Below are positions 1 to 42,832 of a stretch of 42,832 nucleotides of DNA, piece by piece. A program made the translations under genes and the position numbers. The DNA lies in IMG/VR virus record IMGVR_UViG_3300045107_000881, positions 1 through 42,832 of that record; one strand, given 5' to 3'. The notes below the pieces were generated by a model. It had not been told where the DNA came from. It saw nothing but the letters and a program-made list of their open reading frames with translations, and ran no database searches. How positions within the stretch are numbered: the first letter of the stretch is position 1; every line of letters starts with the position of its first letter. Source of the stretch: a virus.

Positions 1-564
1 ATGATCACTGCCATTCGCGAAGTCCGGCGGGCCAAGGGGCTGACGCTTGAAGAGGTGGCCGCCCGCTGCGAGCCGCCGACGACCGCACAGACGATCGGTC
101 GGCTGGAGATGGGCACGCGGACCGTCTCGGTGGGCTGGCTCAACCGGATCGCGAAGGCGCTCGGCGTCGATGCGAGCGATCTCGTTAAACTGCCGGACCG
201 GCCCGAGCTGCCAGTCGCGGCCCTGATCGGCCCCGATGGCGCACACGCGCCGCGCAAGACGGCCGTCGTGCTCCCGCCGCGCGCCGAACCGGCGCTGATC
301 GCGGTGATCGCCGAAGCGTCAGTCGGCGATTATCGTGCCGGCGACGAGATCTGGTGCGAGCGGCTGGCCCCCGAGGCTTTCGGCGCCGCGCTGAACCGCG
401 ACGTGCTCGTCCCCCGCCCGGCCGGGCGCTTTGCCTTTGGGCGACTGCTCGGGCGCGAGGATGGCAAGATCCACATGCTCCCGCTCGGCGCCGGCGCGCG
501 CCAGCAGGTCTATCAGGACCCGGCCTGGATCGCGCGCGCTGTCCGGTTGGTGCGCACGCTCTAG
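1..564 (+). CDS. XRE-family HTH regulator with degenerate S24-like C-terminal domain
   Basis: This 187-residue cytoplasmic DNA-binding protein has an N-terminal XRE helix-turn-helix at about residues 5-60 (IREVRRAKGLTLEEVA, then the recognition segment TAQTIGRLEMG). The C-terminal half, about residues 95-187, reads like the barrel of LexA/CI-type S24 domains (GDEIWCE, GRFAFGRLLG, IHMLPLG). I do not see the usual catalytic Ser and Lys context, so self-cleavage is unlikely. It stands outside the phage, just upstream of the tRNA-Val gene, and is probably a host chromosomal regulator. The window begins exactly at its ATG, so its promoter is not visible. A phage origin cannot be fully excluded. 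Confidence 0.8.
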   Translation: MITAIREVRRAKGLTLEEVAARCEPPTTAQTIGRLEMGTRTVSVGWLNRIAKALGVDASDLVKLPDRPELPVAALIGPDGAHAPRKTAVVLPPRAEPALIAVIAEASVGDYRAGDEIWCERLAPEAFGAALNRDVLVPRPAGRFAFGRLLGREDGKIHMLPLGAGARQQVYQDPAWIARAVRLVRTL

Positions 565-610
565 CCGCGGCTTGCGTCGCCGGCTCGCTTCAGGCAGAGC
601 CGCGTCGCCC

Positions 611-686
611 GGGCGGTTAGCTCAGTTGGTAGAGCATCTCGTTTACACCGAGAGGGTCGGCGGTTCGAGCCCGTCACCGCCCACCA
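611..686 (+). tRNA. tRNA-Val (anticodon TAC)
   Basis: A full cloverleaf is visible. The acceptor stem is GGGCGGT/ACCGCCC, the D-arm GCTC/GAGC, and the anticodon stem TCTCG/CGAGA around loop TTTACAC with anticodon TAC at 644-646. The T-arm is GGCGG-TTCGAGC-CCGTC, the discriminator is A at 683, and CCA is encoded at 684-686. The gene lies directly at the left border of the prophage, and tyrosine-integrase phages commonly integrate into the 3' half of tRNA genes. It is therefore the probable attL/attB. Its partial duplicate (attR) would lie right of 42832 and cannot be seen. Confidence 0.95.
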
Positions 687-754
687 AGAAAATCAGGCAC
701 TTAGCGCGATGTCCCGACAGGTTCGGGTGGTACGCGAGAACCGGCCAAGCGCTT

Positions 755-787
755 TGTTCGCTGGCTGTTCGCCTGCTGTTTGCCCCA
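755..787 (+). repeat. Three tandem imperfect 11-bp repeats next to the probable attL
   Basis: Three consecutive 11-bp units lie in the otherwise gene-free 687-821 interval: TGTTCGCTGGC (755-765), TGTTCGCCTGC (766-776) and TGTTTGCCCCA (777-787). The period is about one helical turn of DNA. Direct repeats spaced by one turn beside an attachment site are typical of integrase arm-type or excisionase sites, so I infer that role, but nothing here proves binding. Nothing else recognisable lies in 687-821 apart from a weak CCCGA/TCGGG hairpin near 712-726. Confidence 0.45.
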
Positions 788-824
788 CACCCCCGCGCCG
801 GTCTGTGTTTGAGGGAGGACGGTG

Positions 825-1016
825 ATGGCGGAAGTGACGCAGGCTGACCGCGAGACGGCCTGGATCATCGCCCGGTTCTTTCTCGGCAACAGCGGCAGCT
901 TCCCCGACGAACTGCGCGACGGGCGGATCGAGCGCCATTTCCTACTCGACGTGCTGGCGAAGCATCGCACCGCGACTGGTGATTGGCTCCCCGCCTCGCC
1001 GTCCGCCAAATCCTGA
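825..1016 (+). CDS. Small phage protein of the TQADRE family
   Basis: The 63-residue protein begins M-A-E-V-TQADRE. That opening is shared with the small gene at 41486-41713 (M-T-E-I-TQADRE), so the two appear to be paralogues. No catalytic or membrane motif is visible. A GGGAGG ribosome site at 813-818 fits the ATG at 825; a GTG at 822 is also in frame. It is the first gene of the plus-strand cluster behind the tRNA. Its function is unknown. Confidence 0.7.
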   Translation: MAEVTQADRETAWIIARFFLGNSGSFPDELRDGRIERHFLLDVLAKHRTATGDWLPASPSAKS

Positions 1017-1028
1017 AAGGTGAAGATG

Positions 1029-1226
1029 ATGAGTGAGGCAGTTTGGAAGCGATATCAGAACGACTTCAACAACCTAACCGACGCGCAGATCGACGACGAG
1101 ACGCGCCGATGCCGCGATGCTGTCGAGGAAGCCGAGGATTGGCTTGAAGCCGTTGCTGCGTGGGAAGCTGCTGGCAAGCCCCGCCGCGCCCTTCTGGAGA
1201 ACCCCCATGCTGGAAAGGAACTGTGA
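1029..1226 (+). CDS. Small hypothetical phage protein (acidic, helical)
   Basis: This protein of about 65 residues is rich in Asp and Glu (DAQIDDETRRCRDAVEEAEDW) and looks wholly helical. A GAAAGG ribosome site just upstream supports ATG 1029; GTG 1020 and ATG 1026 are in-frame alternatives. The stop codon overlaps the next start (TGATG at 1224-1228), showing translational coupling. I do not recognise its function. Confidence 0.6.
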   Translation: MSEAVWKRYQNDFNNLTDAQIDDETRRCRDAVEEAEDWLEAVAAWEAAGKPRRALLENPHAGKEL

Positions 1227-1402
1227 TGAAAGGTGATCTGCGCTGCATTGAAGGGCGTCTCTGGCGGCACGATCCCCACGCCGACGATCCCGACCTTGAA
1301 ACCGACATCGGCCAATGTCCCGACTGTTCCGGAGATGGCTGCGGCGACGATGGCGAGCCGGTGAGCAAGGCCGGCCGGTCGCAAAGGTGGCTCAATGGAT
1401 AG
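1226..1402 (+). CDS. Small Cys-rich protein with CPDCxGxGC motif
   Basis: A 58-residue protein that starts in the overlap of the preceding stop, with a GGAAAGGAA ribosome site upstream. It contains a CPDCSGDGC knuckle followed by Asp and Gly. A nearly identical knuckle (CPDCDGRGC) occurs in the larger Cys-rich gene at 37605-37967. This is probably a small metal-binding protein, but four well-placed zinc ligands are not obvious. Function unknown. Confidence 0.55.
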   Translation: MKGDLRCIEGRLWRHDPHADDPDLETDIGQCPDCSGDGCGDDGEPVSKAGRSQRWLNG

Positions 1403-1589
1403 CCTCTCCACACGCATCTCCGCCGCGAGCGGGCCGAGCAGGGAGCGCGAAGAAGCTGCGAACGTCTGCATCCACGCCGACCCCCGCTGCATCGATGATC
1501 CGTGCCCATATGGCATCTGGCGCGTGCTGTGCGATCCATCCCTCCGCGCCCACGAGCAGGCAGGAACGAAGGAAACCGACGATGAATAA
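1395..1589 (+). CDS. Small hypothetical phage protein
   Basis: A 64-residue frame overlaps the preceding gene by 8 nt and the following one by 8 nt. It has four Cys in its middle part (VCIHADPRC, DDPCP, VLCD), which could bind a metal. Its 3' coding end (1554-1576) matches the 3' end of the next gene (1849-1871) at 20 of 23 positions, so the two gene ends share ancestry. No family is recognised. Confidence 0.5.
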   Translation: MDSLSTRISAASGPSREREEAANVCIHADPRCIDDPCPYGIWRVLCDPSLRAHEQAGTKETDDE

Positions 1590-1881
1590 TCAGGACAGCG
1601 GCTATGCGTCGAGCGCGATTTGCTTCGCCGCCGAACAGATCAAGCAAGCATGGCAGGAGGCCGCGTGGGAGCAGATGCGCCCGAGCGTCGTGCTCAAGCC
1701 TGTGTTGTCCAAGGACGGCAGCATGTGGTGCGCTCTGCTCGGCGACGACCTGATGGCCGGCGTTTCCGGCTTCGGCGAGACACCAGCCAAGGCAATGTAT
1801 GCCTTCGATCAGGCGTGGCACAGCCCAAAAGGCTATCACACGATCCCGGAGCAGGCCCGAACGAAGGAGACGGGGAAGTGA
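1582..1881 (+). CDS. Hypothetical phage protein
   Basis: A 99-residue protein with a compact alpha/beta look (ICFAAEQIKQAWQEA; MWCALLGDDLMAGVSGFGETPAKAMYAFDQAW). The central part resembles short phage proteins with a DUF-type strand-helix layout that adjust to a GFGETPAKA motif. A GAAGGAAAC ribosome site precedes the ATG. It overlaps the next gene by 4 nt (GTGA). Function unknown. Confidence 0.65.
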   Translation: MNNQDSGYASSAICFAAEQIKQAWQEAAWEQMRPSVVLKPVLSKDGSMWCALLGDDLMAGVSGFGETPAKAMYAFDQAWHSPKGYHTIPEQARTKETGK

Positions 1882-2066
1882 GCGAATACCCCAACCGCGA
1901 GCAAGGTAAGCGGATGCTGGAAGCTATCGGCGACTTGGCCGGGGCGATCTATGCGCACAACATGGATCGCGACCGACGCGAGAAGGTGCGAGTGGCGCTA
2001 AGAACCTTGATTGACGAGGTGCTGATCGTCGCCGCCCGCCACCACCAGGAGCAAACCGATGACTGA
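1878..2066 (+). CDS. Small hypothetical phage protein
   Basis: A 62-residue helical protein that starts with GTG in a GTGA overlap with the preceding stop. The ribosome site is GGAGACGGGG. It has two amphipathic helices (GKRMLEAIGDLAGAIYAHN; VRVALRTLIDEVLIVAARHH) and no recognised motif. Its tail EQTDD resembles the ends of the two preceding proteins. Confidence 0.6.
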   Translation: MSEYPNREQGKRMLEAIGDLAGAIYAHNMDRDRREKVRVALRTLIDEVLIVAARHHQEQTDD

Positions 2067-2385
2067 ACCGAGCGAGGAAGTGCTGCGGGAGGCGCGAGCG
2101 CTGACGATAGCTGCTTGCCGCATCACCGGATGGGACGGCGTTGCTGCGCGCTTAGAGAAAGGCTGGACGCCCGAACCGGGCACGCGGGAAGCTGACTTGC
2201 TGGAGAGCTATTCCACCCTCCTCTCCGAACTCTCGCGCCTGCGGGCCGAGGTGGAGGTGTTCCGGAGGGCGTTGGAGGCGATCGTATCGATTTCGGACAG
2301 CGACGAAGAAGAGCTGTGGGCCGTAATCGCAACGAGAATGGCACGCATCGCCCGCACCGCACTCGGAGGCGCGCAACATGGCTGA
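2059..2385 (+). CDS. Hypothetical phage protein with coiled-coil segment
   Basis: A 108-residue protein. Residues 45-80 (LLESYSTLLSELSRLRAEVE...) form a probable coiled coil, which suggests self-association. It overlaps its neighbours by 8 nt on both sides. The junction with the next gene carries a 16-nt sequence (2372-2387) that is repeated exactly at the following junction (2565-2580). Function unknown. Confidence 0.65.
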   Translation: MTEPSEEVLREARALTIAACRITGWDGVAARLEKGWTPEPGTREADLLESYSTLLSELSRLRAEVEVFRRALEAIVSISDSDEEELWAVIATRMARIARTALGGAQHG

Positions 2386-2578
2386 TCCAGACGCCTACAC
2401 CTTTGAAGAAATCAGCGCCGAAGCCTTCAAGGCGCTGCCCGGCCATGTCCGGCAGATGAACGCGGTTCTCTACAAGTTTTCCGAAGGCGGTGAGATCGTG
2501 GGCCGCGAGGTATTTATCGATTACGCCCTGCCCTCGGTCTACTTCCGCGCTGTTCGCAAGGAACCGCAACATGGCTGA
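2378..2578 (+). CDS. Hypothetical phage protein
   Basis: A 66-residue protein beginning MADPDAYTFEEISAEAFKALP and probably folding as a small alpha/beta unit. Its start overlaps the previous stop by 8 nt (ATGGCTGA), and its own end repeats the same arrangement with the next gene. No known motif is visible. Confidence 0.6.
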   Translation: MADPDAYTFEEISAEAFKALPGHVRQMNAVLYKFSEGGEIVGREVFIDYALPSVYFRAVRKEPQHG

Positions 2579-2924
2579 TCTTGTCGAGACGCTGGCGCGG
2601 AAGCTAGCGAGCCGAGAGGCGATCGCTGCGGAACGCGGCGCGAAGGCGGATGCGGAGAGGTGGCGGCAGCGTATCGAAGCCGAGCCCGAAAAGCGCGTCA
2701 TGTTCGAGGGCTTGCAGCAGATGGCAGAGCGATTGGCTATCCGCGCCTTGGAGCCAGCCCGTGCGAAAGCTCGGGGTACGCTGCTCTTCCTCGCCGACAA
2801 CATCACGCCGAGGATGGTGGAGGCGGCAAGAGAGCAAGCGACGCATCGGGCTTCGTCCGCGATCCCTGAATACACGATGCGGATTATCCTCGCCGCCGCG
2901 ATCCGCGCGGAAGCTGGAGAGTGA
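2571..2924 (+). CDS. Hypothetical phage protein, helical
   Basis: A 117-residue, highly charged and largely helical protein (LARKLASREAIAAERGAKADAERWRQR). It starts at an ATGGCTGA overlap identical to the one at 2378. No enzyme motif is seen. It lies between two unknown genes in the same overlapping operon. Confidence 0.6.
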   Translation: MADLVETLARKLASREAIAAERGAKADAERWRQRIEAEPEKRVMFEGLQQMAERLAIRALEPARAKARGTLLFLADNITPRMVEAAREQATHRASSAIPEYTMRIILAAAIRAEAGE

Positions 2925-2926
2925 AG

Positions 2927-3097
2927 ATGCATATCCGCTTTACTGGAAGAAGAGGATGGAAGCAGGTGTTCCTCCTAACGCTCTGCGCAGTTGCGACGAG
3001 CGTTACGGGGGACGTCGTAGCGGTCGCCGTCTTTTTGTCAGCGGCGTCCATCATCGCGGCAATCTACGACGTACAACCGGGGAAAAGCGATGGATGA
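2927..3097 (+). CDS. Tiny membrane protein
   Basis: A 56-residue frame starts 2 nt after the preceding stop and overlaps the next start by 8 nt. After a basic N-terminus (HIRFTGRRGWKQ) there are two hydrophobic stretches, VFLLTLCAVATSV and DVVAVAVFLSAASIIAAI, compatible with one or two membrane passes. The charge pattern suggests a cytoplasmic N-terminus. Its function is unknown. Its place in a cluster of small accessory genes would fit a superinfection-exclusion or other cargo role, which is speculation. Confidence 0.6.
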   Translation: MHIRFTGRRGWKQVFLLTLCAVATSVTGDVVAVAVFLSAASIIAAIYDVQPGKSDG

Positions 3098-3350
3098 AGA
3101 ACTTCGCGCGGCCATTGAGCACACGAAGCAGCGAATAGCCGATGCCGTCCCGCCGCTCCCGACTAAGAGACCTGCGAAGCGACGCGAGGATGTCCCCACA
3201 AACGTCATCAGCTTTGACGGGCATAAGGCGCAGCGCTACATCGAGCGCTTCGGCTTGACGAACTTCTGCCGGCTTGTGAGCGCGAGCTGCCTTTTCGAGT
3301 TCAGAGGCCATCAGGTTCTCCAAAAGGTGGATCGCCCCCCTTTAACTTGA
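3090..3350 (+). CDS. Hypothetical phage protein
   Basis: An 86-residue protein starting inside the preceding gene. The first half is helical and charged (MDEELRAAIEHTKQRIADA), and a proline-lysine hinge follows (PPLPTKRPAKRRED). It is the last gene of the plus-strand small-gene cluster. A 104-nt gap to the PEP-CTERM gene follows. No function is recognised, and the last about 20 residues look poorly conserved in character. Confidence 0.5.
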   Translation: MDEELRAAIEHTKQRIADAVPPLPTKRPAKRREDVPTNVISFDGHKAQRYIERFGLTNFCRLVSASCLFEFRGHQVLQKVDRPPLT

Positions 3351-3425
3351 TTTACGACAAGAGTCTCGTCTCATCCCGGGGCGTTCACATCCGTTCCGCT
3401 AGACACGGTTGACCATGAAGCAGAG

Positions 3426-3452
3426 CCTCGCCCCTCAATCTCAGGGGTGAGG
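3426..3452 (+). promoter_or_regulatory. RBS-sequestering hairpin before the PEP-CTERM gene
   Basis: CCTCGCCCCT (3426-3435) pairs with AGGGGTGAGG (3443-3452) over 10 bp with one G-T wobble and a 7-nt loop. The 3' arm contains the only ribosome-site-like sequence (GGGGTGAGG), and the start ATG is at 3455. Closed, the hairpin would block initiation; opened by temperature, a protein or an RNA it would allow it. Upstream, TTGACC (3408-3413) is a possible -35, but no good -10 follows. Confidence 0.55.
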
Positions 3453-3454
3453 CA

Positions 3455-4009
3455 ATGATTCGATATGTTCTGGCTGCATTGGCGGCCCTGCTCACGTGCG
3501 CGCCGGCAAGTGCGGCAATCGTCTACGACCTGGATGTGGATGAGTACAACCCATCAGCCGCGCTCAGCGCCGACCTGCCCAACGGCACTTACGATATCGA
3601 GATGACGAGTTCGATGCAGGCTTTGCTGCGCGTCTATTACTTCGTCGTGTACCGGAGATGCAGCCCTGTGGACGGCGGAAGCTATTTTTGCATGCGCTAC
3701 AGCGGCGGCTATGAAGTCTGGAACGATTATTATGCGACGCCCGATCAGCCGCTCGTGCTCAATGGATTCGAGGCGCCGAACAGCATCCGGATCTTCGATC
3801 CGAACAGCTCAAACTACGACGAAGAAACGCGACGCTATCGATTCATGATGCGGATCGAGAACGCGCCGGCCGGCTCCTTTGCGCGGCTGACCATACAGCC
3901 TGTGCCCGAGCCTGGCGCATGGGCGATGATGATTGTCGGCTTCGCCGCAGTTGGAGGCGCGCTTAGGGCAGGACGGCGCCTTTCGTTCCGACCGCAGGTT
4001 TCAGCGTAA
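3455..4009 (+). CDS. Secreted PEPxxWA-CTERM sorting-domain protein (phage cargo)
   Basis: The 184-residue protein has a signal peptide at residues 1-21 (MIRYVLAALAALLTCAPASA). A beta-rich, Tyr-rich body follows. The C-terminal sorting signal is PVPEPGAWAMM, then a hydrophobic span IVGFAAVGGAL and basic residues RAGRR. This is the PEPxxWA-CTERM signal, recognised by exosortases that anchor or release surface proteins in biofilm-forming alphaproteobacteria. No exosortase is encoded here, so a host enzyme must act. The frame runs 12 residues past the usual RR end (LSFRPQVSA tail), and its last 47 nt overlap the 3' end of the convergent spike gene. It is a lysogenic-conversion candidate. Base composition appears lower in GC than in its neighbours. 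Confidence 0.8.
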   Translation: MIRYVLAALAALLTCAPASAAIVYDLDVDEYNPSAALSADLPNGTYDIEMTSSMQALLRVYYFVVYRRCSPVDGGSYFCMRYSGGYEVWNDYYATPDQPLVLNGFEAPNSIRIFDPNSSNYDEETRRYRFMMRIENAPAGSFARLTIQPVPEPGAWAMMIVGFAAVGGALRAGRRLSFRPQVSA

Positions 4010-5744
4010 GGACGCTGCGCACCAGAGCGCGAATGGCGTCGGAACTGAGCGCGCCATAAGCGCCGGATAGAGCGCCGCTAGAGAACCAACAGCCGTCGCC
4101 GCCGCGCTTGGTGAACCCGCTCGCGAAAACGGTATCGGGGGAGTTGGAACCACCCGCAGCGGCGGTGTAGTCCACGAGAACATTGCCATCATTTGTCAGC
4201 GTGCCGGTGAAGCCTGGCGTCTGCCCGATCGTCGCAAACCCGACGTTGTTGCGCAGCGTCGTGCTCGAACTGAAGCTCTCACAGTTGCCGAACGGCGCGA
4301 AATATGGCTGGCCGAGCGCGCCCGGCAGGCCGTTGGTATTGACGGGTGCGTCAGGCGGGCACGTCTGCGTGTTATGCTCGGCGATGAGGTCCATGCCTTG
4401 CGAGCTGATCCCGTAGTTGCCGTTTCCTGCGAAGGCGCAGCCGACAACCACCACTCTGCCCCCATAGCTAACACCATTGTCTCGCGCGCTGTCCATAAAG
4501 AGCATGAGCATGTTGCGCTGGAGCATGACCGAATAGCTCGGCGGAACCATCGGCGCGATGATCCCGCTGGACTGTTCGATGATGACGTTGAACGGGCGCG
4601 ATCGCAGGCCAATGTGCTGCCAGCCGTTGACGGTGCCGCTCGTGTGCGTCGGCTCGGTCGAGCCGCGCGCCGCGGTGCCGATCTTCTTATAGAGCCGGCC
4701 GTTGGTCGCCATGAGGTGCTGGCCGTCGTTGATCGTTGTCGTGCTAGTTATGCTATTCGTGCCGGGTGGCGACAGATAGCGGCCATTCCAGCCGATGCAG
4801 TCTGTGCCCTTGCTCTGGAACGAGTCCGTGTGCGGCACGTCGCTATAGATCGGATAGTAGAGATCGGAACGATCCCAGGCATCCGTCCATACATTGTCAT
4901 AGCCCCAGTAGGTGATCTCGTCCGAAGGAAGCACGCCGTACGGGGCGGTGCTTTCGTTGTATGCAACCCCCAACGGAAAGGTGGTGTTGAAGAACTGCCG
5001 AATGAGGTTTTTGCTGACCTCGTGATAGTAGCAGCCCCGCAACTCGGCGCCTCCGCCCACGCCATAGAACGAGCATCCACGGACGATCGCGGTGTGCCCC
5101 CACTCGACATAGATCGGCGCCGGGAAGTTCTGCCAATCTGTCGGGCCTTTGCCGGACATCCACAGCAGCCCGAACTGACAACCTTCGAAAATCACGCGCG
5201 CTGCCGTAGTCGCGTCGATAGCTGCATTGTCCGATCGATAATCGATCTTGATCGTCCATGGCCCGTTGCCATCGAAGTTGGGATTGGCGTTGCCCGGCCA
5301 TTTGACGTTCCGAATGTGGAGACCGCACGCCTGGGTGATGCCGAGCTTGATCCGGCATTCGGTCGTCATGTTCTCGCCCTCAACGAGAACACCGCCACCA
5401 ATGCCACCGCCGAAGTCCCAGTTGTTGTTCCAGTTGATAGCCGCGCCGTCGAGCGCCGTCCCCTTTAGGATAACCTTGAACCAGCGGTTGGCGGCCTTGT
5501 TCAGTCTTGCGGTGTTCAAGGCAGAAAGGAAGCTGGCGCTGTCTGTTGCCTCCATCACGTCGCCCGGCGCGATGGCCTGCCCCTGATACCCCGGCCAGGC
5601 GTTCGCGCGCACCGCGTCCATTGATGCGATGTGGGTGAGCGCGGTACTCGACAGGTACGGACGGATTGATGGTAGAGCGCTCGGCGGCGTCGGCGTGACC
5701 GTCGCCCCCCGCAGCCGCAGCTTCAGGATGTTGCGATTGCTCAT
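3963..5744 (-). CDS. Tail spike or fibre with right-handed beta-helix, possible depolymerase
   Basis: The 593-residue protein is the last gene of the late operon. A short N-terminal segment (about 1-60) may attach to the tail. Next comes a long stretch with pectate-lyase-like repeats of the type VLVEGENM, LHIRNVKW, RVIFEGCQFG, IVRGCSFYGVGG, VVVGCAFAGNGNYGI and NTLRNNVG, characteristic of a right-handed parallel beta-helix. Such spikes bind, and often cleave, host capsule or O-antigen. The specific sugar cannot be told. It overlaps the upstream gene by 4 nt (ATGA). Its last 15 codons overlap the convergent PEP-CTERM gene. Confidence 0.85.
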   Translation of the reverse strand: MSNRNILKLRLRGATVTPTPPSALPSIRPYLSSTALTHIASMDAVRANAWPGYQGQAIAPGDVMEATDSASFLSALNTARLNKAANRWFKVILKGTALDGAAINWNNNWDFGGGIGGGVLVEGENMTTECRIKLGITQACGLHIRNVKWPGNANPNFDGNGPWTIKIDYRSDNAAIDATTAARVIFEGCQFGLLWMSGKGPTDWQNFPAPIYVEWGHTAIVRGCSFYGVGGGAELRGCYYHEVSKNLIRQFFNTTFPLGVAYNESTAPYGVLPSDEITYWGYDNVWTDAWDRSDLYYPIYSDVPHTDSFQSKGTDCIGWNGRYLSPPGTNSITSTTTINDGQHLMATNGRLYKKIGTAARGSTEPTHTSGTVNGWQHIGLRSRPFNVIIEQSSGIIAPMVPPSYSVMLQRNMLMLFMDSARDNGVSYGGRVVVVGCAFAGNGNYGISSQGMDLIAEHNTQTCPPDAPVNTNGLPGALGQPYFAPFGNCESFSSSTTLRNNVGFATIGQTPGFTGTLTNDGNVLVDYTAAAGGSNSPDTVFASGFTKRGGDGCWFSSGALSGAYGALSSDAIRALVRSVLTLKPAVGTKGAVLP

Positions 5745-6529
5745 GGCAGTTTCGCCTGAAAAGCGGCGATCACGTCGGCTTCTTCGCCGCTTGTGAGCGC
5801 GGCCCCCTGTTTGGCGCCGAAAGCGTAGATCCTTGCCTTGCCGATAGAGCTGCCAGCGTTGGAACTGAATGCCGCCACGCCGTCTGGGTTGTTGGCGTTA
5901 AAAGTTCCGTTGAACGTGCCGACCAGCGCTGTCTTGCTGTAGATCCTAATGAAACCCGGCGATCCGTTCTCGCGCCGGATCACTGCAATGTAATCTGTAT
6001 CGACCGATAGGCCGGTAGCCACAGGCGGGGAGCCGCCGCCCCCGTCGAACGATGAAAGACGAAGCTCGGACGGCAGGCCCGCCGTTACGATGGTGAAGAA
6101 GGCGTTGGAAGAGCCGGGGCCGATGATTGGAGTCCCGTCTGTGTGCGTGCTCCCCACAACGCGGAAGGCGACAACTTGCGTGTGCGGCTGGTTGAGGATC
6201 GAGGCTTCGTCGCGACCAATGAAGCGCACGCCGTCCGTACTTTCCACCCAGCGCACGGCCCCGGACACACGGTAGAGCGGACGCTGACCGGCCGTCGCTT
6301 GGCTCATGTGCCGTCCACTGCCCGACGTGTCATTCCATTGCTGCACCGTCTGATTGTCGGCGCTGACGTTGGTTGAGCCCGCATCCGTGAACAGCGAGGC
6401 GACTGCTGCGTCGAAATAGTATCGCGTCAGGATGGTGGCAGGATCGGCGCCTGGCGTGGGCGTTGGTGTGGACGCGGCAAGCGAATAGGTCCGCCCCATG
6501 TAGCGGGCGCGGCGAAATGCGCGGTTCAT
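5741..6529 (-). CDS. LamG/concanavalin-like tail protein
   Basis: The 262-residue protein has an N-terminal stretch of about 45 residues rich in Thr and Pro, then a sequence typical of LamG/concanavalin-like folds (VQQWNDTSGSGRHMSQATAGQRP, VRFIGRDEASIL, LSVDTDYIAVIRRENGSPGFIRIYSKTALVG). The final helix GEEADVIAAFQAKLP is also typical. It is probably a carbohydrate-binding tail fibre component working with the neighbouring spike. It is translationally coupled to both neighbours by 4-nt overlaps. Confidence 0.75.
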   Translation of the reverse strand: MNRAFRRARYMGRTYSLAASTPTPTPGADPATILTRYYFDAAVASLFTDAGSTNVSADNQTVQQWNDTSGSGRHMSQATAGQRPLYRVSGAVRWVESTDGVRFIGRDEASILNQPHTQVVAFRVVGSTHTDGTPIIGPGSSNAFFTIVTAGLPSELRLSSFDGGGGSPPVATGLSVDTDYIAVIRRENGSPGFIRIYSKTALVGTFNGTFNANNPDGVAAFSSNAGSSIGKARIYAFGAKQGAALTSGEEADVIAAFQAKLP

Positions 6530-7026
6530 TCAGAAGGCTCCGAGACGGAGAGAAACCAGTCGCGCCATGCCTCGGCGCGGATCGTGTTCTCGGCGCAAAT
6601 CGTCAGGTCGGCGACAGGAACGAAGGCTTCGCCACCGGCTCCAGCAGTTGTGGGGGCGGCTGCGGCAGTCCCGGACAGATTGCGGCGTTCGGCGTCACGC
6701 GCAGCGGCTTGGGTCCGCACGAAGCGAGCAAGCTGATCGCGAGCAGCGGCAAGGCGTGTCTCATACGCATCCGAGTGTTCCTTCTGGGCTTTGAGGTAGG
6801 AGGCTTCGCGAGCGCGCGCGGCGGCAAGATGCTCGGCCTCGGCGCGGGCACTGGCGAGCTTCATTGCGTCGATCGAGCGCTCGGCCTGTTGCAGCTTCTT
6901 GAGCGCTTGGCGCTTGCCCATGTGCCCCGCCGCGCCCCACAGGGAGACAGCGAGCAGCAGAAGGCCGCCGAGAACCAGTTTCCAATTGTGCCGGATGATC
7001 CGGAGAGCGACGAGCACTTCGGTCAT
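6526..7026 (-). CDS. Rz: i-spanin (Rz-like)
   Basis: The 166-residue inner-membrane protein has one N-terminal membrane segment (LVLGGLLLLAVSLWGAAG, about residues 17-34). A long charged helix follows (KKLQQAERSIDAMKLASARAEAEHLAAARAREASYL...), the standard coiled-coil periplasmic domain of Rz. Rz joins an outer-membrane Rz1 lipoprotein to fuse the membranes at the end of lysis. Here the partner frame is fully embedded at 6603-6770. The gene lies downstream of the endolysin and a small membrane protein, completing the lysis cassette. Confidence 0.85.
   Translation of the reverse strand: MTEVLVALRIIRHNWKLVLGGLLLLAVSLWGAAGHMGKRQALKKLQQAERSIDAMKLASARAEAEHLAAARAREASYLKAQKEHSDAYETRLAAARDQLARFVRTQAAARDAERRNLSGTAAAAPTTAGAGGEAFVPVADLTICAENTIRAEAWRDWFLSVSEPSE
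6603..6770 (-). CDS. Rz1: o-spanin lipoprotein (Rz1-like), embedded in Rz
   Basis: This 55-residue frame lies completely inside the Rz gene in another reading frame. It starts MRMRHALPLLAISLLASC, a lipoprotein signal peptide with lipobox L-A-S-C and the lipidated Cys at residue 18. The mature part of 38 residues is proline-rich (PGLPQPPPQLLEP), as in known Rz1 proteins. ATG 6764 is an alternative start two codons later. The protein would sit in the outer membrane and pair with the coiled coil of Rz. Confidence 0.8.
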   Translation of the reverse strand: MRMRHALPLLAISLLASCGPKPLRVTPNAAICPGLPQPPPQLLEPVAKPSFLSPT

Positions 7027-7259
7027 TGCTCACCTTCCTTTCTGATGCCGGCCTCAGCGGCTTTCCGGCCCGCGCTGGACGAGCCGAACTCGTAGTTGAC
7101 GACAGCCGAGCCCCAGCCGAGCACAAGGCCGATCGCGAGCAGCAGGGCTTCGCGGTTCGAGGACGGGATCGCGATGAAGTAGAGCCCGGCTAGAGCCGCC
7201 AGCCCGCCGAGGATGACGAGCACGCCAACGGCGTACCGGAAGTGCTGGCGGTCGTTCAC
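7023..7259 (-). CDS. Two-pass small membrane protein, candidate holin or antiholin
   Basis: The 78-residue protein has two hydrophobic segments, YAVGVLVILGGLAALAGLYFIAI (about 9-31) and ALLLAIGLVLGWGSAVVNYEF (about 38-58). A hydrophilic tail (GSSSAGRKAAEAGIRKEGEQ) follows. Such two-segment proteins between endolysin and spanins are often class II holins. A second holin candidate lies at 9176-9460, so this one might be the accessory or regulatory member. It overlaps both neighbours by 4 nt. Confidence 0.65.
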   Translation of the reverse strand: MNDRQHFRYAVGVLVILGGLAALAGLYFIAIPSSNREALLLAIGLVLGWGSAVVNYEFGSSSAGRKAAEAGIRKEGEQ

Positions 7260-7852
7260 AGGATGAGCGCCTTCGCTGCGACGAGCCGGAGTTTGCGATC
7301 CTCCAGCCCGTTCGTGCCGCCGTTCACTGCCTTGGTGACGGCCAGAACGTCATCGCGGTCGGCCATCGCGTTGATCTTGCGGCTGGTCCAATAAAGGCAG
7401 GCCGTCAGAATGCCGAGTGAGGGCAGCGCCGCGATTTCGGGGTGGCTTTCGAGGTCGATGCCAATCTGTTGCCCGATGCGGCGATAGTTTGCCCGCCCGG
7501 TGATCTGGAGCGGCCCACGCCCAGCATAGCGCCGCCCGTCGCCCTTGACGGTGTTGCCGAGGTCCGCGCGCCCCTCATATCCGAGCTGCGCCTTGGTCGG
7601 CCCCCAAATCTCTTCCATCCAGCGGAAGCCGCCGCTTTCGTGCCCGACCTGAGCCATGAAGTGCGCAAGCCGCAGGCCGTTGTCGAGGATGCCGTGGTCG
7701 CGGAAGTGCACGTTGGCTCCGAGCGCCAGTTCACCCGCGATCGACGGAGACGCGCCGCACCGCGCGAACAGCGCCCGCAGCGTGTTGCGGCCCATGATGC
7801 CGTCGTCCGCAACGCCGAGGCGGCGCTGTAGGGCCTTTATGTTGATCGTCAT
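7256..7852 (-). CDS. Endolysin, glycoside hydrolase family 19 type
   Basis: The 198-residue lysozyme-like enzyme cleaves peptidoglycan at lysis. The N-terminus (IKALQRRLGVADDGIMGRNTLRALFARCG) is a short peptidoglycan-binding-like segment. The catalytic body holds the GH19 signatures MAQVGHESGGFRWMEEI (with the acid Glu of HESGG) and RRYAGRGPLQITGRANYRRIG. No signal peptide is seen, so export depends on a holin. ATG 7852 is preferred because it overlaps the upstream stop by 3 nt; an extension to 7921 is possible but lacks coupling. Confidence 0.9.
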   Translation of the reverse strand: MTINIKALQRRLGVADDGIMGRNTLRALFARCGASPSIAGELALGANVHFRDHGILDNGLRLAHFMAQVGHESGGFRWMEEIWGPTKAQLGYEGRADLGNTVKGDGRRYAGRGPLQITGRANYRRIGQQIGIDLESHPEIAALPSLGILTACLYWTSRKINAMADRDDVLAVTKAVNGGTNGLEDRKLRLVAAKALIL

Positions 7853-8100
7853 CAATCTTCCCCCGTCAGCGCATGGCGTGCGAGCGCAAACCGGCTCGTC
7901 ATGTGAATGATGATGCTGCACAGCCGGCGCACCTGTTCGGCGGGCAGCGGCTCGCCTGTGCTAACGTCGTGCAGGGCTCGTTCGGCGATCCGGTCCATGT
8001 CGCTCGTCGACAGCCGCGCCGGGTGCGCCACGCACGGGCAGCGCATCTCGCCGCCCTCGTATTGGAACACGCCCGTGTCGCCGCAGTTGGGGCAGGTCAT
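7852..8100 (-). CDS. Small zinc-ribbon protein
   Basis: The 82-residue protein begins MTCPNCGDTGVFQYEGGEMRCPC, a four-Cys zinc ribbon. A helical part follows (LSTSDMDRIAERAL; AEQVRRLCSIIIHMTSRFALARHAL). ATG 8100 is chosen because it overlaps the stop of the phosphoesterase gene by 4 nt. Its role between phosphoesterase and endolysin is unknown. Confidence 0.65.
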   Translation of the reverse strand: MTCPNCGDTGVFQYEGGEMRCPCVAHPARLSTSDMDRIAERALHDVSTGEPLPAEQVRRLCSIIIHMTSRFALARHALTGED

Positions 8101-9071
8101 GCGACGATCTGCCCTCGGAAGAACGCCGCGCCGTCGATGACCTCGCACAGTTCAGGCGGGAGCAGCACGCCCTCTCGGAACGTCAGCACGGCAAAGCCCG
8201 GCGTCATCTGCGACGGGCTGTTCTCGGCGTACTCAGTCTGCGGGCATTCCGGGTCCAGCAGTGTGCCGGTCTGGATACCCCAGCGCCGCCCGCGATAGTC
8301 GCAGAACGGCTTGACTTCGAGCGCGTGCGTGTGACCCGTCAGGATCGACAGGCCGCCCTTCATGCTGTTGTTGTAGCCCGCGTGTACGCCATTGGCGTAG
8401 CGATGCTTCACCATGACTGGATGCGGCCCGCCTTGGTTCAGCAGGAACGACCAGGCGAACTCCCATGCCGGGAAGTGATCCGCGAGCCGGAACCCAGCAA
8501 TGCCCTCGAACTCGCCTGCGTGCATCGCCAGCGTGCGCTCGAACCGCACGTCGTGGTTGCCGACCGTCCAGAGCAGTTCGCAGCCCTTTGGCGCCGCCTG
8601 CTCGATCTCGCCAAGCCGTTCCTGGCAGGCGTGCAGCTCGTCCTTCGCGCTCGGCCGTGCGCCCCAGCCGTGCGCGTCGTGGCGCGATACCTTCGCCCCG
8701 TCGAATATGTCGCCATTGGCGATGGTCGCGCGCGGCTTGATCGCCTTCACGACCTCGACAACGGCCTGATGCGCCGCCGTGATGATGCCGGGCCAGTAAT
8801 GCGCGTCGGAGAACACGACGACGCTGCCAGTGTCGATCTCGCGGCCCAGTTGGCGCGGGAACGTCCATCCCGTCGTGCGGTATTGCTGTGGGACGCGCTG
8901 CTCATACCCCGCCTCGGGCACGGTCGGGAGCGACCATCCCCGCGCCTGCATTCGGACGCGGCGGGCATGAATGGATGCCACGTCCAGGCCTTCGGCCTTC
9001 GCCATACGGCGGGCGCTGCCATAGCGGCGCCACAGTTCCGCAAACTCGTCGTCGCTGTTCTTTGTCGGCAC
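8097..9071 (-). CDS. Calcineurin-like metallophosphoesterase with N-terminal HTH-like region
   Basis: The 324-residue protein carries the complete two-metal motif set: D-A-H at 89-91 (VVFSDAHYWPG), GDxxD at 120-124 (NGDIFDG), GNHD at 171-174, H223 and H230, and GHTH at 246-249. It therefore probably hydrolyses a phosphodiester or phosphomonoester; the substrate is unknown. Residues 5-45 (ELWRRYGSARRMAKAEGLDVASIHARRVRM) resemble a helix-turn-helix, suggesting nucleic acid contact. It sits within the lysis region between two holin candidates, an unusual place for an enzyme of nucleic acid or nucleotide metabolism. Confidence 0.85.
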   Translation of the reverse strand: MPTKNSDDEFAELWRRYGSARRMAKAEGLDVASIHARRVRMQARGWSLPTVPEAGYEQRVPQQYRTTGWTFPRQLGREIDTGSVVVFSDAHYWPGIITAAHQAVVEVVKAIKPRATIANGDIFDGAKVSRHDAHGWGARPSAKDELHACQERLGEIEQAAPKGCELLWTVGNHDVRFERTLAMHAGEFEGIAGFRLADHFPAWEFAWSFLLNQGGPHPVMVKHRYANGVHAGYNNSMKGGLSILTGHTHALEVKPFCDYRGRRWGIQTGTLLDPECPQTEYAENSPSQMTPGFAVLTFREGVLLPPELCEVIDGAAFFRGQIVA

Positions 9072-9140
9072 AAAATGGCCCCCGCCGCCGTTGATCCGCT
9101 ATTCCGTGGAACCCGCGCGCTTGCGCCGCGTTCTGCCCCC

Positions 9141-9176
9141 GACGCCCGAGCTACTGCCCCCCGCGGCTCGGGCGTC
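9141..9176 (-). terminator. Perfect inverted repeat after holin gene (possible terminator or stability hairpin)
   Basis: GACGCCCGAGC (9141-9151) and GCTCGGGCGTC (9166-9176) are perfect 11-nt inverted arms with a 14-nt loop. The hairpin overlaps the stop codon of the 9176-9460 gene and fills most of the 104-nt gap before the phosphoesterase. There is no T-run, so Rho-independent termination is doubtful; it could slow decay of the upstream message or act with Rho. Confidence 0.45.
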
Positions 9177-9460
9177 TATTTCAGCTTGTTCAGTAGATCG
9201 CGCTCGGCCTCGGAAAGAGGCTCGTTTACGTCGGCGCGCCACGCCTGCTGCATCAGCTTGTCGGCGCGGCGTCTGGCGAGAAGGCTTTGAACCGTCTTGC
9301 TCTCGTAAATCCGAAGTAGGGTCCAGACGATCGACAGGATCGCCGCGAGAGCTGGCAGCATCTTTACGACGGTCCCCAACACGGTGATGAATGAGAGCGC
9401 GTCAAGGACGTGCTTGGCTGTGTCGGAGAGACCTTCCCACAGGTCGCGCAGGATGCTCAT
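9176..9460 (-). CDS. Putative class II-type holin
   Basis: The 94-residue protein has an N-terminal amphipathic part (MSILRDLWEGLSDTAKHVLDAL). A hydrophobic hairpin follows (FITVLGTVVKMLPALAAILSIVWTLLRIYES, about 24-54), and then a charged C-terminus. The WTLLRIYESKTVQ segment is typical of holins in podovirus and siphovirus relatives infecting alphaproteobacteria. It would make the membrane lesion that releases the endolysin at 7256-7852. It overlaps the upstream gene by 4 nt. Confidence 0.65.
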   Translation of the reverse strand: MSILRDLWEGLSDTAKHVLDALSFITVLGTVVKMLPALAAILSIVWTLLRIYESKTVQSLLARRRADKLMQQAWRADVNEPLSEAERDLLNKLK

Positions 9461-9714
9461 CTTCCAATATTCCGGCGGCAGTGGCCCGGCTCGTCGCCGA
9501 GCAACACGGCAACGCGATCAATGATGCTTTCCGCCATAAGCCCCCACCTCTTGCCCGCTATCGCCGCGCGCCCCACGCGGCTGGATGTCGTCTCGTCACG
9601 ATCAGGCAGCGGCTTGCCCGGAACGATCACGTAAAGCGCGCCGCCGATCAGCAGGTGCAGCATCTGCGAAAGGCTGGCGGCGACTTCCCAGAGGAAGCGC
9701 CCGAGCCGCTGCAT
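9457..9714 (-). CDS. Small phage protein of unknown function
   Basis: The 85-residue protein has a hydrophobic N-terminal half (LGRFLWEVAASLSQMLHLLIGGALYVIVPG). A polar half with conserved-looking RDETTSSRVGRAAIAGKRWG follows. It is coupled to the upstream gene through TGATG (ATG 9714; ATG 9717 also possible). It may associate with the membrane and take part in lysis or tail completion; I do not recognise the family. Confidence 0.55.
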   Translation of the reverse strand: MQRLGRFLWEVAASLSQMLHLLIGGALYVIVPGKPLPDRDETTSSRVGRAAIAGKRWGLMAESIIDRVAVLLGDEPGHCRRNIGR

Positions 9715-10223
9715 CATGGCAGCAACTCTTCCCAATCGACGTTCGCGGCGGCGATCTTGGCTTCCAGCGTCTCGGCCAGCGTCACCGCGCGCTTGGCGCC
9801 GATCCTGCGCCCCTCGATCGCCGCGCCGAGCAGCGCCCACATGTTCGCGTTGGCGATCACGGACTGCGCAACCTCTGTCAGCGTCTGCTCGGTCGTTTGC
9901 GCTTCGGCGGCAAGGAACGGGAAGTCGCCGGCGCTCGGCTGCGCTTCGGCCACAAACGCGCGAGCCTCGCGTTCCTTGCGATCATAGGTGAGCTGCTGCC
10001 CCGGGATGTCGGTAATGAACCGCTTGCGGAACTCGCCCGCTTCGAAGTCGATCTTGGCGTGCAGGCTCGCGTCGGTCGGCATGTCCGCCCAGCCGAAACC
10101 GTCGCGCCAGTAGCAGCCGAGGGCCACTTCCTCGATACGCTCGCCAGCCTGGATCGTCGGCTCTTCAGCGTGCGGGCCTGAGACTTTCACCAAGTCGGCG
10201 ATGCGAACCACGATCCACATCAT
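9714..10223 (-). CDS. Tail-associated protein with DUF4376-like C-terminus
   Basis: The 169-residue protein lies directly behind the tail hub gene. The C-terminal half (YDRKEREARAF; GDFPFLAAEAQTTEQTLTEVAQSVIANANMWALLGAAIEGRRIGAKRAV) resembles the helical DUF4376 domain found at the C-terminus of phage tail-fibre accessory proteins. A chaperone or fibre-attachment role is inferred. It overlaps the hub gene stop by 4 nt. Confidence 0.6.
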   Translation of the reverse strand: MMWIVVRIADLVKVSGPHAEEPTIQAGERIEEVALGCYWRDGFGWADMPTDASLHAKIDFEAGEFRKRFITDIPGQQLTYDRKEREARAFVAEAQPSAGDFPFLAAEAQTTEQTLTEVAQSVIANANMWALLGAAIEGRRIGAKRAVTLAETLEAKIAAANVDWEELLP

Positions 10224-12385
10224 GCCGGCCTCATGTAGCAGAGTTCGGGCCGCTCGACGCCGCCGCCATTATTCACAACCACGGCGCGGAGATCATAGGC
10301 TTGCGTCTGCCCGCTGGTATTGGTGAATGTCGCGCCCGCCACACCCAGTGTCACCGGATCGCCCGTGCCGTTGTTCTGCGTGTTCGTGCCGCCAGTCAGC
10401 GTCACCCACGCGCCGCCAGTCGGGCGCATTTGCACCTGTAGCGAGTTGCCCGTTGCCGCCGTCGTGGTGGCATCCGTTCGATAGCGCGCCTCGACAGTCG
10501 CGACCTGGCTATCGTTGAGCAGGATCTGGCTTGAGTAAGTCGTCGTGCCAGCCGTGATCGTCTCGGCTGGCAGACCGCCGCTCGGCCCCTGCGCCCCGAC
10601 CCGTGCTCGAAGTCGCCAATATGCGTTTTCCGTCGTCGGCAGTGTCGGCGGCCGGTTGATCGTCGCAGAGACGTGATCGACGAGAGCGCCCCAGGTCGAG
10701 CCCTGATCCTGCGTCTCGTCGCCCGCCGAATAGCTGATGCCGCTCGTCCAGTTTCCTTGGTCGGCGTTGCGCGTCAGCCCATAGAGCGGGTGCTTCGTGT
10801 AATCATAGTTGGTCGGCGCGGCGGGCGTGACAGGCGCCGACTCTTCCGCCGCCCATGCATAGAGCGCCGCGTTTTCCTCGATCAGCACCATCTCGCACAC
10901 GCCGTTGAACTGGATCGTGCGCTCGACCACGCGGAACGGCTTGTTGACCCAGCCCAGCGGCGCGAAGTTCAGCCGAACCGGATCGCCGACCAGCACTCCC
11001 CAGCCCTTCGCATTGAACGCCGCAGTGAACGTGCCGCCATATTGCGACCGCTGGAGAACCTGCTTTGCGAGGCGCTGCGCCTGGCTTGCCGATTGCACGC
11101 CCGGCAAGTCGAACGTCAGGATGCGATCGATGCCATCGGGCGCGGCGAAGGATGCCTGCGGATAGTCGACAAGCTGATACAGCGACGCCGGATCGGTCCA
11201 GCGTCCGCGCACGACGTTGCGGCTTTCTTCCAGCGGCGTCGTCTGCTGCCAGTCGAACGGCCCCACAATGTCGGCTTCGCTGAACGTCGCAACCGGAGTG
11301 GACAAATCATTGTACAAGATTGAGAGCGCGAGCTTGCCGCCATTGTCGCGCAGCACGCCCGCCATGCTCGCGTTGAATGAGCCGAGCACCGAGCCGCCGT
11401 CCTCGTCCTCAGCGAAGATGCCGTCGAAGCGATAGCGCGGCTCAGTGCCGCCGGCCGCCAGCGATACCGTCTCGGCGCAGATATTCCTGGCAGTGATGAA
11501 TGTGCCCATATCAATACGCGACGGCGGCACACCACGCCCGACCGCGAGCTTGCCGTTGATCTTCCAGCCGAGCAGCCATGTCAGCTCGCACAGCGCGGCA
11601 TTGCGGCCGATGTCCACGCCGCCCGCCGTGAAGGCCCAGGTCGTCTGGTCGTTCGCGCGCATCGTGCCTGAGCCGCCGACCGTGCTGTCGCGTGCTGGAT
11701 CATATACCGGCATTCCCTTGCCGATGATCGTCATGCGGCTGGGCACGCCGTTCGCGAACGGGCTTTCGGTCTTCTTGGTGTTGCCCGTCAGCTTGTACTG
11801 CATCCAGACATAGGCGCATCCGGTCAGCCGGCGATTGTTCGCGGCGCTCCAAACGCTATCGATGTTGACCATGTTCGCCGACGTACCGACCGTGCGCGGC
11901 GTGACCGTCAAGTAACCGACGAACTCACCCTGCGCGCCGCCAGCCGAAGTCCAGGCCAACTTGTCGTCAAGATAGATGCTATCAATCGACGTGACCGCGT
12001 GCGAGGCGCAGACAATGACCTGGTTGTAGAAGTCTTTGTTGCTGCCGGTGTAGGACTGGTAAACGAGATCCGTCGCGAATGCCGTGACCCCGAAGCACAC
12101 CTTGCGCGGCGCTTGCGGATTGATCGTAGCGCGCAGCCTGTCGCTGCTAGCACTGTTCGCCCTATTGCCCTTCGGTCCCAGCCCGACTGCCTTTGCGGCA
12201 TAGCCGAGCGCCGCGGTGACGCCGAGCGCGGATACGACGCCGACAATCGTTGACGCAACGCCGAGCGCCGCGAACGTGCCGCCGCCGATGCCAACGATCA
12301 GGCCCGACAGCGCCGGCCCGACGCCCGGCACAAATGCCACCGCAATCGCAGCGACCGCCGCGACGACTTTCAGGACTTTGCCCAC
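10220..12385 (-). CDS. Central tail hub / tip attachment protein (host specificity type)
   Basis: At 721 residues this is the largest phage protein. It opens with a Gly/Ala-rich hydrophobic stretch (residues 1-70, VAAVAAIAVAFVPGVGPALSG), which recalls the membrane-interacting region seen in tail hub proteins of this type. The central part contains hub-like segments (GIDRILTFDLPGVQSASQAQRLAKQVLQR; VGDPVRLNF). The C-terminal part (about 590-721) is Thr-rich with fibronectin or fibre-like character. It follows the small baseplate proteins in the usual siphovirus order. It probably forms the baseplate hub and contacts the host. The start is GTG at 12385, immediately after the upstream stop. Confidence 0.8.
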   Translation of the reverse strand: MGKVLKVVAAVAAIAVAFVPGVGPALSGLIVGIGGGTFAALGVASTIVGVVSALGVTAALGYAAKAVGLGPKGNRANSASSDRLRATINPQAPRKVCFGVTAFATDLVYQSYTGSNKDFYNQVIVCASHAVTSIDSIYLDDKLAWTSAGGAQGEFVGYLTVTPRTVGTSANMVNIDSVWSAANNRRLTGCAYVWMQYKLTGNTKKTESPFANGVPSRMTIIGKGMPVYDPARDSTVGGSGTMRANDQTTWAFTAGGVDIGRNAALCELTWLLGWKINGKLAVGRGVPPSRIDMGTFITARNICAETVSLAAGGTEPRYRFDGIFAEDEDGGSVLGSFNASMAGVLRDNGGKLALSILYNDLSTPVATFSEADIVGPFDWQQTTPLEESRNVVRGRWTDPASLYQLVDYPQASFAAPDGIDRILTFDLPGVQSASQAQRLAKQVLQRSQYGGTFTAAFNAKGWGVLVGDPVRLNFAPLGWVNKPFRVVERTIQFNGVCEMVLIEENAALYAWAAEESAPVTPAAPTNYDYTKHPLYGLTRNADQGNWTSGISYSAGDETQDQGSTWGALVDHVSATINRPPTLPTTENAYWRLRARVGAQGPSGGLPAETITAGTTTYSSQILLNDSQVATVEARYRTDATTTAATGNSLQVQMRPTGGAWVTLTGGTNTQNNGTGDPVTLGVAGATFTNTSGQTQAYDLRAVVVNNGGGVERPELCYMRPA

Positions 12386-12796
12386 TCAGACCCTCCAGCA
12401 AACCGTCCAGCGGGCGCGCGGGATGCGGACCAGGCCCATGTCGCCGGGACACAGTGCATCCGAGCCGATCACGACACCGAGGGACGCCAGCGGCGCTTCC
12501 GGGCTGCGGCGGATGCGGGCGAGATCGCCGCGCCCAGCAAACGGCTTCAGGACGCGATCCAAGTGGGCGTCAAACGTGCGAACGACCGTGCCCGCGCCGA
12601 ACTCGCGCAGCGCCGCAGCAGCCCCTTCCCGGTCGTCATACTTGCCCCGGAACGCCGCGCCGTGATCGATGCCAGTCAGCGCAAGCACCACGTCTGCGCC
12701 CCACAGTGCGCAGTCATGCGAACCCCAGCGGAACGGCTCGCGCTCGCGTTCCTCGATCAGCGCGTTCAGCCGATCTTCCCAATCCGGCAGCCGCAT
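12386..12796 (-). CDS. DUF6950-type phage tail protein
   Basis: The 136-residue protein has the marker WGSHDCALWGADVVLALTG at about residues 24-42, with adjacent His-Asp-Cys as in DUF6950 and NlpC/P60-like proteins encoded just before the tail tip gene. A cell-wall peptidase-like role at DNA entry is possible, but a complete catalytic triad is not evident. It overlaps the upstream gene by 1 nt. Confidence 0.65.
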   Translation of the reverse strand: MRLPDWEDRLNALIEEREREPFRWGSHDCALWGADVVLALTGIDHGAAFRGKYDDREGAAAALREFGAGTVVRTFDAHLDRVLKPFAGRGDLARIRRSPEAPLASLGVVIGSDALCPGDMGLVRIPRARWTVCWRV

Positions 12797-13452
12797 CAGA
12801 AAAGCCTTTGCGAGAGTTCGGCAGCGGAGAAGCCGCCGCCCCCACCGAATGAGCCGCCGATGCCGACAGAGCCGCCGTTGCTGATGCCGTTGGCGCTCGG
12901 CGCGATCACTTCAGACGCACGGTCAGAGGCATCGAAATAGGACTGATCCATGTAAGTCCGGTTTGACGCCGGCCCGATCAGCGCGAGGTAGGTTTCGATC
13001 GATGCTTCGATGATTTGGCTGTCGGCCGAACCCTTGATCGTTAGGTTCGTCATCTTGCCCGTGTGGTAGGCCCAGATCGCGCCCTGCTGCACGTTGTTCT
13101 CGTTGCAAACGCCGACCCACAGCCGCGCATCACGGCCGCGCCAGTTCGCCGAGTTGCCGATGATCGTGTAAAGGTCCGCGTCGGGCAGGATCAGGCCCGA
13201 CAAGCTGACCGTGACCGTCTCCGAACCCGCGTCCTGGTGCTTGACGGGCGAGACGGCAATTAGATCAGGGTTCAGCGCCTCGAACGTGTAGCCGTCAAGA
13301 TCCGCGTTGCCCGTGCCCGAGATCGCGAGCGACACGGGCCATGTCGTCGCGCGAACGGGATCGCCCACGATGTCGAGCCAGCACAGGAAGCGCGGGCGAA
13401 CAACCGGGGCTGCAAGTTGCGCTGTGGCGAGCGCGTCTGGACGCGACGCCAT
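12796..13452 (-). CDS. Baseplate/minor tail protein (DUF2163-like)
   Basis: The 218-residue protein has a beta-rich body (DGYTFEALNPDLIAVSPVKHQDAGSETVTVSLSGLILPD; WRGRDARLWVGVC). A motif typical of tail tip proteins follows (YMDQSYFDASDRASEVIAPSANG). A Gly-rich end (GGSVGIGGSFGGGGG) closes it. It lies between the distal tail protein and DUF6950, the expected position for a lambda L-type or DUF2163-type protein. Confidence 0.65.
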   Translation of the reverse strand: MASRPDALATAQLAAPVVRPRFLCWLDIVGDPVRATTWPVSLAISGTGNADLDGYTFEALNPDLIAVSPVKHQDAGSETVTVSLSGLILPDADLYTIIGNSANWRGRDARLWVGVCNENNVQQGAIWAYHTGKMTNLTIKGSADSQIIEASIETYLALIGPASNRTYMDQSYFDASDRASEVIAPSANGISNGGSVGIGGSFGGGGGFSAAELSQRLF

Positions 13453-14522
13453 TAGTAAGCTTCCGTCACGCTGAAGCCGAAGCCGTACACCGCGCCTGGA
13501 TCGACAGAATAGCTGGCCTCGGGCGTGTCAAGCGCGACCAAAGCATAAGGCTGGATGGCCTCAATCTGGACGCCCTCGGTCGTGGTCATTCGAGTGCCCG
13601 GCTCGAAGTTGATGACGCCGACCCCGAGCGAGTCTGTGGCGACATCAGAGGTCAGCACCACAAGCTGCTCGGACGCGCCCGAAATCAGGGTGACGAACAT
13701 TCCAGCGCGGAGGGGTGTTTGCGAAGCGGGCAGGCCGCTTAGATAGAGCGTCTTGGTCAGCCCTGCGAAGCTGGAGCGGACCAGCGAGAACGATGCGCTT
13801 GGCGTGTAGATGCTGGAGTCGATCCGGTAGGTCGATGCGCCAGCCGACACGGTGCGCAGAACAGCCCCATCTTTCAGATATTCGATGTTCGTTCCCGTGT
13901 ACTTGATCCCGAGCACCGTTGATGTCGTGTAGCTTCCAACCGCAGTTGGGGCCGGCGTTCCGCTTTCAAGGATTTGCAGGTTGCCGCTCGCGTTGCAGAA
14001 CCATGCGTGTGGGATGTCGGCAAAGCCAGAAGAAGCGGTCGGGCTCGTACTCAGCCCCACAACCAAGTCGGCGTTCGTCTGATTGGCCTTGAAGAAGGCG
14101 ACCACATCGGGGCCGCTTGTCCGACCCGAGGAATAAGCGCCGGCATTCCACGCCGAGCCCGTTCCGGGACGCTTGAACACCGTCCCCAGGTCCGCGCCCA
14201 GGATATCGCAGTTCGCGATGTCGACCATGACGCCGAACGACCCAATGCGAGGGTTCGCGCCACTGTATTGGGCGCCTTCGCTGGCAATCAGTCGAAACGT
14301 ATTCACCTGCCCCTGAAGGCGCGCGAAGAAAGACCGCCAAGCGCGGACATTAGCTTCGCCCTTGATCGGCACATGCTCGACCGACGCGCGCCAGTAAGAC
14401 GCCCCGGGAAGCTGCATGACCTGCCGCGCGCCCGTGAACTCCGACCGATTGACCTGCGTCGGCTGGACAAGCGTCCACTGCGCCGAGCGGAAGTTGTTAT
14501 CGGGAAGCGTGATGACCGCCAT
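13452..14522 (-). CDS. Distal tail protein with an inserted lectin-like domain
   Basis: The 356-residue protein starts like phage distal tail proteins (LPDNNFRSAQWTLVQPTQVNRSEFTGARQVMQLPG; SVEHVPIKGEANVRAWRSFFARLQGQVNTFRLI, residues 1-80). It resumes that family pattern near LYLSGLPASQTPLRAGMFVTLISG (about 260-285) and ends with strands (VALDTPEASYSVDPGAVYGFGFSVTEAY). Family members are usually near 200 residues. Between about 95 and 250 lies an extra beta-rich segment (VVGLSTSPTASSGFADIPHAWFCNASGNLQI) that looks like a SPRY or concanavalin-type module, probably displayed on the tail surface. Confidence 0.65.
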   Translation of the reverse strand: MAVITLPDNNFRSAQWTLVQPTQVNRSEFTGARQVMQLPGASYWRASVEHVPIKGEANVRAWRSFFARLQGQVNTFRLIASEGAQYSGANPRIGSFGVMVDIANCDILGADLGTVFKRPGTGSAWNAGAYSSGRTSGPDVVAFFKANQTNADLVVGLSTSPTASSGFADIPHAWFCNASGNLQILESGTPAPTAVGSYTTSTVLGIKYTGTNIEYLKDGAVLRTVSAGASTYRIDSSIYTPSASFSLVRSSFAGLTKTLYLSGLPASQTPLRAGMFVTLISGASEQLVVLTSDVATDSLGVGVINFEPGTRMTTTEGVQIEAIQPYALVALDTPEASYSVDPGAVYGFGFSVTEAY

Positions 14523-16198
14523 CAGCCAAGCCTCGGGCGCTGGAGTGAGTTGACCGTGGTTTTTTGAGCCGCGCCGATTATGACGGGGGCGGCATTCAGG
14601 ATTTCGCGGCGGATCATGCTGACCGTCTCAGCCGTCGCGCCCGGCGCATTGATCGTGACGCTGACCGGGTTGCCGCCGCCGATCTGCCCGTTCGGGATGA
14701 TCCGACCCGGCACGCTCGGCACGAACAACTCAGGCCCGCGCTCGCCGACAAGGCTGGCCTTGCCAACGGGTGGGTTTCCGCCGTTTGCGAAGCCGAGAAC
14801 CGAGGTGAACGCCGCGCTGAATGCCGAGCCAAGGTTGAAGCCGCCGCCGTTCAACTGCGACGCGGTGAAGCGGGCGAGCACCTGCGCCACAACCGCAAGG
14901 CCAAGCTGCTTGAAGTCCTGCCAGATAGCCTTCGTGCCGCCCTGAAACGCGCGCTGGTAGATGCCAGCGAGCGTCTGGATCTGGTTCGCCTCGCGGTCAT
15001 AGAGCTTGGCGAGATCGTCAGCACGCCTCTGGAATTGTTCGTCGCGAGCGGCGTCGATGCGGTCGGTGATCTTCTGGAACTCGGCAGCCGGATCGGTGCC
15101 GACGCTGCGATAGAACGCTGCCGACGCCTTCGCTGTCGCGCCGCTCGTCTCCAGCGGATTGACGCTATCGAGGAAACCGCCCGAGCCAATGCGCAGGCTT
15201 TCGAGGAAGTCGCCGAACTGGTCCGTTGCGGCTTTAGGAGTGCGAGCGCGACGGGTGCGGGTGGAGCGTGTTCCCGTGATAAGCCCAGGTGCGGCGCGCC
15301 CGTCACGCAGCGACTTGTCGATCAGACCCGCAACGCTTTCAGCTTCGCGAGCTGACGCGATGTCGACGATCGCCTGTCGCAGCCGGTTACGATCGACGCC
15401 GGCCCCGTTCAGATCGAATGTGTCGGCGAAGCGCAGCGCCTGCTCGGCATTAAGCGCGCCAGATTCGACATCGCGAATGAGTTTGCCGACGCCGCTGTCC
15501 GGGCGGAGGTTGCGGCCGGTAATCGCCTCAATACCGCGGATCGCGAGTGTGGTCGCGCCCGAGTTGCCAATCTGCCTGCGTGCGCTGTCGGCCAGGCTCA
15601 AGGCGCCCGTCCGCTTCGCCAACGCATCCGCGCGAAGGTTCGCCGCCGTCAGGCGGGCGTTCGCAAGCAGAAGCTCGTTCTGCGTCTTGATCTTGCCCGA
15701 GGTGACATCGAACACCTGGCCGAGCACACCTTGAGCGTCCGCGAGCGCGCTTGCCCCGACGGTCGCCTGCTTGGACGCCTCAGCGCCCTCGAACAGCCGC
15801 CCCGAGAACGACGCGAGCAGCGTAATGCCCGCCGTCAGCGCGATGCCCCACGGGCCGCCGATGAAGCCGATAAAGCCCTTAGTGTTGTTCGTCATCAGGC
15901 CGATGGCCTGGACGACCTGCGTGGACTGCTGCGCAAACACCTGAAGCGGACGCGCACCCGATGCCAGCGACGTGGCAACGTCGGCGATCTGGAACGAAAG
16001 CTGCTGCGCGCCGGCCCGAAGCTGGCCTGTCGAGACGACCGTCTGCTTCATGGCGCGATCAAAGCGCGCGGCCGACTGGTCGCCCTTGCGGGTGAAGCTG
16101 TCCAGCGAACGCTCGGCGTCAGTCAGGTTGCGGCGCAGCAGCTCGACCGATGCGTCGACCTGCAAGAGCAGCGACTTGACTTCTTGCCCCTGCGCCAT
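14522..16198 (-). CDS. Tape measure protein
   Basis: The 558-residue protein determines tail length. Its N-terminal part (LLLQVDASVELLRRNLTDAERSLDSFTRKGDQSAARFDRAM; LRAGAQQLSFQIADVATSLASGARPLQVFAQQ) is typical of lambda GpH-like tape measures. A hydrophobic region follows (GFIGGPWGIALTAGITLLASFSGRLF, about 110-135). The C-terminal part has AGFANGG-like glycine motifs (VLGFANGGNPPVGKASLVGERGPELFVPS), a common ending of these proteins. It is short for a siphovirus, implying a short tail. It is separated from the tail chaperones by a plus-strand gene. Confidence 0.85.
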   Translation of the reverse strand: MAQGQEVKSLLLQVDASVELLRRNLTDAERSLDSFTRKGDQSAARFDRAMKQTVVSTGQLRAGAQQLSFQIADVATSLASGARPLQVFAQQSTQVVQAIGLMTNNTKGFIGFIGGPWGIALTAGITLLASFSGRLFEGAEASKQATVGASALADAQGVLGQVFDVTSGKIKTQNELLLANARLTAANLRADALAKRTGALSLADSARRQIGNSGATTLAIRGIEAITGRNLRPDSGVGKLIRDVESGALNAEQALRFADTFDLNGAGVDRNRLRQAIVDIASAREAESVAGLIDKSLRDGRAAPGLITGTRSTRTRRARTPKAATDQFGDFLESLRIGSGGFLDSVNPLETSGATAKASAAFYRSVGTDPAAEFQKITDRIDAARDEQFQRRADDLAKLYDREANQIQTLAGIYQRAFQGGTKAIWQDFKQLGLAVVAQVLARFTASQLNGGGFNLGSAFSAAFTSVLGFANGGNPPVGKASLVGERGPELFVPSVPGRIIPNGQIGGGNPVSVTINAPGATAETVSMIRREILNAAPVIIGAAQKTTVNSLQRPRLG

Positions 16199-16208
16199 GC
16201 GGCCTCCG

Positions 16209-16237
16209 TTTTCGGATGCGCCAAAAGCTGCTAGAGT
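16209..16237 (+). promoter_or_regulatory. Weak plus-strand promoter candidate before the 16246 gene
   Basis: TTTTCG (16209-16214) and TAGAGT (16232-16237) are separated by 17 bp. Transcription would start around 16244-16246, at or next to the ATG, giving a leaderless message. No ribosome site is visible before that ATG, which agrees with a leaderless start. The -35 match is weak. Confidence 0.3.
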
Positions 16238-16245
16238 GCGCAGTT

Positions 16246-16641
16246 ATGCGCCTCTTACTGCTCGGGCTTATGCTGTTCGCTGGTTCGTCAGACGCCGAAA
16301 GGCGGCTGCAATCCCATGATCCGGTCCTGATCCCCGGCGTCGATTTGTCCGACGCCGCCATCGACAGGATTGCCGAGGCGCGGTGCGGAAAGACGCCTGA
16401 ATGCGCCGCCGCGCAACGTCGATCGGCCGACCGGGTGCAGGATGCCTATGCGGAGCGCGCTCCCATGCGGCCCATGATCCGAAAGGCGGTTGCCAAGTCG
16501 ACCTTCGACGGGCTGGTCGACTGGCGATTTGCCGAAAGCCTGATCTTCCGTGATGTGCCGCTACCGCCCCGCGTCAACACGACGATATGTCAGACGCGGC
16601 TCGGCAAGCGCAGCGCGAACACGACCTGCACGTCCTATTAG
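16246..16641 (+). CDS. Small exported protein encoded against the tail operon (candidate moron)
   Basis: The 131-residue protein has an N-terminal signal peptide (MRLLLLGLMLFAGSSDA, probable cleavage after DA). The mature part is basic-acidic and has four Cys in two separated pairs (ARCGKTPEC near 50; TICQTR and NTTC near the C-terminus), which could form periplasmic disulfides. It lies on the opposite strand between tail chaperone and tape measure, its 3' end overlaps the chaperone 3' end by 4 nt, and it has only 47 nt before it. This arrangement is typical of independently expressed cargo genes. No known family is recognised, and opposite-strand frames here look like shadows. Confidence 0.65.
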   Translation: MRLLLLGLMLFAGSSDAERRLQSHDPVLIPGVDLSDAAIDRIAEARCGKTPECAAAQRRSADRVQDAYAERAPMRPMIRKAVAKSTFDGLVDWRFAESLIFRDVPLPPRVNTTICQTRLGKRSANTTCTSY

Positions 16642-16757
16642 GACTCCAGCGCCTTCGCCTGCTCCCGCAGAACCTCAATAGCCGAGAAAAACTCGTGCGG
16701 GGTGGACTGCCAGAACTCCTGCGGCGTCCACCGGAACTTGGTAATCGCAATTCCCAT
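16638..16757 (-). CDS. Second tail assembly chaperone (TAC_6-like), short
   Basis: The 39-residue frame starts at ATG 16757 and reads TKFRWTPQEFWQSTPHEFFSAIEVLREQ, matching the WTP-EFW-TP-E pattern of small phage tail chaperones. Its reading frame is open without a stop back to 16970, inside the preceding chaperone gene, and lies at -1 relative to it. It could therefore be made as a frameshift extension (as lambda G-T) or from its own ATG. No ribosome site of good quality is evident. Confidence 0.65.
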   Translation of the reverse strand: MGIAITKFRWTPQEFWQSTPHEFFSAIEVLREQAKALES

Positions 16758-16774
16758 CAGGCGACGCCGATAGC

Positions 16775-17167
16775 TTACTTTGCTGTCGGGCTCGGCGTCG
16801 CCTTCAGTTCCCCCTCGGGAGTGAAGCCTCCCGTCGCCGCCATCGTGAGAACGGCAGCGACGATCGCGAGCGCGTTGGCCGTGCCGCCTTCCTTCATCGC
16901 GTAGAGCAGCCGTCCGATCTTGTCGGGATTGGCGTGCGCCGCCCCCGTGTTCTCGGTTTCGCGGCCCCACGCCTTGATGAACTCGGTCGCGATCACTGCG
17001 GTTTCGCGCGACGTAAGCGCGCCATCCAGCGCCTCACGGCCGAGCTTGACGATGCCTTTGCCCAGAATGTCCTCGACAGCCTGGATGGCCTCGTAAGTCG
17101 GCCGCAACACGTACTCGACGCCATCGAGTTCGATCGCGGCTTCGCCACGCTCCGGATTCGCAGCCAT
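16775..17167 (-). CDS. Tail assembly chaperone, GTA TAC-like
   Basis: The 130-residue protein begins with a segment seen in gene-transfer-agent family tail chaperones (GEAAIELDGVEYVLRPTYEAIQAVEDILGKGIVKL). An Ala-rich helical part ends it. It should hold the tape measure during tail tube polymerisation. It is located just after the major tail protein, sharing 1 nt. A G5 run on the coding strand (16810-16814) near its 3' end is the best candidate slip site into the following chaperone frame, though it is not a canonical heptamer. Confidence 0.75.
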   Translation of the reverse strand: MAANPERGEAAIELDGVEYVLRPTYEAIQAVEDILGKGIVKLGREALDGALTSRETAVIATEFIKAWGRETENTGAAHANPDKIGRLLYAMKEGGTANALAIVAAVLTMAATGGFTPEGELKATPSPTAK

Positions 17168-17598
17168 TAGGCCAGCGTGTCCGTCGTCGGCGCCAGCGCG
17201 AGGCCGAGCCGGCAGGTATAGCTGACGGCGCCGTTTTGCGCGTAGCTGATCGACAGCTCAAGGATGTTGCACGACGCCTCGAACACCTTGTCGGCATCGA
17301 CGCCAGAGCTGCCGCCCTTGCGGATCTGGAACTTGGTCGTCGCCTGCGCCTTGAACTGCGTCTCCAGTCGCGTGAAGCCGGTCGCGTCGGGCAGGTCGGC
17401 CAGGCCCTCAAGCTGGATCGTCACGTCGAACAGGCCCGCCGCAGAGAGCGCGTAGGGCGAGTTGTTCTTGTCGCTGATGTCGATCGTGTTCGACGAGCGC
17501 GAGATGGACAGCGACTGCTGCCCGGCGATCTGTGAGTAGGTGCCCGGCGTGGCGCTCTCGATCCACAGCCGGTAATTGTTGCCCAGCAACTTCGCCAT
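17167..17598 (-). CDS. Major tail tube protein
   Basis: The 143-residue protein follows the TP901-1-type tail tube pattern: NYRLWIESATPGTYSQIAGQQSLSISRSSNTIDISDK, then FDVTIQLEGLADLPD, and FQIRKGGSSGVDADKVFEASCNILELSISY. It assembles as stacked rings around the tape measure. A GGAGAA ribosome site lies before its ATG, directly behind a hairpin and U-tract (17614-17637), which suggests its expression is set separately from the connector genes upstream. Confidence 0.85.
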   Translation of the reverse strand: MAKLLGNNYRLWIESATPGTYSQIAGQQSLSISRSSNTIDISDKNNSPYALSAAGLFDVTIQLEGLADLPDATGFTRLETQFKAQATTKFQIRKGGSSGVDADKVFEASCNILELSISYAQNGAVSYTCRLGLALAPTTDTLA

Positions 17599-17613
17599 TT
17601 AGCTTCTCCAAAG

Positions 17614-17637
17614 AAAAACCCCGCTGGCGAAGCGGGG
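17614..17637 (-). terminator. Hairpin plus U-tract just upstream of the major tail protein gene
   Basis: On the minus strand a 7-bp stem (CCCCGCT paired with AGCGGGG, loop of 5 nt) is followed by five T residues. This is a standard intrinsic terminator shape located between the tail terminator gene and the major tail protein, with the ATG only 15 nt beyond the U-tract. It may be a partial terminator or a 5' stabilising hairpin for the tail-protein message. Confidence 0.75.
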
Positions 17638-17648
17638 CCGTGTGAAAA

Positions 17649-18032
17649 TCAAGCGAACGCCATCACTTTGACGCGGGTCGTGCCCAGATACGTGATCGCA
17701 TCGGGCAGCAGGATCGCGCTTTCGTCCTCGATCCAGGTGTGCAGCGTCCAGCCGCTCTCGCTGAACGTCTTGTGGTTGAGCGCCGCCGCGATCTGTTCCT
17801 GTATGTCCATGACCGGCTTGCGTGCCTCGCCCTGGACAACGGAGGTGATCGCAACGCTGATCTCGCGGTCGCGGTCGTCCTTCGTGTCGAACTGTGAGGC
17901 TTCCAGGTCGCCGATGATGACCACTGGCGGCGGTGTGTCCTCGGGGACGTGCTGATACGTGGTCGCGAGCGTCACGCCCGCAGTCAGCGCGCCGTAAATC
18001 GCCGCTTCCGCCGCCGAGGTTGCGCTAGTCAT
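17649..18032 (-). CDS. Tail terminator/completion protein (DUF3168)
   Basis: The 127-residue protein matches DUF3168 tail completion proteins: AAEAAIYGALTAG at the start, then VPEDTPPPVVIIGDLEASQFDTK with the invariant P-P-Y/V-V pattern. Strands such as REISVAITSVVQGEARKPVMDIQEQIAAAL follow. It caps the tail tube at the head-proximal end. It overlaps the upstream HK97 gp10-like gene by 8 nt. Confidence 0.8.
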   Translation of the reverse strand: MTSATSAAEAAIYGALTAGVTLATTYQHVPEDTPPPVVIIGDLEASQFDTKDDRDREISVAITSVVQGEARKPVMDIQEQIAAALNHKTFSESGWTLHTWIEDESAILLPDAITYLGTTRVKVMAFA

Positions 18033-18489
18033 TGCCCGCCCCCGCAGCCGCCTTCTTAAGCACCTTCGTCCACACGTCGCGCAGCCGGTTGCCCATCACG
18101 CGGCGAATGTCCGTCAGCGGCCCGTAAACGAACCGCCGCGGCGCAATCGCGCCCACGTTCATCGTAGCGCCCGCGCGCGGTCCGCGACGGATCGGCACGC
18201 TTTGCGCTTTCCGTCCGAACTCCAGGATGCGGGCGTAAACCACCGTCGTGCGGCTGCCCTTGCCGACGCCCAGAAAGCCGACCCGAAGGCGCAGCGTCTT
18301 GGGGTAGACCTTCTTGTTGATCGCGGCTCTGAGCTTGCCAGTCTTGCCCTGTGGCGCGCGGGCGTAGATCGCGCGGTAAAGCTCGTTTCCGCCGACCTCC
18401 AGCGCGTCAACAAGCTCTTGCCGCATGGCAGGCTCGATGTTGCGCACCAGCCGCCGAGCGGACTTGGCGCCGCGCAGCTTAGTCGCCAC
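18025..18489 (-). CDS. HK97 gp10-like head-tail joining protein
   Basis: From GTG 18489 the protein has 154 residues. It carries the gp10 pattern LVDALEVGGNELYRAIYARAPQGKTGKLRAAI near residues 27-58, then RVGFLGVGKGSRTTVVYARILEFGRKAQSVPIRRGPRAG, where the FG motif follows the strand pair. It joins connector to tail. The start is uncertain: an upstream ATG (18579) would extend it with Arg/Ser-rich shadow sequence, so GTG 18489, overlapping the previous stop by 11 nt, is preferred. Confidence 0.75.
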   Translation of the reverse strand: MATKLRGAKSARRLVRNIEPAMRQELVDALEVGGNELYRAIYARAPQGKTGKLRAAINKKVYPKTLRLRVGFLGVGKGSRTTVVYARILEFGRKAQSVPIRRGPRAGATMNVGAIAPRRFVYGPLTDIRRVMGNRLRDVWTKVLKKAAAGAGND

Positions 18490-18916
18490 GCAGGATGACG
18501 AGACGCTTGCCCGAACCCGACGCCGCCTTGTGGTAGAGCGTGCCGAACATGCCGGGCGGGAAGCTGTAATATCCGGCAACGCCGTTCGAGTAGGCCGGGA
18601 GCGGGATCACGCCAGCCTCGCCCAGATCGGGATCGCTGTTCGTGAATGAGACGAAGATGACCACATCGCTGTGGTTGAACACTTCGACCGACTGAGTGCC
18701 GGTCGGGATTGTCACGTTGCCCGCCGTTGTGCTGGCAGTGACGGACAGATCGGCTGGGGTGCTGGGTGCCACGTCGACAACGGCCGGAGCCGTGCTTTCC
18801 GCCGCCGCCTTGAGCGAGGCCAGCGCTGCGCTGTCAGCCTCCAGCTCCGCCTTCGTCTTGAATGACGCCGTGAATCCTAAGCCAGTCCCGTCGAGAACCG
18901 TCCGATCAATCGCCAT
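18479..18916 (-). CDS. Virion structural protein of unknown role, connector region
   Basis: The 145-residue protein is beta-rich. Its N-terminus (MAIDRTVLDGTGLGFTASFKTKAELEADSAALASLKAAAES) is helical; strands then follow (GNVTIPTGTQSVEVFNHSDVVIFVSFTNSDPD; GVAGYYSFPPGMFGTLYHKAASGSGKRLVILRGD). The second half looks like a jelly-roll or decoration fold and resembles the neighbouring 21280-21741 protein in style. It sits among connector genes; a head-tail or decoration function is inferred only. Confidence 0.6.
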   Translation of the reverse strand: MAIDRTVLDGTGLGFTASFKTKAELEADSAALASLKAAAESTAPAVVDVAPSTPADLSVTASTTAGNVTIPTGTQSVEVFNHSDVVIFVSFTNSDPDLGEAGVIPLPAYSNGVAGYYSFPPGMFGTLYHKAASGSGKRLVILRGD

Positions 18917-18927
18917 TGCCTAGCCTC

Positions 18928-19263
18928 TCAATTCTCGCGGTTAAGCCCGGCTTCGCAGATCAGGACCAGTGCAGCCTTGTCGTTGCGCGGGTCGGCGATG
19001 ACCGACCGCACGTCCAGCTTGGTCGAACCCCACACAAGCCGGTTGCGCGGCGACACGTCGCTGCGCTTGCGGATCGTCACCCGGTACCGGATCGAACTGC
19101 GCTCGATGGCCGCCTGAATGCTTTCATCACCCGAAAGCCCGATTACCTCGGCCCAGATCGTCGCGACATCGCTCCACGCGGTCGTGAAGCCGCCCTGCCC
19201 GTTCGACGTGCGCGCCTCGGCCTGAAGCGTCACCCGCTCCCGAAGCCGCGACGCGAGGTTCAC
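18928..19263 (-). CDS. Head closure / head-tail adaptor protein (SPP1 gp16/HK97 gp7-like)
   Basis: The 111-residue protein shows the family start LASRLRERVTLQAEARTSNGQGGFTTAWSDVATIWAEV and the middle RYRVTIRKRSDVSPRNRLVWGSTKLDVRSV. Such proteins plug the connector after packaging. It overlaps the upstream connector gene by 4 nt. Confidence 0.85.
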   Translation of the reverse strand: MNLASRLRERVTLQAEARTSNGQGGFTTAWSDVATIWAEVIGLSGDESIQAAIERSSIRYRVTIRKRSDVSPRNRLVWGSTKLDVRSVIADPRNDKAALVLICEAGLNREN

Positions 19264-20030
19264 AGCCAGCTCCGATCGTTCGCCAGAAGCGCATTGACCG
19301 CCGTCAGCGTGGACGCCGGCACTTCGCCGCGGTTGTCATACATCGCCGAGACGAGCAGCAGGATCGCCTGAATATGCGTGTCGGGCGCTTGCCCCTCGCC
19401 ATATCCGGCCGTCGCCGTGACCGTCACCGCCTGCGGCACTGTGTCCGTCGTCGGCCATACCGCGCCGTAAGCCGGGCGGATTTTCACCGGATATTCGTTC
19501 GCGAACACACGGATCGAAGGCACGGTCTGCGTCGCGCCGGTCGTGTCGACATAGCTGACGGTCGGCGTGCCTGTGATCGGCCAAGCCTTCAGCGTCAGCG
19601 GGTCGCAGAAGCGGTCGAACGCCTCGACCTTGATCCGCTGGGCGAGCAGCCGCCCCGTCATGCCCTCAACCATCGCCCGCGCCGACGAGATGTAGCGCGC
19701 AACCGCCAGATCCTCGTCATCGGCATCAATGCGGCAATGGAGCTTCGCTTCCTCCAGCGTGACCGGCTCGCCGAATGGGATGACCGCAAACCGCCGAAGC
19801 GTCAGGCCCGTAGAAGTCGTGATCGTGCAGGTGGCGGTGATCGGAATCCCGCTTGTGCCGCCCGAAATATACGCAATAACGCTGTTCAGAACGACGCTGG
19901 ACGAGTTCAGCGTGCCGCCCGTGACGTTGACCGTGTGTGAAGCAATCGTCGCCTCGCCGATCGCGTCCGACCAGTCGAACTTGTAATCCAGAACCTCGGT
20001 CGGGTGCTTGGACGGGAACCGTGTCGTCAT
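19260..20030 (-). CDS. Head-tail connector (gp6-like) fused to an N-terminal fibre-adaptor domain
   Basis: The 256-residue protein has two parts. Residues 1-85 (FPSKHPTEVLDYKFDWSDAIGEATIASHTVNVTGGT...ITTSTGLTLRRFAVI) match the beta-sandwich found as stand-alone phage fibre-tail adaptor proteins, in which the K-P-x-E-x-L-D-Y-x-x-D-W opening is typical. Residues 86-256 are a gp6/phiE125 gp8-like connector (EPVTLEEAKLHCRIDADDEDLAVARYISSARAMVEGMTGRLLAQRI; IQAILLLVSAMYDNRG). Fusion of the two in one chain is unusual. Confidence 0.75.
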   Translation of the reverse strand: MTTRFPSKHPTEVLDYKFDWSDAIGEATIASHTVNVTGGTLNSSSVVLNSVIAYISGGTSGIPITATCTITTSTGLTLRRFAVIPFGEPVTLEEAKLHCRIDADDEDLAVARYISSARAMVEGMTGRLLAQRIKVEAFDRFCDPLTLKAWPITGTPTVSYVDTTGATQTVPSIRVFANEYPVKIRPAYGAVWPTTDTVPQAVTVTATAGYGEGQAPDTHIQAILLLVSAMYDNRGEVPASTLTAVNALLANDRSWL

Positions 20031-20038
20031 CTCGCCCC

Positions 20039-21280
20039 CTATCCCGAAATGTAGTCGACGCGGGCAGCGCCGCCGCTAACAGAGCGCGCGCCCGTCCGAA
20101 CCCTTGTCGTGCGCCGCGCGGTTGGCTCGGGCGGAACAAACTCAACACCGACGCCAAGGGCGAGGCCGGTCGCCAGCGCGAAGCCGAACGCCGTCGATGC
20201 CGCTCGGCCATCCGTAGCCGCCTGAGCATTTGCCACGCCGAAGCCGGCCGCGAACAGCGCGCCGATGGCGTTCGTGCTTGCAGCCGCCGACGCAGCGCCG
20301 ACCGCCAGAACGATTGCCGCGCCCGCTCCCTGAGCCGTCGCAATCGCCGAAGCAGTGCCGACCGCCTGGTCGCCAGTCGTTTGAGCGCCAGTCGCCGCAG
20401 CAGTTCCCACCGCTGTGGCAGCGCCCGTAGCGCGAGCATCCGAGCGGATCGCGCCCGAAGTCGTGGCGACCGCAGTCGCCGAGCCCACAGCGACGAAGTT
20501 GATCCGGCTCGTCGCCGATGCGGAGCCCGTCGCTGCGGCCGCGCCCGCTGCCCGGAAGTCTGCCCGGCCCGTTGCCAGATCGGTCGCCAGCGCATTAGCT
20601 GCGCCCGCCGCCCGAACATCCGCGCGCCCGACGGCGGCAGCCGTGCCAGTCGCCGCAGCCTCACCGATCGAGACGCCGACCGCCTCGGCCAGCCCGTCGC
20701 CGAACATGGCGAGGTAGAACGAGTTGCGCTGGCTGTTGAACTGGTAAGCGTGAACGAACGTGTCGCTGCGGCCGATGGTGTAAGCTGTAGCAGCAGCCGA
20801 ACCGACCGCGTTGACCGTGACGCCGCCAGATGACACGGCGGCGGTCGTCGCAGTCGCCGCCGCCGTGCCAATCGAACCAATACGCGCGATCGAAGTGGCG
20901 GCAGCAGACGCGGTGCCCGTCGAGCCGGCACGGGCGATCGAGGTGGCGACCGCCGAAGCCGCGCCTGAAGAACCCGAAAGCGCAATGCTCGTCGTAGTAG
21001 CGCTGGCTGCGCCAACGGAACCAGCCGTCGTGCTGACGCCCGTCGTGGTCGCCGTCGCGGTTGCCGCGCCGATTGCGTTGATGCCCGCCGTGCCGACAGC
21101 ACTGGCAGTTCCGGTCGCTAGGGCCAGACCAGCAGGCGGGTCGTTCTCGAACACAGCCGAGAACTGCGTCCCGCCATAGTCGAACGGAAAGTCGTTCCAC
21201 AGGGTCGCCGCCTCGCGCGGCCGAAAGCCGAAGCCGAGCCAGCTAGCCTGCGTTGGCGCGCGCCAGCTCCGGCTGGGCAT
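20039..21280 (-). CDS. Ala/Gly/Thr-rich tandem-repeat virion protein
   Basis: The 413-residue protein has a unique N-terminus (1-50, WRAPTQASWLGFGFRPREAATLWNDFPFDYGG). At least twelve degenerate repeats of about 16 residues follow, on the pattern I-A-R-x-G-S-x-G-x-A-S-A-x-A-T-S. A non-repetitive insert interrupts them near 168-205 (SDTFVHAYQFNSQRNSFYLAMFGDG), and a basic C-terminus (ARRTTRVRTGARSVSGGAARVDY) ends the chain. Alternating small residues suggest a thin beta-solenoid. Its place between capsid and connector genes suggests a head fibre or decoration. The unusual composition also opens long frames on the other strand, which I treat as shadows. Confidence 0.65.
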   Translation of the reverse strand: MPSRSWRAPTQASWLGFGFRPREAATLWNDFPFDYGGTQFSAVFENDPPAGLALATGTASAVGTAGINAIGAATATATTTGVSTTAGSVGAASATTTSIALSGSSGAASAVATSIARAGSTGTASAAATSIARIGSIGTAAATATTAAVSSGGVTVNAVGSAAATAYTIGRSDTFVHAYQFNSQRNSFYLAMFGDGLAEAVGVSIGEAAATGTAAAVGRADVRAAGAANALATDLATGRADFRAAGAAAATGSASATSRINFVAVGSATAVATTSGAIRSDARATGAATAVGTAAATGAQTTGDQAVGTASAIATAQGAGAAIVLAVGAASAAASTNAIGALFAAGFGVANAQAATDGRAASTAFGFALATGLALGVGVEFVPPEPTARRTTRVRTGARSVSGGAARVDYISG

Positions 21281-21741
21281 TACTCAGACCATGTAGCGTA
21301 GAAGTCGAACGAACCCGTGGTCGTGCCCGAAGCGTTCAGGTTGGCGAACAGAAGCGACCCGCCAGTCGGAATGACCAGCCCCTGATCCGGGAACGTCCAG
21401 ATGACGCCAGCGCCGACCGTCAGCGGAAGCCCGGCAATGCGATACCAGTCGCCTGTCGTGGTGAAGGTCGGCGTCGTCGTCCACCCGGCCGTATAGAACA
21501 CCGCGCCCGACGCGCCGTCTGCGTTGTCGTGCTTCTGCGGAGTGATCGCAGTGCCGCCAGCGGGCGAGTTAGTCGGACGGGCCAGGACGAGAGCCGCCGC
21601 CGTGGTCGATGCCACGCGGATCGAGATCCCGATCTCACGGATGACAAGGCGAGCGCCCGCGCCCGCGCGCAGTTCCGCGAGCACCGTGCCCGCAGTGTTC
21701 ACGCCCGCGATGTTGCGGGACACGGAATACATGCCGCTCAT
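21280..21741 (-). CDS. Beta-sandwich virion protein, probable head decoration or fibre knob
   Basis: The 153-residue protein is a run of strands (GTVLAELRAGAGARLVIREIGISIRVASTTAAALVLARPTNSPAGG; LTVGAGVIWTFPDQGLVIPTGGSLLFANLNASGTTTGSFDFYATW), the pattern of a jelly roll. It ends with the FxxYATWSE motif frequent in small phage decoration proteins. It shares 1 nt with the repeat protein gene; the two may form one appendage. Confidence 0.6.
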   Translation of the reverse strand: MSGMYSVSRNIAGVNTAGTVLAELRAGAGARLVIREIGISIRVASTTAAALVLARPTNSPAGGTAITPQKHDNADGASGAVFYTAGWTTTPTFTTTGDWYRIAGLPLTVGAGVIWTFPDQGLVIPTGGSLLFANLNASGTTTGSFDFYATWSE

Positions 21742-21744
21742 GGA

Positions 21745-22182
21745 TTACCCCAGCAGTTGCTTGATGGTGCGCTCTCGCGCCTCGGCCATTCTGGCCTTGA
21801 CCAGCGCGCCATCGAGCAGGCGCCCGTCCGCATGGACCTCGGCAACCGCGTCAGACATGGCTCGCTCAACCTTTGCGGCGATCGGCCTGAGCAGAGGCGA
21901 CGCCGCGTTGACGCTTACGCCGACAGCGTGAACCGCCACCGGATACAGGCGCTCGGCGCTGGGCTTCAGCATGTCGGGCAGACCCGAAGGCAAGCCCCGC
22001 TCCGTCAGCCAGCGATGGGAATATGCTCGCGCCCGAAGCGAGACAGACTCGGCCTCAGTTCGGGCGCGGTGCATGGTGATCTCAGCCTCGGCATCCGTCC
22101 GTGGCTGGGGAAGGTGAGGCGCAGACAGTGCCCACACCTTCCGGCAGGCAGATACGTCGCCCGCCTCTAGTTCACGCCGCAT
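21745..22182 (-). CDS. Phage protein of unknown function, head region
   Basis: The 145-residue helical protein is rich in Ala and Arg (AEAEITMHRARTEAESVSLRARAYSHRWLTERGLP; KVERAMSDAVAEVHADGRLLDGALVKARMAEARERTI). I do not recognise it. ATG 22182 overlaps the upstream stop (TGATG) and is preferred over TTG 22185. A minor head or assembly role is suggested only by location. Confidence 0.6.
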   Translation of the reverse strand: MRRELEAGDVSACRKVWALSAPHLPQPRTDAEAEITMHRARTEAESVSLRARAYSHRWLTERGLPSGLPDMLKPSAERLYPVAVHAVGVSVNAASPLLRPIAAKVERAMSDAVAEVHADGRLLDGALVKARMAEARERTIKQLLG

Positions 22183-22610
22183 CAATCGAGCGCGATGGTC
22201 GTGCTCGTGGTCAGGATCGGCGTCACGCCCGAACCGGCCGTGATGTTCGGCGTAACCGTGCCATAGTTATGGATAGCGGTCGTGCCGCCGCCCGTGCGGC
22301 CGGTCGAGAAGTGCGTGATCGTGCCCGACCCGCCAGTGCCAGCCGGGAACGAGATGTTCGCGACAGGCGAAACAGAGCCGCCCGTGACCGTCCAGCCGCC
22401 CGAGGTGCGGTTGACGTTCACGCGAGCATAAGAGGTGTAGGTCGTCTCGCTGGTTGCCTGCGTGCCGGCGTCACCCGGCGACGCGGTGTGCAGCGCGACG
22501 GCGATCTGGGTCTGCGGCGAAGTCGCGGCGTTGTCGGCCATGTTGGCCCACGCGGTCGCGTTGTAGACCAGCAGCATGATGCCGTTTTCGGCGGCGTCGG
22601 AAAAGGACAT
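22182..22610 (-). CDS. Head/tail accessory structural protein
   Basis: The 142-residue protein has the pattern LHTASPGDAGTQATSETTYTSYARVNVNRTSGGWTVTGGSVSPVANISFPAGTGG. That recurs in small virion proteins encoded near the capsid gene of many siphoviruses (a lectin-like beta-sandwich). It lies three genes behind the capsid. The exact place in the particle is not known. Confidence 0.65.
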   Translation of the reverse strand: MSFSDAAENGIMLLVYNATAWANMADNAATSPQTQIAVALHTASPGDAGTQATSETTYTSYARVNVNRTSGGWTVTGGSVSPVANISFPAGTGGSGTITHFSTGRTGGGTTAIHNYGTVTPNITAGSGVTPILTTSTTIALD

Positions 22611-22613
22611 TGC

Positions 22614-22811
22614 TTAAGCCTTTCGTGCCTTGCGCCGCGGCTGGGCGGGCGCAGCATCGGTTTCGGTCGGAGGGTCCAGAACCTGCGCATCGCCTCGGGA
22701 AAGGAGTGTGGCGGCATCCTCGCCGAACGCCGCCAACTCTTCCGCCGTGAGGATGTCCCCCGAGCCGAACCTGCGTTCGGCCGGAGGAACCCAAAGCACC
22801 TGGACGCGCAT
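22614..22811 (-). CDS. Small protein downstream of capsid gene
   Basis: The 65-residue protein starts in the capsid gene stop (1-nt overlap). It has an N-terminal strand (RVQVLWVPPAERRF) followed by an acidic helix (LTAEELAAFGEDAATLL) and a basic tail (AQPRRKARKA). Similar small genes follow capsid genes in related phages. Its function is unknown. Confidence 0.55.
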   Translation of the reverse strand: MRVQVLWVPPAERRFGSGDILTAEELAAFGEDAATLLSRGDAQVLDPPTETDAAPAQPRRKARKA

Positions 22812-24019
22812 CAGCTCGCGGCGTTGACGAACACCTTTACGGCGCCGCCCACGTCGATCAGGTTGCCACCCGAACGCAGCCAGGCGAGGAAGCCGACCTG
22901 GCCCTTCTTGGCGAAAGCCGAGTCCGTGTAGCGCTGGACGGTAACGTCCATCACGTCGCGGATCTTGTAGAACGAGAAGTCGCCGAACAGGATCGACTTC
23001 GCACTCGCCGCCATGCTGGCAACCGACTGGTTGATCTGGATCGGATAGCCGAGCAGACGATCCGGCGCGCCGCCGGGGTTCGTCGACTCGTATCCCGGAA
23101 CGAAGATCGGCCGGTTCGAGCTGTCCTTGATCTTGCGGATCTCGCGCAGCGTCGTGTCGTTGAACATGAAGCGGCAGTTGCCGAGTTCACGATACGCCGA
23201 ATCGACCGAGTGCTGGAGATTGACGAGGCTGTCGTAGGTGACGGCAGTCACCTGCGAAGTCGCGTTCGCCGCGGTCACGCCCACGGCCGCCGCCGTCACG
23301 ACGCCGGTCGGCTGGTTGGTGCCGGTGCCGGTCGTGAAGTGCGTGTTCGTGATGCGCCCGAGGCGGGTCGACAGACGCGAGATCACGAACGCTTCGATGT
23401 CGACGTTCGAGTCCATCAGCAGCTCGATCGGAACAGTGACAACCTTGGAGCTGTACTTGTAGACCGGCAGCGCCTTGGTGCCGAACGCGATGTCGAGATC
23501 GGTCGCCGAAGCGTTTTCCGCCAGGATTTCGCCGACTTCCGCAGTGCCGTCCGAAGTCGGGAACTGCATCGGGTTGCCCTGCGTGGTCCGCATCACGTCC
23601 GAAACGGCGCGCATACCGCCGAACTGGAGCAGCGCGTCGAGAACGGTGCCGGCGACTTCGGTAGCGACAGTGAAGCCGCCTTCCGAGTTGGTCGTGGTCG
23701 ACATGGTGTTGCGCAGGATTGCCCAGTCGGCGTCCTTGATCGCGCGGTCGCCTTCGCGCACCCACTTGGCGAACAGCGCCGAAGCGGTCGAACGCTCGTC
23801 GTGCGCCACACGGTCGGCGGCGTCGGCGATCTGGTTGCCGAGCTGCTCGTTCGCGACACGCTCGATGGCGGCCTGAGTGTGCTTGATGCGGTCGTCGATC
23901 GCCTGAAGCTCATTGTCGAGCGCGTCGAAACCTTCGGGGGTGTAGTCCTTCGAGTTCACGAACTCGTTCAGCGCCTTCGCCTTTGCCGCGCGCTGTTCGC
24001 GGAGAGCCTGAATGCTCAT
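22811..24019 (-). CDS. Major capsid protein, HK97 fold
   Basis: The 402-residue protein shows the HK97-family layout. An N-terminal coiled-coil delta domain comes first (LREQRAAKAKALNEFVNSK...LDNELQAIDDRIKHTQAAIERVANEQ, about 1-65), removed by the prohead protease. The shell domain follows (NTMSTTTNSEGGFTVATEVAGTVLDALLQFGGMRAV; RLLGYPIQINQSVASMA; ILFGDFSFYKIRDVMDVTVQRYTDSAFAKKGQVGFLAWLRSGG). An AAGGAAG ribosome site supports ATG 24019; ATG 24037 lies within the U-tract of the preceding hairpin and is unlikely. Confidence 0.95.
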   Translation of the reverse strand: MSIQALREQRAAKAKALNEFVNSKDYTPEGFDALDNELQAIDDRIKHTQAAIERVANEQLGNQIADAADRVAHDERSTASALFAKWVREGDRAIKDADWAILRNTMSTTTNSEGGFTVATEVAGTVLDALLQFGGMRAVSDVMRTTQGNPMQFPTSDGTAEVGEILAENASATDLDIAFGTKALPVYKYSSKVVTVPIELLMDSNVDIEAFVISRLSTRLGRITNTHFTTGTGTNQPTGVVTAAAVGVTAANATSQVTAVTYDSLVNLQHSVDSAYRELGNCRFMFNDTTLREIRKIKDSSNRPIFVPGYESTNPGGAPDRLLGYPIQINQSVASMAASAKSILFGDFSFYKIRDVMDVTVQRYTDSAFAKKGQVGFLAWLRSGGNLIDVGGAVKVFVNAAS

Positions 24020-24037
24020 GCCGTGTCTTCCTTCCAT

Positions 24038-24061
24038 AAAAAAGGCCGCTCAAAGGCGGCC
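24038..24061 (-). terminator. Hairpin plus U-tract just upstream of the capsid gene
   Basis: On the minus strand GGCCGC pairs with GCGGCC around a 6-nt loop and is followed by six T residues. The element lies between the protease stop (24091) and the capsid ATG (24019). As with the major tail protein, an intrinsic terminator shape precedes the ribosome site by a few bases. It may cut read-through from the upstream genes or protect the 5' end of the capsid message. Confidence 0.75.
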
Positions 24062-24090
24062 CGTCACATCTGCTTTCGCGCGGCTTGCGC

Positions 24091-24843
24091 TTAGGCAGTC
24101 AGGAGCGAACGAGCGCGCGCCCGGCGGGCGTCGCGCTGGCGCGCAATCTCGGTGTTGTCGTTGACCGCTTCCGGGGCCGCTTCCTCGACCACGGAAGCGG
24201 GTTCGGGGGCGGGCTCAGGCGCCTTCGAATAGGCGCTCAGATCCCACACGTTCTTGACCTTGCCCTCGGCAACCTCGTCGGCCAGGCCGGCGTCGATCGC
24301 TTCCTGCGCCGACAGCCAGGTTTCCTCGTTCATAAGCGCGGCGAAGTCGGCCGCGGCCATTTCCTTGCCCCGACGTTTGGCAGCCGAGACGTAGGAGTCG
24401 GCGATGGAGCCGTCGATCTTGTCGAGCAGTGCGGCCGTCGACAGGAAGTCATCCTTGTTGCCTAGCGCGATCGTCCAGGCATTGTGGATCATCTGGAACG
24501 CGCCCTCGGCCATCACGACGCGATCGGCCGCAGCCGTCAGGAACGACGCAGCCGACGCCGCATAGCCGTCCACGTAGACTGTCACCGCGCCGTCATGGTC
24601 GCGGATCGCTTGGGCCATCGCACGCCCGCCAAACACGTCGCCGCCGGGGCTGTTGACGCGCACAGTCACATCGCCGGTCATGCCCCGCAGCGCCTTCACG
24701 AACGTCTCGCTCGACACGCCGCCGAACCATTCCGCGTCCGCGTCCGACGTGACGATCACGTCATAGACGTAGAGCGTGTTATCCTCGGCGCGGAACTCCC
24801 CGCGCTTGGCGTTACGCGCCAGGAGGTTGAGCAGCTTGTTCAT
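24091..24843 (-). CDS. ClpP-like prohead maturation protease
   Basis: The 250-residue protein has the ClpP/S14 core: NSPGGDVFGGRAMAQAI (oxyanion region), then VDGYAASAASFLTAAADRVVM with candidate nucleophile Ser97, and AFQMIHNAW with His120. A Pro/Glu-rich tail follows (APEPAPEPASVVEEAAPEA), which may act as an internal scaffold. It cleaves the delta domain of the capsid protein. ATG 24843 with GGGGAG upstream is preferred; it overlaps the portal gene by 32 nt. Confidence 0.9.
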   Translation of the reverse strand: MNKLLNLLARNAKRGEFRAEDNTLYVYDVIVTSDADAEWFGGVSSETFVKALRGMTGDVTVRVNSPGGDVFGGRAMAQAIRDHDGAVTVYVDGYAASAASFLTAAADRVVMAEGAFQMIHNAWTIALGNKDDFLSTAALLDKIDGSIADSYVSAAKRRGKEMAAADFAALMNEETWLSAQEAIDAGLADEVAEGKVKNVWDLSAYSKAPEPAPEPASVVEEAAPEAVNDNTEIARQRDARRARARSLLTA

Positions 24844-26086
24844 TCGCACTCCCCACCGGGTCCAGACTGTTGCCGTTCGCATCGGGCGGCAGGTTGAACT
24901 TCTCGCGCACCTCGTTGAGCTTCATGATCGGCCGTTCGCCCGCGCGACCAAGCGCAGTTCGATAGCCCTCGATCATCGTCTTGAAGTCGCCACGCTCCAG
25001 CTCGAACGTGTCAAACTCCGCGAACTTCGGCCCATTTACGAAGAACTTGCGGTTAATCTCGTTGTGAAACTTGTTCAGATGCTGGCGTAGCGTGTAGCGC
25101 ACGAAACCGATGCCCATCGCCTCGACGCCCGAGCCCCAGCTTGTCGTCTTTTCATTGTGTCCGATCATGAACGGCGGCACGCCGTAGATGCGGGCGATTT
25201 CCTCGACCTGGAACTGACGCGCCGCGATCAACTGCGCATCTTCCGCCGTAATCGACAGCGGCTCGACCTTCGTCCCGGAGCCCAGCACGGCCGGCTTGCC
25301 TGCGTTGTCCGCGCCTGCGTAGCGCTCGCGCCACCGCTCAGCGATCTGCTCGGCGGTTTCCGCGTTGATGACCTGATCCGTCGAGATCACAATATCGGGC
25401 CGCGCCGAGTTGGCGAAATACTTGCCCGCGTACTTCTGCGTCGCCAGCGCCACGGCGCCGGTCATGCGCAGGTGATGCTGAAGTGGCGACAGTCCCCGCA
25501 CGCCGTCAAAGCCGAAGCCGGCGACGTGCAGCATGTCGTCCTGTTCGAACACTTCCAAGCCCGACGAGCCAGGGACATACGGGTCGGCCGCAACCGCGTA
25601 GAGCAGCCGGTTCGTCTCCGGGTTGACCAAGACAGTCACCCGCTTCGGGTTGATCGGCTCCAGCGCCGAGATCCGCGCACCTGCGCGACGGATCGCCGCA
25701 AACCCGTCGCCTTGAAGCAGCAGCGACTGACAGAGAAACTCCCACCCCGACGCCGCCGACCAGCGCGGGCTGAACTGCTCGTTCAGCAGCCACCACAGAT
25801 CGTCATTCGCCAGCCGCTCCCGCGCACCATCTGGCGAACGGCGATAGATGTTCATCGGCAGGGACGCGATGGCGCCCGCGATCAGGTTAACGCACGCATA
25901 GACCGACGAGATCGTCAGAGCCGTGCGTTCATTCGGATAGGCGAGTTCACCCTCCATGCCCGAAACGAGGCGGTAGAAGTCCGAACCAGCGGCAAGCTGC
26001 GCAGACGCGGCAGGCGGGATGTCGCTCGCCCAGCCGGTCTGGTTCACAATGCCGAGCGCGCTAAGGACGCGACCCCAAGCGCTCAT
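24812..26086 (-). CDS. Portal protein, HK97 family
   Basis: The 424-residue protein has the family order: RTALTISSVYACVNLIAGAIASLPMNIYRR near residue 55, LLLQGDGFAAIRRAGARISALEPINPKRV, DDMLHVAGFGFDGVRGLSPLQ, and ARQFQVEEIARIYGVPPFMIGHNEKTTSWGSGVEAMG. It forms the dodecameric ring at the packaging vertex. The C-terminus (GSANEQAAQPPGA) is disordered. It overlaps the terminase gene by 4 nt. Confidence 0.95.
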   Translation of the reverse strand: MSAWGRVLSALGIVNQTGWASDIPPAASAQLAAGSDFYRLVSGMEGELAYPNERTALTISSVYACVNLIAGAIASLPMNIYRRSPDGARERLANDDLWWLLNEQFSPRWSAASGWEFLCQSLLLQGDGFAAIRRAGARISALEPINPKRVTVLVNPETNRLLYAVAADPYVPGSSGLEVFEQDDMLHVAGFGFDGVRGLSPLQHHLRMTGAVALATQKYAGKYFANSARPDIVISTDQVINAETAEQIAERWRERYAGADNAGKPAVLGSGTKVEPLSITAEDAQLIAARQFQVEEIARIYGVPPFMIGHNEKTTSWGSGVEAMGIGFVRYTLRQHLNKFHNEINRKFFVNGPKFAEFDTFELERGDFKTMIEGYRTALGRAGERPIMKLNEVREKFNLPPDANGNSLDPVGSANEQAAQPPGA

Positions 26087-27594
26087 ACGAAAATCTGCAC
26101 CGGCACGTCTTGCTCGGCGTCAACCGGAGCGACGCCGAAGGCCATCGTTAGCGCGACCATGCCATCGATCCTTCCTGCCGCCTTGGCCTTGTCGAGCTTG
26201 CGGTTGCCGGCCGGGTCCATCGTCACGACAGCGTTTGCCGCGCACATCGTCAGCACCGGGTGGTTGCCGTGCGCCACTTTCTCTTCGAGCAGGGCCGCTT
26301 CCAGGTCGCGAAACGCGGGCGAGATCGACTGGAACCCCTGCCCGAACTCGACGAACTTGGCGTCTATCTCGTCCTCGCCGAAACCTGCCTTGACCAGCCA
26401 CGGCCGCAGATGCTTGAACCCCCAGCGGTCGAACGCGATTTTTGCGATGTTATGCGTCTGGAACAGATGGCGCAGCCGAACCGCGACCCATTCGTACTCG
26501 ATCGCCCGCCCCGGCGTCGTCTCCAGCAGCCCCTCGCGCGCCCACACGTCATAGGGCACGCGGTCAGCCCGCGACTTGTCTCGCAAGCCCTCGCCCGGCA
26601 GCCAGAACGTCGGCCGCACGTTCCACTTGCCGTCGACGTGGGCCATCAGCACAAGCGCCGTCAAATCCTGGGTCGCGGACAGATCCAGTCCGCCGTAAAC
26701 GGGCGCCTGCCCCCAATCTTCCGCGATCTGCCCCCCGTTCGCCTGCCACACGGTGCGGCTGACAGCCGGATTGCTCGCATCAACCCGCTGGTTCAGCGTC
26801 AGGTTGCGGAAACTGTTCTCGCGCGACGGCATTCGATCCGCAGCGTCGGCCTGCTTCTCGACATCCTCCAGCGAGCGGAAAATGCCAAGCGCCGGGTTCG
26901 CCGCTTCCCACGCCTTGCGGTCGTGCAACTCGCACTCGGATGGCGCCGCATAGACGTGACTGACGATCGACGGGTCGTCCGACTTCGCCGCGTCGTCCAG
27001 CCATATGCTGAACAGGTCGGCGTCGGTCGGCGCCTGCGTCGAGATCGCCACCAGCAGCGGCGCCTCATGCGCGCCCTGCGCCGTCTCGATCGCCTCAATA
27101 AAGTCGTCCTGCGCGCCGCGGACCTGCCCCACTTCGTCCAGAATGGCGAGAACAGGCGAAAGCCCGTGGGCCGTCTGTCCGTCCGCCGCGAGCGCCCGAA
27201 ACTCCGTGTTCATAGTCAAGCCGATCAGCCGCTTGTTCGACGGGATCGGCCGCACGATCTTGGACAGCTCGGGCGAAAGCTGCACCATTTTCCACGCCAG
27301 ATTGAACACGACCGCCGCTTGGTCGCGCGACCGCGCGCCCGACACGATCTGCGCGTTCAACACCGCTTCCGGCCCGACCAGGTGGGCGAGCAGGATGCAG
27401 GCGATCAGCGCCGTCTTGCCGTTCTTTCGCGCGATCGACAGGTAAGCGCGCCGCGTGCCGGCCGGATTGTCGTAGACCGCCAGAATGAAGTCGCGCTGGA
27501 ACGGCAGCAGCTTTATCGGCTTGCCGACGAACTTGCCTTCAGGCGCGACGCAGTAGCGTTCGATGAAGGCGATTACGCGCTCGCCTCGGGTCAT
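26083..27594 (-). CDS. terL: Terminase large subunit
   Basis: The 503-residue packaging motor has an N-terminal ATPase with a deviant Walker A (SIARKNGKTAL, about 53-63) and Walker B (LAILDEVG, Asp153-Glu154). The C-terminal nuclease carries YGGLDLSATQDLTAL near 310, a downstream Asp in FDRWGFKHL, and RIDGMVALTMAFG near 485. The organisation matches HK97/P27-type terminases that cut cos DNA. It shares 1 nt with terS and 4 nt with the portal gene. Confidence 0.95.
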   Translation of the reverse strand: MTRGERVIAFIERYCVAPEGKFVGKPIKLLPFQRDFILAVYDNPAGTRRAYLSIARKNGKTALIACILLAHLVGPEAVLNAQIVSGARSRDQAAVVFNLAWKMVQLSPELSKIVRPIPSNKRLIGLTMNTEFRALAADGQTAHGLSPVLAILDEVGQVRGAQDDFIEAIETAQGAHEAPLLVAISTQAPTDADLFSIWLDDAAKSDDPSIVSHVYAAPSECELHDRKAWEAANPALGIFRSLEDVEKQADAADRMPSRENSFRNLTLNQRVDASNPAVSRTVWQANGGQIAEDWGQAPVYGGLDLSATQDLTALVLMAHVDGKWNVRPTFWLPGEGLRDKSRADRVPYDVWAREGLLETTPGRAIEYEWVAVRLRHLFQTHNIAKIAFDRWGFKHLRPWLVKAGFGEDEIDAKFVEFGQGFQSISPAFRDLEAALLEEKVAHGNHPVLTMCAANAVVTMDPAGNRKLDKAKAAGRIDGMVALTMAFGVAPVDAEQDVPVQIFV

Positions 27595-28061
27595 CAGTTC
27601 AGCGCCGAGGGCCGCGCCAGCAACTCGTCCTCAAGCGGGTTGTCAGCGACGATCGCCTGCGTGGCCGTGCGCCGCTTCGCCACGTCCCGCGACTCACCCT
27701 CGGTCGCGCGGCCGTGCTGTTGCAGTACCCGGAGATAGCCCATCTCCAGCCGCTGCATCTTGAGCAGCATCGACCCGAGCTGAGCGACGGTAATGCCGTC
27801 GTCCATCTCCGTCTCGCCGTCGATCTGGCGGCGCACCCTGTCAATCTGCCATTGCGTCCAGGCAAGGTTCGCCGCCGCATTCATCAGCGACGGAGCGGCC
27901 AGCCATTCCTCGCGCGTGCGGGCGCGAATGATCGCATCCCAAAACGGACGCGCAGCTTGCGGGACCGAGATATGAGCCGGCGGCTCCAGCCTGCCCATCT
28001 CGGCGGACATGACCCGAACCGCCGCGGTCGCGCTGTCAATGCGCTGCCTGCGGTCTGCCAT
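27594..28061 (-). CDS. terS: Terminase small subunit, P27 family
   Basis: The 155-residue protein has the P27 pattern PPAHISVPQAARPFWDAIIRARTREEWLAAPSLMNAAANLAWTQWQIDRVRRQIDGE, then a long helix KMQRLEMGYLRVLQQHGRA. It binds the packaging site and presents DNA to TerL. An AGGAAA ribosome site precedes the ATG. The 82-nt gap upstream (28062-28143) contains a run of C residues and could carry part of the packaging site; this is a guess from position. Confidence 0.85.
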   Translation of the reverse strand: MADRRQRIDSATAAVRVMSAEMGRLEPPAHISVPQAARPFWDAIIRARTREEWLAAPSLMNAAANLAWTQWQIDRVRRQIDGETEMDDGITVAQLGSMLLKMQRLEMGYLRVLQQHGRATEGESRDVAKRRTATQAIVADNPLEDELLARPSALN

Positions 28062-28143
28062 CGGTTTTTCCTGTGTTAGCGCAAAAAGAGGGTTGGGGTG
28101 TCGGTGTCGCGGCCATCAGCCCCAGAGTTTTGACCGCCCCCCC

Positions 28144-28410
28144 CTATTCGACGGGCCAGCCATCCAGTCCGATCGTCGCTTTATGCTTCCACCCCAGATC
28201 CCGCCGCGTCTTGGCGTCGTGGCACTCGATGCACAGTGGCTGGACGTTGCTGTCGTCATCCGTGCCGCCGTTGCAGAGCGCGACGATGTGATCGATCACC
28301 TTGGCCTGGCGGATCACCCCGCGAGCCTTGCAGTGACGGCAGAGAGGATCGGCATTGAGCCTGCGCTGACGCTGCTCGACCCCGGCCTGCCCCCGCAACC
28401 GTGTCGCCAT
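28144..28410 (-). CDS. HNH nuclease associated with terminase
   Basis: The 88-residue protein has a CxxC...H-x-V...CxxC HNH layout: DPLCRHCKARGVIRQAKVIDHIVAL, then DDDSNVQPLCIECHDAKTRRD. Small HNH proteins directly before terS are required with TerL for cos cleavage in HK97-like phages, so this implies cos packaging. ATG 28410 is chosen because it follows the U-tract of a hairpin by 13 nt and gives the normal length. Upstream in-frame sequence crosses that hairpin and looks non-coding. It is the first gene of the late operon. Confidence 0.85.
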   Translation of the reverse strand: MATRLRGQAGVEQRQRRLNADPLCRHCKARGVIRQAKVIDHIVALCNGGTDDDSNVQPLCIECHDAKTRRDLGWKHKATIGLDGWPVE

Positions 28411-28423
28411 CTCAGCCCCAACG

Positions 28424-28449
28424 AAAAAAGCCCGACATTCCTGCCGAGC
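28424..28449 (-). terminator. Intrinsic terminator in the late-operon leader
   Basis: On the minus strand an 8-bp stem with two G-T wobbles (GCTCGGCA paired with TGTCGGGC) closed by a GGAA tetraloop is followed by six T residues. It would end the leftward early transcript after the 28556 gene, or attenuate a late promoter, before the HNH start at 28410. A perfect 11-nt palindrome, GCACGTCGTGC (28457-28467), lies just upstream in the leader. Confidence 0.75.
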
Positions 28450-28477
28450 CTCAGACGCACGTCGTGCAACTATCAAT

Positions 28478-28539
28478 CTCATCGCATTGACGGGACGGCG
28501 TGTCAATACCCCAGCGTCCGTGTGCGCTGAACGCTGGGG
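28478..28539 (-). promoter_or_regulatory. Candidate late promoter with upstream inverted repeat
   Basis: On the minus strand a perfect -35 TTGACA lies at 28506-28501. With a 17-bp spacer the -10 would be GATGAG (28483-28478), a weak match. Just upstream, CCCCAGCGT (28509-28517) and ACGCTGGGG (28531-28539) form a perfect 9-bp inverted repeat. The order hairpin, promoter, palindrome, terminator, late genes recalls the lambda pR'-tR' leader. It is an inference that this is the late promoter. Confidence 0.4.
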
Positions 28540-28555
28540 CGTGAAGTTTGTTCCC

Positions 28556-29143
28556 TCAAGCCTCGATTTCCGAACGCACACGCTCGGCCGCCATGCGCAG
28601 CTCCAGCCGCGCAATGTCCAAGTGCCGCCGCAAGGGTCGGATCTCGCACACAGTCCGCACCGTGCCATCCGCCCTTGTGCGACGATAGCAGCTCTCGCGG
28701 GTGCCATGCTTCTCGCTGCACCATTCGACCAGGCTCATGTCCTGCACGATCACGGCGCGAAGTATGTCGGACAGCGAACCCGCCGCCTTCTCGCATTCCT
28801 GCGCCTGCCAGCGGGAGTTCAGCATGGCGATCGTGGGTGCCGAGCTGCCGCCACTTCCTCGCCCGAATGTCTCTCTGCCCAAGCTGTCGCAGACGAGCGA
28901 GATGTCCGACCAGTCAGCCCATGCCCGGTATTGGCTCAGCGCCTTGGCCTGATCGTCCGTGAATAGGCCCTCTTCGCTCAGCGCTTCGAGCATCCGCTTG
29001 CGCCGGTACGCCTTGCCGATCGTGATCTGACGCCCGCCTGGCATCCGGTCCACCACGTCGCCTTCGATGTACTTGGCCCGAGCCATCTGCTCCGGGGTAG
29101 GCCCGACCCCTTCACGCTTCGTCATCGCCTTCCGCCCCGCCAT
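28556..29143 (-). CDS. Last gene of leftward early operon, candidate late regulator (Q position)
   Basis: The 195-residue protein starts at ATG 29143 (MAGRKAMTKREG). It has a basic N-terminus, a helical middle (TDDQAKALSQYRAWADWSDISLVCDSLGR), and SLSDILRAVIVQDMSLVEWCSEKHGTRESC, which could form a helix-turn-helix. Several Cys (in SLVCDS, ECEKA, EWCSE, ESCYR, TVCEI) might bind zinc. The general plan recalls DUF6456-like proteins of alphaproteobacteria. It is immediately upstream of the late leader on the same strand, the position of lambda Q. No family assignment is certain. Confidence 0.6.
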   Translation of the reverse strand: MAGRKAMTKREGVGPTPEQMARAKYIEGDVVDRMPGGRQITIGKAYRRKRMLEALSEEGLFTDDQAKALSQYRAWADWSDISLVCDSLGRETFGRGSGGSSAPTIAMLNSRWQAQECEKAAGSLSDILRAVIVQDMSLVEWCSEKHGTRESCYRRTRADGTVRTVCEIRPLRRHLDIARLELRMAAERVRSEIEA

Positions 29144-29148
29144 ACTCG

Positions 29149-29337
29149 TCACTCCGCGTTGGACTTGTTCAAGTTCTGGAACCGCCATCTCAACACCGCC
29201 GCCAGCGCGTCCAGCTTCCCGCCCTGGCTCAGCGCCTCGACCTCGTTGCGCGTCATCGTCACCTCGTCGCCCCCGAGCTGCCACACGACGTGCGGGCCCG
29301 CGTCGAACATGAGGATGTCGGGGATGAAGGTGTTCAC
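29149..29337 (-). CDS. Small hypothetical phage protein
   Basis: A 62-residue protein between the primase/helicase (4-nt overlap) and the candidate late regulator (5-nt gap). It has a strand-rich start (IPDILMFDAGPHVVWQLGGDEVTMTR) and a helix (NEVEALSQGGKLDALAAVLRWRFQNL). It is not recognised. Confidence 0.6.
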   Translation of the reverse strand: MNTFIPDILMFDAGPHVVWQLGGDEVTMTRNEVEALSQGGKLDALAAVLRWRFQNLNKSNAE

Positions 29338-30782
29338 TCGGCCGCCTCCGCCATCATCTCAGGCAGATGCGAGTAGCTGCTCGTCCGGAAGTCATAGGCC
29401 AGCCGAACCTTGCCCTCACGGCCCGGGTATCCCATCCGAACCTTGGTCACGTAGACCACGGCCTCATTGGTTTCCTTGTCGGGCCGCGTGCACACGATTC
29501 CGTAATCCGCCTTGTTGGCCCAGTTCTGCGATCCCGAGATGTCGGACAGGCCGGGCACGTACTTCTTGCCCGCGCTCGGGTGCGGCTTGGCTGGATGTGC
29601 GACGATCCAGACCGCCACGTTGTTCTGCCGCATGAACGTCTTAATCATCCGCAGAGCGCGGCTGACGTACTCGGTTTCCGTCTCGTCAGGTCGGCGCTTG
29701 TGCTCGATCTCGTTCCACGGATCGAGGATCACGACCTTGGTCCCGTCGCGCAGGACGGAGACGCGGGCACGTTCAAGAATCTCTTCCAGCGTCAGCTCGT
29801 CGTCCTCGTCGACCATCTGGGCAATGATCGTCAGGTTGCGCTCGATCACGTCATCGGCGCGCTGAAGCTCGGAGACGGGGATCAGCCCGTGCTCCTGGCG
29901 CCGCAGGATCGTGGCGCGGAGCCGACTTTGCAGGATTGGCTTGGGCAGCGTCTCGAACGTGCCGATGCAAACGGGGACGTTGTTCCGCAGCAGATGCCCG
30001 ACGATCGCCATGGACAGGCTCGTCTTGCCCTGCCCCGGATAGCCGGTCAGCACAGTCAGCGACGACGGCACGACCTGGACGAGATCGGACAGGCCCGGAA
30101 TGCCGTGTCCAATCGTCTCCATCTCGCCCAGCTCGGGAAAGTCGCTGATCCGAAACAGGCCCTTAATCGGATATGGCTTGGCCTCGTCCAGCATCCGGAT
30201 AAGCGCGTCCTGCCCCCAGAGTGACTTGACGTCGTTCGCGTCCTTGCAGTTCTCCGGGTAGGTGACGAACATGCACCGCTCGGGGCCGAACAGCCGCAGC
30301 AGATCGCTGGCGAGCGCGCGGCCGGGATCGTCGTTGTCGACGCAGAGAATGACCTTGCCGACATCGCGGAGCAGCGCCTCGCAGCGCCAGAACCACGAGT
30401 AGCGCTTGCCTTCCGCGAGAGCTTGGTCGTCGCCAGGCTCAGCGGGCGCACCATTCGGGACGGAGACGACCCGGCGCTTGCCGCTGCTGAGGATCGCCAG
30501 CGCATCCCACTCGCCCTCCGTCACGATCAACGGCTGGCTGGCGAGTGAGTCGTCCAGCAGGCAGTCGACGTTCCACAGGGTGAGCGGCGCATCCGGATCC
30601 ATCTGGAACCGCTTGGCGGAGAGCGCCCGGTACTTGTGGTTGATGACCTGTCCGCGCTCCCGGTACTCGACCGCGAGCACTTCTTGCTGCCCGAGCAGCT
30701 TCGATCGCACGCCGAACTTTTCCGCCAGCGTCGGGTCGATACCCCGAGTGTCCAGCCAAGTCATGATCGTATCGGTCAGCAC
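29334..30782 (-). CDS. TOPRIM primase-helicase (T7 gp4/DnaB-like), lacking its Zn-ribbon in this frame
   Basis: The 482-residue replication protein has a TOPRIM part (VTEGEWDAL, Glu89; ILCVDNDDPGR, Asp149 and Asp151) and a RecA-type helicase. The helicase shows Walker A TGYPGQGKTS (246-255), Walker B KVVILDPWNEIEH, and the C-terminal motif VWIVAHPAKPH...SDISGSQNWANKADYG. It primes and unwinds at the phage fork. GTG 30782 is the first start; ATG 30764 is an alternative. The zinc-binding domain that should precede TOPRIM is encoded just upstream in a different frame (30972 onward), so this looks like a split or frameshifted gene. Confidence 0.9.
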   Translation of the reverse strand: MLTDTIMTWLDTRGIDPTLAEKFGVRSKLLGQQEVLAVEYRERGQVINHKYRALSAKRFQMDPDAPLTLWNVDCLLDDSLASQPLIVTEGEWDALAILSSGKRRVVSVPNGAPAEPGDDQALAEGKRYSWFWRCEALLRDVGKVILCVDNDDPGRALASDLLRLFGPERCMFVTYPENCKDANDVKSLWGQDALIRMLDEAKPYPIKGLFRISDFPELGEMETIGHGIPGLSDLVQVVPSSLTVLTGYPGQGKTSLSMAIVGHLLRNNVPVCIGTFETLPKPILQSRLRATILRRQEHGLIPVSELQRADDVIERNLTIIAQMVDEDDELTLEEILERARVSVLRDGTKVVILDPWNEIEHKRRPDETETEYVSRALRMIKTFMRQNNVAVWIVAHPAKPHPSAGKKYVPGLSDISGSQNWANKADYGIVCTRPDKETNEAVVYVTKVRMGYPGREGKVRLAYDFRTSSYSHLPEMMAEAAE

Positions 30783-30972
30783 GGTTTCCGTCCTTGTACC
30801 CGCAGTGGTGGCAGAAGAGGGCGAACCCCTCGGCGTCGATCTTCACGGACAGGCATCGGTGTTTCTTTTTGCGCCTGAGGTGTGAGCATCGAGGGCAGGT
30901 TGTGGCGAACTCGCCATGCGTCTTGCGGACGAGCACCCCGAGCGCCCGCAACTGCTCGGCCGCGGTCAGCAT
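30439..30972 (-). CDS. Primase zinc-ribbon domain in the other frame; 3' part is probably overprint
   Basis: From ATG 30972 the first 60 residues are a primase-type zinc ribbon: CPRC (26-29), then KKKHRCLSV, and CHHC (54-57) in ALFCHHCGYKDG. After about 30784 this frame runs against the coding frame of the TOPRIM-helicase gene and becomes Arg/Ala/Gly-rich shadow sequence until the stop at 30439. A +1 shift near 30785 would join the ribbon directly to the helicase. The start overlaps the DUF1376 gene by 7 nt. Confidence 0.6.
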   Translation of the reverse strand: MLTAAEQLRALGVLVRKTHGEFATTCPRCSHLRRKKKHRCLSVKIDAEGFALFCHHCGYKDGNRADRYDHDLAGHSGYRPDAGGKVRRAIEAARAARSARGRVPGARTGHQPQVPGALRQAVPDGSGCAAHPVERRLPAGRLTRQPAVDRDGGRVGCAGDPQQRQAPGRLRPEWCAR

Positions 30973-31769
30973 GGGCCGGCAAAGTCGTCTTGCCACGACC
31001 CCGTCCCTATCGTGTTGCTACGCCGATGCGCCCGGAAGCATCCCTCGATGAACCCGACTGGGTCGATCGCGCCCTCGCGCTTCGCCCTGCCCAGCGCCTC
31101 GATGACGTTCGCCGAGCCATGGTCGCGCTTCCACTTGCCGATGAGAGGGCGAGCTTTGGCGGGGCTCATTCCGGCGTCGGAGAGCAGCTTCACCCCGGCG
31201 TCGAACATGACCTTTTCGGGATCGGCGACAGCCTGCGACGCGCTTGCCGCGTCGTTAGGTTCTTTTGAACCTAACGTACTATCCCTTTCCCTTACCCTTT
31301 CCTTAGGATCGTTGAGGGATGCCTTTTGCATCCTTGAAGGATCGCTCTTGGAGACTCCGCTATGTTCCTTTTGCGATCCCCAACGGGCCTCGTTTCCTTT
31401 CTCTGAGCGCGCCTTGAAGGACTGCTTCTTCTTCCATGCGTGATTGGCTTTCTCAGCCATTACAGGGTGATAGAGGCGACCGTCCGCGCACTTCACCCAG
31501 CCGTGCAGCGCTTCTTCGCGAACCTTCTTCCAGCCGCGAATGTCGCGTCCGAACTCCGCCAGGCGCGCAAGTGCCGTGTCATCGTCCGGTATGCTCGCGG
31601 CGGGCACTTGATGCCAACTCTTGAGCCAAAGGGACATTCCAGCCCGCCAACCGGCGTCAGATGAGCGCGCATGGAACTCAGAACCGAACAGACGCGCTCC
31701 GTCGATCGGAACGGTCGGAAAGTTCCGCAGATCGCAATCTGCGGGCGTCAGCGGCTCAGGCAAACTCAT
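30966..31769 (-). CDS. DUF1376 replication-associated protein
   Basis: The 267-residue protein has the YdaU/DUF1376 start (MSLWLKSWHQVPAASIPDDDTALARLAEF; GWKKVREEALHGWVKCADGRLYHPVMAEKANHAWKKKQ), a winged-helix-type domain. A charged linker and a C-terminal helical domain follow (EKVMFDAGVKLLSDAGMSPAKARPLIGKWKRDHGSANVIEALGRAKREG), similar to replication-initiator and helicase-loader proteins. Located directly before the primase-helicase, it probably recruits it to the phage origin. Confidence 0.75.
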   Translation of the reverse strand: MSLPEPLTPADCDLRNFPTVPIDGARLFGSEFHARSSDAGWRAGMSLWLKSWHQVPAASIPDDDTALARLAEFGRDIRGWKKVREEALHGWVKCADGRLYHPVMAEKANHAWKKKQSFKARSEKGNEARWGSQKEHSGVSKSDPSRMQKASLNDPKERVRERDSTLGSKEPNDAASASQAVADPEKVMFDAGVKLLSDAGMSPAKARPLIGKWKRDHGSANVIEALGRAKREGAIDPVGFIEGCFRAHRRSNTIGTGSWQDDFAGPC

Positions 31770-32187
31770 CTTCGGTTTCCATTGTGATGACGAGCCGCGG
31801 ATTGGCGGCGTAGCGCTTCTTGACGATCAGGTCGGCGACGCAGCTGTCATCGCGAAACAGGATCGCGTTGCAGCCATCAAGGGCGGCCTTGGCGTAGTTG
31901 TCAGCGTCGGGTCGCGTCGTGGGCTTCAGCGAGCCCATGAGCGCCAGCTCGCGCTTCTTCTTGGGCATGGACTTCGGCGGCGCGACGAACGCGATCACGG
32001 TCAGTGTCACGGCCTCGTCGAGCGGGTCGCGGCCATCCATCGCCTCGGCCGCAGCGATCCGGATCAGATCCTCGTAGCGCTGCGTCTTGGCTGGCGTGTA
32101 GGCACGCGCAAACCCGCCACGGGTCGAGATGCGCGGGCGCCCCTTGGCGACGGGCTTGCCGGGCACGCTGAAGCTGACGAACGTCAT
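31756..32187 (-). CDS. rusA: RusA-family Holliday junction resolvase
   Basis: The 143-residue protein has the RusA plan: FSVPGKPVAKGRPRIS at the start, and the catalytic RPDADNYAKAALDGCNAILFRDDSCVADLIVKKRY near 93-126 with its cluster of Asp residues. It resolves branched DNA formed in replication or recombination. It overlaps the neighbours by 14 and 4 nt. Confidence 0.9.
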   Translation of the reverse strand: MTFVSFSVPGKPVAKGRPRISTRGGFARAYTPAKTQRYEDLIRIAAAEAMDGRDPLDEAVTLTVIAFVAPPKSMPKKKRELALMGSLKPTTRPDADNYAKAALDGCNAILFRDDSCVADLIVKKRYAANPRLVITMETEDEFA

Positions 32188-32411
32188 CGGCCAGCCTCCC
32201 TCAGAATGCGCTCAGCGCCTTCGACCGCGCTCTCGCCACGATCGCGCCGCGCCTGATCGGCCAGGCAGATGGCTTCAGCGCCGCGCTCGGTCAGGCCCTG
32301 GTCGCGGAACATGGCGAGCAGAGTTGCGGGCTTAAGCGGGCCGAAGCCGAGCACGTGCGCCTTGGCGGCGCGCAGGACGAGCGGGTTGTCGGGAGACTGT
32401 CGGTTCTTCAT
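32184..32411 (-). CDS. Small hypothetical phage protein, HTH-like
   Basis: A 75-residue protein, probably three helices (NPLVLRAAKAHVLGFGPLKPATLLAMFRDQGLTERGAEAICLADQARR). The spacing resembles a small DNA-binding unit, but no recognised family is evident. It is coupled by 4-nt overlaps on both sides. Confidence 0.55.
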   Translation of the reverse strand: MKNRQSPDNPLVLRAAKAHVLGFGPLKPATLLAMFRDQGLTERGAEAICLADQARRDRGESAVEGAERILREAGR

Positions 32412-32533
32412 GCCGACCGCCTATTGATTGGATCATTCGGCGCAGTGCAAGCCACCCCCCAGCTGTTCGTCTCGCTGGCGAGGGAGACAGCATTGAAGAT
32501 CTGGTAGTCGAAGCCGGTGTTCGCGCAGATCAT
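32408..32533 (-). CDS. Micro-gene of 41 residues
   Basis: An ATG at 32533 in an ATGA overlap with the upstream stop and a TGA in an ATGA overlap with the downstream start make a 41-residue frame (begins MICANTGFDYQIFNAVSL). The perfect two-sided coupling supports a real small gene or at least a translated coupler. No function can be read. Confidence 0.45.
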   Translation of the reverse strand: MICANTGFDYQIFNAVSLASETNSWGVACTAPNDPINRRSA

Positions 32534-33018
32534 GCTATGAGCCTTTCCCGCGATTGACGGAGGCGCAGCGCAGCGCGGCGAGCGTCGACGGCCATTTGCT
32601 CCTCGATCATGTGGCGGGCGCGCTTGGCGCCGAACTCCCGACGCGCCTTTACGTAGAGAGGTCGGAGGTCGATCGGGCACCATCCGAGGCGCTTGAGGCT
32701 GCGCGTGCGGCCCGCTTTCTGGCGGTCGCACTTGGTCCACATGCCCGCGCTGTTCCGTCGTCCCCGCTCGATCAGCGCCGACATGTTCTGAGGATCGGCA
32801 AAGTGCTCTCGAACGGCGGCCTTGTGCTTCGCGCGCACTACCGGGTCCGACATCAGAGCGCCGGCGGCACAACCTCTGCAATGCCGCGACCCCTTCGCCC
32901 CGCAGGTGTCGAGATTGCGGCAGTGCGGCCGACTTTGAACCAGAGTGTCGCATGTGCGACTCTCTAATGAACGCATCTCAACTGGTGCGCCAACATGAAT
33001 CCGGGCCAGTTCAACCAT
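32530..33018 (-). CDS. Hypothetical phage protein with N-terminal Cys cluster
   Basis: The 162-residue protein has a cluster CRNLDTCGAKGSRHCRGC (residues 33-50) that could bind zinc. A basic helical body follows (VRAKHKAAVREHFADPQNMSALIERGRR) and then WCPIDLRPLYVKARREFGAKRARHMIEEQ. The composition suggests nucleic acid binding, perhaps a small nuclease or regulator. It is not a known family to me. Confidence 0.6.
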   Translation of the reverse strand: MVELARIHVGAPVEMRSLESRTCDTLVQSRPHCRNLDTCGAKGSRHCRGCAAGALMSDPVVRAKHKAAVREHFADPQNMSALIERGRRNSAGMWTKCDRQKAGRTRSLKRLGWCPIDLRPLYVKARREFGAKRARHMIEEQMAVDARRAALRLRQSRERLIA

Positions 33019-33401
33019 CAGATCATGCCGAGCGACTTCATCGCCCGCTCCATCTGGATGCTCTCCGCGTCCGTCAGCGCGCGCTTGCGGCTCAGTGCGT
33101 CGAGGTGTTCGAACAGAATGCGAGAGCGCGGCTTGGAGTGCTCGGGAACTGGGGCTGGCCGAAACTCGGCCTTGGTCTTTGCGATGATCGCTTCGCGGCG
33201 CGGCGCACCGACCGGACGCAGCGACACGCCAAGCGAGATCAGGATCGACCGCACCCGTTCATGCGAGATGCCGAACTGCTCGCCCACCTCGCGCAGGTGC
33301 GCGCCGGCCAGATAGGCTTCGGCAATCGCGCGGTTACGGGCCTGGAAGAATGCCGCCGTGCTTGCGCGCCAGCGGACGGTGACATCGGCCATTTCGAGCA
33401 T
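33018..33401 (-). CDS. Helix-turn-helix protein of the leftward early operon
   Basis: The 127-residue protein contains a clear sigma4/resolvase-like helix-turn-helix (RNRAIAEAYLAGAHLREVGEQFGISHERVRSILISLGV, about 21-58). A basic linker and a final helix follow (ALTDAESIQMERAMKSLGMI). ATG 33401 sits in a TGATG overlap; GTG 33404 and ATG 33389 are alternatives. It is probably a transcription regulator within the early operon. Confidence 0.7.
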   Translation of the reverse strand: MLEMADVTVRWRASTAAFFQARNRAIAEAYLAGAHLREVGEQFGISHERVRSILISLGVSLRPVGAPRREAIIAKTKAEFRPAPVPEHSKPRSRILFEHLDALSRKRALTDAESIQMERAMKSLGMI

Positions 33402-33874
33402 CACGCCGCGAGCCTCCGGCGAATGTCCGCGATCGTCGCTTCAAGCTCGGACTGGAGCTTCAGCAGATCGGGGAGGAAAGCGGACTGCTCTTGCAGCGTC
33501 TCGCGAGCGCCACCGGGCGACGACGGGTCACGCGCCTCGACGATGCGAAGCTGCGCGCGGGTCATCACGGGCAGGATGTCGCGCTTGGCCTCGGGATCGA
33601 TCGGGACGGCGCGCCCGCCCATCGTCGCCAGATACGGGTCTAGCGCTTCAACGCCGAAGCGCTGCCCGATGCGGCCGAGATAGGTCGGCGACAGGTCCGC
33701 CTTCTTGTTCGCCGCGTTGCTGATCGTGCCGAGCGACACGTCCAGCCGCTCGGCGATTTCGAGCAGCGTCAGGCTGTGTTCCATCTGGACGCGGCGCAGG
33801 ATTTCGGCGACTGCTGACCGATAGGCGTCTGTTTCCTCGGCGGTATTGACGCGCAGGACGTTGCGTTCCGGCAT
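33401..33874 (-). CDS. XRE-like regulator, early operon
   Basis: The 157-residue protein has an XRE-type helix-turn-helix (ILRRVQMEHSLTLLEIAERLDVSLGTISNAANKKADLSPTYLGRIGQRFG, about 25-75). A C-terminal helix follows (ETLQEQSAFLPDLLKLQSELEATIADIRRRL) that may mediate oligomers. By position behind cro it could play the role of a CII-type activator, but sequence alone does not show that. Confidence 0.7.
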   Translation of the reverse strand: MPERNVLRVNTAEETDAYRSAVAEILRRVQMEHSLTLLEIAERLDVSLGTISNAANKKADLSPTYLGRIGQRFGVEALDPYLATMGGRAVPIDPEAKRDILPVMTRAQLRIVEARDPSSPGGARETLQEQSAFLPDLLKLQSELEATIADIRRRLAA

Positions 33875-33876
33875 CG

Positions 33877-34119
33877 TTATGATCTCCGGCTATGGGGATG
33901 AATGGAAAACAGGCGCACCGCGTCGCTGGTCAGGGGTTCACGAGAGCCAGCGGCGCGGTGCACCAGGGGAGCGCGGATGGAGGGTCGCGCCCGATCGGCG
34001 GCAGTGCCGAAACGAAAAGCTGCGCGCGCCGTGAGCAAAGGGGTGAAGCTACGGCGCGCGCCTCCGGCCTTCAGGGGGCCGAAGAGGATTTCGGTGATTG
34101 GAGCGCCCCCGCGCGGCAT
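33877..34119 (-). CDS. Doubtful small gene between cro and the next regulator
   Basis: An 80-residue frame in operon orientation starts 8 nt after the cro stop (MPRGGAPITEILFGPLKAGG). It is Arg/Ala-rich and lacks a good ribosome site. Two plus-strand frames over the same stretch (33892-34203, 33902-34216) are no more convincing. The stretch 33875-34127 may be non-coding or carry a small real gene; I only lean to this frame because of its strand. Confidence 0.3.
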   Translation of the reverse strand: MPRGGAPITEILFGPLKAGGARRSFTPLLTARAAFRFGTAADRARPSIRAPLVHRAAGSREPLTSDAVRLFSIHPHSRRS

Positions 34120-34127
34120 GGTGGAGC

Positions 34128-34358
34128 CTACGCAGCCGCTGCTTGTTGGTGCTCAGCGAGCGCCGCCTCCAGCTCTGCCGGGACAGGCAAATGCTGGGCC
34201 TGAGCGGCGAGCTTGATGTGCGCCAGCCTCGACGGCGGAATGCCGTTCTTGCGCCAGCTATGGACGGTCGAGACGGGGGAGAAGGTCATCTTCGCCACGA
34301 CGGACGTGCCGCCGAGTTCGTCGATGATCCGGTCCGCGGTGGTGCGTTCTTGGGCCAT
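34128..34358 (-). CDS. Cro-like repressor (carph-isopro type)
   Basis: The 76-residue protein has a compact helix-turn-helix (TADRIIDELGGTSVVAKMTFSPVSTVHSWRKNGIPPSRLAHIKLAAQAQHL). The W-R-K/R-N-G-I-P motif is typical of Cro-type and carph-isopro domain proteins. It is divergent from the S24 repressor with three operator-like sites between them. It is the first gene of the leftward early operon and probably competes with CI for these sites. Confidence 0.8.
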   Translation of the reverse strand: MAQERTTADRIIDELGGTSVVAKMTFSPVSTVHSWRKNGIPPSRLAHIKLAAQAQHLPVPAELEAALAEHQQAAAA

Positions 34359-34366
34359 TCCCCTTT

Positions 34367-34383
34367 GTTGCGATTTTCGGAAC
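34367..34383. promoter_or_regulatory. Operator 1 (cro-proximal)
   Basis: GTTGCGATTTTCGGAAC matches the perfect palindrome at 35054 in 15 of 17 positions. It lies 8 bp before the cro ATG, and a minus-strand TTGCCA (34392-34387) just beyond it could be the cro -35, so bound protein would block cro. Confidence 0.7.
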
Positions 34384-34401
34384 TTTTGGCAAGGGGGTAT
34401 T

Positions 34402-34418
34402 GTTACGATAATCGCGAT
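34402..34418. promoter_or_regulatory. Operator 2 (central)
   Basis: GTTACGATAATCGCGAT matches the consensus in 12 of 17 positions, with the CGATxATCG core kept. A plus-strand GATAAT (34407-34412) inside it is a possible cI -10, with TTGGCA (34386-34391) as a closely spaced -35. Confidence 0.55.
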
Positions 34419-34434
34419 TGCCTAAGCTTGCCGA

Positions 34435-34451
34435 GTTCCGACAATAGGCGG
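34435..34451. promoter_or_regulatory. Operator 3 (cI-proximal, half site)
   Basis: GTTCCGACAATAGGCGG keeps the full left half GTTCCGA and matches 11 of 17 positions. It abuts the cI GTG start at 34452, so binding could limit cI itself. Spacing to operators 2 and 1 is 33 and 35 bp. Confidence 0.45.
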
Positions 34452-35018
34452 GTGACGGGTGAGGAAGTCCGGAAGCTCATCAAAGAGCGGGGGGAGACCC
34501 AGAAAGCGATCGCCGATCTGCTCGGCATCGCTGCGAACAAGCTATCGAAGTCGCTCAAGGGCGAGCGCCGCTTCACCGTTCGAGAGGTCGACATTCTTCG
34601 CCGCTACTTCGGCGTTCCGGCACCCGACGCGCCAATTCCTCAGCGGAAAATCCCAGTCGTCGGGCTGGTCTCGGCCGGCTACTGGCGCGACGGGTTCCGC
34701 GACGTGATTGACCACGTCCCCCTGCCCGATCCGCGTCTTAGCAAAGATGCGTTTGCCGTGCGCCCCGAGGGCACGAGCATGAACCAGGTCGCGACCGATC
34801 GGGATTACGTGGTCGTCGAACCCCACGACAAGCGGCTAGTCGACAAGGGCTATTACATCGTCCGCAACGGGCACGGCGAGATGACGTTCAAGCAGTACCG
34901 CGAGAACCCGGCCCGGCTCGAACCATGCTCGGACGACCCGTCGCACTGCACGATCTTCATCGGCGAAGAAGGGTTTGAGGTCGTCGGCCGAGCTCGCAAG
35001 GTCGTCCGCGACCTGTAA
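34452..35018 (+). CDS. CI-like phage repressor, S24 peptidase family
   Basis: The 188-residue protein starts with GTG. It has an N-terminal HTH (EEVRKLIKERGETQKAIADLLGIAANKLSKSLKGERRFTV, 4-43), then the Ala75-Gly76 cleavage bond in VVGLVSAGYWRDG. An S24 domain follows with nucleophile Ser109 in PEGTSMNQ and Lys147 in EMTFKQY. It should keep lysogeny by binding the flanking operators and be inactivated by RecA-stimulated self-cleavage after DNA damage. It lies between two operator clusters and diverges from cro. Upstream in-frame codons back to 34098 cover the operator region and the cro gene and are not used. Confidence 0.9.
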   Translation: MTGEEVRKLIKERGETQKAIADLLGIAANKLSKSLKGERRFTVREVDILRRYFGVPAPDAPIPQRKIPVVGLVSAGYWRDGFRDVIDHVPLPDPRLSKDAFAVRPEGTSMNQVATDRDYVVVEPHDKRLVDKGYYIVRNGHGEMTFKQYRENPARLEPCSDDPSHCTIFIGEEGFEVVGRARKVVRDL

Positions 35019-35023
35019 GAAAA

Positions 35024-35040
35024 GTTCCGAAAGTCGCATT
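35024..35040. promoter_or_regulatory. Operator 4 (downstream of cI)
   Basis: GTTCCGAAAGTCGCATT keeps the GTTCCGA half and the TCG core (11 of 17 matches). It lies 5 bp after the cI stop and 30 bp (start to start) before operator 5. Confidence 0.45.
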
Positions 35041-35047
35041 TTCCTGA

Positions 35048-35076
35048 TTGACGGTTCCGATTATCGGAACTAGCTT
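35048..35076 (+). promoter_or_regulatory. Rightward early promoter with operator 5 as spacer
   Basis: The -35 TTGACG (35048-35053) is followed by the perfect 17-bp palindrome GTTCCGATTATCGGAAC (35054-35070) and a -10 TAGCTT (35071-35076). The operator exactly fills the spacer, so bound repressor and RNA polymerase must exclude each other. The transcript would start near 35083 and lead into the 35118-42832 operon ending with int. Confidence 0.75.
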
Positions 35077-35117
35077 GTCCCCATCAGCCCAACGAGCCGC
35101 ACGGTGCGGCGAGGGCG

Positions 35118-35396
35118 ATGGAGGACACGCAAGTGCAACGCGAGCAAGTCGTCAGCTTTGACCATCAGGGCAAGCACTACACGGCGCGCGGTTGGTACAG
35201 CGATGCGCATCAGCGCTTTCTGGTCACCAGCGTAATCGTTCACTTCGAAGCTCGCGACCGCAGCGGCTTTCCGCGTCGCCGGACCCGCTATGTGTATCGC
35301 GGCCTTGAGGGCCAGACGAAGCTTCAGCGCACTCTCGTCTTGATCGCGGCTTCGCTGCTCACGGATCGCCGTATCGGCGAGCGGGAGGCGGCGTGA
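35118..35396 (+). CDS. First gene of rightward early operon, unknown
   Basis: The 92-residue protein is rich in strands at first (REQVVSFDHQGKHYTARGWYSDAHQRFLVTSVIVHFEARD). A GAGGG ribosome site precedes the ATG. A GCCGC/GCGGC hairpin (35096-35110) lies in the leader. As the first gene under CI control it could be an early host-takeover protein; no motif shows this. Confidence 0.65.
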   Translation: MEDTQVQREQVVSFDHQGKHYTARGWYSDAHQRFLVTSVIVHFEARDRSGFPRRRTRYVYRGLEGQTKLQRTLVLIAASLLTDRRIGEREAA

Positions 35397-35689
35397 TGTT
35401 CTCGGAAATCACCTACCCGCAGGCAGCGAGGGCGCTGAATGACGTCACTGTCGACGCGCAGCAACTGGCCGATCGCTATATCCGGGCTGTCGACATGAAC
35501 TTCGTCTCGCGCATGGATGGTGCGCTCGGGGAGTTCGAAGATATCCTCGACGAGTTCCCAGACAGCAACGTGATCGACGCCTCGCAGGCCGAGCGCATCC
35601 ACGAATGCCTGACCGATCTGGCAGCCCTTTGCTTGGCCCAGGTCGCGATCGTCGCGGCCAAGTATCCCGCAGTGTTGGGAGGCGCCTAA
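35396..35689 (+). CDS. Hypothetical early phage protein
   Basis: The 97-residue helical, acidic protein (DAQQLADRYIRAVDMNFVSRMDGALGEFEDILDEFPD; ERIHECLTDLAALCLAQVAIVAAKYP) has its ATG in a TGATG overlap with the previous stop. No family is recognised. Confidence 0.65.
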   Translation: MFSEITYPQAARALNDVTVDAQQLADRYIRAVDMNFVSRMDGALGEFEDILDEFPDSNVIDASQAERIHECLTDLAALCLAQVAIVAAKYPAVLGGA

Positions 35690-35877
35690 TGCGCCCGCAC
35701 CCTCACCCCCCGCTGGCTGCGTACAACCGCCCGTCGCTGGACACGCTTCCGAGCGAGTACGTGCTGCGTCGGCTGCACGGCGCTGACGGGGCGGCGCAGC
35801 GGATTGCGGCGTACTTCCATGCGGTGACGCGGCGGAATGCGGCTGTGAAGGCTGCGCGCGGGCAGGTGTGGCTCTAA
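35689..35877 (+). CDS. Small hypothetical early protein
   Basis: The 62-residue protein has a Pro/His-rich start ([29 protein letters not shown]) and a basic helical end ([20 protein letters not shown]). It is coupled to both neighbours through TAATG overlaps. Function unknown. Confidence 0.55.
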
Positions 35878-36353
35878 TGCCTGCCCTGACTGATCTGCCA
35901 GAAGCTCGCCAGCGCGATGTCCCAGAGTTGTTCTGGCGGCACGTCCGCGTTGGCGCTCAAGAAGAGTGCTGGGAATGGTCAGGCCGCCTGTCCAAAACTG
36001 GATACGGTCAACTCTGGTTGGCAAAAGGCTTCACTCACGAAGCACATCGCATCTCTTTTATGCTGCATTCCGGAGAAATCCCAACTGGCCATGTAGTATG
36101 TCACAGGTGCGATAATCCAAAGTGCGTCAACCCTGCGCATCTGTTCTCTGGAACTCATGCGGACAACATAGCTGACCGCGACGCTAAGGGGCGCACTCAC
36201 CGACGCGGACGCAAGCCGAACTGCATTCGCGGTCACAAGATGACCGAGGCCAACACCTACTGGCTCAATAACGTTCGATACTGCCGCGCCTGCAATCGAG
36301 AAGCGAAGGCGCGCCAAGCGGCGCGAGCCAAGTCTTTGGAGCAGTATGCATGA
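35877..36353 (+). CDS. HNH homing-type endonuclease
   Basis: The 158-residue protein has an N-terminal AP2/NUMOD-like strand set ([29 protein letters not shown]). Then follows the HNH_3 core [47 protein letters not shown], with His and Asn of CxNPxHL. A second Cys cluster closes it ([23 protein letters not shown]). The coding sequence looks clearly lower in GC than the rest of the operon, indicating a recent arrival. It sits seamlessly (TAATG and ATGA overlaps) in the early operon. Confidence 0.9.
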
Positions 36354-36565
36354 CCTTCCAAGCCACCCCCGCCCCGCATCTCTCCGCCCTCGTCGCATCC
36401 GCCGCCGCCGCGAACGTGCGGTTCACGTCCTACGCCGCGCGCGCTGACCTCGACGCGGACCGTTTCCGCGAACTGGAGCAGGCCGACCACGACGCCCGCC
36501 GCGCTGTCCGCGCGAAGCTGGCGGAGATGGGGGTTTGCCCGAGAGCACTAGGAGCTTTGTTGTGA
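36350..36565 (+). CDS. Small hypothetical early protein
   Basis: The 71-residue, Ala-rich helical protein ([47 protein letters not shown]) overlaps the HNH gene and the next gene by 4 nt each. Not recognised. Confidence 0.6.
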
Positions 36566-36786
36566 GCAAGCCCGAGAACCCGCCCGCGTTTCCGCAGCCC
36601 GGCTTCCCGCGAGAGCCCGGCATGACCCTGCGGGACTGGTTCGCGGGGCAGGCGTTGACCGGCTTGGTGTCCGGTCATTTGGCTGCCAGTCCGGACCATA
36701 ACATTGGCAGCGAGGACGGGCCGCACCTTGCGACCGAGTCCTACCGCATCGCCGACGCCATGCTCTCCGCGCGAGGTGACGCATGA
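36562..36786 (+). CDS. Conserved small phage protein (GMTLRDWFAGQA type)
   Basis: The 74-residue protein starts with GTG in a GTGA overlap. It has the pattern PGMTLRDWFAGQALTGLV near residue 20 and ATESYRIADAMLSAR near the end, a pair seen together in many small proteins of temperate phages. The function of that family is unknown. Confidence 0.7.
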   Translation: MSKPENPPAFPQPGFPREPGMTLRDWFAGQALTGLVSGHLAASPDHNIGSEDGPHLATESYRIADAMLSARGDA

Positions 36787-36836
36787 CCCGCGCCCTCGAA
36801 ATCCTCGCCTCGCGCGAGTTCCGCACACCAAGGTGA
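36783..36836 (+). CDS. Micro-frame of 17 residues
   Basis: An ATG in an ATGA overlap opens a 17-residue frame (MTRALEILASREFRTPR) that ends 7 nt before the exonuclease start. It may only serve to bring ribosomes to the exonuclease gene. Evidence is limited to the coupling. Confidence 0.25.
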   Translation: MTRALEILASREFRTPR

Positions 36837-36843
36837 CGTTCTG

Positions 36844-37605
36844 ATGGACAACCCCTTCGACATGCCCGCCGGCTCGTTCGACTTCGCGTCGGAGGCTGAG
36901 ACGCCGAGCGCCAGCCCAAGCAAGCGTGGCCCCGTCTACCACGACAAGCTGATCCAAGGCTCGGATGAATGGCTAGCAGCCCGCTGCGGTCTGATCACCG
37001 CGTCGGAGATGAAGCACCTGCTCTCACCGAAAACGCTGAAGGTCGCCGACAACGAGAAGACCCGCGCGCACGTCTACGAACTGTTGTTCCAGCGCCTAAC
37101 CGGGTTCGTTGAGCCGCACTACATCAGCGACGACATGCTCAGAGGCCAGGAGGACGAGTTTTACGCTCGCCAGCTCTACGCCGAGCACTTCGCGCCAGTG
37201 CAGGAAGTCGGCTTCATCACGAACGACGAGTGGGGCTTCACGATCGGTTACAGCCCCGACGCTCTGGTCGGCGATGACGGCCTGATCGAATGCAAGTCGC
37301 GCCGCGGCAAGTATCAGATCCAGACGATCGCCGAGAATGAAGTGCCGGAGGAATACATCCTCCAGCTTCAAACCGGACTGCTCGTCACCGGGCGCAAGTG
37401 GATCGATTTCATCAGCTATTCGGGCGGGCTGCCGATGTTCGTCAAGCGCGTCGAACCCGACCCGCTGATCCAGGGCGCGATCGTCGCTGCCTGCGCGCAT
37501 TTCGAAGCCAAGCTTGCCGAGAAGGAGCGCGAGTACCGCGCCACCCTCACCACCATGCCGAAGGTCATCGAGACCGAGCGGCGCATTGAGATGGAGATGT
37601 TCTGA
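36844..37605 (+). CDS. YqaJ/lambda-type exonuclease (viral recombinase)
   Basis: The 253-residue nuclease shows the YqaJ order: LIQGSDEWLAARCGLITASEMKHLL near 36-60, then GYSPDALVGDDGLIECKSRRGKYQ near 139-162 with the catalytic D...E-x-K core, and PEEYILQLQTGLLVTGRKWIDFISYSGGLP near 172-201. It degrades one strand of linear DNA for phage recombination and should work with an annealing protein, perhaps 38185-38844. It shares 1 nt with the next gene. Confidence 0.9.
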   Translation: MDNPFDMPAGSFDFASEAETPSASPSKRGPVYHDKLIQGSDEWLAARCGLITASEMKHLLSPKTLKVADNEKTRAHVYELLFQRLTGFVEPHYISDDMLRGQEDEFYARQLYAEHFAPVQEVGFITNDEWGFTIGYSPDALVGDDGLIECKSRRGKYQIQTIAENEVPEEYILQLQTGLLVTGRKWIDFISYSGGLPMFVKRVEPDPLIQGAIVAACAHFEAKLAEKEREYRATLTTMPKVIETERRIEMEMF

Positions 37606-37967
37606 TGGCGGGCTCTGATCTGCCGGAAGGCGCGACCTGCGGCGATTGTGTTCACATCCGGCGCTGCGGAGCGATGTTCGGGCACGTTGCGACCGACACT
37701 TACTGCGATTGGGTGCCGAGTAAGTTTCGCGCGACGCAACCAGCACCTCAGTTTCTCGCGACCGAGGACGGCGAGTTCAACGGCAACTCGGAGATCCGGG
37801 TTTGCGACTGCGAACGCTCGGCCAACGGCTTGGGATTGAGCGGGCGCCCTTGCGACTGCGGCGCCCCGATCGGCGAGGTCTGCCCAGACTGTGACGGTCG
37901 CGGCTGCGACGATGACATGCTCTGCCCGATGCCGTGTGAAGCCTGCTGCGGAAAGGGCATCATATGA
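37605..37967 (+). CDS. Cys-rich protein with two zinc-binding halves
   Basis: The 120-residue protein has about 20 Cys. The first half (CGDCVHIRRCGAMFG...YCDWVPSKF) resembles short phage zinc proteins. The second (CDCERSANGLGLSGRPCDCGAPIGEVCPDCDGRGCDDDMLCPMPCEACCGKG) carries the CPDCxGxGC knuckle also found at 1226-1402. This looks like a fusion of two small units. It could act as a DnaJ-like zinc scaffold, with no evidence of partner. Confidence 0.65.
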   Translation: MAGSDLPEGATCGDCVHIRRCGAMFGHVATDTYCDWVPSKFRATQPAPQFLATEDGEFNGNSEIRVCDCERSANGLGLSGRPCDCGAPIGEVCPDCDGRGCDDDMLCPMPCEACCGKGII

Positions 37968-38185
37968 CCAGCCTCCTCCCCTGCCCCTTCTGCGGCTCCG
38001 AAGCAGAGTTCGGCGTGGTCAACACCACCCCGACAGACCCCGATTTCGGCGGTCACTTCATTCAGTGCACCGCACCCGACTGCCACGGCTGCATGGGCCT
38101 TCGTTTTCCGTGCGGCGACGATCCTCGGCCCGCTCTCGCCGAGGCTTGGAACAGCCGCTGTCATTCAACTCAAGGAGAAATCTGA
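37964..38185 (+). CDS. Lar-like restriction alleviation protein
   Basis: The 73-residue protein has PCPFCGSEAEFG at the start, a second pair CTAPDCHGC, and AEAWNSRC at the end, the Lar family layout of a small zinc ribbon with W-N-x-R. Lar of Rac modifies type I restriction-modification in favour of methylation. It lies near two phage DNA methyltransferases, a consistent anti-restriction theme. Annotation of Lar by motif alone is approximate. Confidence 0.75.
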   Translation: MTSLLPCPFCGSEAEFGVVNTTPTDPDFGGHFIQCTAPDCHGCMGLRFPCGDDPRPALAEAWNSRCHSTQGEI

Positions 38186-38844
38186 TGGGCGATATGTCCG
38201 CCGTCATTATCCCGAAGTCCGACCAGATCAACGCTGACGACCTGATCGCGGGACCGAAGACCTACACCATCGAGGCCGTGGAAGTGCGGCCCGGCACCGA
38301 ACAGCCGGTCAACATTCACCTCGTCGGCGAGGATCGCGCCTGGCGCCCGTGCAAGTCGATGAGCCGCGTGCTTGTCGCCGCATGGGGTCCGGACTCCGCC
38401 AAGTACAAGGGCAAGAGCCTGACGCTCTACCGCGACCCGAAGGTGAAGTGGGGCGGCTTGGAAGTCGGCGGCATCCGCATCTCGCACATGAGCCACCTCG
38501 ACCGCGAGATGCTGATGCAGCTCACCGCGACGAAGGGCAAGCGCGCGCCGCATATCGTGAAGCCGCTCGTCGACGCGCCCCCGCCGCAGACGGACGACCG
38601 CGCCGCCAAGTGGGCCGCGAGCTTCATCGCCGGGCTTGCGCGTATCGAGGACGACGCCGCGCTGACGGCCCTGCTCGAACAGCAGGAAACGCGCCTGGCC
38701 GAACTGGCGAACAAGCGGCCGGAACTGCGTGCGCAGATCGACACGGCGATCGAGGCGCGTCGGGGCGAGTTCAATGCCTTCGACACAGCCGGCACGACCG
38801 CCGACCCGTTCGCCGACGACCAGCCGGCGCTGACTGAGAACTGA
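38185..38844 (+). CDS. Recombination-module partner of the exonuclease, unrecognised fold
   Basis: The 219-residue protein has a strong AAGGAG ribosome site. Residues 1-130 are strand-rich (ADDLIAGPKTYTIEAVEVRPGTEQPVNIHLVGEDRAWRPCKSMSRVL; SLTLYRDPKVKWGGLEVGGIRISHMSHLD), which could be an OB-like fold. A helical region and an acidic end follow (TADPFADDQPALTEN), reminiscent of single-strand-binding tails. It sits where lambda-type operons encode the annealing or ssDNA-binding partner. I do not recognise a known annealase. Confidence 0.6.
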   Translation: MGDMSAVIIPKSDQINADDLIAGPKTYTIEAVEVRPGTEQPVNIHLVGEDRAWRPCKSMSRVLVAAWGPDSAKYKGKSLTLYRDPKVKWGGLEVGGIRISHMSHLDREMLMQLTATKGKRAPHIVKPLVDAPPPQTDDRAAKWAASFIAGLARIEDDAALTALLEQQETRLAELANKRPELRAQIDTAIEARRGEFNAFDTAGTTADPFADDQPALTEN

Positions 38845-38858
38845 GATCAACCAGGGAG

Positions 38859-38883
38859 CCCCGGAGCCTAACAAGCTCCGGGG
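38859..38883 (+). terminator. Strong 9-bp hairpin after the recombination genes
   Basis: CCCCGGAGC (38859-38867) and GCTCCGGGG (38875-38883) form a perfect stem with a 7-nt loop, in the gap between 38844 and 38895. There is no T-run after it, so it may be a partial or Rho-assisted terminator or an RNA stability element. Confidence 0.45.
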
Positions 38884-38894
38884 TAGCAATCACG

Positions 38895-39257
38895 ATGACC
38901 ACCCCCACCGAACGCGAAATCCTCCGCTGCCTGAGCAGCAGCGAGCCGATGACGAAGGGCGCGTTGCAGAAGCTTGTGGGCGCCGATGCGCTTGCTGACG
39001 TTCTCCGAACGGCGGGATCGGCTGGACTGATCACGGTGAAGTTTGTTCGAGGCCCGCGCGGCCAGCTTCTCGGGTCGGGCTATGTGCTGACGGAAAAGGG
39101 CGCGGATGCGTGCGCGGAGATGGAGCGGCGCGGCAAGGCATTCGACGCGTTCATCGACAGCGAGTTTGGCCCCGACCCTGCTCACCCCGCGTTCCACACG
39201 CCACCCAAGCCCCGCCCCCTGCTCGCGCGGATCGCGGCTTTCGTGTGGGGGCGGTGA
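38895..39257 (+). CDS. Winged-helix-like early protein
   Basis: The 120-residue protein has a probable winged helix (TEREILRCLSSSEPMTKGALQKLVGADALADVLRTAGSAGLITVKFVRGPRGQLLGSGYVLTEKGADACAEM), similar in plan to MarR-type units. A Pro-rich end follows with a short hydrophobic tail (LLARIAAFVWGR). It is probably a regulator or DNA-binding protein; no family is assigned. Confidence 0.6.
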   Translation: MTTPTEREILRCLSSSEPMTKGALQKLVGADALADVLRTAGSAGLITVKFVRGPRGQLLGSGYVLTEKGADACAEMERRGKAFDAFIDSEFGPDPAHPAFHTPPKPRPLLARIAAFVWGR

Positions 39258-39736
39258 TGTTCGACTTTGCGATTACCCACCAGTCGCAACTTCAGCCAGA
39301 GCGCAACAAGTTTCACAAGGGCAACGGCAGCGACGGCAAGCATTACTGGCTTACGCCGCCGAAGCTCTATGCCGAACTCAACGCCGAGTTTCACTTCGAC
39401 TTCGACCCGTGCCCGTATCCGAAGCCCGACGATTTTGACGGGCTGACGTGCGAGTGGGGGCAGTCCAGCTACGTCAACCCGCCGTTCGGATCCATCATCC
39501 ACCAGGGCAAGAAGAAAGGCCCGACCGCGTGGGTGCGCAAGGCCATCGCCGAGCAGCAGAAAGGCAAGCGCGTCGTGCTTGTCTACCCGGTCGACAAGTG
39601 GGTGCTGATGCTGCTCGGCGCGGGCGCGAAGGTTCGCAACCTCGGCGACGTGAAGTGGCTGGCAACCGAGGACGGGTCTGAGGGCAAAGGCACCGGGCGG
39701 CACATCGCCTGCTTCATCTTGGAGCCCTCAGCATGA
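39257..39736 (+). CDS. Phage DNA N6-adenine methyltransferase (Dam type)
   Basis: The 159-residue protein matches the phage Dam family: YWLTPPKLYAELNAEFHFDFDPCPYP near 33-58 and SSYVNPPFGS near 73-82, where NPPF is the catalytic motif, then VRKAIAEQQKGKRVVLVYP. It modifies adenine and may protect phage DNA or adjust regulation. ATG 39257 lies in the previous stop overlap (TGATG). Confidence 0.85.
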   Translation: MFDFAITHQSQLQPERNKFHKGNGSDGKHYWLTPPKLYAELNAEFHFDFDPCPYPKPDDFDGLTCEWGQSSYVNPPFGSIIHQGKKKGPTAWVRKAIAEQQKGKRVVLVYPVDKWVLMLLGAGAKVRNLGDVKWLATEDGSEGKGTGRHIACFILEPSA

Positions 39737-39864
39737 CCGCCCGCGACCACTGGCGCGCGGTGTGGCTGCGCGAAGGGGCTGTGTTCACACGCAGGGAGCC
39801 GGACAGGCCGTTTTGGATCCCCGAATGGGAAGTGCGGCGGCTGCTGAAAAGGAGGGCGGCGTGA
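39733..39864 (+). CDS. Small basic early protein (43 residues)
   Basis: A 43-residue frame from ATG 39733 (ATGA overlap) to TGA 39864 (TGATG with the next gene) is rich in Trp and Arg (DHWRAVWLREG; FWIPEWEVRRLLKRR). Two-sided coupling supports it. It also contains the AAGGAGG ribosome site for the next gene. Confidence 0.5.
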   Translation: MTARDHWRAVWLREGAVFTRREPDRPFWIPEWEVRRLLKRRAA

Positions 39865-40214
39865 TGATGAACCACAGCATTCACGACCTCGAAATTCCGA
39901 AGGAAAAGCCATCGCTCGCCGAGATTGCGGCCATGCCATACCCGGTGAGCGAACTGACGATGCGGCGCTTTTATGATCCGCTCTGGGGCAAAGACAAAGG
40001 CGAAGGCGACACCGTAAAGTGGAAGGTCGAGATCAGCTACAGCTACGTCGTCAAGGAGCGCTCAGTCGTCGAGTACGAAGTCGAGGCGTGCACGGCCGAG
40101 GATGCCAAGCGCCTCGCGGAAGAGATGTTCGACAACGACGACAATATTGAGGGCGGCTGGGACGCTGACGACTTCGAAATCGACGACGTCGATGTTCAGG
40201 AGGTCGCCCAATGA
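39864..40214 (+). CDS. Acidic early protein, unknown
   Basis: The 116-residue protein has a strong AAGGAGG ribosome site. The middle is strand-rich (GDTVKWKVEISYSYVVKERSVVEYEVEACTAEDAKRLAEEMFDNDD). The C-terminus is extremely acidic (WDADDFEIDDVDVQEV), resembling DNA-mimic proteins that inhibit DNA-binding enzymes. That idea is inference only. It lies between the Dam and Dcm genes. Confidence 0.65.
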   Translation: MMNHSIHDLEIPKEKPSLAEIAAMPYPVSELTMRRFYDPLWGKDKGEGDTVKWKVEISYSYVVKERSVVEYEVEACTAEDAKRLAEEMFDNDDNIEGGWDADDFEIDDVDVQEVAQ

Positions 40215-40297
40215 CCCGCCCTGTCCTGCCGCCAGCACGAAAGCGCGCGCCGCATCGCACGGTCGGGGGAAGCTGGCGGGAGGTTAGGAGGAAGTGA
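40211..40297 (+). CDS. Micro-gene of 28 residues, basic
   Basis: An ATG in an ATGA overlap gives a 28-residue Arg/Pro-rich peptide (MTRPVLPPARKRAPHRTVGG). Its end contains the TTAGGAGGAAG sequence that is the ribosome site of the methyltransferase gene. It may be a real small protein or a coupling frame. Confidence 0.35.
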   Translation: MTRPVLPPARKRAPHRTVGGSWREVRRK

Positions 40298-40298
40298 C

Positions 40299-41489
40299 AT
40301 GGCTCTACGTGCCCGGAACGTCCTCTCCTTGTGCGCCGGCGTTGGAGGACTCGAACTTGGCATCGCACTCGCCCTGCGCTGTCGGGGACAGGATGCACGC
40401 GGCATCTGTTACGTGGAGAGGGAAGCAGCAGCCGCCGCAAGCCTGGTCGCGTCGATGGACGCGGGTTGGCTTCATCCGGCACCTGTCTGGTCTGACCTGC
40501 TCACCTTCGACGCTCGACCATGGCGTGGCCTCGTTCATATCCTCGCTTCAGGCGATCCCTGCCAGGACAACAGCGTTGCCGGAAAGCGCGCCGGAGCTGA
40601 TGGCGAGCGCTTCCTCGCTCCCGAGGTCGTCCGCATCGCCGACGAGTGCCGGCCTGATCTTATCTTCCGGGAGAACGTCCCGGGGAACGCAGGCGAGCAA
40701 CTTGCGGCCCTCGTCCCGGCATTGGAGCGATTGGGCTACCGCGTTGCGTGCGGAATATTCAGCTCGGCCGAGACCGGAAACACCATGCGACGCGAGCGAC
40801 TGTTCGTCTTGGCCGAGCGCCAAAGTAGCAACGGGGGCCTACAGCTACGCGCGCGGGGATCACGACAAGCCGGTGCTGAACTTGGAGGGTGCCGCCTTGG
40901 AGTGGAAGGCTCCGAACGTGCCGAACGGTGGCCGCTCGACGACCCACGCGGAGCGCAAGGGCAACACGCTCTACCACGACGGGCAGAAAGTGCAGGAAGG
41001 CTTGGAGGCTCAGGCGAAGTCTTGGTCCAGCCCGAAAGCCTCGGATCCGGAAAAAGCGGGGCCGAACATGCGGGGCAGCAAGGGCGACGTGCCGCTGCCG
41101 GGGCAGGCGGCGAACTGGCCCGCGCCAGCGAACCGCGACCACAAGGGCAGCAGCGAAGGCAGCATCACGAGGCAGGACGGGAAGTCCAGAGCCGACATGC
41201 TGGACTACGCAGCGGAGCAGTTCTTCCGCCCGCCGTCATCCCCGGCCCGACCGATAGCCGGTGGATCGATGTCCTCGACCGCTTCCCCGAACTCCAACCA
41301 GCCCTCAGTGAAGAGGAAGCTCAATCCCATCTTCGTCGAGGCGTTGATGCGATGGCCCACCGGGTTGAGCGGCTTCGAGCGACAGGAAATGGCGTGGACC
41401 CGGTGGTGGCAGCTACAGCTTTCCTTCGTCTTGGCGCTCTGCTCGCAGAGGCCGGCTCAGGATCGTCTTTTGTGAGGAAAGCAGCATGA
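40299..41489 (+). CDS. DNA cytosine-5 methyltransferase with target region shifted into another frame
   Basis: The frame of 396 codons has the m5C motifs at its two ends. Motif I is VLSLCAGVGGLELG, motif IV SGDPCQDNS with the catalytic Cys, motif VI IFRENVPG, motif VIII RRERLFVLAE (to about 40818), and motifs IX/X HRVERLRATGNGVDPVVAATAFLRLG (about 41357-41434). Between about 40820 and 41280 this frame is Arg/Gly/Ala-rich and not methyltransferase-like, whereas the +1 frame is. The encoded enzyme therefore probably lacks its normal target recognition region unless a shift occurs. A GGAGG ribosome site precedes the ATG, and the end overlaps the next gene by 4 nt. Confidence 0.75.
   Translation: MALRARNVLSLCAGVGGLELGIALALRCRGQDARGICYVEREAAAAASLVASMDAGWLHPAPVWSDLLTFDARPWRGLVHILASGDPCQDNSVAGKRAGADGERFLAPEVVRIADECRPDLIFRENVPGNAGEQLAALVPALERLGYRVACGIFSSAETGNTMRRERLFVLAERQSSNGGLQLRARGSRQAGAELGGCRLGVEGSERAERWPLDDPRGAQGQHALPRRAESAGRLGGSGEVLVQPESLGSGKSGAEHAGQQGRRAAAGAGGELARASEPRPQGQQRRQHHEAGREVQSRHAGLRSGAVLPPAVIPGPTDSRWIDVLDRFPELQPALSEEEAQSHLRRGVDAMAHRVERLRATGNGVDPVVAATAFLRLGALLAEAGSGSSFVRKAA
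40810..41475 (+). other. Methyltransferase-like sequence in the +1 frame
   Basis: In the frame one base ahead of the Dcm gene, 40810-41475 reads like the variable region of phage cytosine methyltransferases: WPSAKVATGAYSYARGDHD, KSWSSPKASDPEKAG, NWPAPANRDHKGSSEG, RADMLDYAAEQFF, and KRKLNPIFVEALMRWPTG. This frame is also open from 40294 to 41475. It joins the main frame at a place where a deletion near 40810 seems to have fused motif VIII to the first WP unit. Whether a shift lets both parts be made in one chain is unknown. Confidence 0.7.
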
Positions 41490-41713
41490 CCGAGATCACA
41501 CAAGCGGATCGCGAGCGGCTGGCGGCTGAGGCGTTGCGCGACCTGATGGCGACGCGACTTCGCCTTTCAGCCAAGCTCAACACCGAACTCGCCGCCGGAA
41601 TGACGGGGCACGGCCAGAATGCTTTGCGTGACCACTTCCTGAGTTGCGCGAAGCTCATGCTCGATGCCGCCGCTGAACTGACGCAGCGCCCGACCCAGGC
41701 GCGGGAGGGGTGA
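41486..41713 (+). CDS. Small phage protein of the TQADRE family
   Basis: The 75-residue helical protein starts M-T-E-I-TQADRE, like the 825-1016 gene at the other end of the prophage. The rest (LAAEALRDLMATRLRLSAKLNTELAAG; ALRDHFLSCAKLMLDAAAEL) is helical and differs from its paralogue. It is coupled to the methyltransferase gene by ATGA with GAGGAAAG upstream. Function unknown. Confidence 0.7.
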   Translation: MTEITQADRERLAAEALRDLMATRLRLSAKLNTELAAGMTGHGQNALRDHFLSCAKLMLDAAAELTQRPTQAREG

Positions 41714-41714
41714 G

Positions 41715-42029
41715 GTGAAACCATACAGCCCCGAGACGCTGGCTGACCGCTGGGCTTGCAGCGCCGAGAAGGTTCGCCGCATGGTTCATTCCGGCGAGCT
41801 GGCGAGCTTCCGACTTGGCAAGCTGATTCGCATTCCGGCTGCCGAAGTGGAGCGGTACGAGTGCCAGAATACCGGCTTGTCAGACACAGAGGAAAGTTCA
41901 GCCTCGCCTTCAACGAGCCGGGACGAGGACGTGTTCGCGTCGCGCTTGGTACGGATGACCGGGGCGAAGCAGAGGCTCGCGCTCGTGAACTGTGGCGGGC
42001 TCGAAATGCCCCCATCGGCGACAAGGTAG
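41715..42029 (+). CDS. xis: Excisionase-like winged-helix protein
   Basis: The 104-residue protein starts with GTG after GGGAGGGGTGAG. It has an AlpA/MerR-type winged helix (SPETLADRWACSAEKVRRMVHSGELASFRLGKLIRIPAAEVERYEC, 5-50), the usual form of phage excisionases. A disordered Ser-rich linker and a basic tail follow (FASRLVRMTGAKQRLALV). Its last 169 nt overlap the integrase start in another frame. It would bend attachment-site DNA, perhaps at the repeats near 755-787 in the prophage. Confidence 0.75.
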   Translation: MKPYSPETLADRWACSAEKVRRMVHSGELASFRLGKLIRIPAAEVERYECQNTGLSDTEESSASPSTSRDEDVFASRLVRMTGAKQRLALVNCGGLEMPPSATR

Positions 42030-42832
42030 CGAACCTGTGGGACGCCTATGTCACCGACCGCAAGGCGAATGTCGCCCGCACGGATCGGTTCGACAGCTTA
42101 TGGGCCGCCCTTTCCCCAAACTTCGGACACCGCATCGGTTCGGCGATCACGCGCGACGACTGCAAGGCGTATGCGAAGATCCGCGAGCGCGCCGGCAAGC
42201 GTCCCTCGACCATAAAGACCGAGCTGGAGTTTCTGCGGGCCTGCCTGCGCTTTCACTATGGCCCGAAAGCGCCCGCGGTATGGGTGCCGCAAGAGTCGAA
42301 GCCGCGCGACCGCTGGCTGACAAAGGACGAGGCGAAGCGCCTGCTCGACGCGATCGAGACGCCGCACGTTCGGCTGTTCGTGGAACTGGCACTCGGCACC
42401 GGGGCGCGCATGTCCGCGATCCTCGACCTGACATGGGACCGGGTGGACTGGCGCTCGGGAACGATCGACTTCAACCCCGCAGGGCGCGAGATCACGAACA
42501 AGCGCCGGGTGACAGTGCCGATGAGCGCGCGCGTGCGGGCTGCGATGGAAGAAGCGCAGAAGGCCGCGCTGACGGACCATGTGATCGAGTATGGCGGCAA
42601 ACCCGTTGCGAGCGTCAAGAAGGCGATCCAGGCGGCTGCCCGACGTTCGGGCGTGCCCTGCTCGCCGCACGTGTTCCGGCATACCGCAGGCGTGTGGCTG
42701 GCCGAGGCAGACGTGCCGATGCAGAAGATCGCGCAGTATCTCGGGCACACGTCAACGCGCGTCACCGAGCGGGTCTATGCCCGATATTCGCCGAGCTACA
42801 TGCGCGATGCGGCGGCTGCGCTCGACTGGTGA
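41861..42832 (+). CDS. int: Phage tyrosine integrase
   Basis: The protein has 323 residues from GTG 41861. An N-terminal DNA-arm-like domain (RHRGKFSLAFNEPGRGRVRVALGTDD) comes first, then a SAM-like core-binding domain (NLWDAYVTDRKANVARTDRFDSLW). The catalytic domain has Arg183 (GTGARMSAIL), Lys214 (NKRRVTV), His270 and Arg273 (HVFRH), His296 (YLGHTS) and Tyr306 (ERVYARYSP). It integrates the phage, probably at the tRNA-Val gene. The longer frame from 41756 only covers the excisionase gene and is unlikely. Its stop is the last base of the window. Confidence 0.9.
   Translation: MPEYRLVRHRGKFSLAFNEPGRGRVRVALGTDDRGEAEARARELWRARNAPIGDKVANLWDAYVTDRKANVARTDRFDSLWAALSPNFGHRIGSAITRDDCKAYAKIRERAGKRPSTIKTELEFLRACLRFHYGPKAPAVWVPQESKPRDRWLTKDEAKRLLDAIETPHVRLFVELALGTGARMSAILDLTWDRVDWRSGTIDFNPAGREITNKRRVTVPMSARVRAAMEEAQKAALTDHVIEYGGKPVASVKKAIQAAARRSGVPCSPHVFRHTAGVWLAEADVPMQKIAQYLGHTSTRVTERVYARYSPSYMRDAAAALDW

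Follow-up and report, generated by a model that had tools for sequence, protein, structure and literature searches.

The locus examined here raises the question of whether a gene for an exosortase-tagged surface protein, found at one end of a viral sequence, belongs to the phage at all, and, if so, what a prophage could gain from it. The window, i.e., the whole stretch of DNA that was analyzed, is a 42,832-base virus contig from IMG/VR that opens with an ATG and closes with a stop codon, as is usual for trimmed proviruses, and it has host DNA at its left end. The gene in question (hereafter the PEP gene) sits within the phage, between phage modules, in a temperate siphophage. We consider it probable that the PEP gene is a moron for lysogenic conversion in a temperate sphingomonad siphophage, which uses the exosortase of the host for display of the product at the surface or in the matrix and gains exclusion or matrix properties in return. 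The features on which this reading depends are collected in Table 1.

Table 1. Features of the 42,832-base window and the evidence for each.
Feature	Position	Strand	Basis
Host flank HTH (XRE-type) gene	1..564	+	PF13560/PF01381; Sphingomonadaceae-wide
tRNA-Val(TAC), probable attachment site (attL side)	611..686	+	ARAGORN; identical tRNA in host genomes
Phage operon of about 11 small, tightly packed ORFs	822..3350	+	Relatives of ORF 1582-1881; absence from host genomes
Leader stem-loop, 11-bp stem GCCTCGCCCCT-CAATCTC-AGGGGTGAGGC, then AATG	3424..3457	+	Folding; ends just before ATG
PEPxxWA-CTERM protein gene (ATG start, 184 aa, TAA stop)	3455..4009	+	NF035944/PF07589 matches; codon use
Putative signal peptide, residues 1-21	3455..3517	+	By eye
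PEPxxWA-CTERM sorting domain, residues 150-175	3902..3979	+	NF035944 42.7 bits, cut-off 35
Terminal gene of tail module, 593 aa, probable spike	3963..5744	-	Position; sub-threshold Beta_helix match, E 0.0011
Virion structural protein, 262 aa	5741..6529	-	phrog_10356 E 1.3e-11
GH19-type endolysin	7256..7921	-	PF00182 35.2 bits
Tail tip / central fibre (J-like)	10220..12385	-	phrog_5616 E 2.7e-79, phrog_31 E 1.1e-31
Capsid, portal, HK97-type large terminase	22811..27594	-	PF05065; phrog_12; phrog_9
Transcriptional repressor (CI-like)	34098..35018	+	phrog_4 E 1.6e-26
Tyrosine integrase, last gene on record	41756..42832	+	PF00589; phrog_1 E 2e-55

The codon score of the PEP gene is +0.14 in its own frame vs. 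-0.18 to -0.52 in the other five, which identifies this frame, and none of the others, as the coding one. At the N-terminus, MIRYVLAALAALLTCAPASA-A follows by eye the n-h-c pattern of a Sec signal peptide; near the C-terminus, VPEPGAWAMMIVGFAAVGGALRAGRR is matched in a profile search by the PEPxxWA-CTERM family NF035944 with E 3.8e-11, above the curated NCBIfam cut-off, and by PF07589 with 22.7 bits against a Pfam cut-off of 20.7, so that the sorting signal proposed in the preliminary description is borne out by both profiles. The tag lies at the extreme C-terminus of the protein, where the hydrophobic AMMIVGFAAVGGAL is followed by the basic cluster RAGRR, and no other PEPxxWA-CTERM match occurs on the whole record. 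Judged by these features, the product is a predicted member of the PEPxxWA-CTERM class.

Between signal peptide and tag lies an acidic body of 14.6 kDa (127 residues, no lysine, two cysteines), for which no homologue was found in viral contigs, named phages, or plasmids. Searched alone, the body also had no match among genome contigs, and a comparison with the PDB returned weak antibody-like matches only; genome-contig matches of the entire protein center on the tag, and a few of them start further upstream, near residue 83-92, with 32-38% identity. A single-sequence AlphaFold model consists mostly of strands at a pLDDT of 48, a quality at which a fold comparison is not supportable. Because the body is without a homologue, it gives no sequence-based clue to function. 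The same searches bear on the possibility, raised beforehand as evidence against phage cargo, that the gene occurs in hosts free of the prophage: no such case was found, and only the tag region convincingly matches genome contigs.

The processing of the protein had been attributed to an exosortase of the host, which agrees with the absence of any detectable exosortase from the 42.8-kb record; similarly, among the matches listed, none of 50 viral records with PEPxxWA-CTERM genes carries one. The enzyme is present, one copy each, in all six genomes examined of the genus of S. changbaiensis, which gives the best flank match and may not be the genus of the phage's own host, and these genomes hold 20-59 PEPxxWA matches apiece. 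A host lacking the enzyme, which the preliminary description had named as a counter-indication, was thus not met within this nearest genus. Dependence of the PEP protein on a host exosortase is likely, with the host enzyme assumed from these relatives.

The translation signals of the gene also resemble those of host genes of its class. The PEP gene is preceded by a gap of 105 bp, and its AGGGG Shine-Dalgarno sequence lies within the 11-bp stem-loop; folding z-scores are -2.3 for 3345-3470 and -3.3 for a 53-nt segment at the start codon. Of 41 PEPxxWA genes in the nearest host genus (loci L258-L287 and L298-L357), 27 (66%) have an AGGGG leader and about 2% have a canonical AGGAG, GGAGG, or GAGGA motif. 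Among other secreted genes of the genus, taken as controls, the AGGGG and canonical motifs each account for 10%; many control start codons are probably misassigned, as indicated by a codon-like base composition upstream, yet the two gene sets still differ strongly in how often AGGGG occurs relative to canonical motifs. A second comparison gave similar figures. Hairpins with a z-score below -2 precede 18% of the host PEPxxWA genes vs. 5-7% of the controls, and AGGGG leaders may represent a common translational control of the whole host PEPxxWA set. A leader of this host style on a phage gene fits the capture of a host PEP-CTERM gene together with its own translation signal. Neither a sigma-70 nor a sigma-54 promoter was recognized near the PEP gene, with no sigma-54 excess within the window, and no consensus promoter or terminator was found for the gene.

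In order to place the gene among phages, named and uncultivated collections were compared. Two PEP-CTERM protein queries gave no match in 50,697 named phages, and neither did a 34-residue consensus tag, although low-complexity filtering makes the latter empty answer weak. A DNA pattern for VPEPxxWAxM matched at least 119 stretches of IMG/VR sequence, and in 80 loci among the matches listed, 83 ORFs end in the PEPxxWA motif, many of them with signal-peptide-like starts. Some of these loci may be host flanks, given a density of roughly one such gene per 55-130 kb in host genomes; others are clearly internal to phages, so that the initial view that temperate phages rarely carry such genes is not supported in that wording. 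For instance, contig L187 presents a J-like fibre (phrog_5616), a second tail protein, a 778-aa gene, an opposite-strand PEP gene overlapping the latter, and a GH19 endolysin, while L163 has a tail protein, a 1032-aa gene, an overlapping opposite-strand PEP gene, and an endolysin. L192 likewise combines a 734-aa gene, an overlapping opposite-strand PEP gene, and an endolysin, and in L159 a PEP gene overlaps a long gene in the same manner, with no endolysin seen. The long genes of L187, L163, and L192 (734-1032 aa) have no family match.

At a second type of position, the PEP gene lies beside or near genes for DNA polymerase, primase, RuvC, or helicase (L137, L165/L166, L203, L132/L176). On L165, L166, and L203 it immediately precedes a codirectional gene for a RuvC-like resolvase, with a 4-bp overlap in the first two, and one family with bodies 87-99% identical occurs on L132, L135, L156, and L176, with a helicase gene nearby on L132 and L176. 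The bodies of viral PEPxxWA proteins fall into many unrelated families, none of which includes the protein of the window. Among the matches listed, and by a crude count, convergence with a gene of at least 350 aa is not significantly more frequent in viral loci (18/78) than in host loci (18/121; p = 0.19); hence, the shared tail/lysis site rests on individual loci, and recurrence rather than enrichment is claimed. Predicted PEPxxWA-CTERM cargo is recurrent in uncultivated phages, with none found in named ones, and a literature search of limited depth returned no description of phage-encoded PEP-CTERM proteins.

The route that the product of such a moron would take can be drawn from the host system. 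In the model of Haft 2006 (PMC1569441), PEP-CTERM proteins with a C-terminal helix are processed by an exosortase, and because the steps of export, anchoring, and cleavage are described there, they are inferred for the PEP protein as well: translated from its own leader, it would leave the cytoplasm through Sec, stay anchored by its C-terminal helix, and be cut by the host exosortase near the PEP motif. The cleaved protein would then be set free or passed on to the envelope or exopolysaccharide, where the acidic body would alter what the cell surface offers. Among possible gains for the prophage, hindered adsorption of competing phages would be the likeliest, followed by an altered matrix or aggregation. 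In the lysogen, the gene may be expressed and may affect biofilm or receptors, the latter having been suggested at the outset. PEP-CTERM proteins bind or retain exopolysaccharide on Aquincola cells (PMC9850573), biofilm and motility in Nostoc need an exosortase (PMC12188702), and phage P22 encodes four systems, expressed from the prophage, that hinder superinfection (PMC10883804).

The PEP gene shares with the PEP-CTERM/exosortase system (EpsH, XrtA-type; NF035944 subtype) a putative signal peptide, the PEPxxWA motif, a transmembrane stretch, and an Arg-rich end, as well as the form of a single gene with a body devoid of homologues (PMC1569441). It differs from that system in being phage-borne, in an intergenic gap of 105 bp where that system has a long one, and in that processing is here predicted; moreover, it lacks the type of sigma-54 site reported from other Proteobacteria (PMC1569441). 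Similarly, it resembles prophage morons such as gtrABC and sieA of P22 (PMC10883804), as a single extra gene by the tail module, opposite to the late genes, with an envelope-directed product; unlike them, it would use the exosortase sorting route, and any exclusion or conversion phenotype is putative. With PepA-type flocculation-associated proteins (PMC9850573), it has in common the tag class and a proposed matrix role; however, it shows no homology beyond the tag (NF033554, 20.3 bits against a cut-off of 80), and PepA-type proteins are not phage-borne.

The most serious competitor to a moron is a neutral passenger, i.e., a host PEP-CTERM gene recently caught by the phage and of no benefit to it. 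Capture would be easy with 20-59 such genes in each sphingomonad genome, and the GC content of the PEP gene (59%, below the phage mean of 64%) and a body unrelated to those of other phages speak for this reading. Moreover, L293, a viral contig with a relative of ORF 1582-1881 and the closest layout to that of the window, has a similar operon of small ORFs facing a 987-aa gene with no PEP-CTERM gene between them. Phage genomes, however, shed DNA for which they have no use, and the PEP gene retains an intact frame, a complete tag, and a strong leader; in addition, comparable places in other phages hold such genes, with some families nearly identical across contigs. On balance, a passenger is fairly unlikely. 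As a separate observation, at the place occupied in the window by the PEP gene, L293 has a predicted 95-nt tRNA-Val (GAC) between its small-ORF operon and the long terminal gene (L293:9703-9797), possibly a tRNA of the phage itself or a site of attachment.

The position beside the tail module, together with the failure to recognize a lysogenic promoter, could instead suggest a role in the lytic cycle, in which an envelope or virion-associated protein is made with the late genes rather than in the lysogen. The PEP gene converges on the terminal tail gene with an overlap of 47 bp, and the claim that it lies next to a tail spike is upheld as regards the adjacency, while the identity as a spike is only plausible, the sole match of that protein being a sub-threshold beta-helix. 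The strand of the PEP gene, however, is opposite to that of the late operon, so that it is readable only from its own promoter or that of the small-ORF operon, and exosortase tags are otherwise found on stable proteins of the surface or matrix (PMC1569441, PMC9850573); a lytic role is accordingly improbable. To the right of the PEP gene also lies a gene for a RecE-like exonuclease, along with the repressor and the integrase. The structural protein gene at 5741-6529 has no match in 399 host genomes. A search for a close relative of this phage found none, and no PEPxxWA match passed the cut-off in 31 terminase-related records, most of which are fragments. The window further includes a calcineurin-like metallophosphoesterase in the tail/lysis part (8097-9071) and, just upstream of the integrase, a C-5 cytosine DNA methyltransferase (PF00145; 40299-41489) with a long ORF in an overlapping frame (40294-41475).

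The left border, finally, separates host from phage DNA. Bases 1-564 show roughly 70-79% DNA identity across Sphingomonadaceae, with S. changbaiensis as the best match at 79%, and the order of the HTH gene and tRNA-Val is the same in the two host genomes compared, where similarity stops at the tRNA 3' end; the prophage therefore most likely starts at about 687, preceded by host flank and tRNA-Val up to base 686. No second copy of the tRNA was seen on the record, and attR lies beyond it. In one S. changbaiensis locus (L253, G009:C53:129000-135000), the tRNA-Val has the inverted orientation and is separated from the HTH gene by 9 bp, whereas L251, L252, and the window have a tandem arrangement. 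Bases 700-3460 are absent from 399 family genomes save for matches of at most 60 bp and are thus not host backbone. Klebsiella and Vibrio phages encode relatives of ORF 1582-1881, as do five viral contigs, one of which matches it at 58% along nearly the full length; the remaining small ORFs give weak PHROG matches only. With phage genes on both flanks, the PEP gene lies inside the phage, as the preliminary description had assumed. That it is instead host flank DNA, with the prophage starting at about 4010, is very improbable: a trimmed record with host DNA at its left end, the abundance of such genes in hosts, and small ORFs without a strong PHROG match would permit it, but the phage relatives of ORF 1582-1881, the similar operon opposite a long terminal gene in L293, the lack of 700-3460 in the family genomes, the end of host synteny at the tRNA, and the overlap with the tail gene all argue otherwise.

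Most PEP-CTERM proteins have no known function. The recurrence of tagged genes in uncultivated phages suggests that a host sorting enzyme is used by phages to change the surface of the host cell. More tentatively, the PEP-CTERM genes located in early regions or where tail and lysis modules join could form a widespread, fast-changing class in phages of exosortase-bearing bacteria, by which the host exosortase is borrowed for proteins excluding rivals or remodelling the matrix. If phages carry PEP-CTERM genes repeatedly, the exosortase route would be a place where phage and host meet, and the removal of a single gene from a lysogen would provide a direct test of the role of such a protein.
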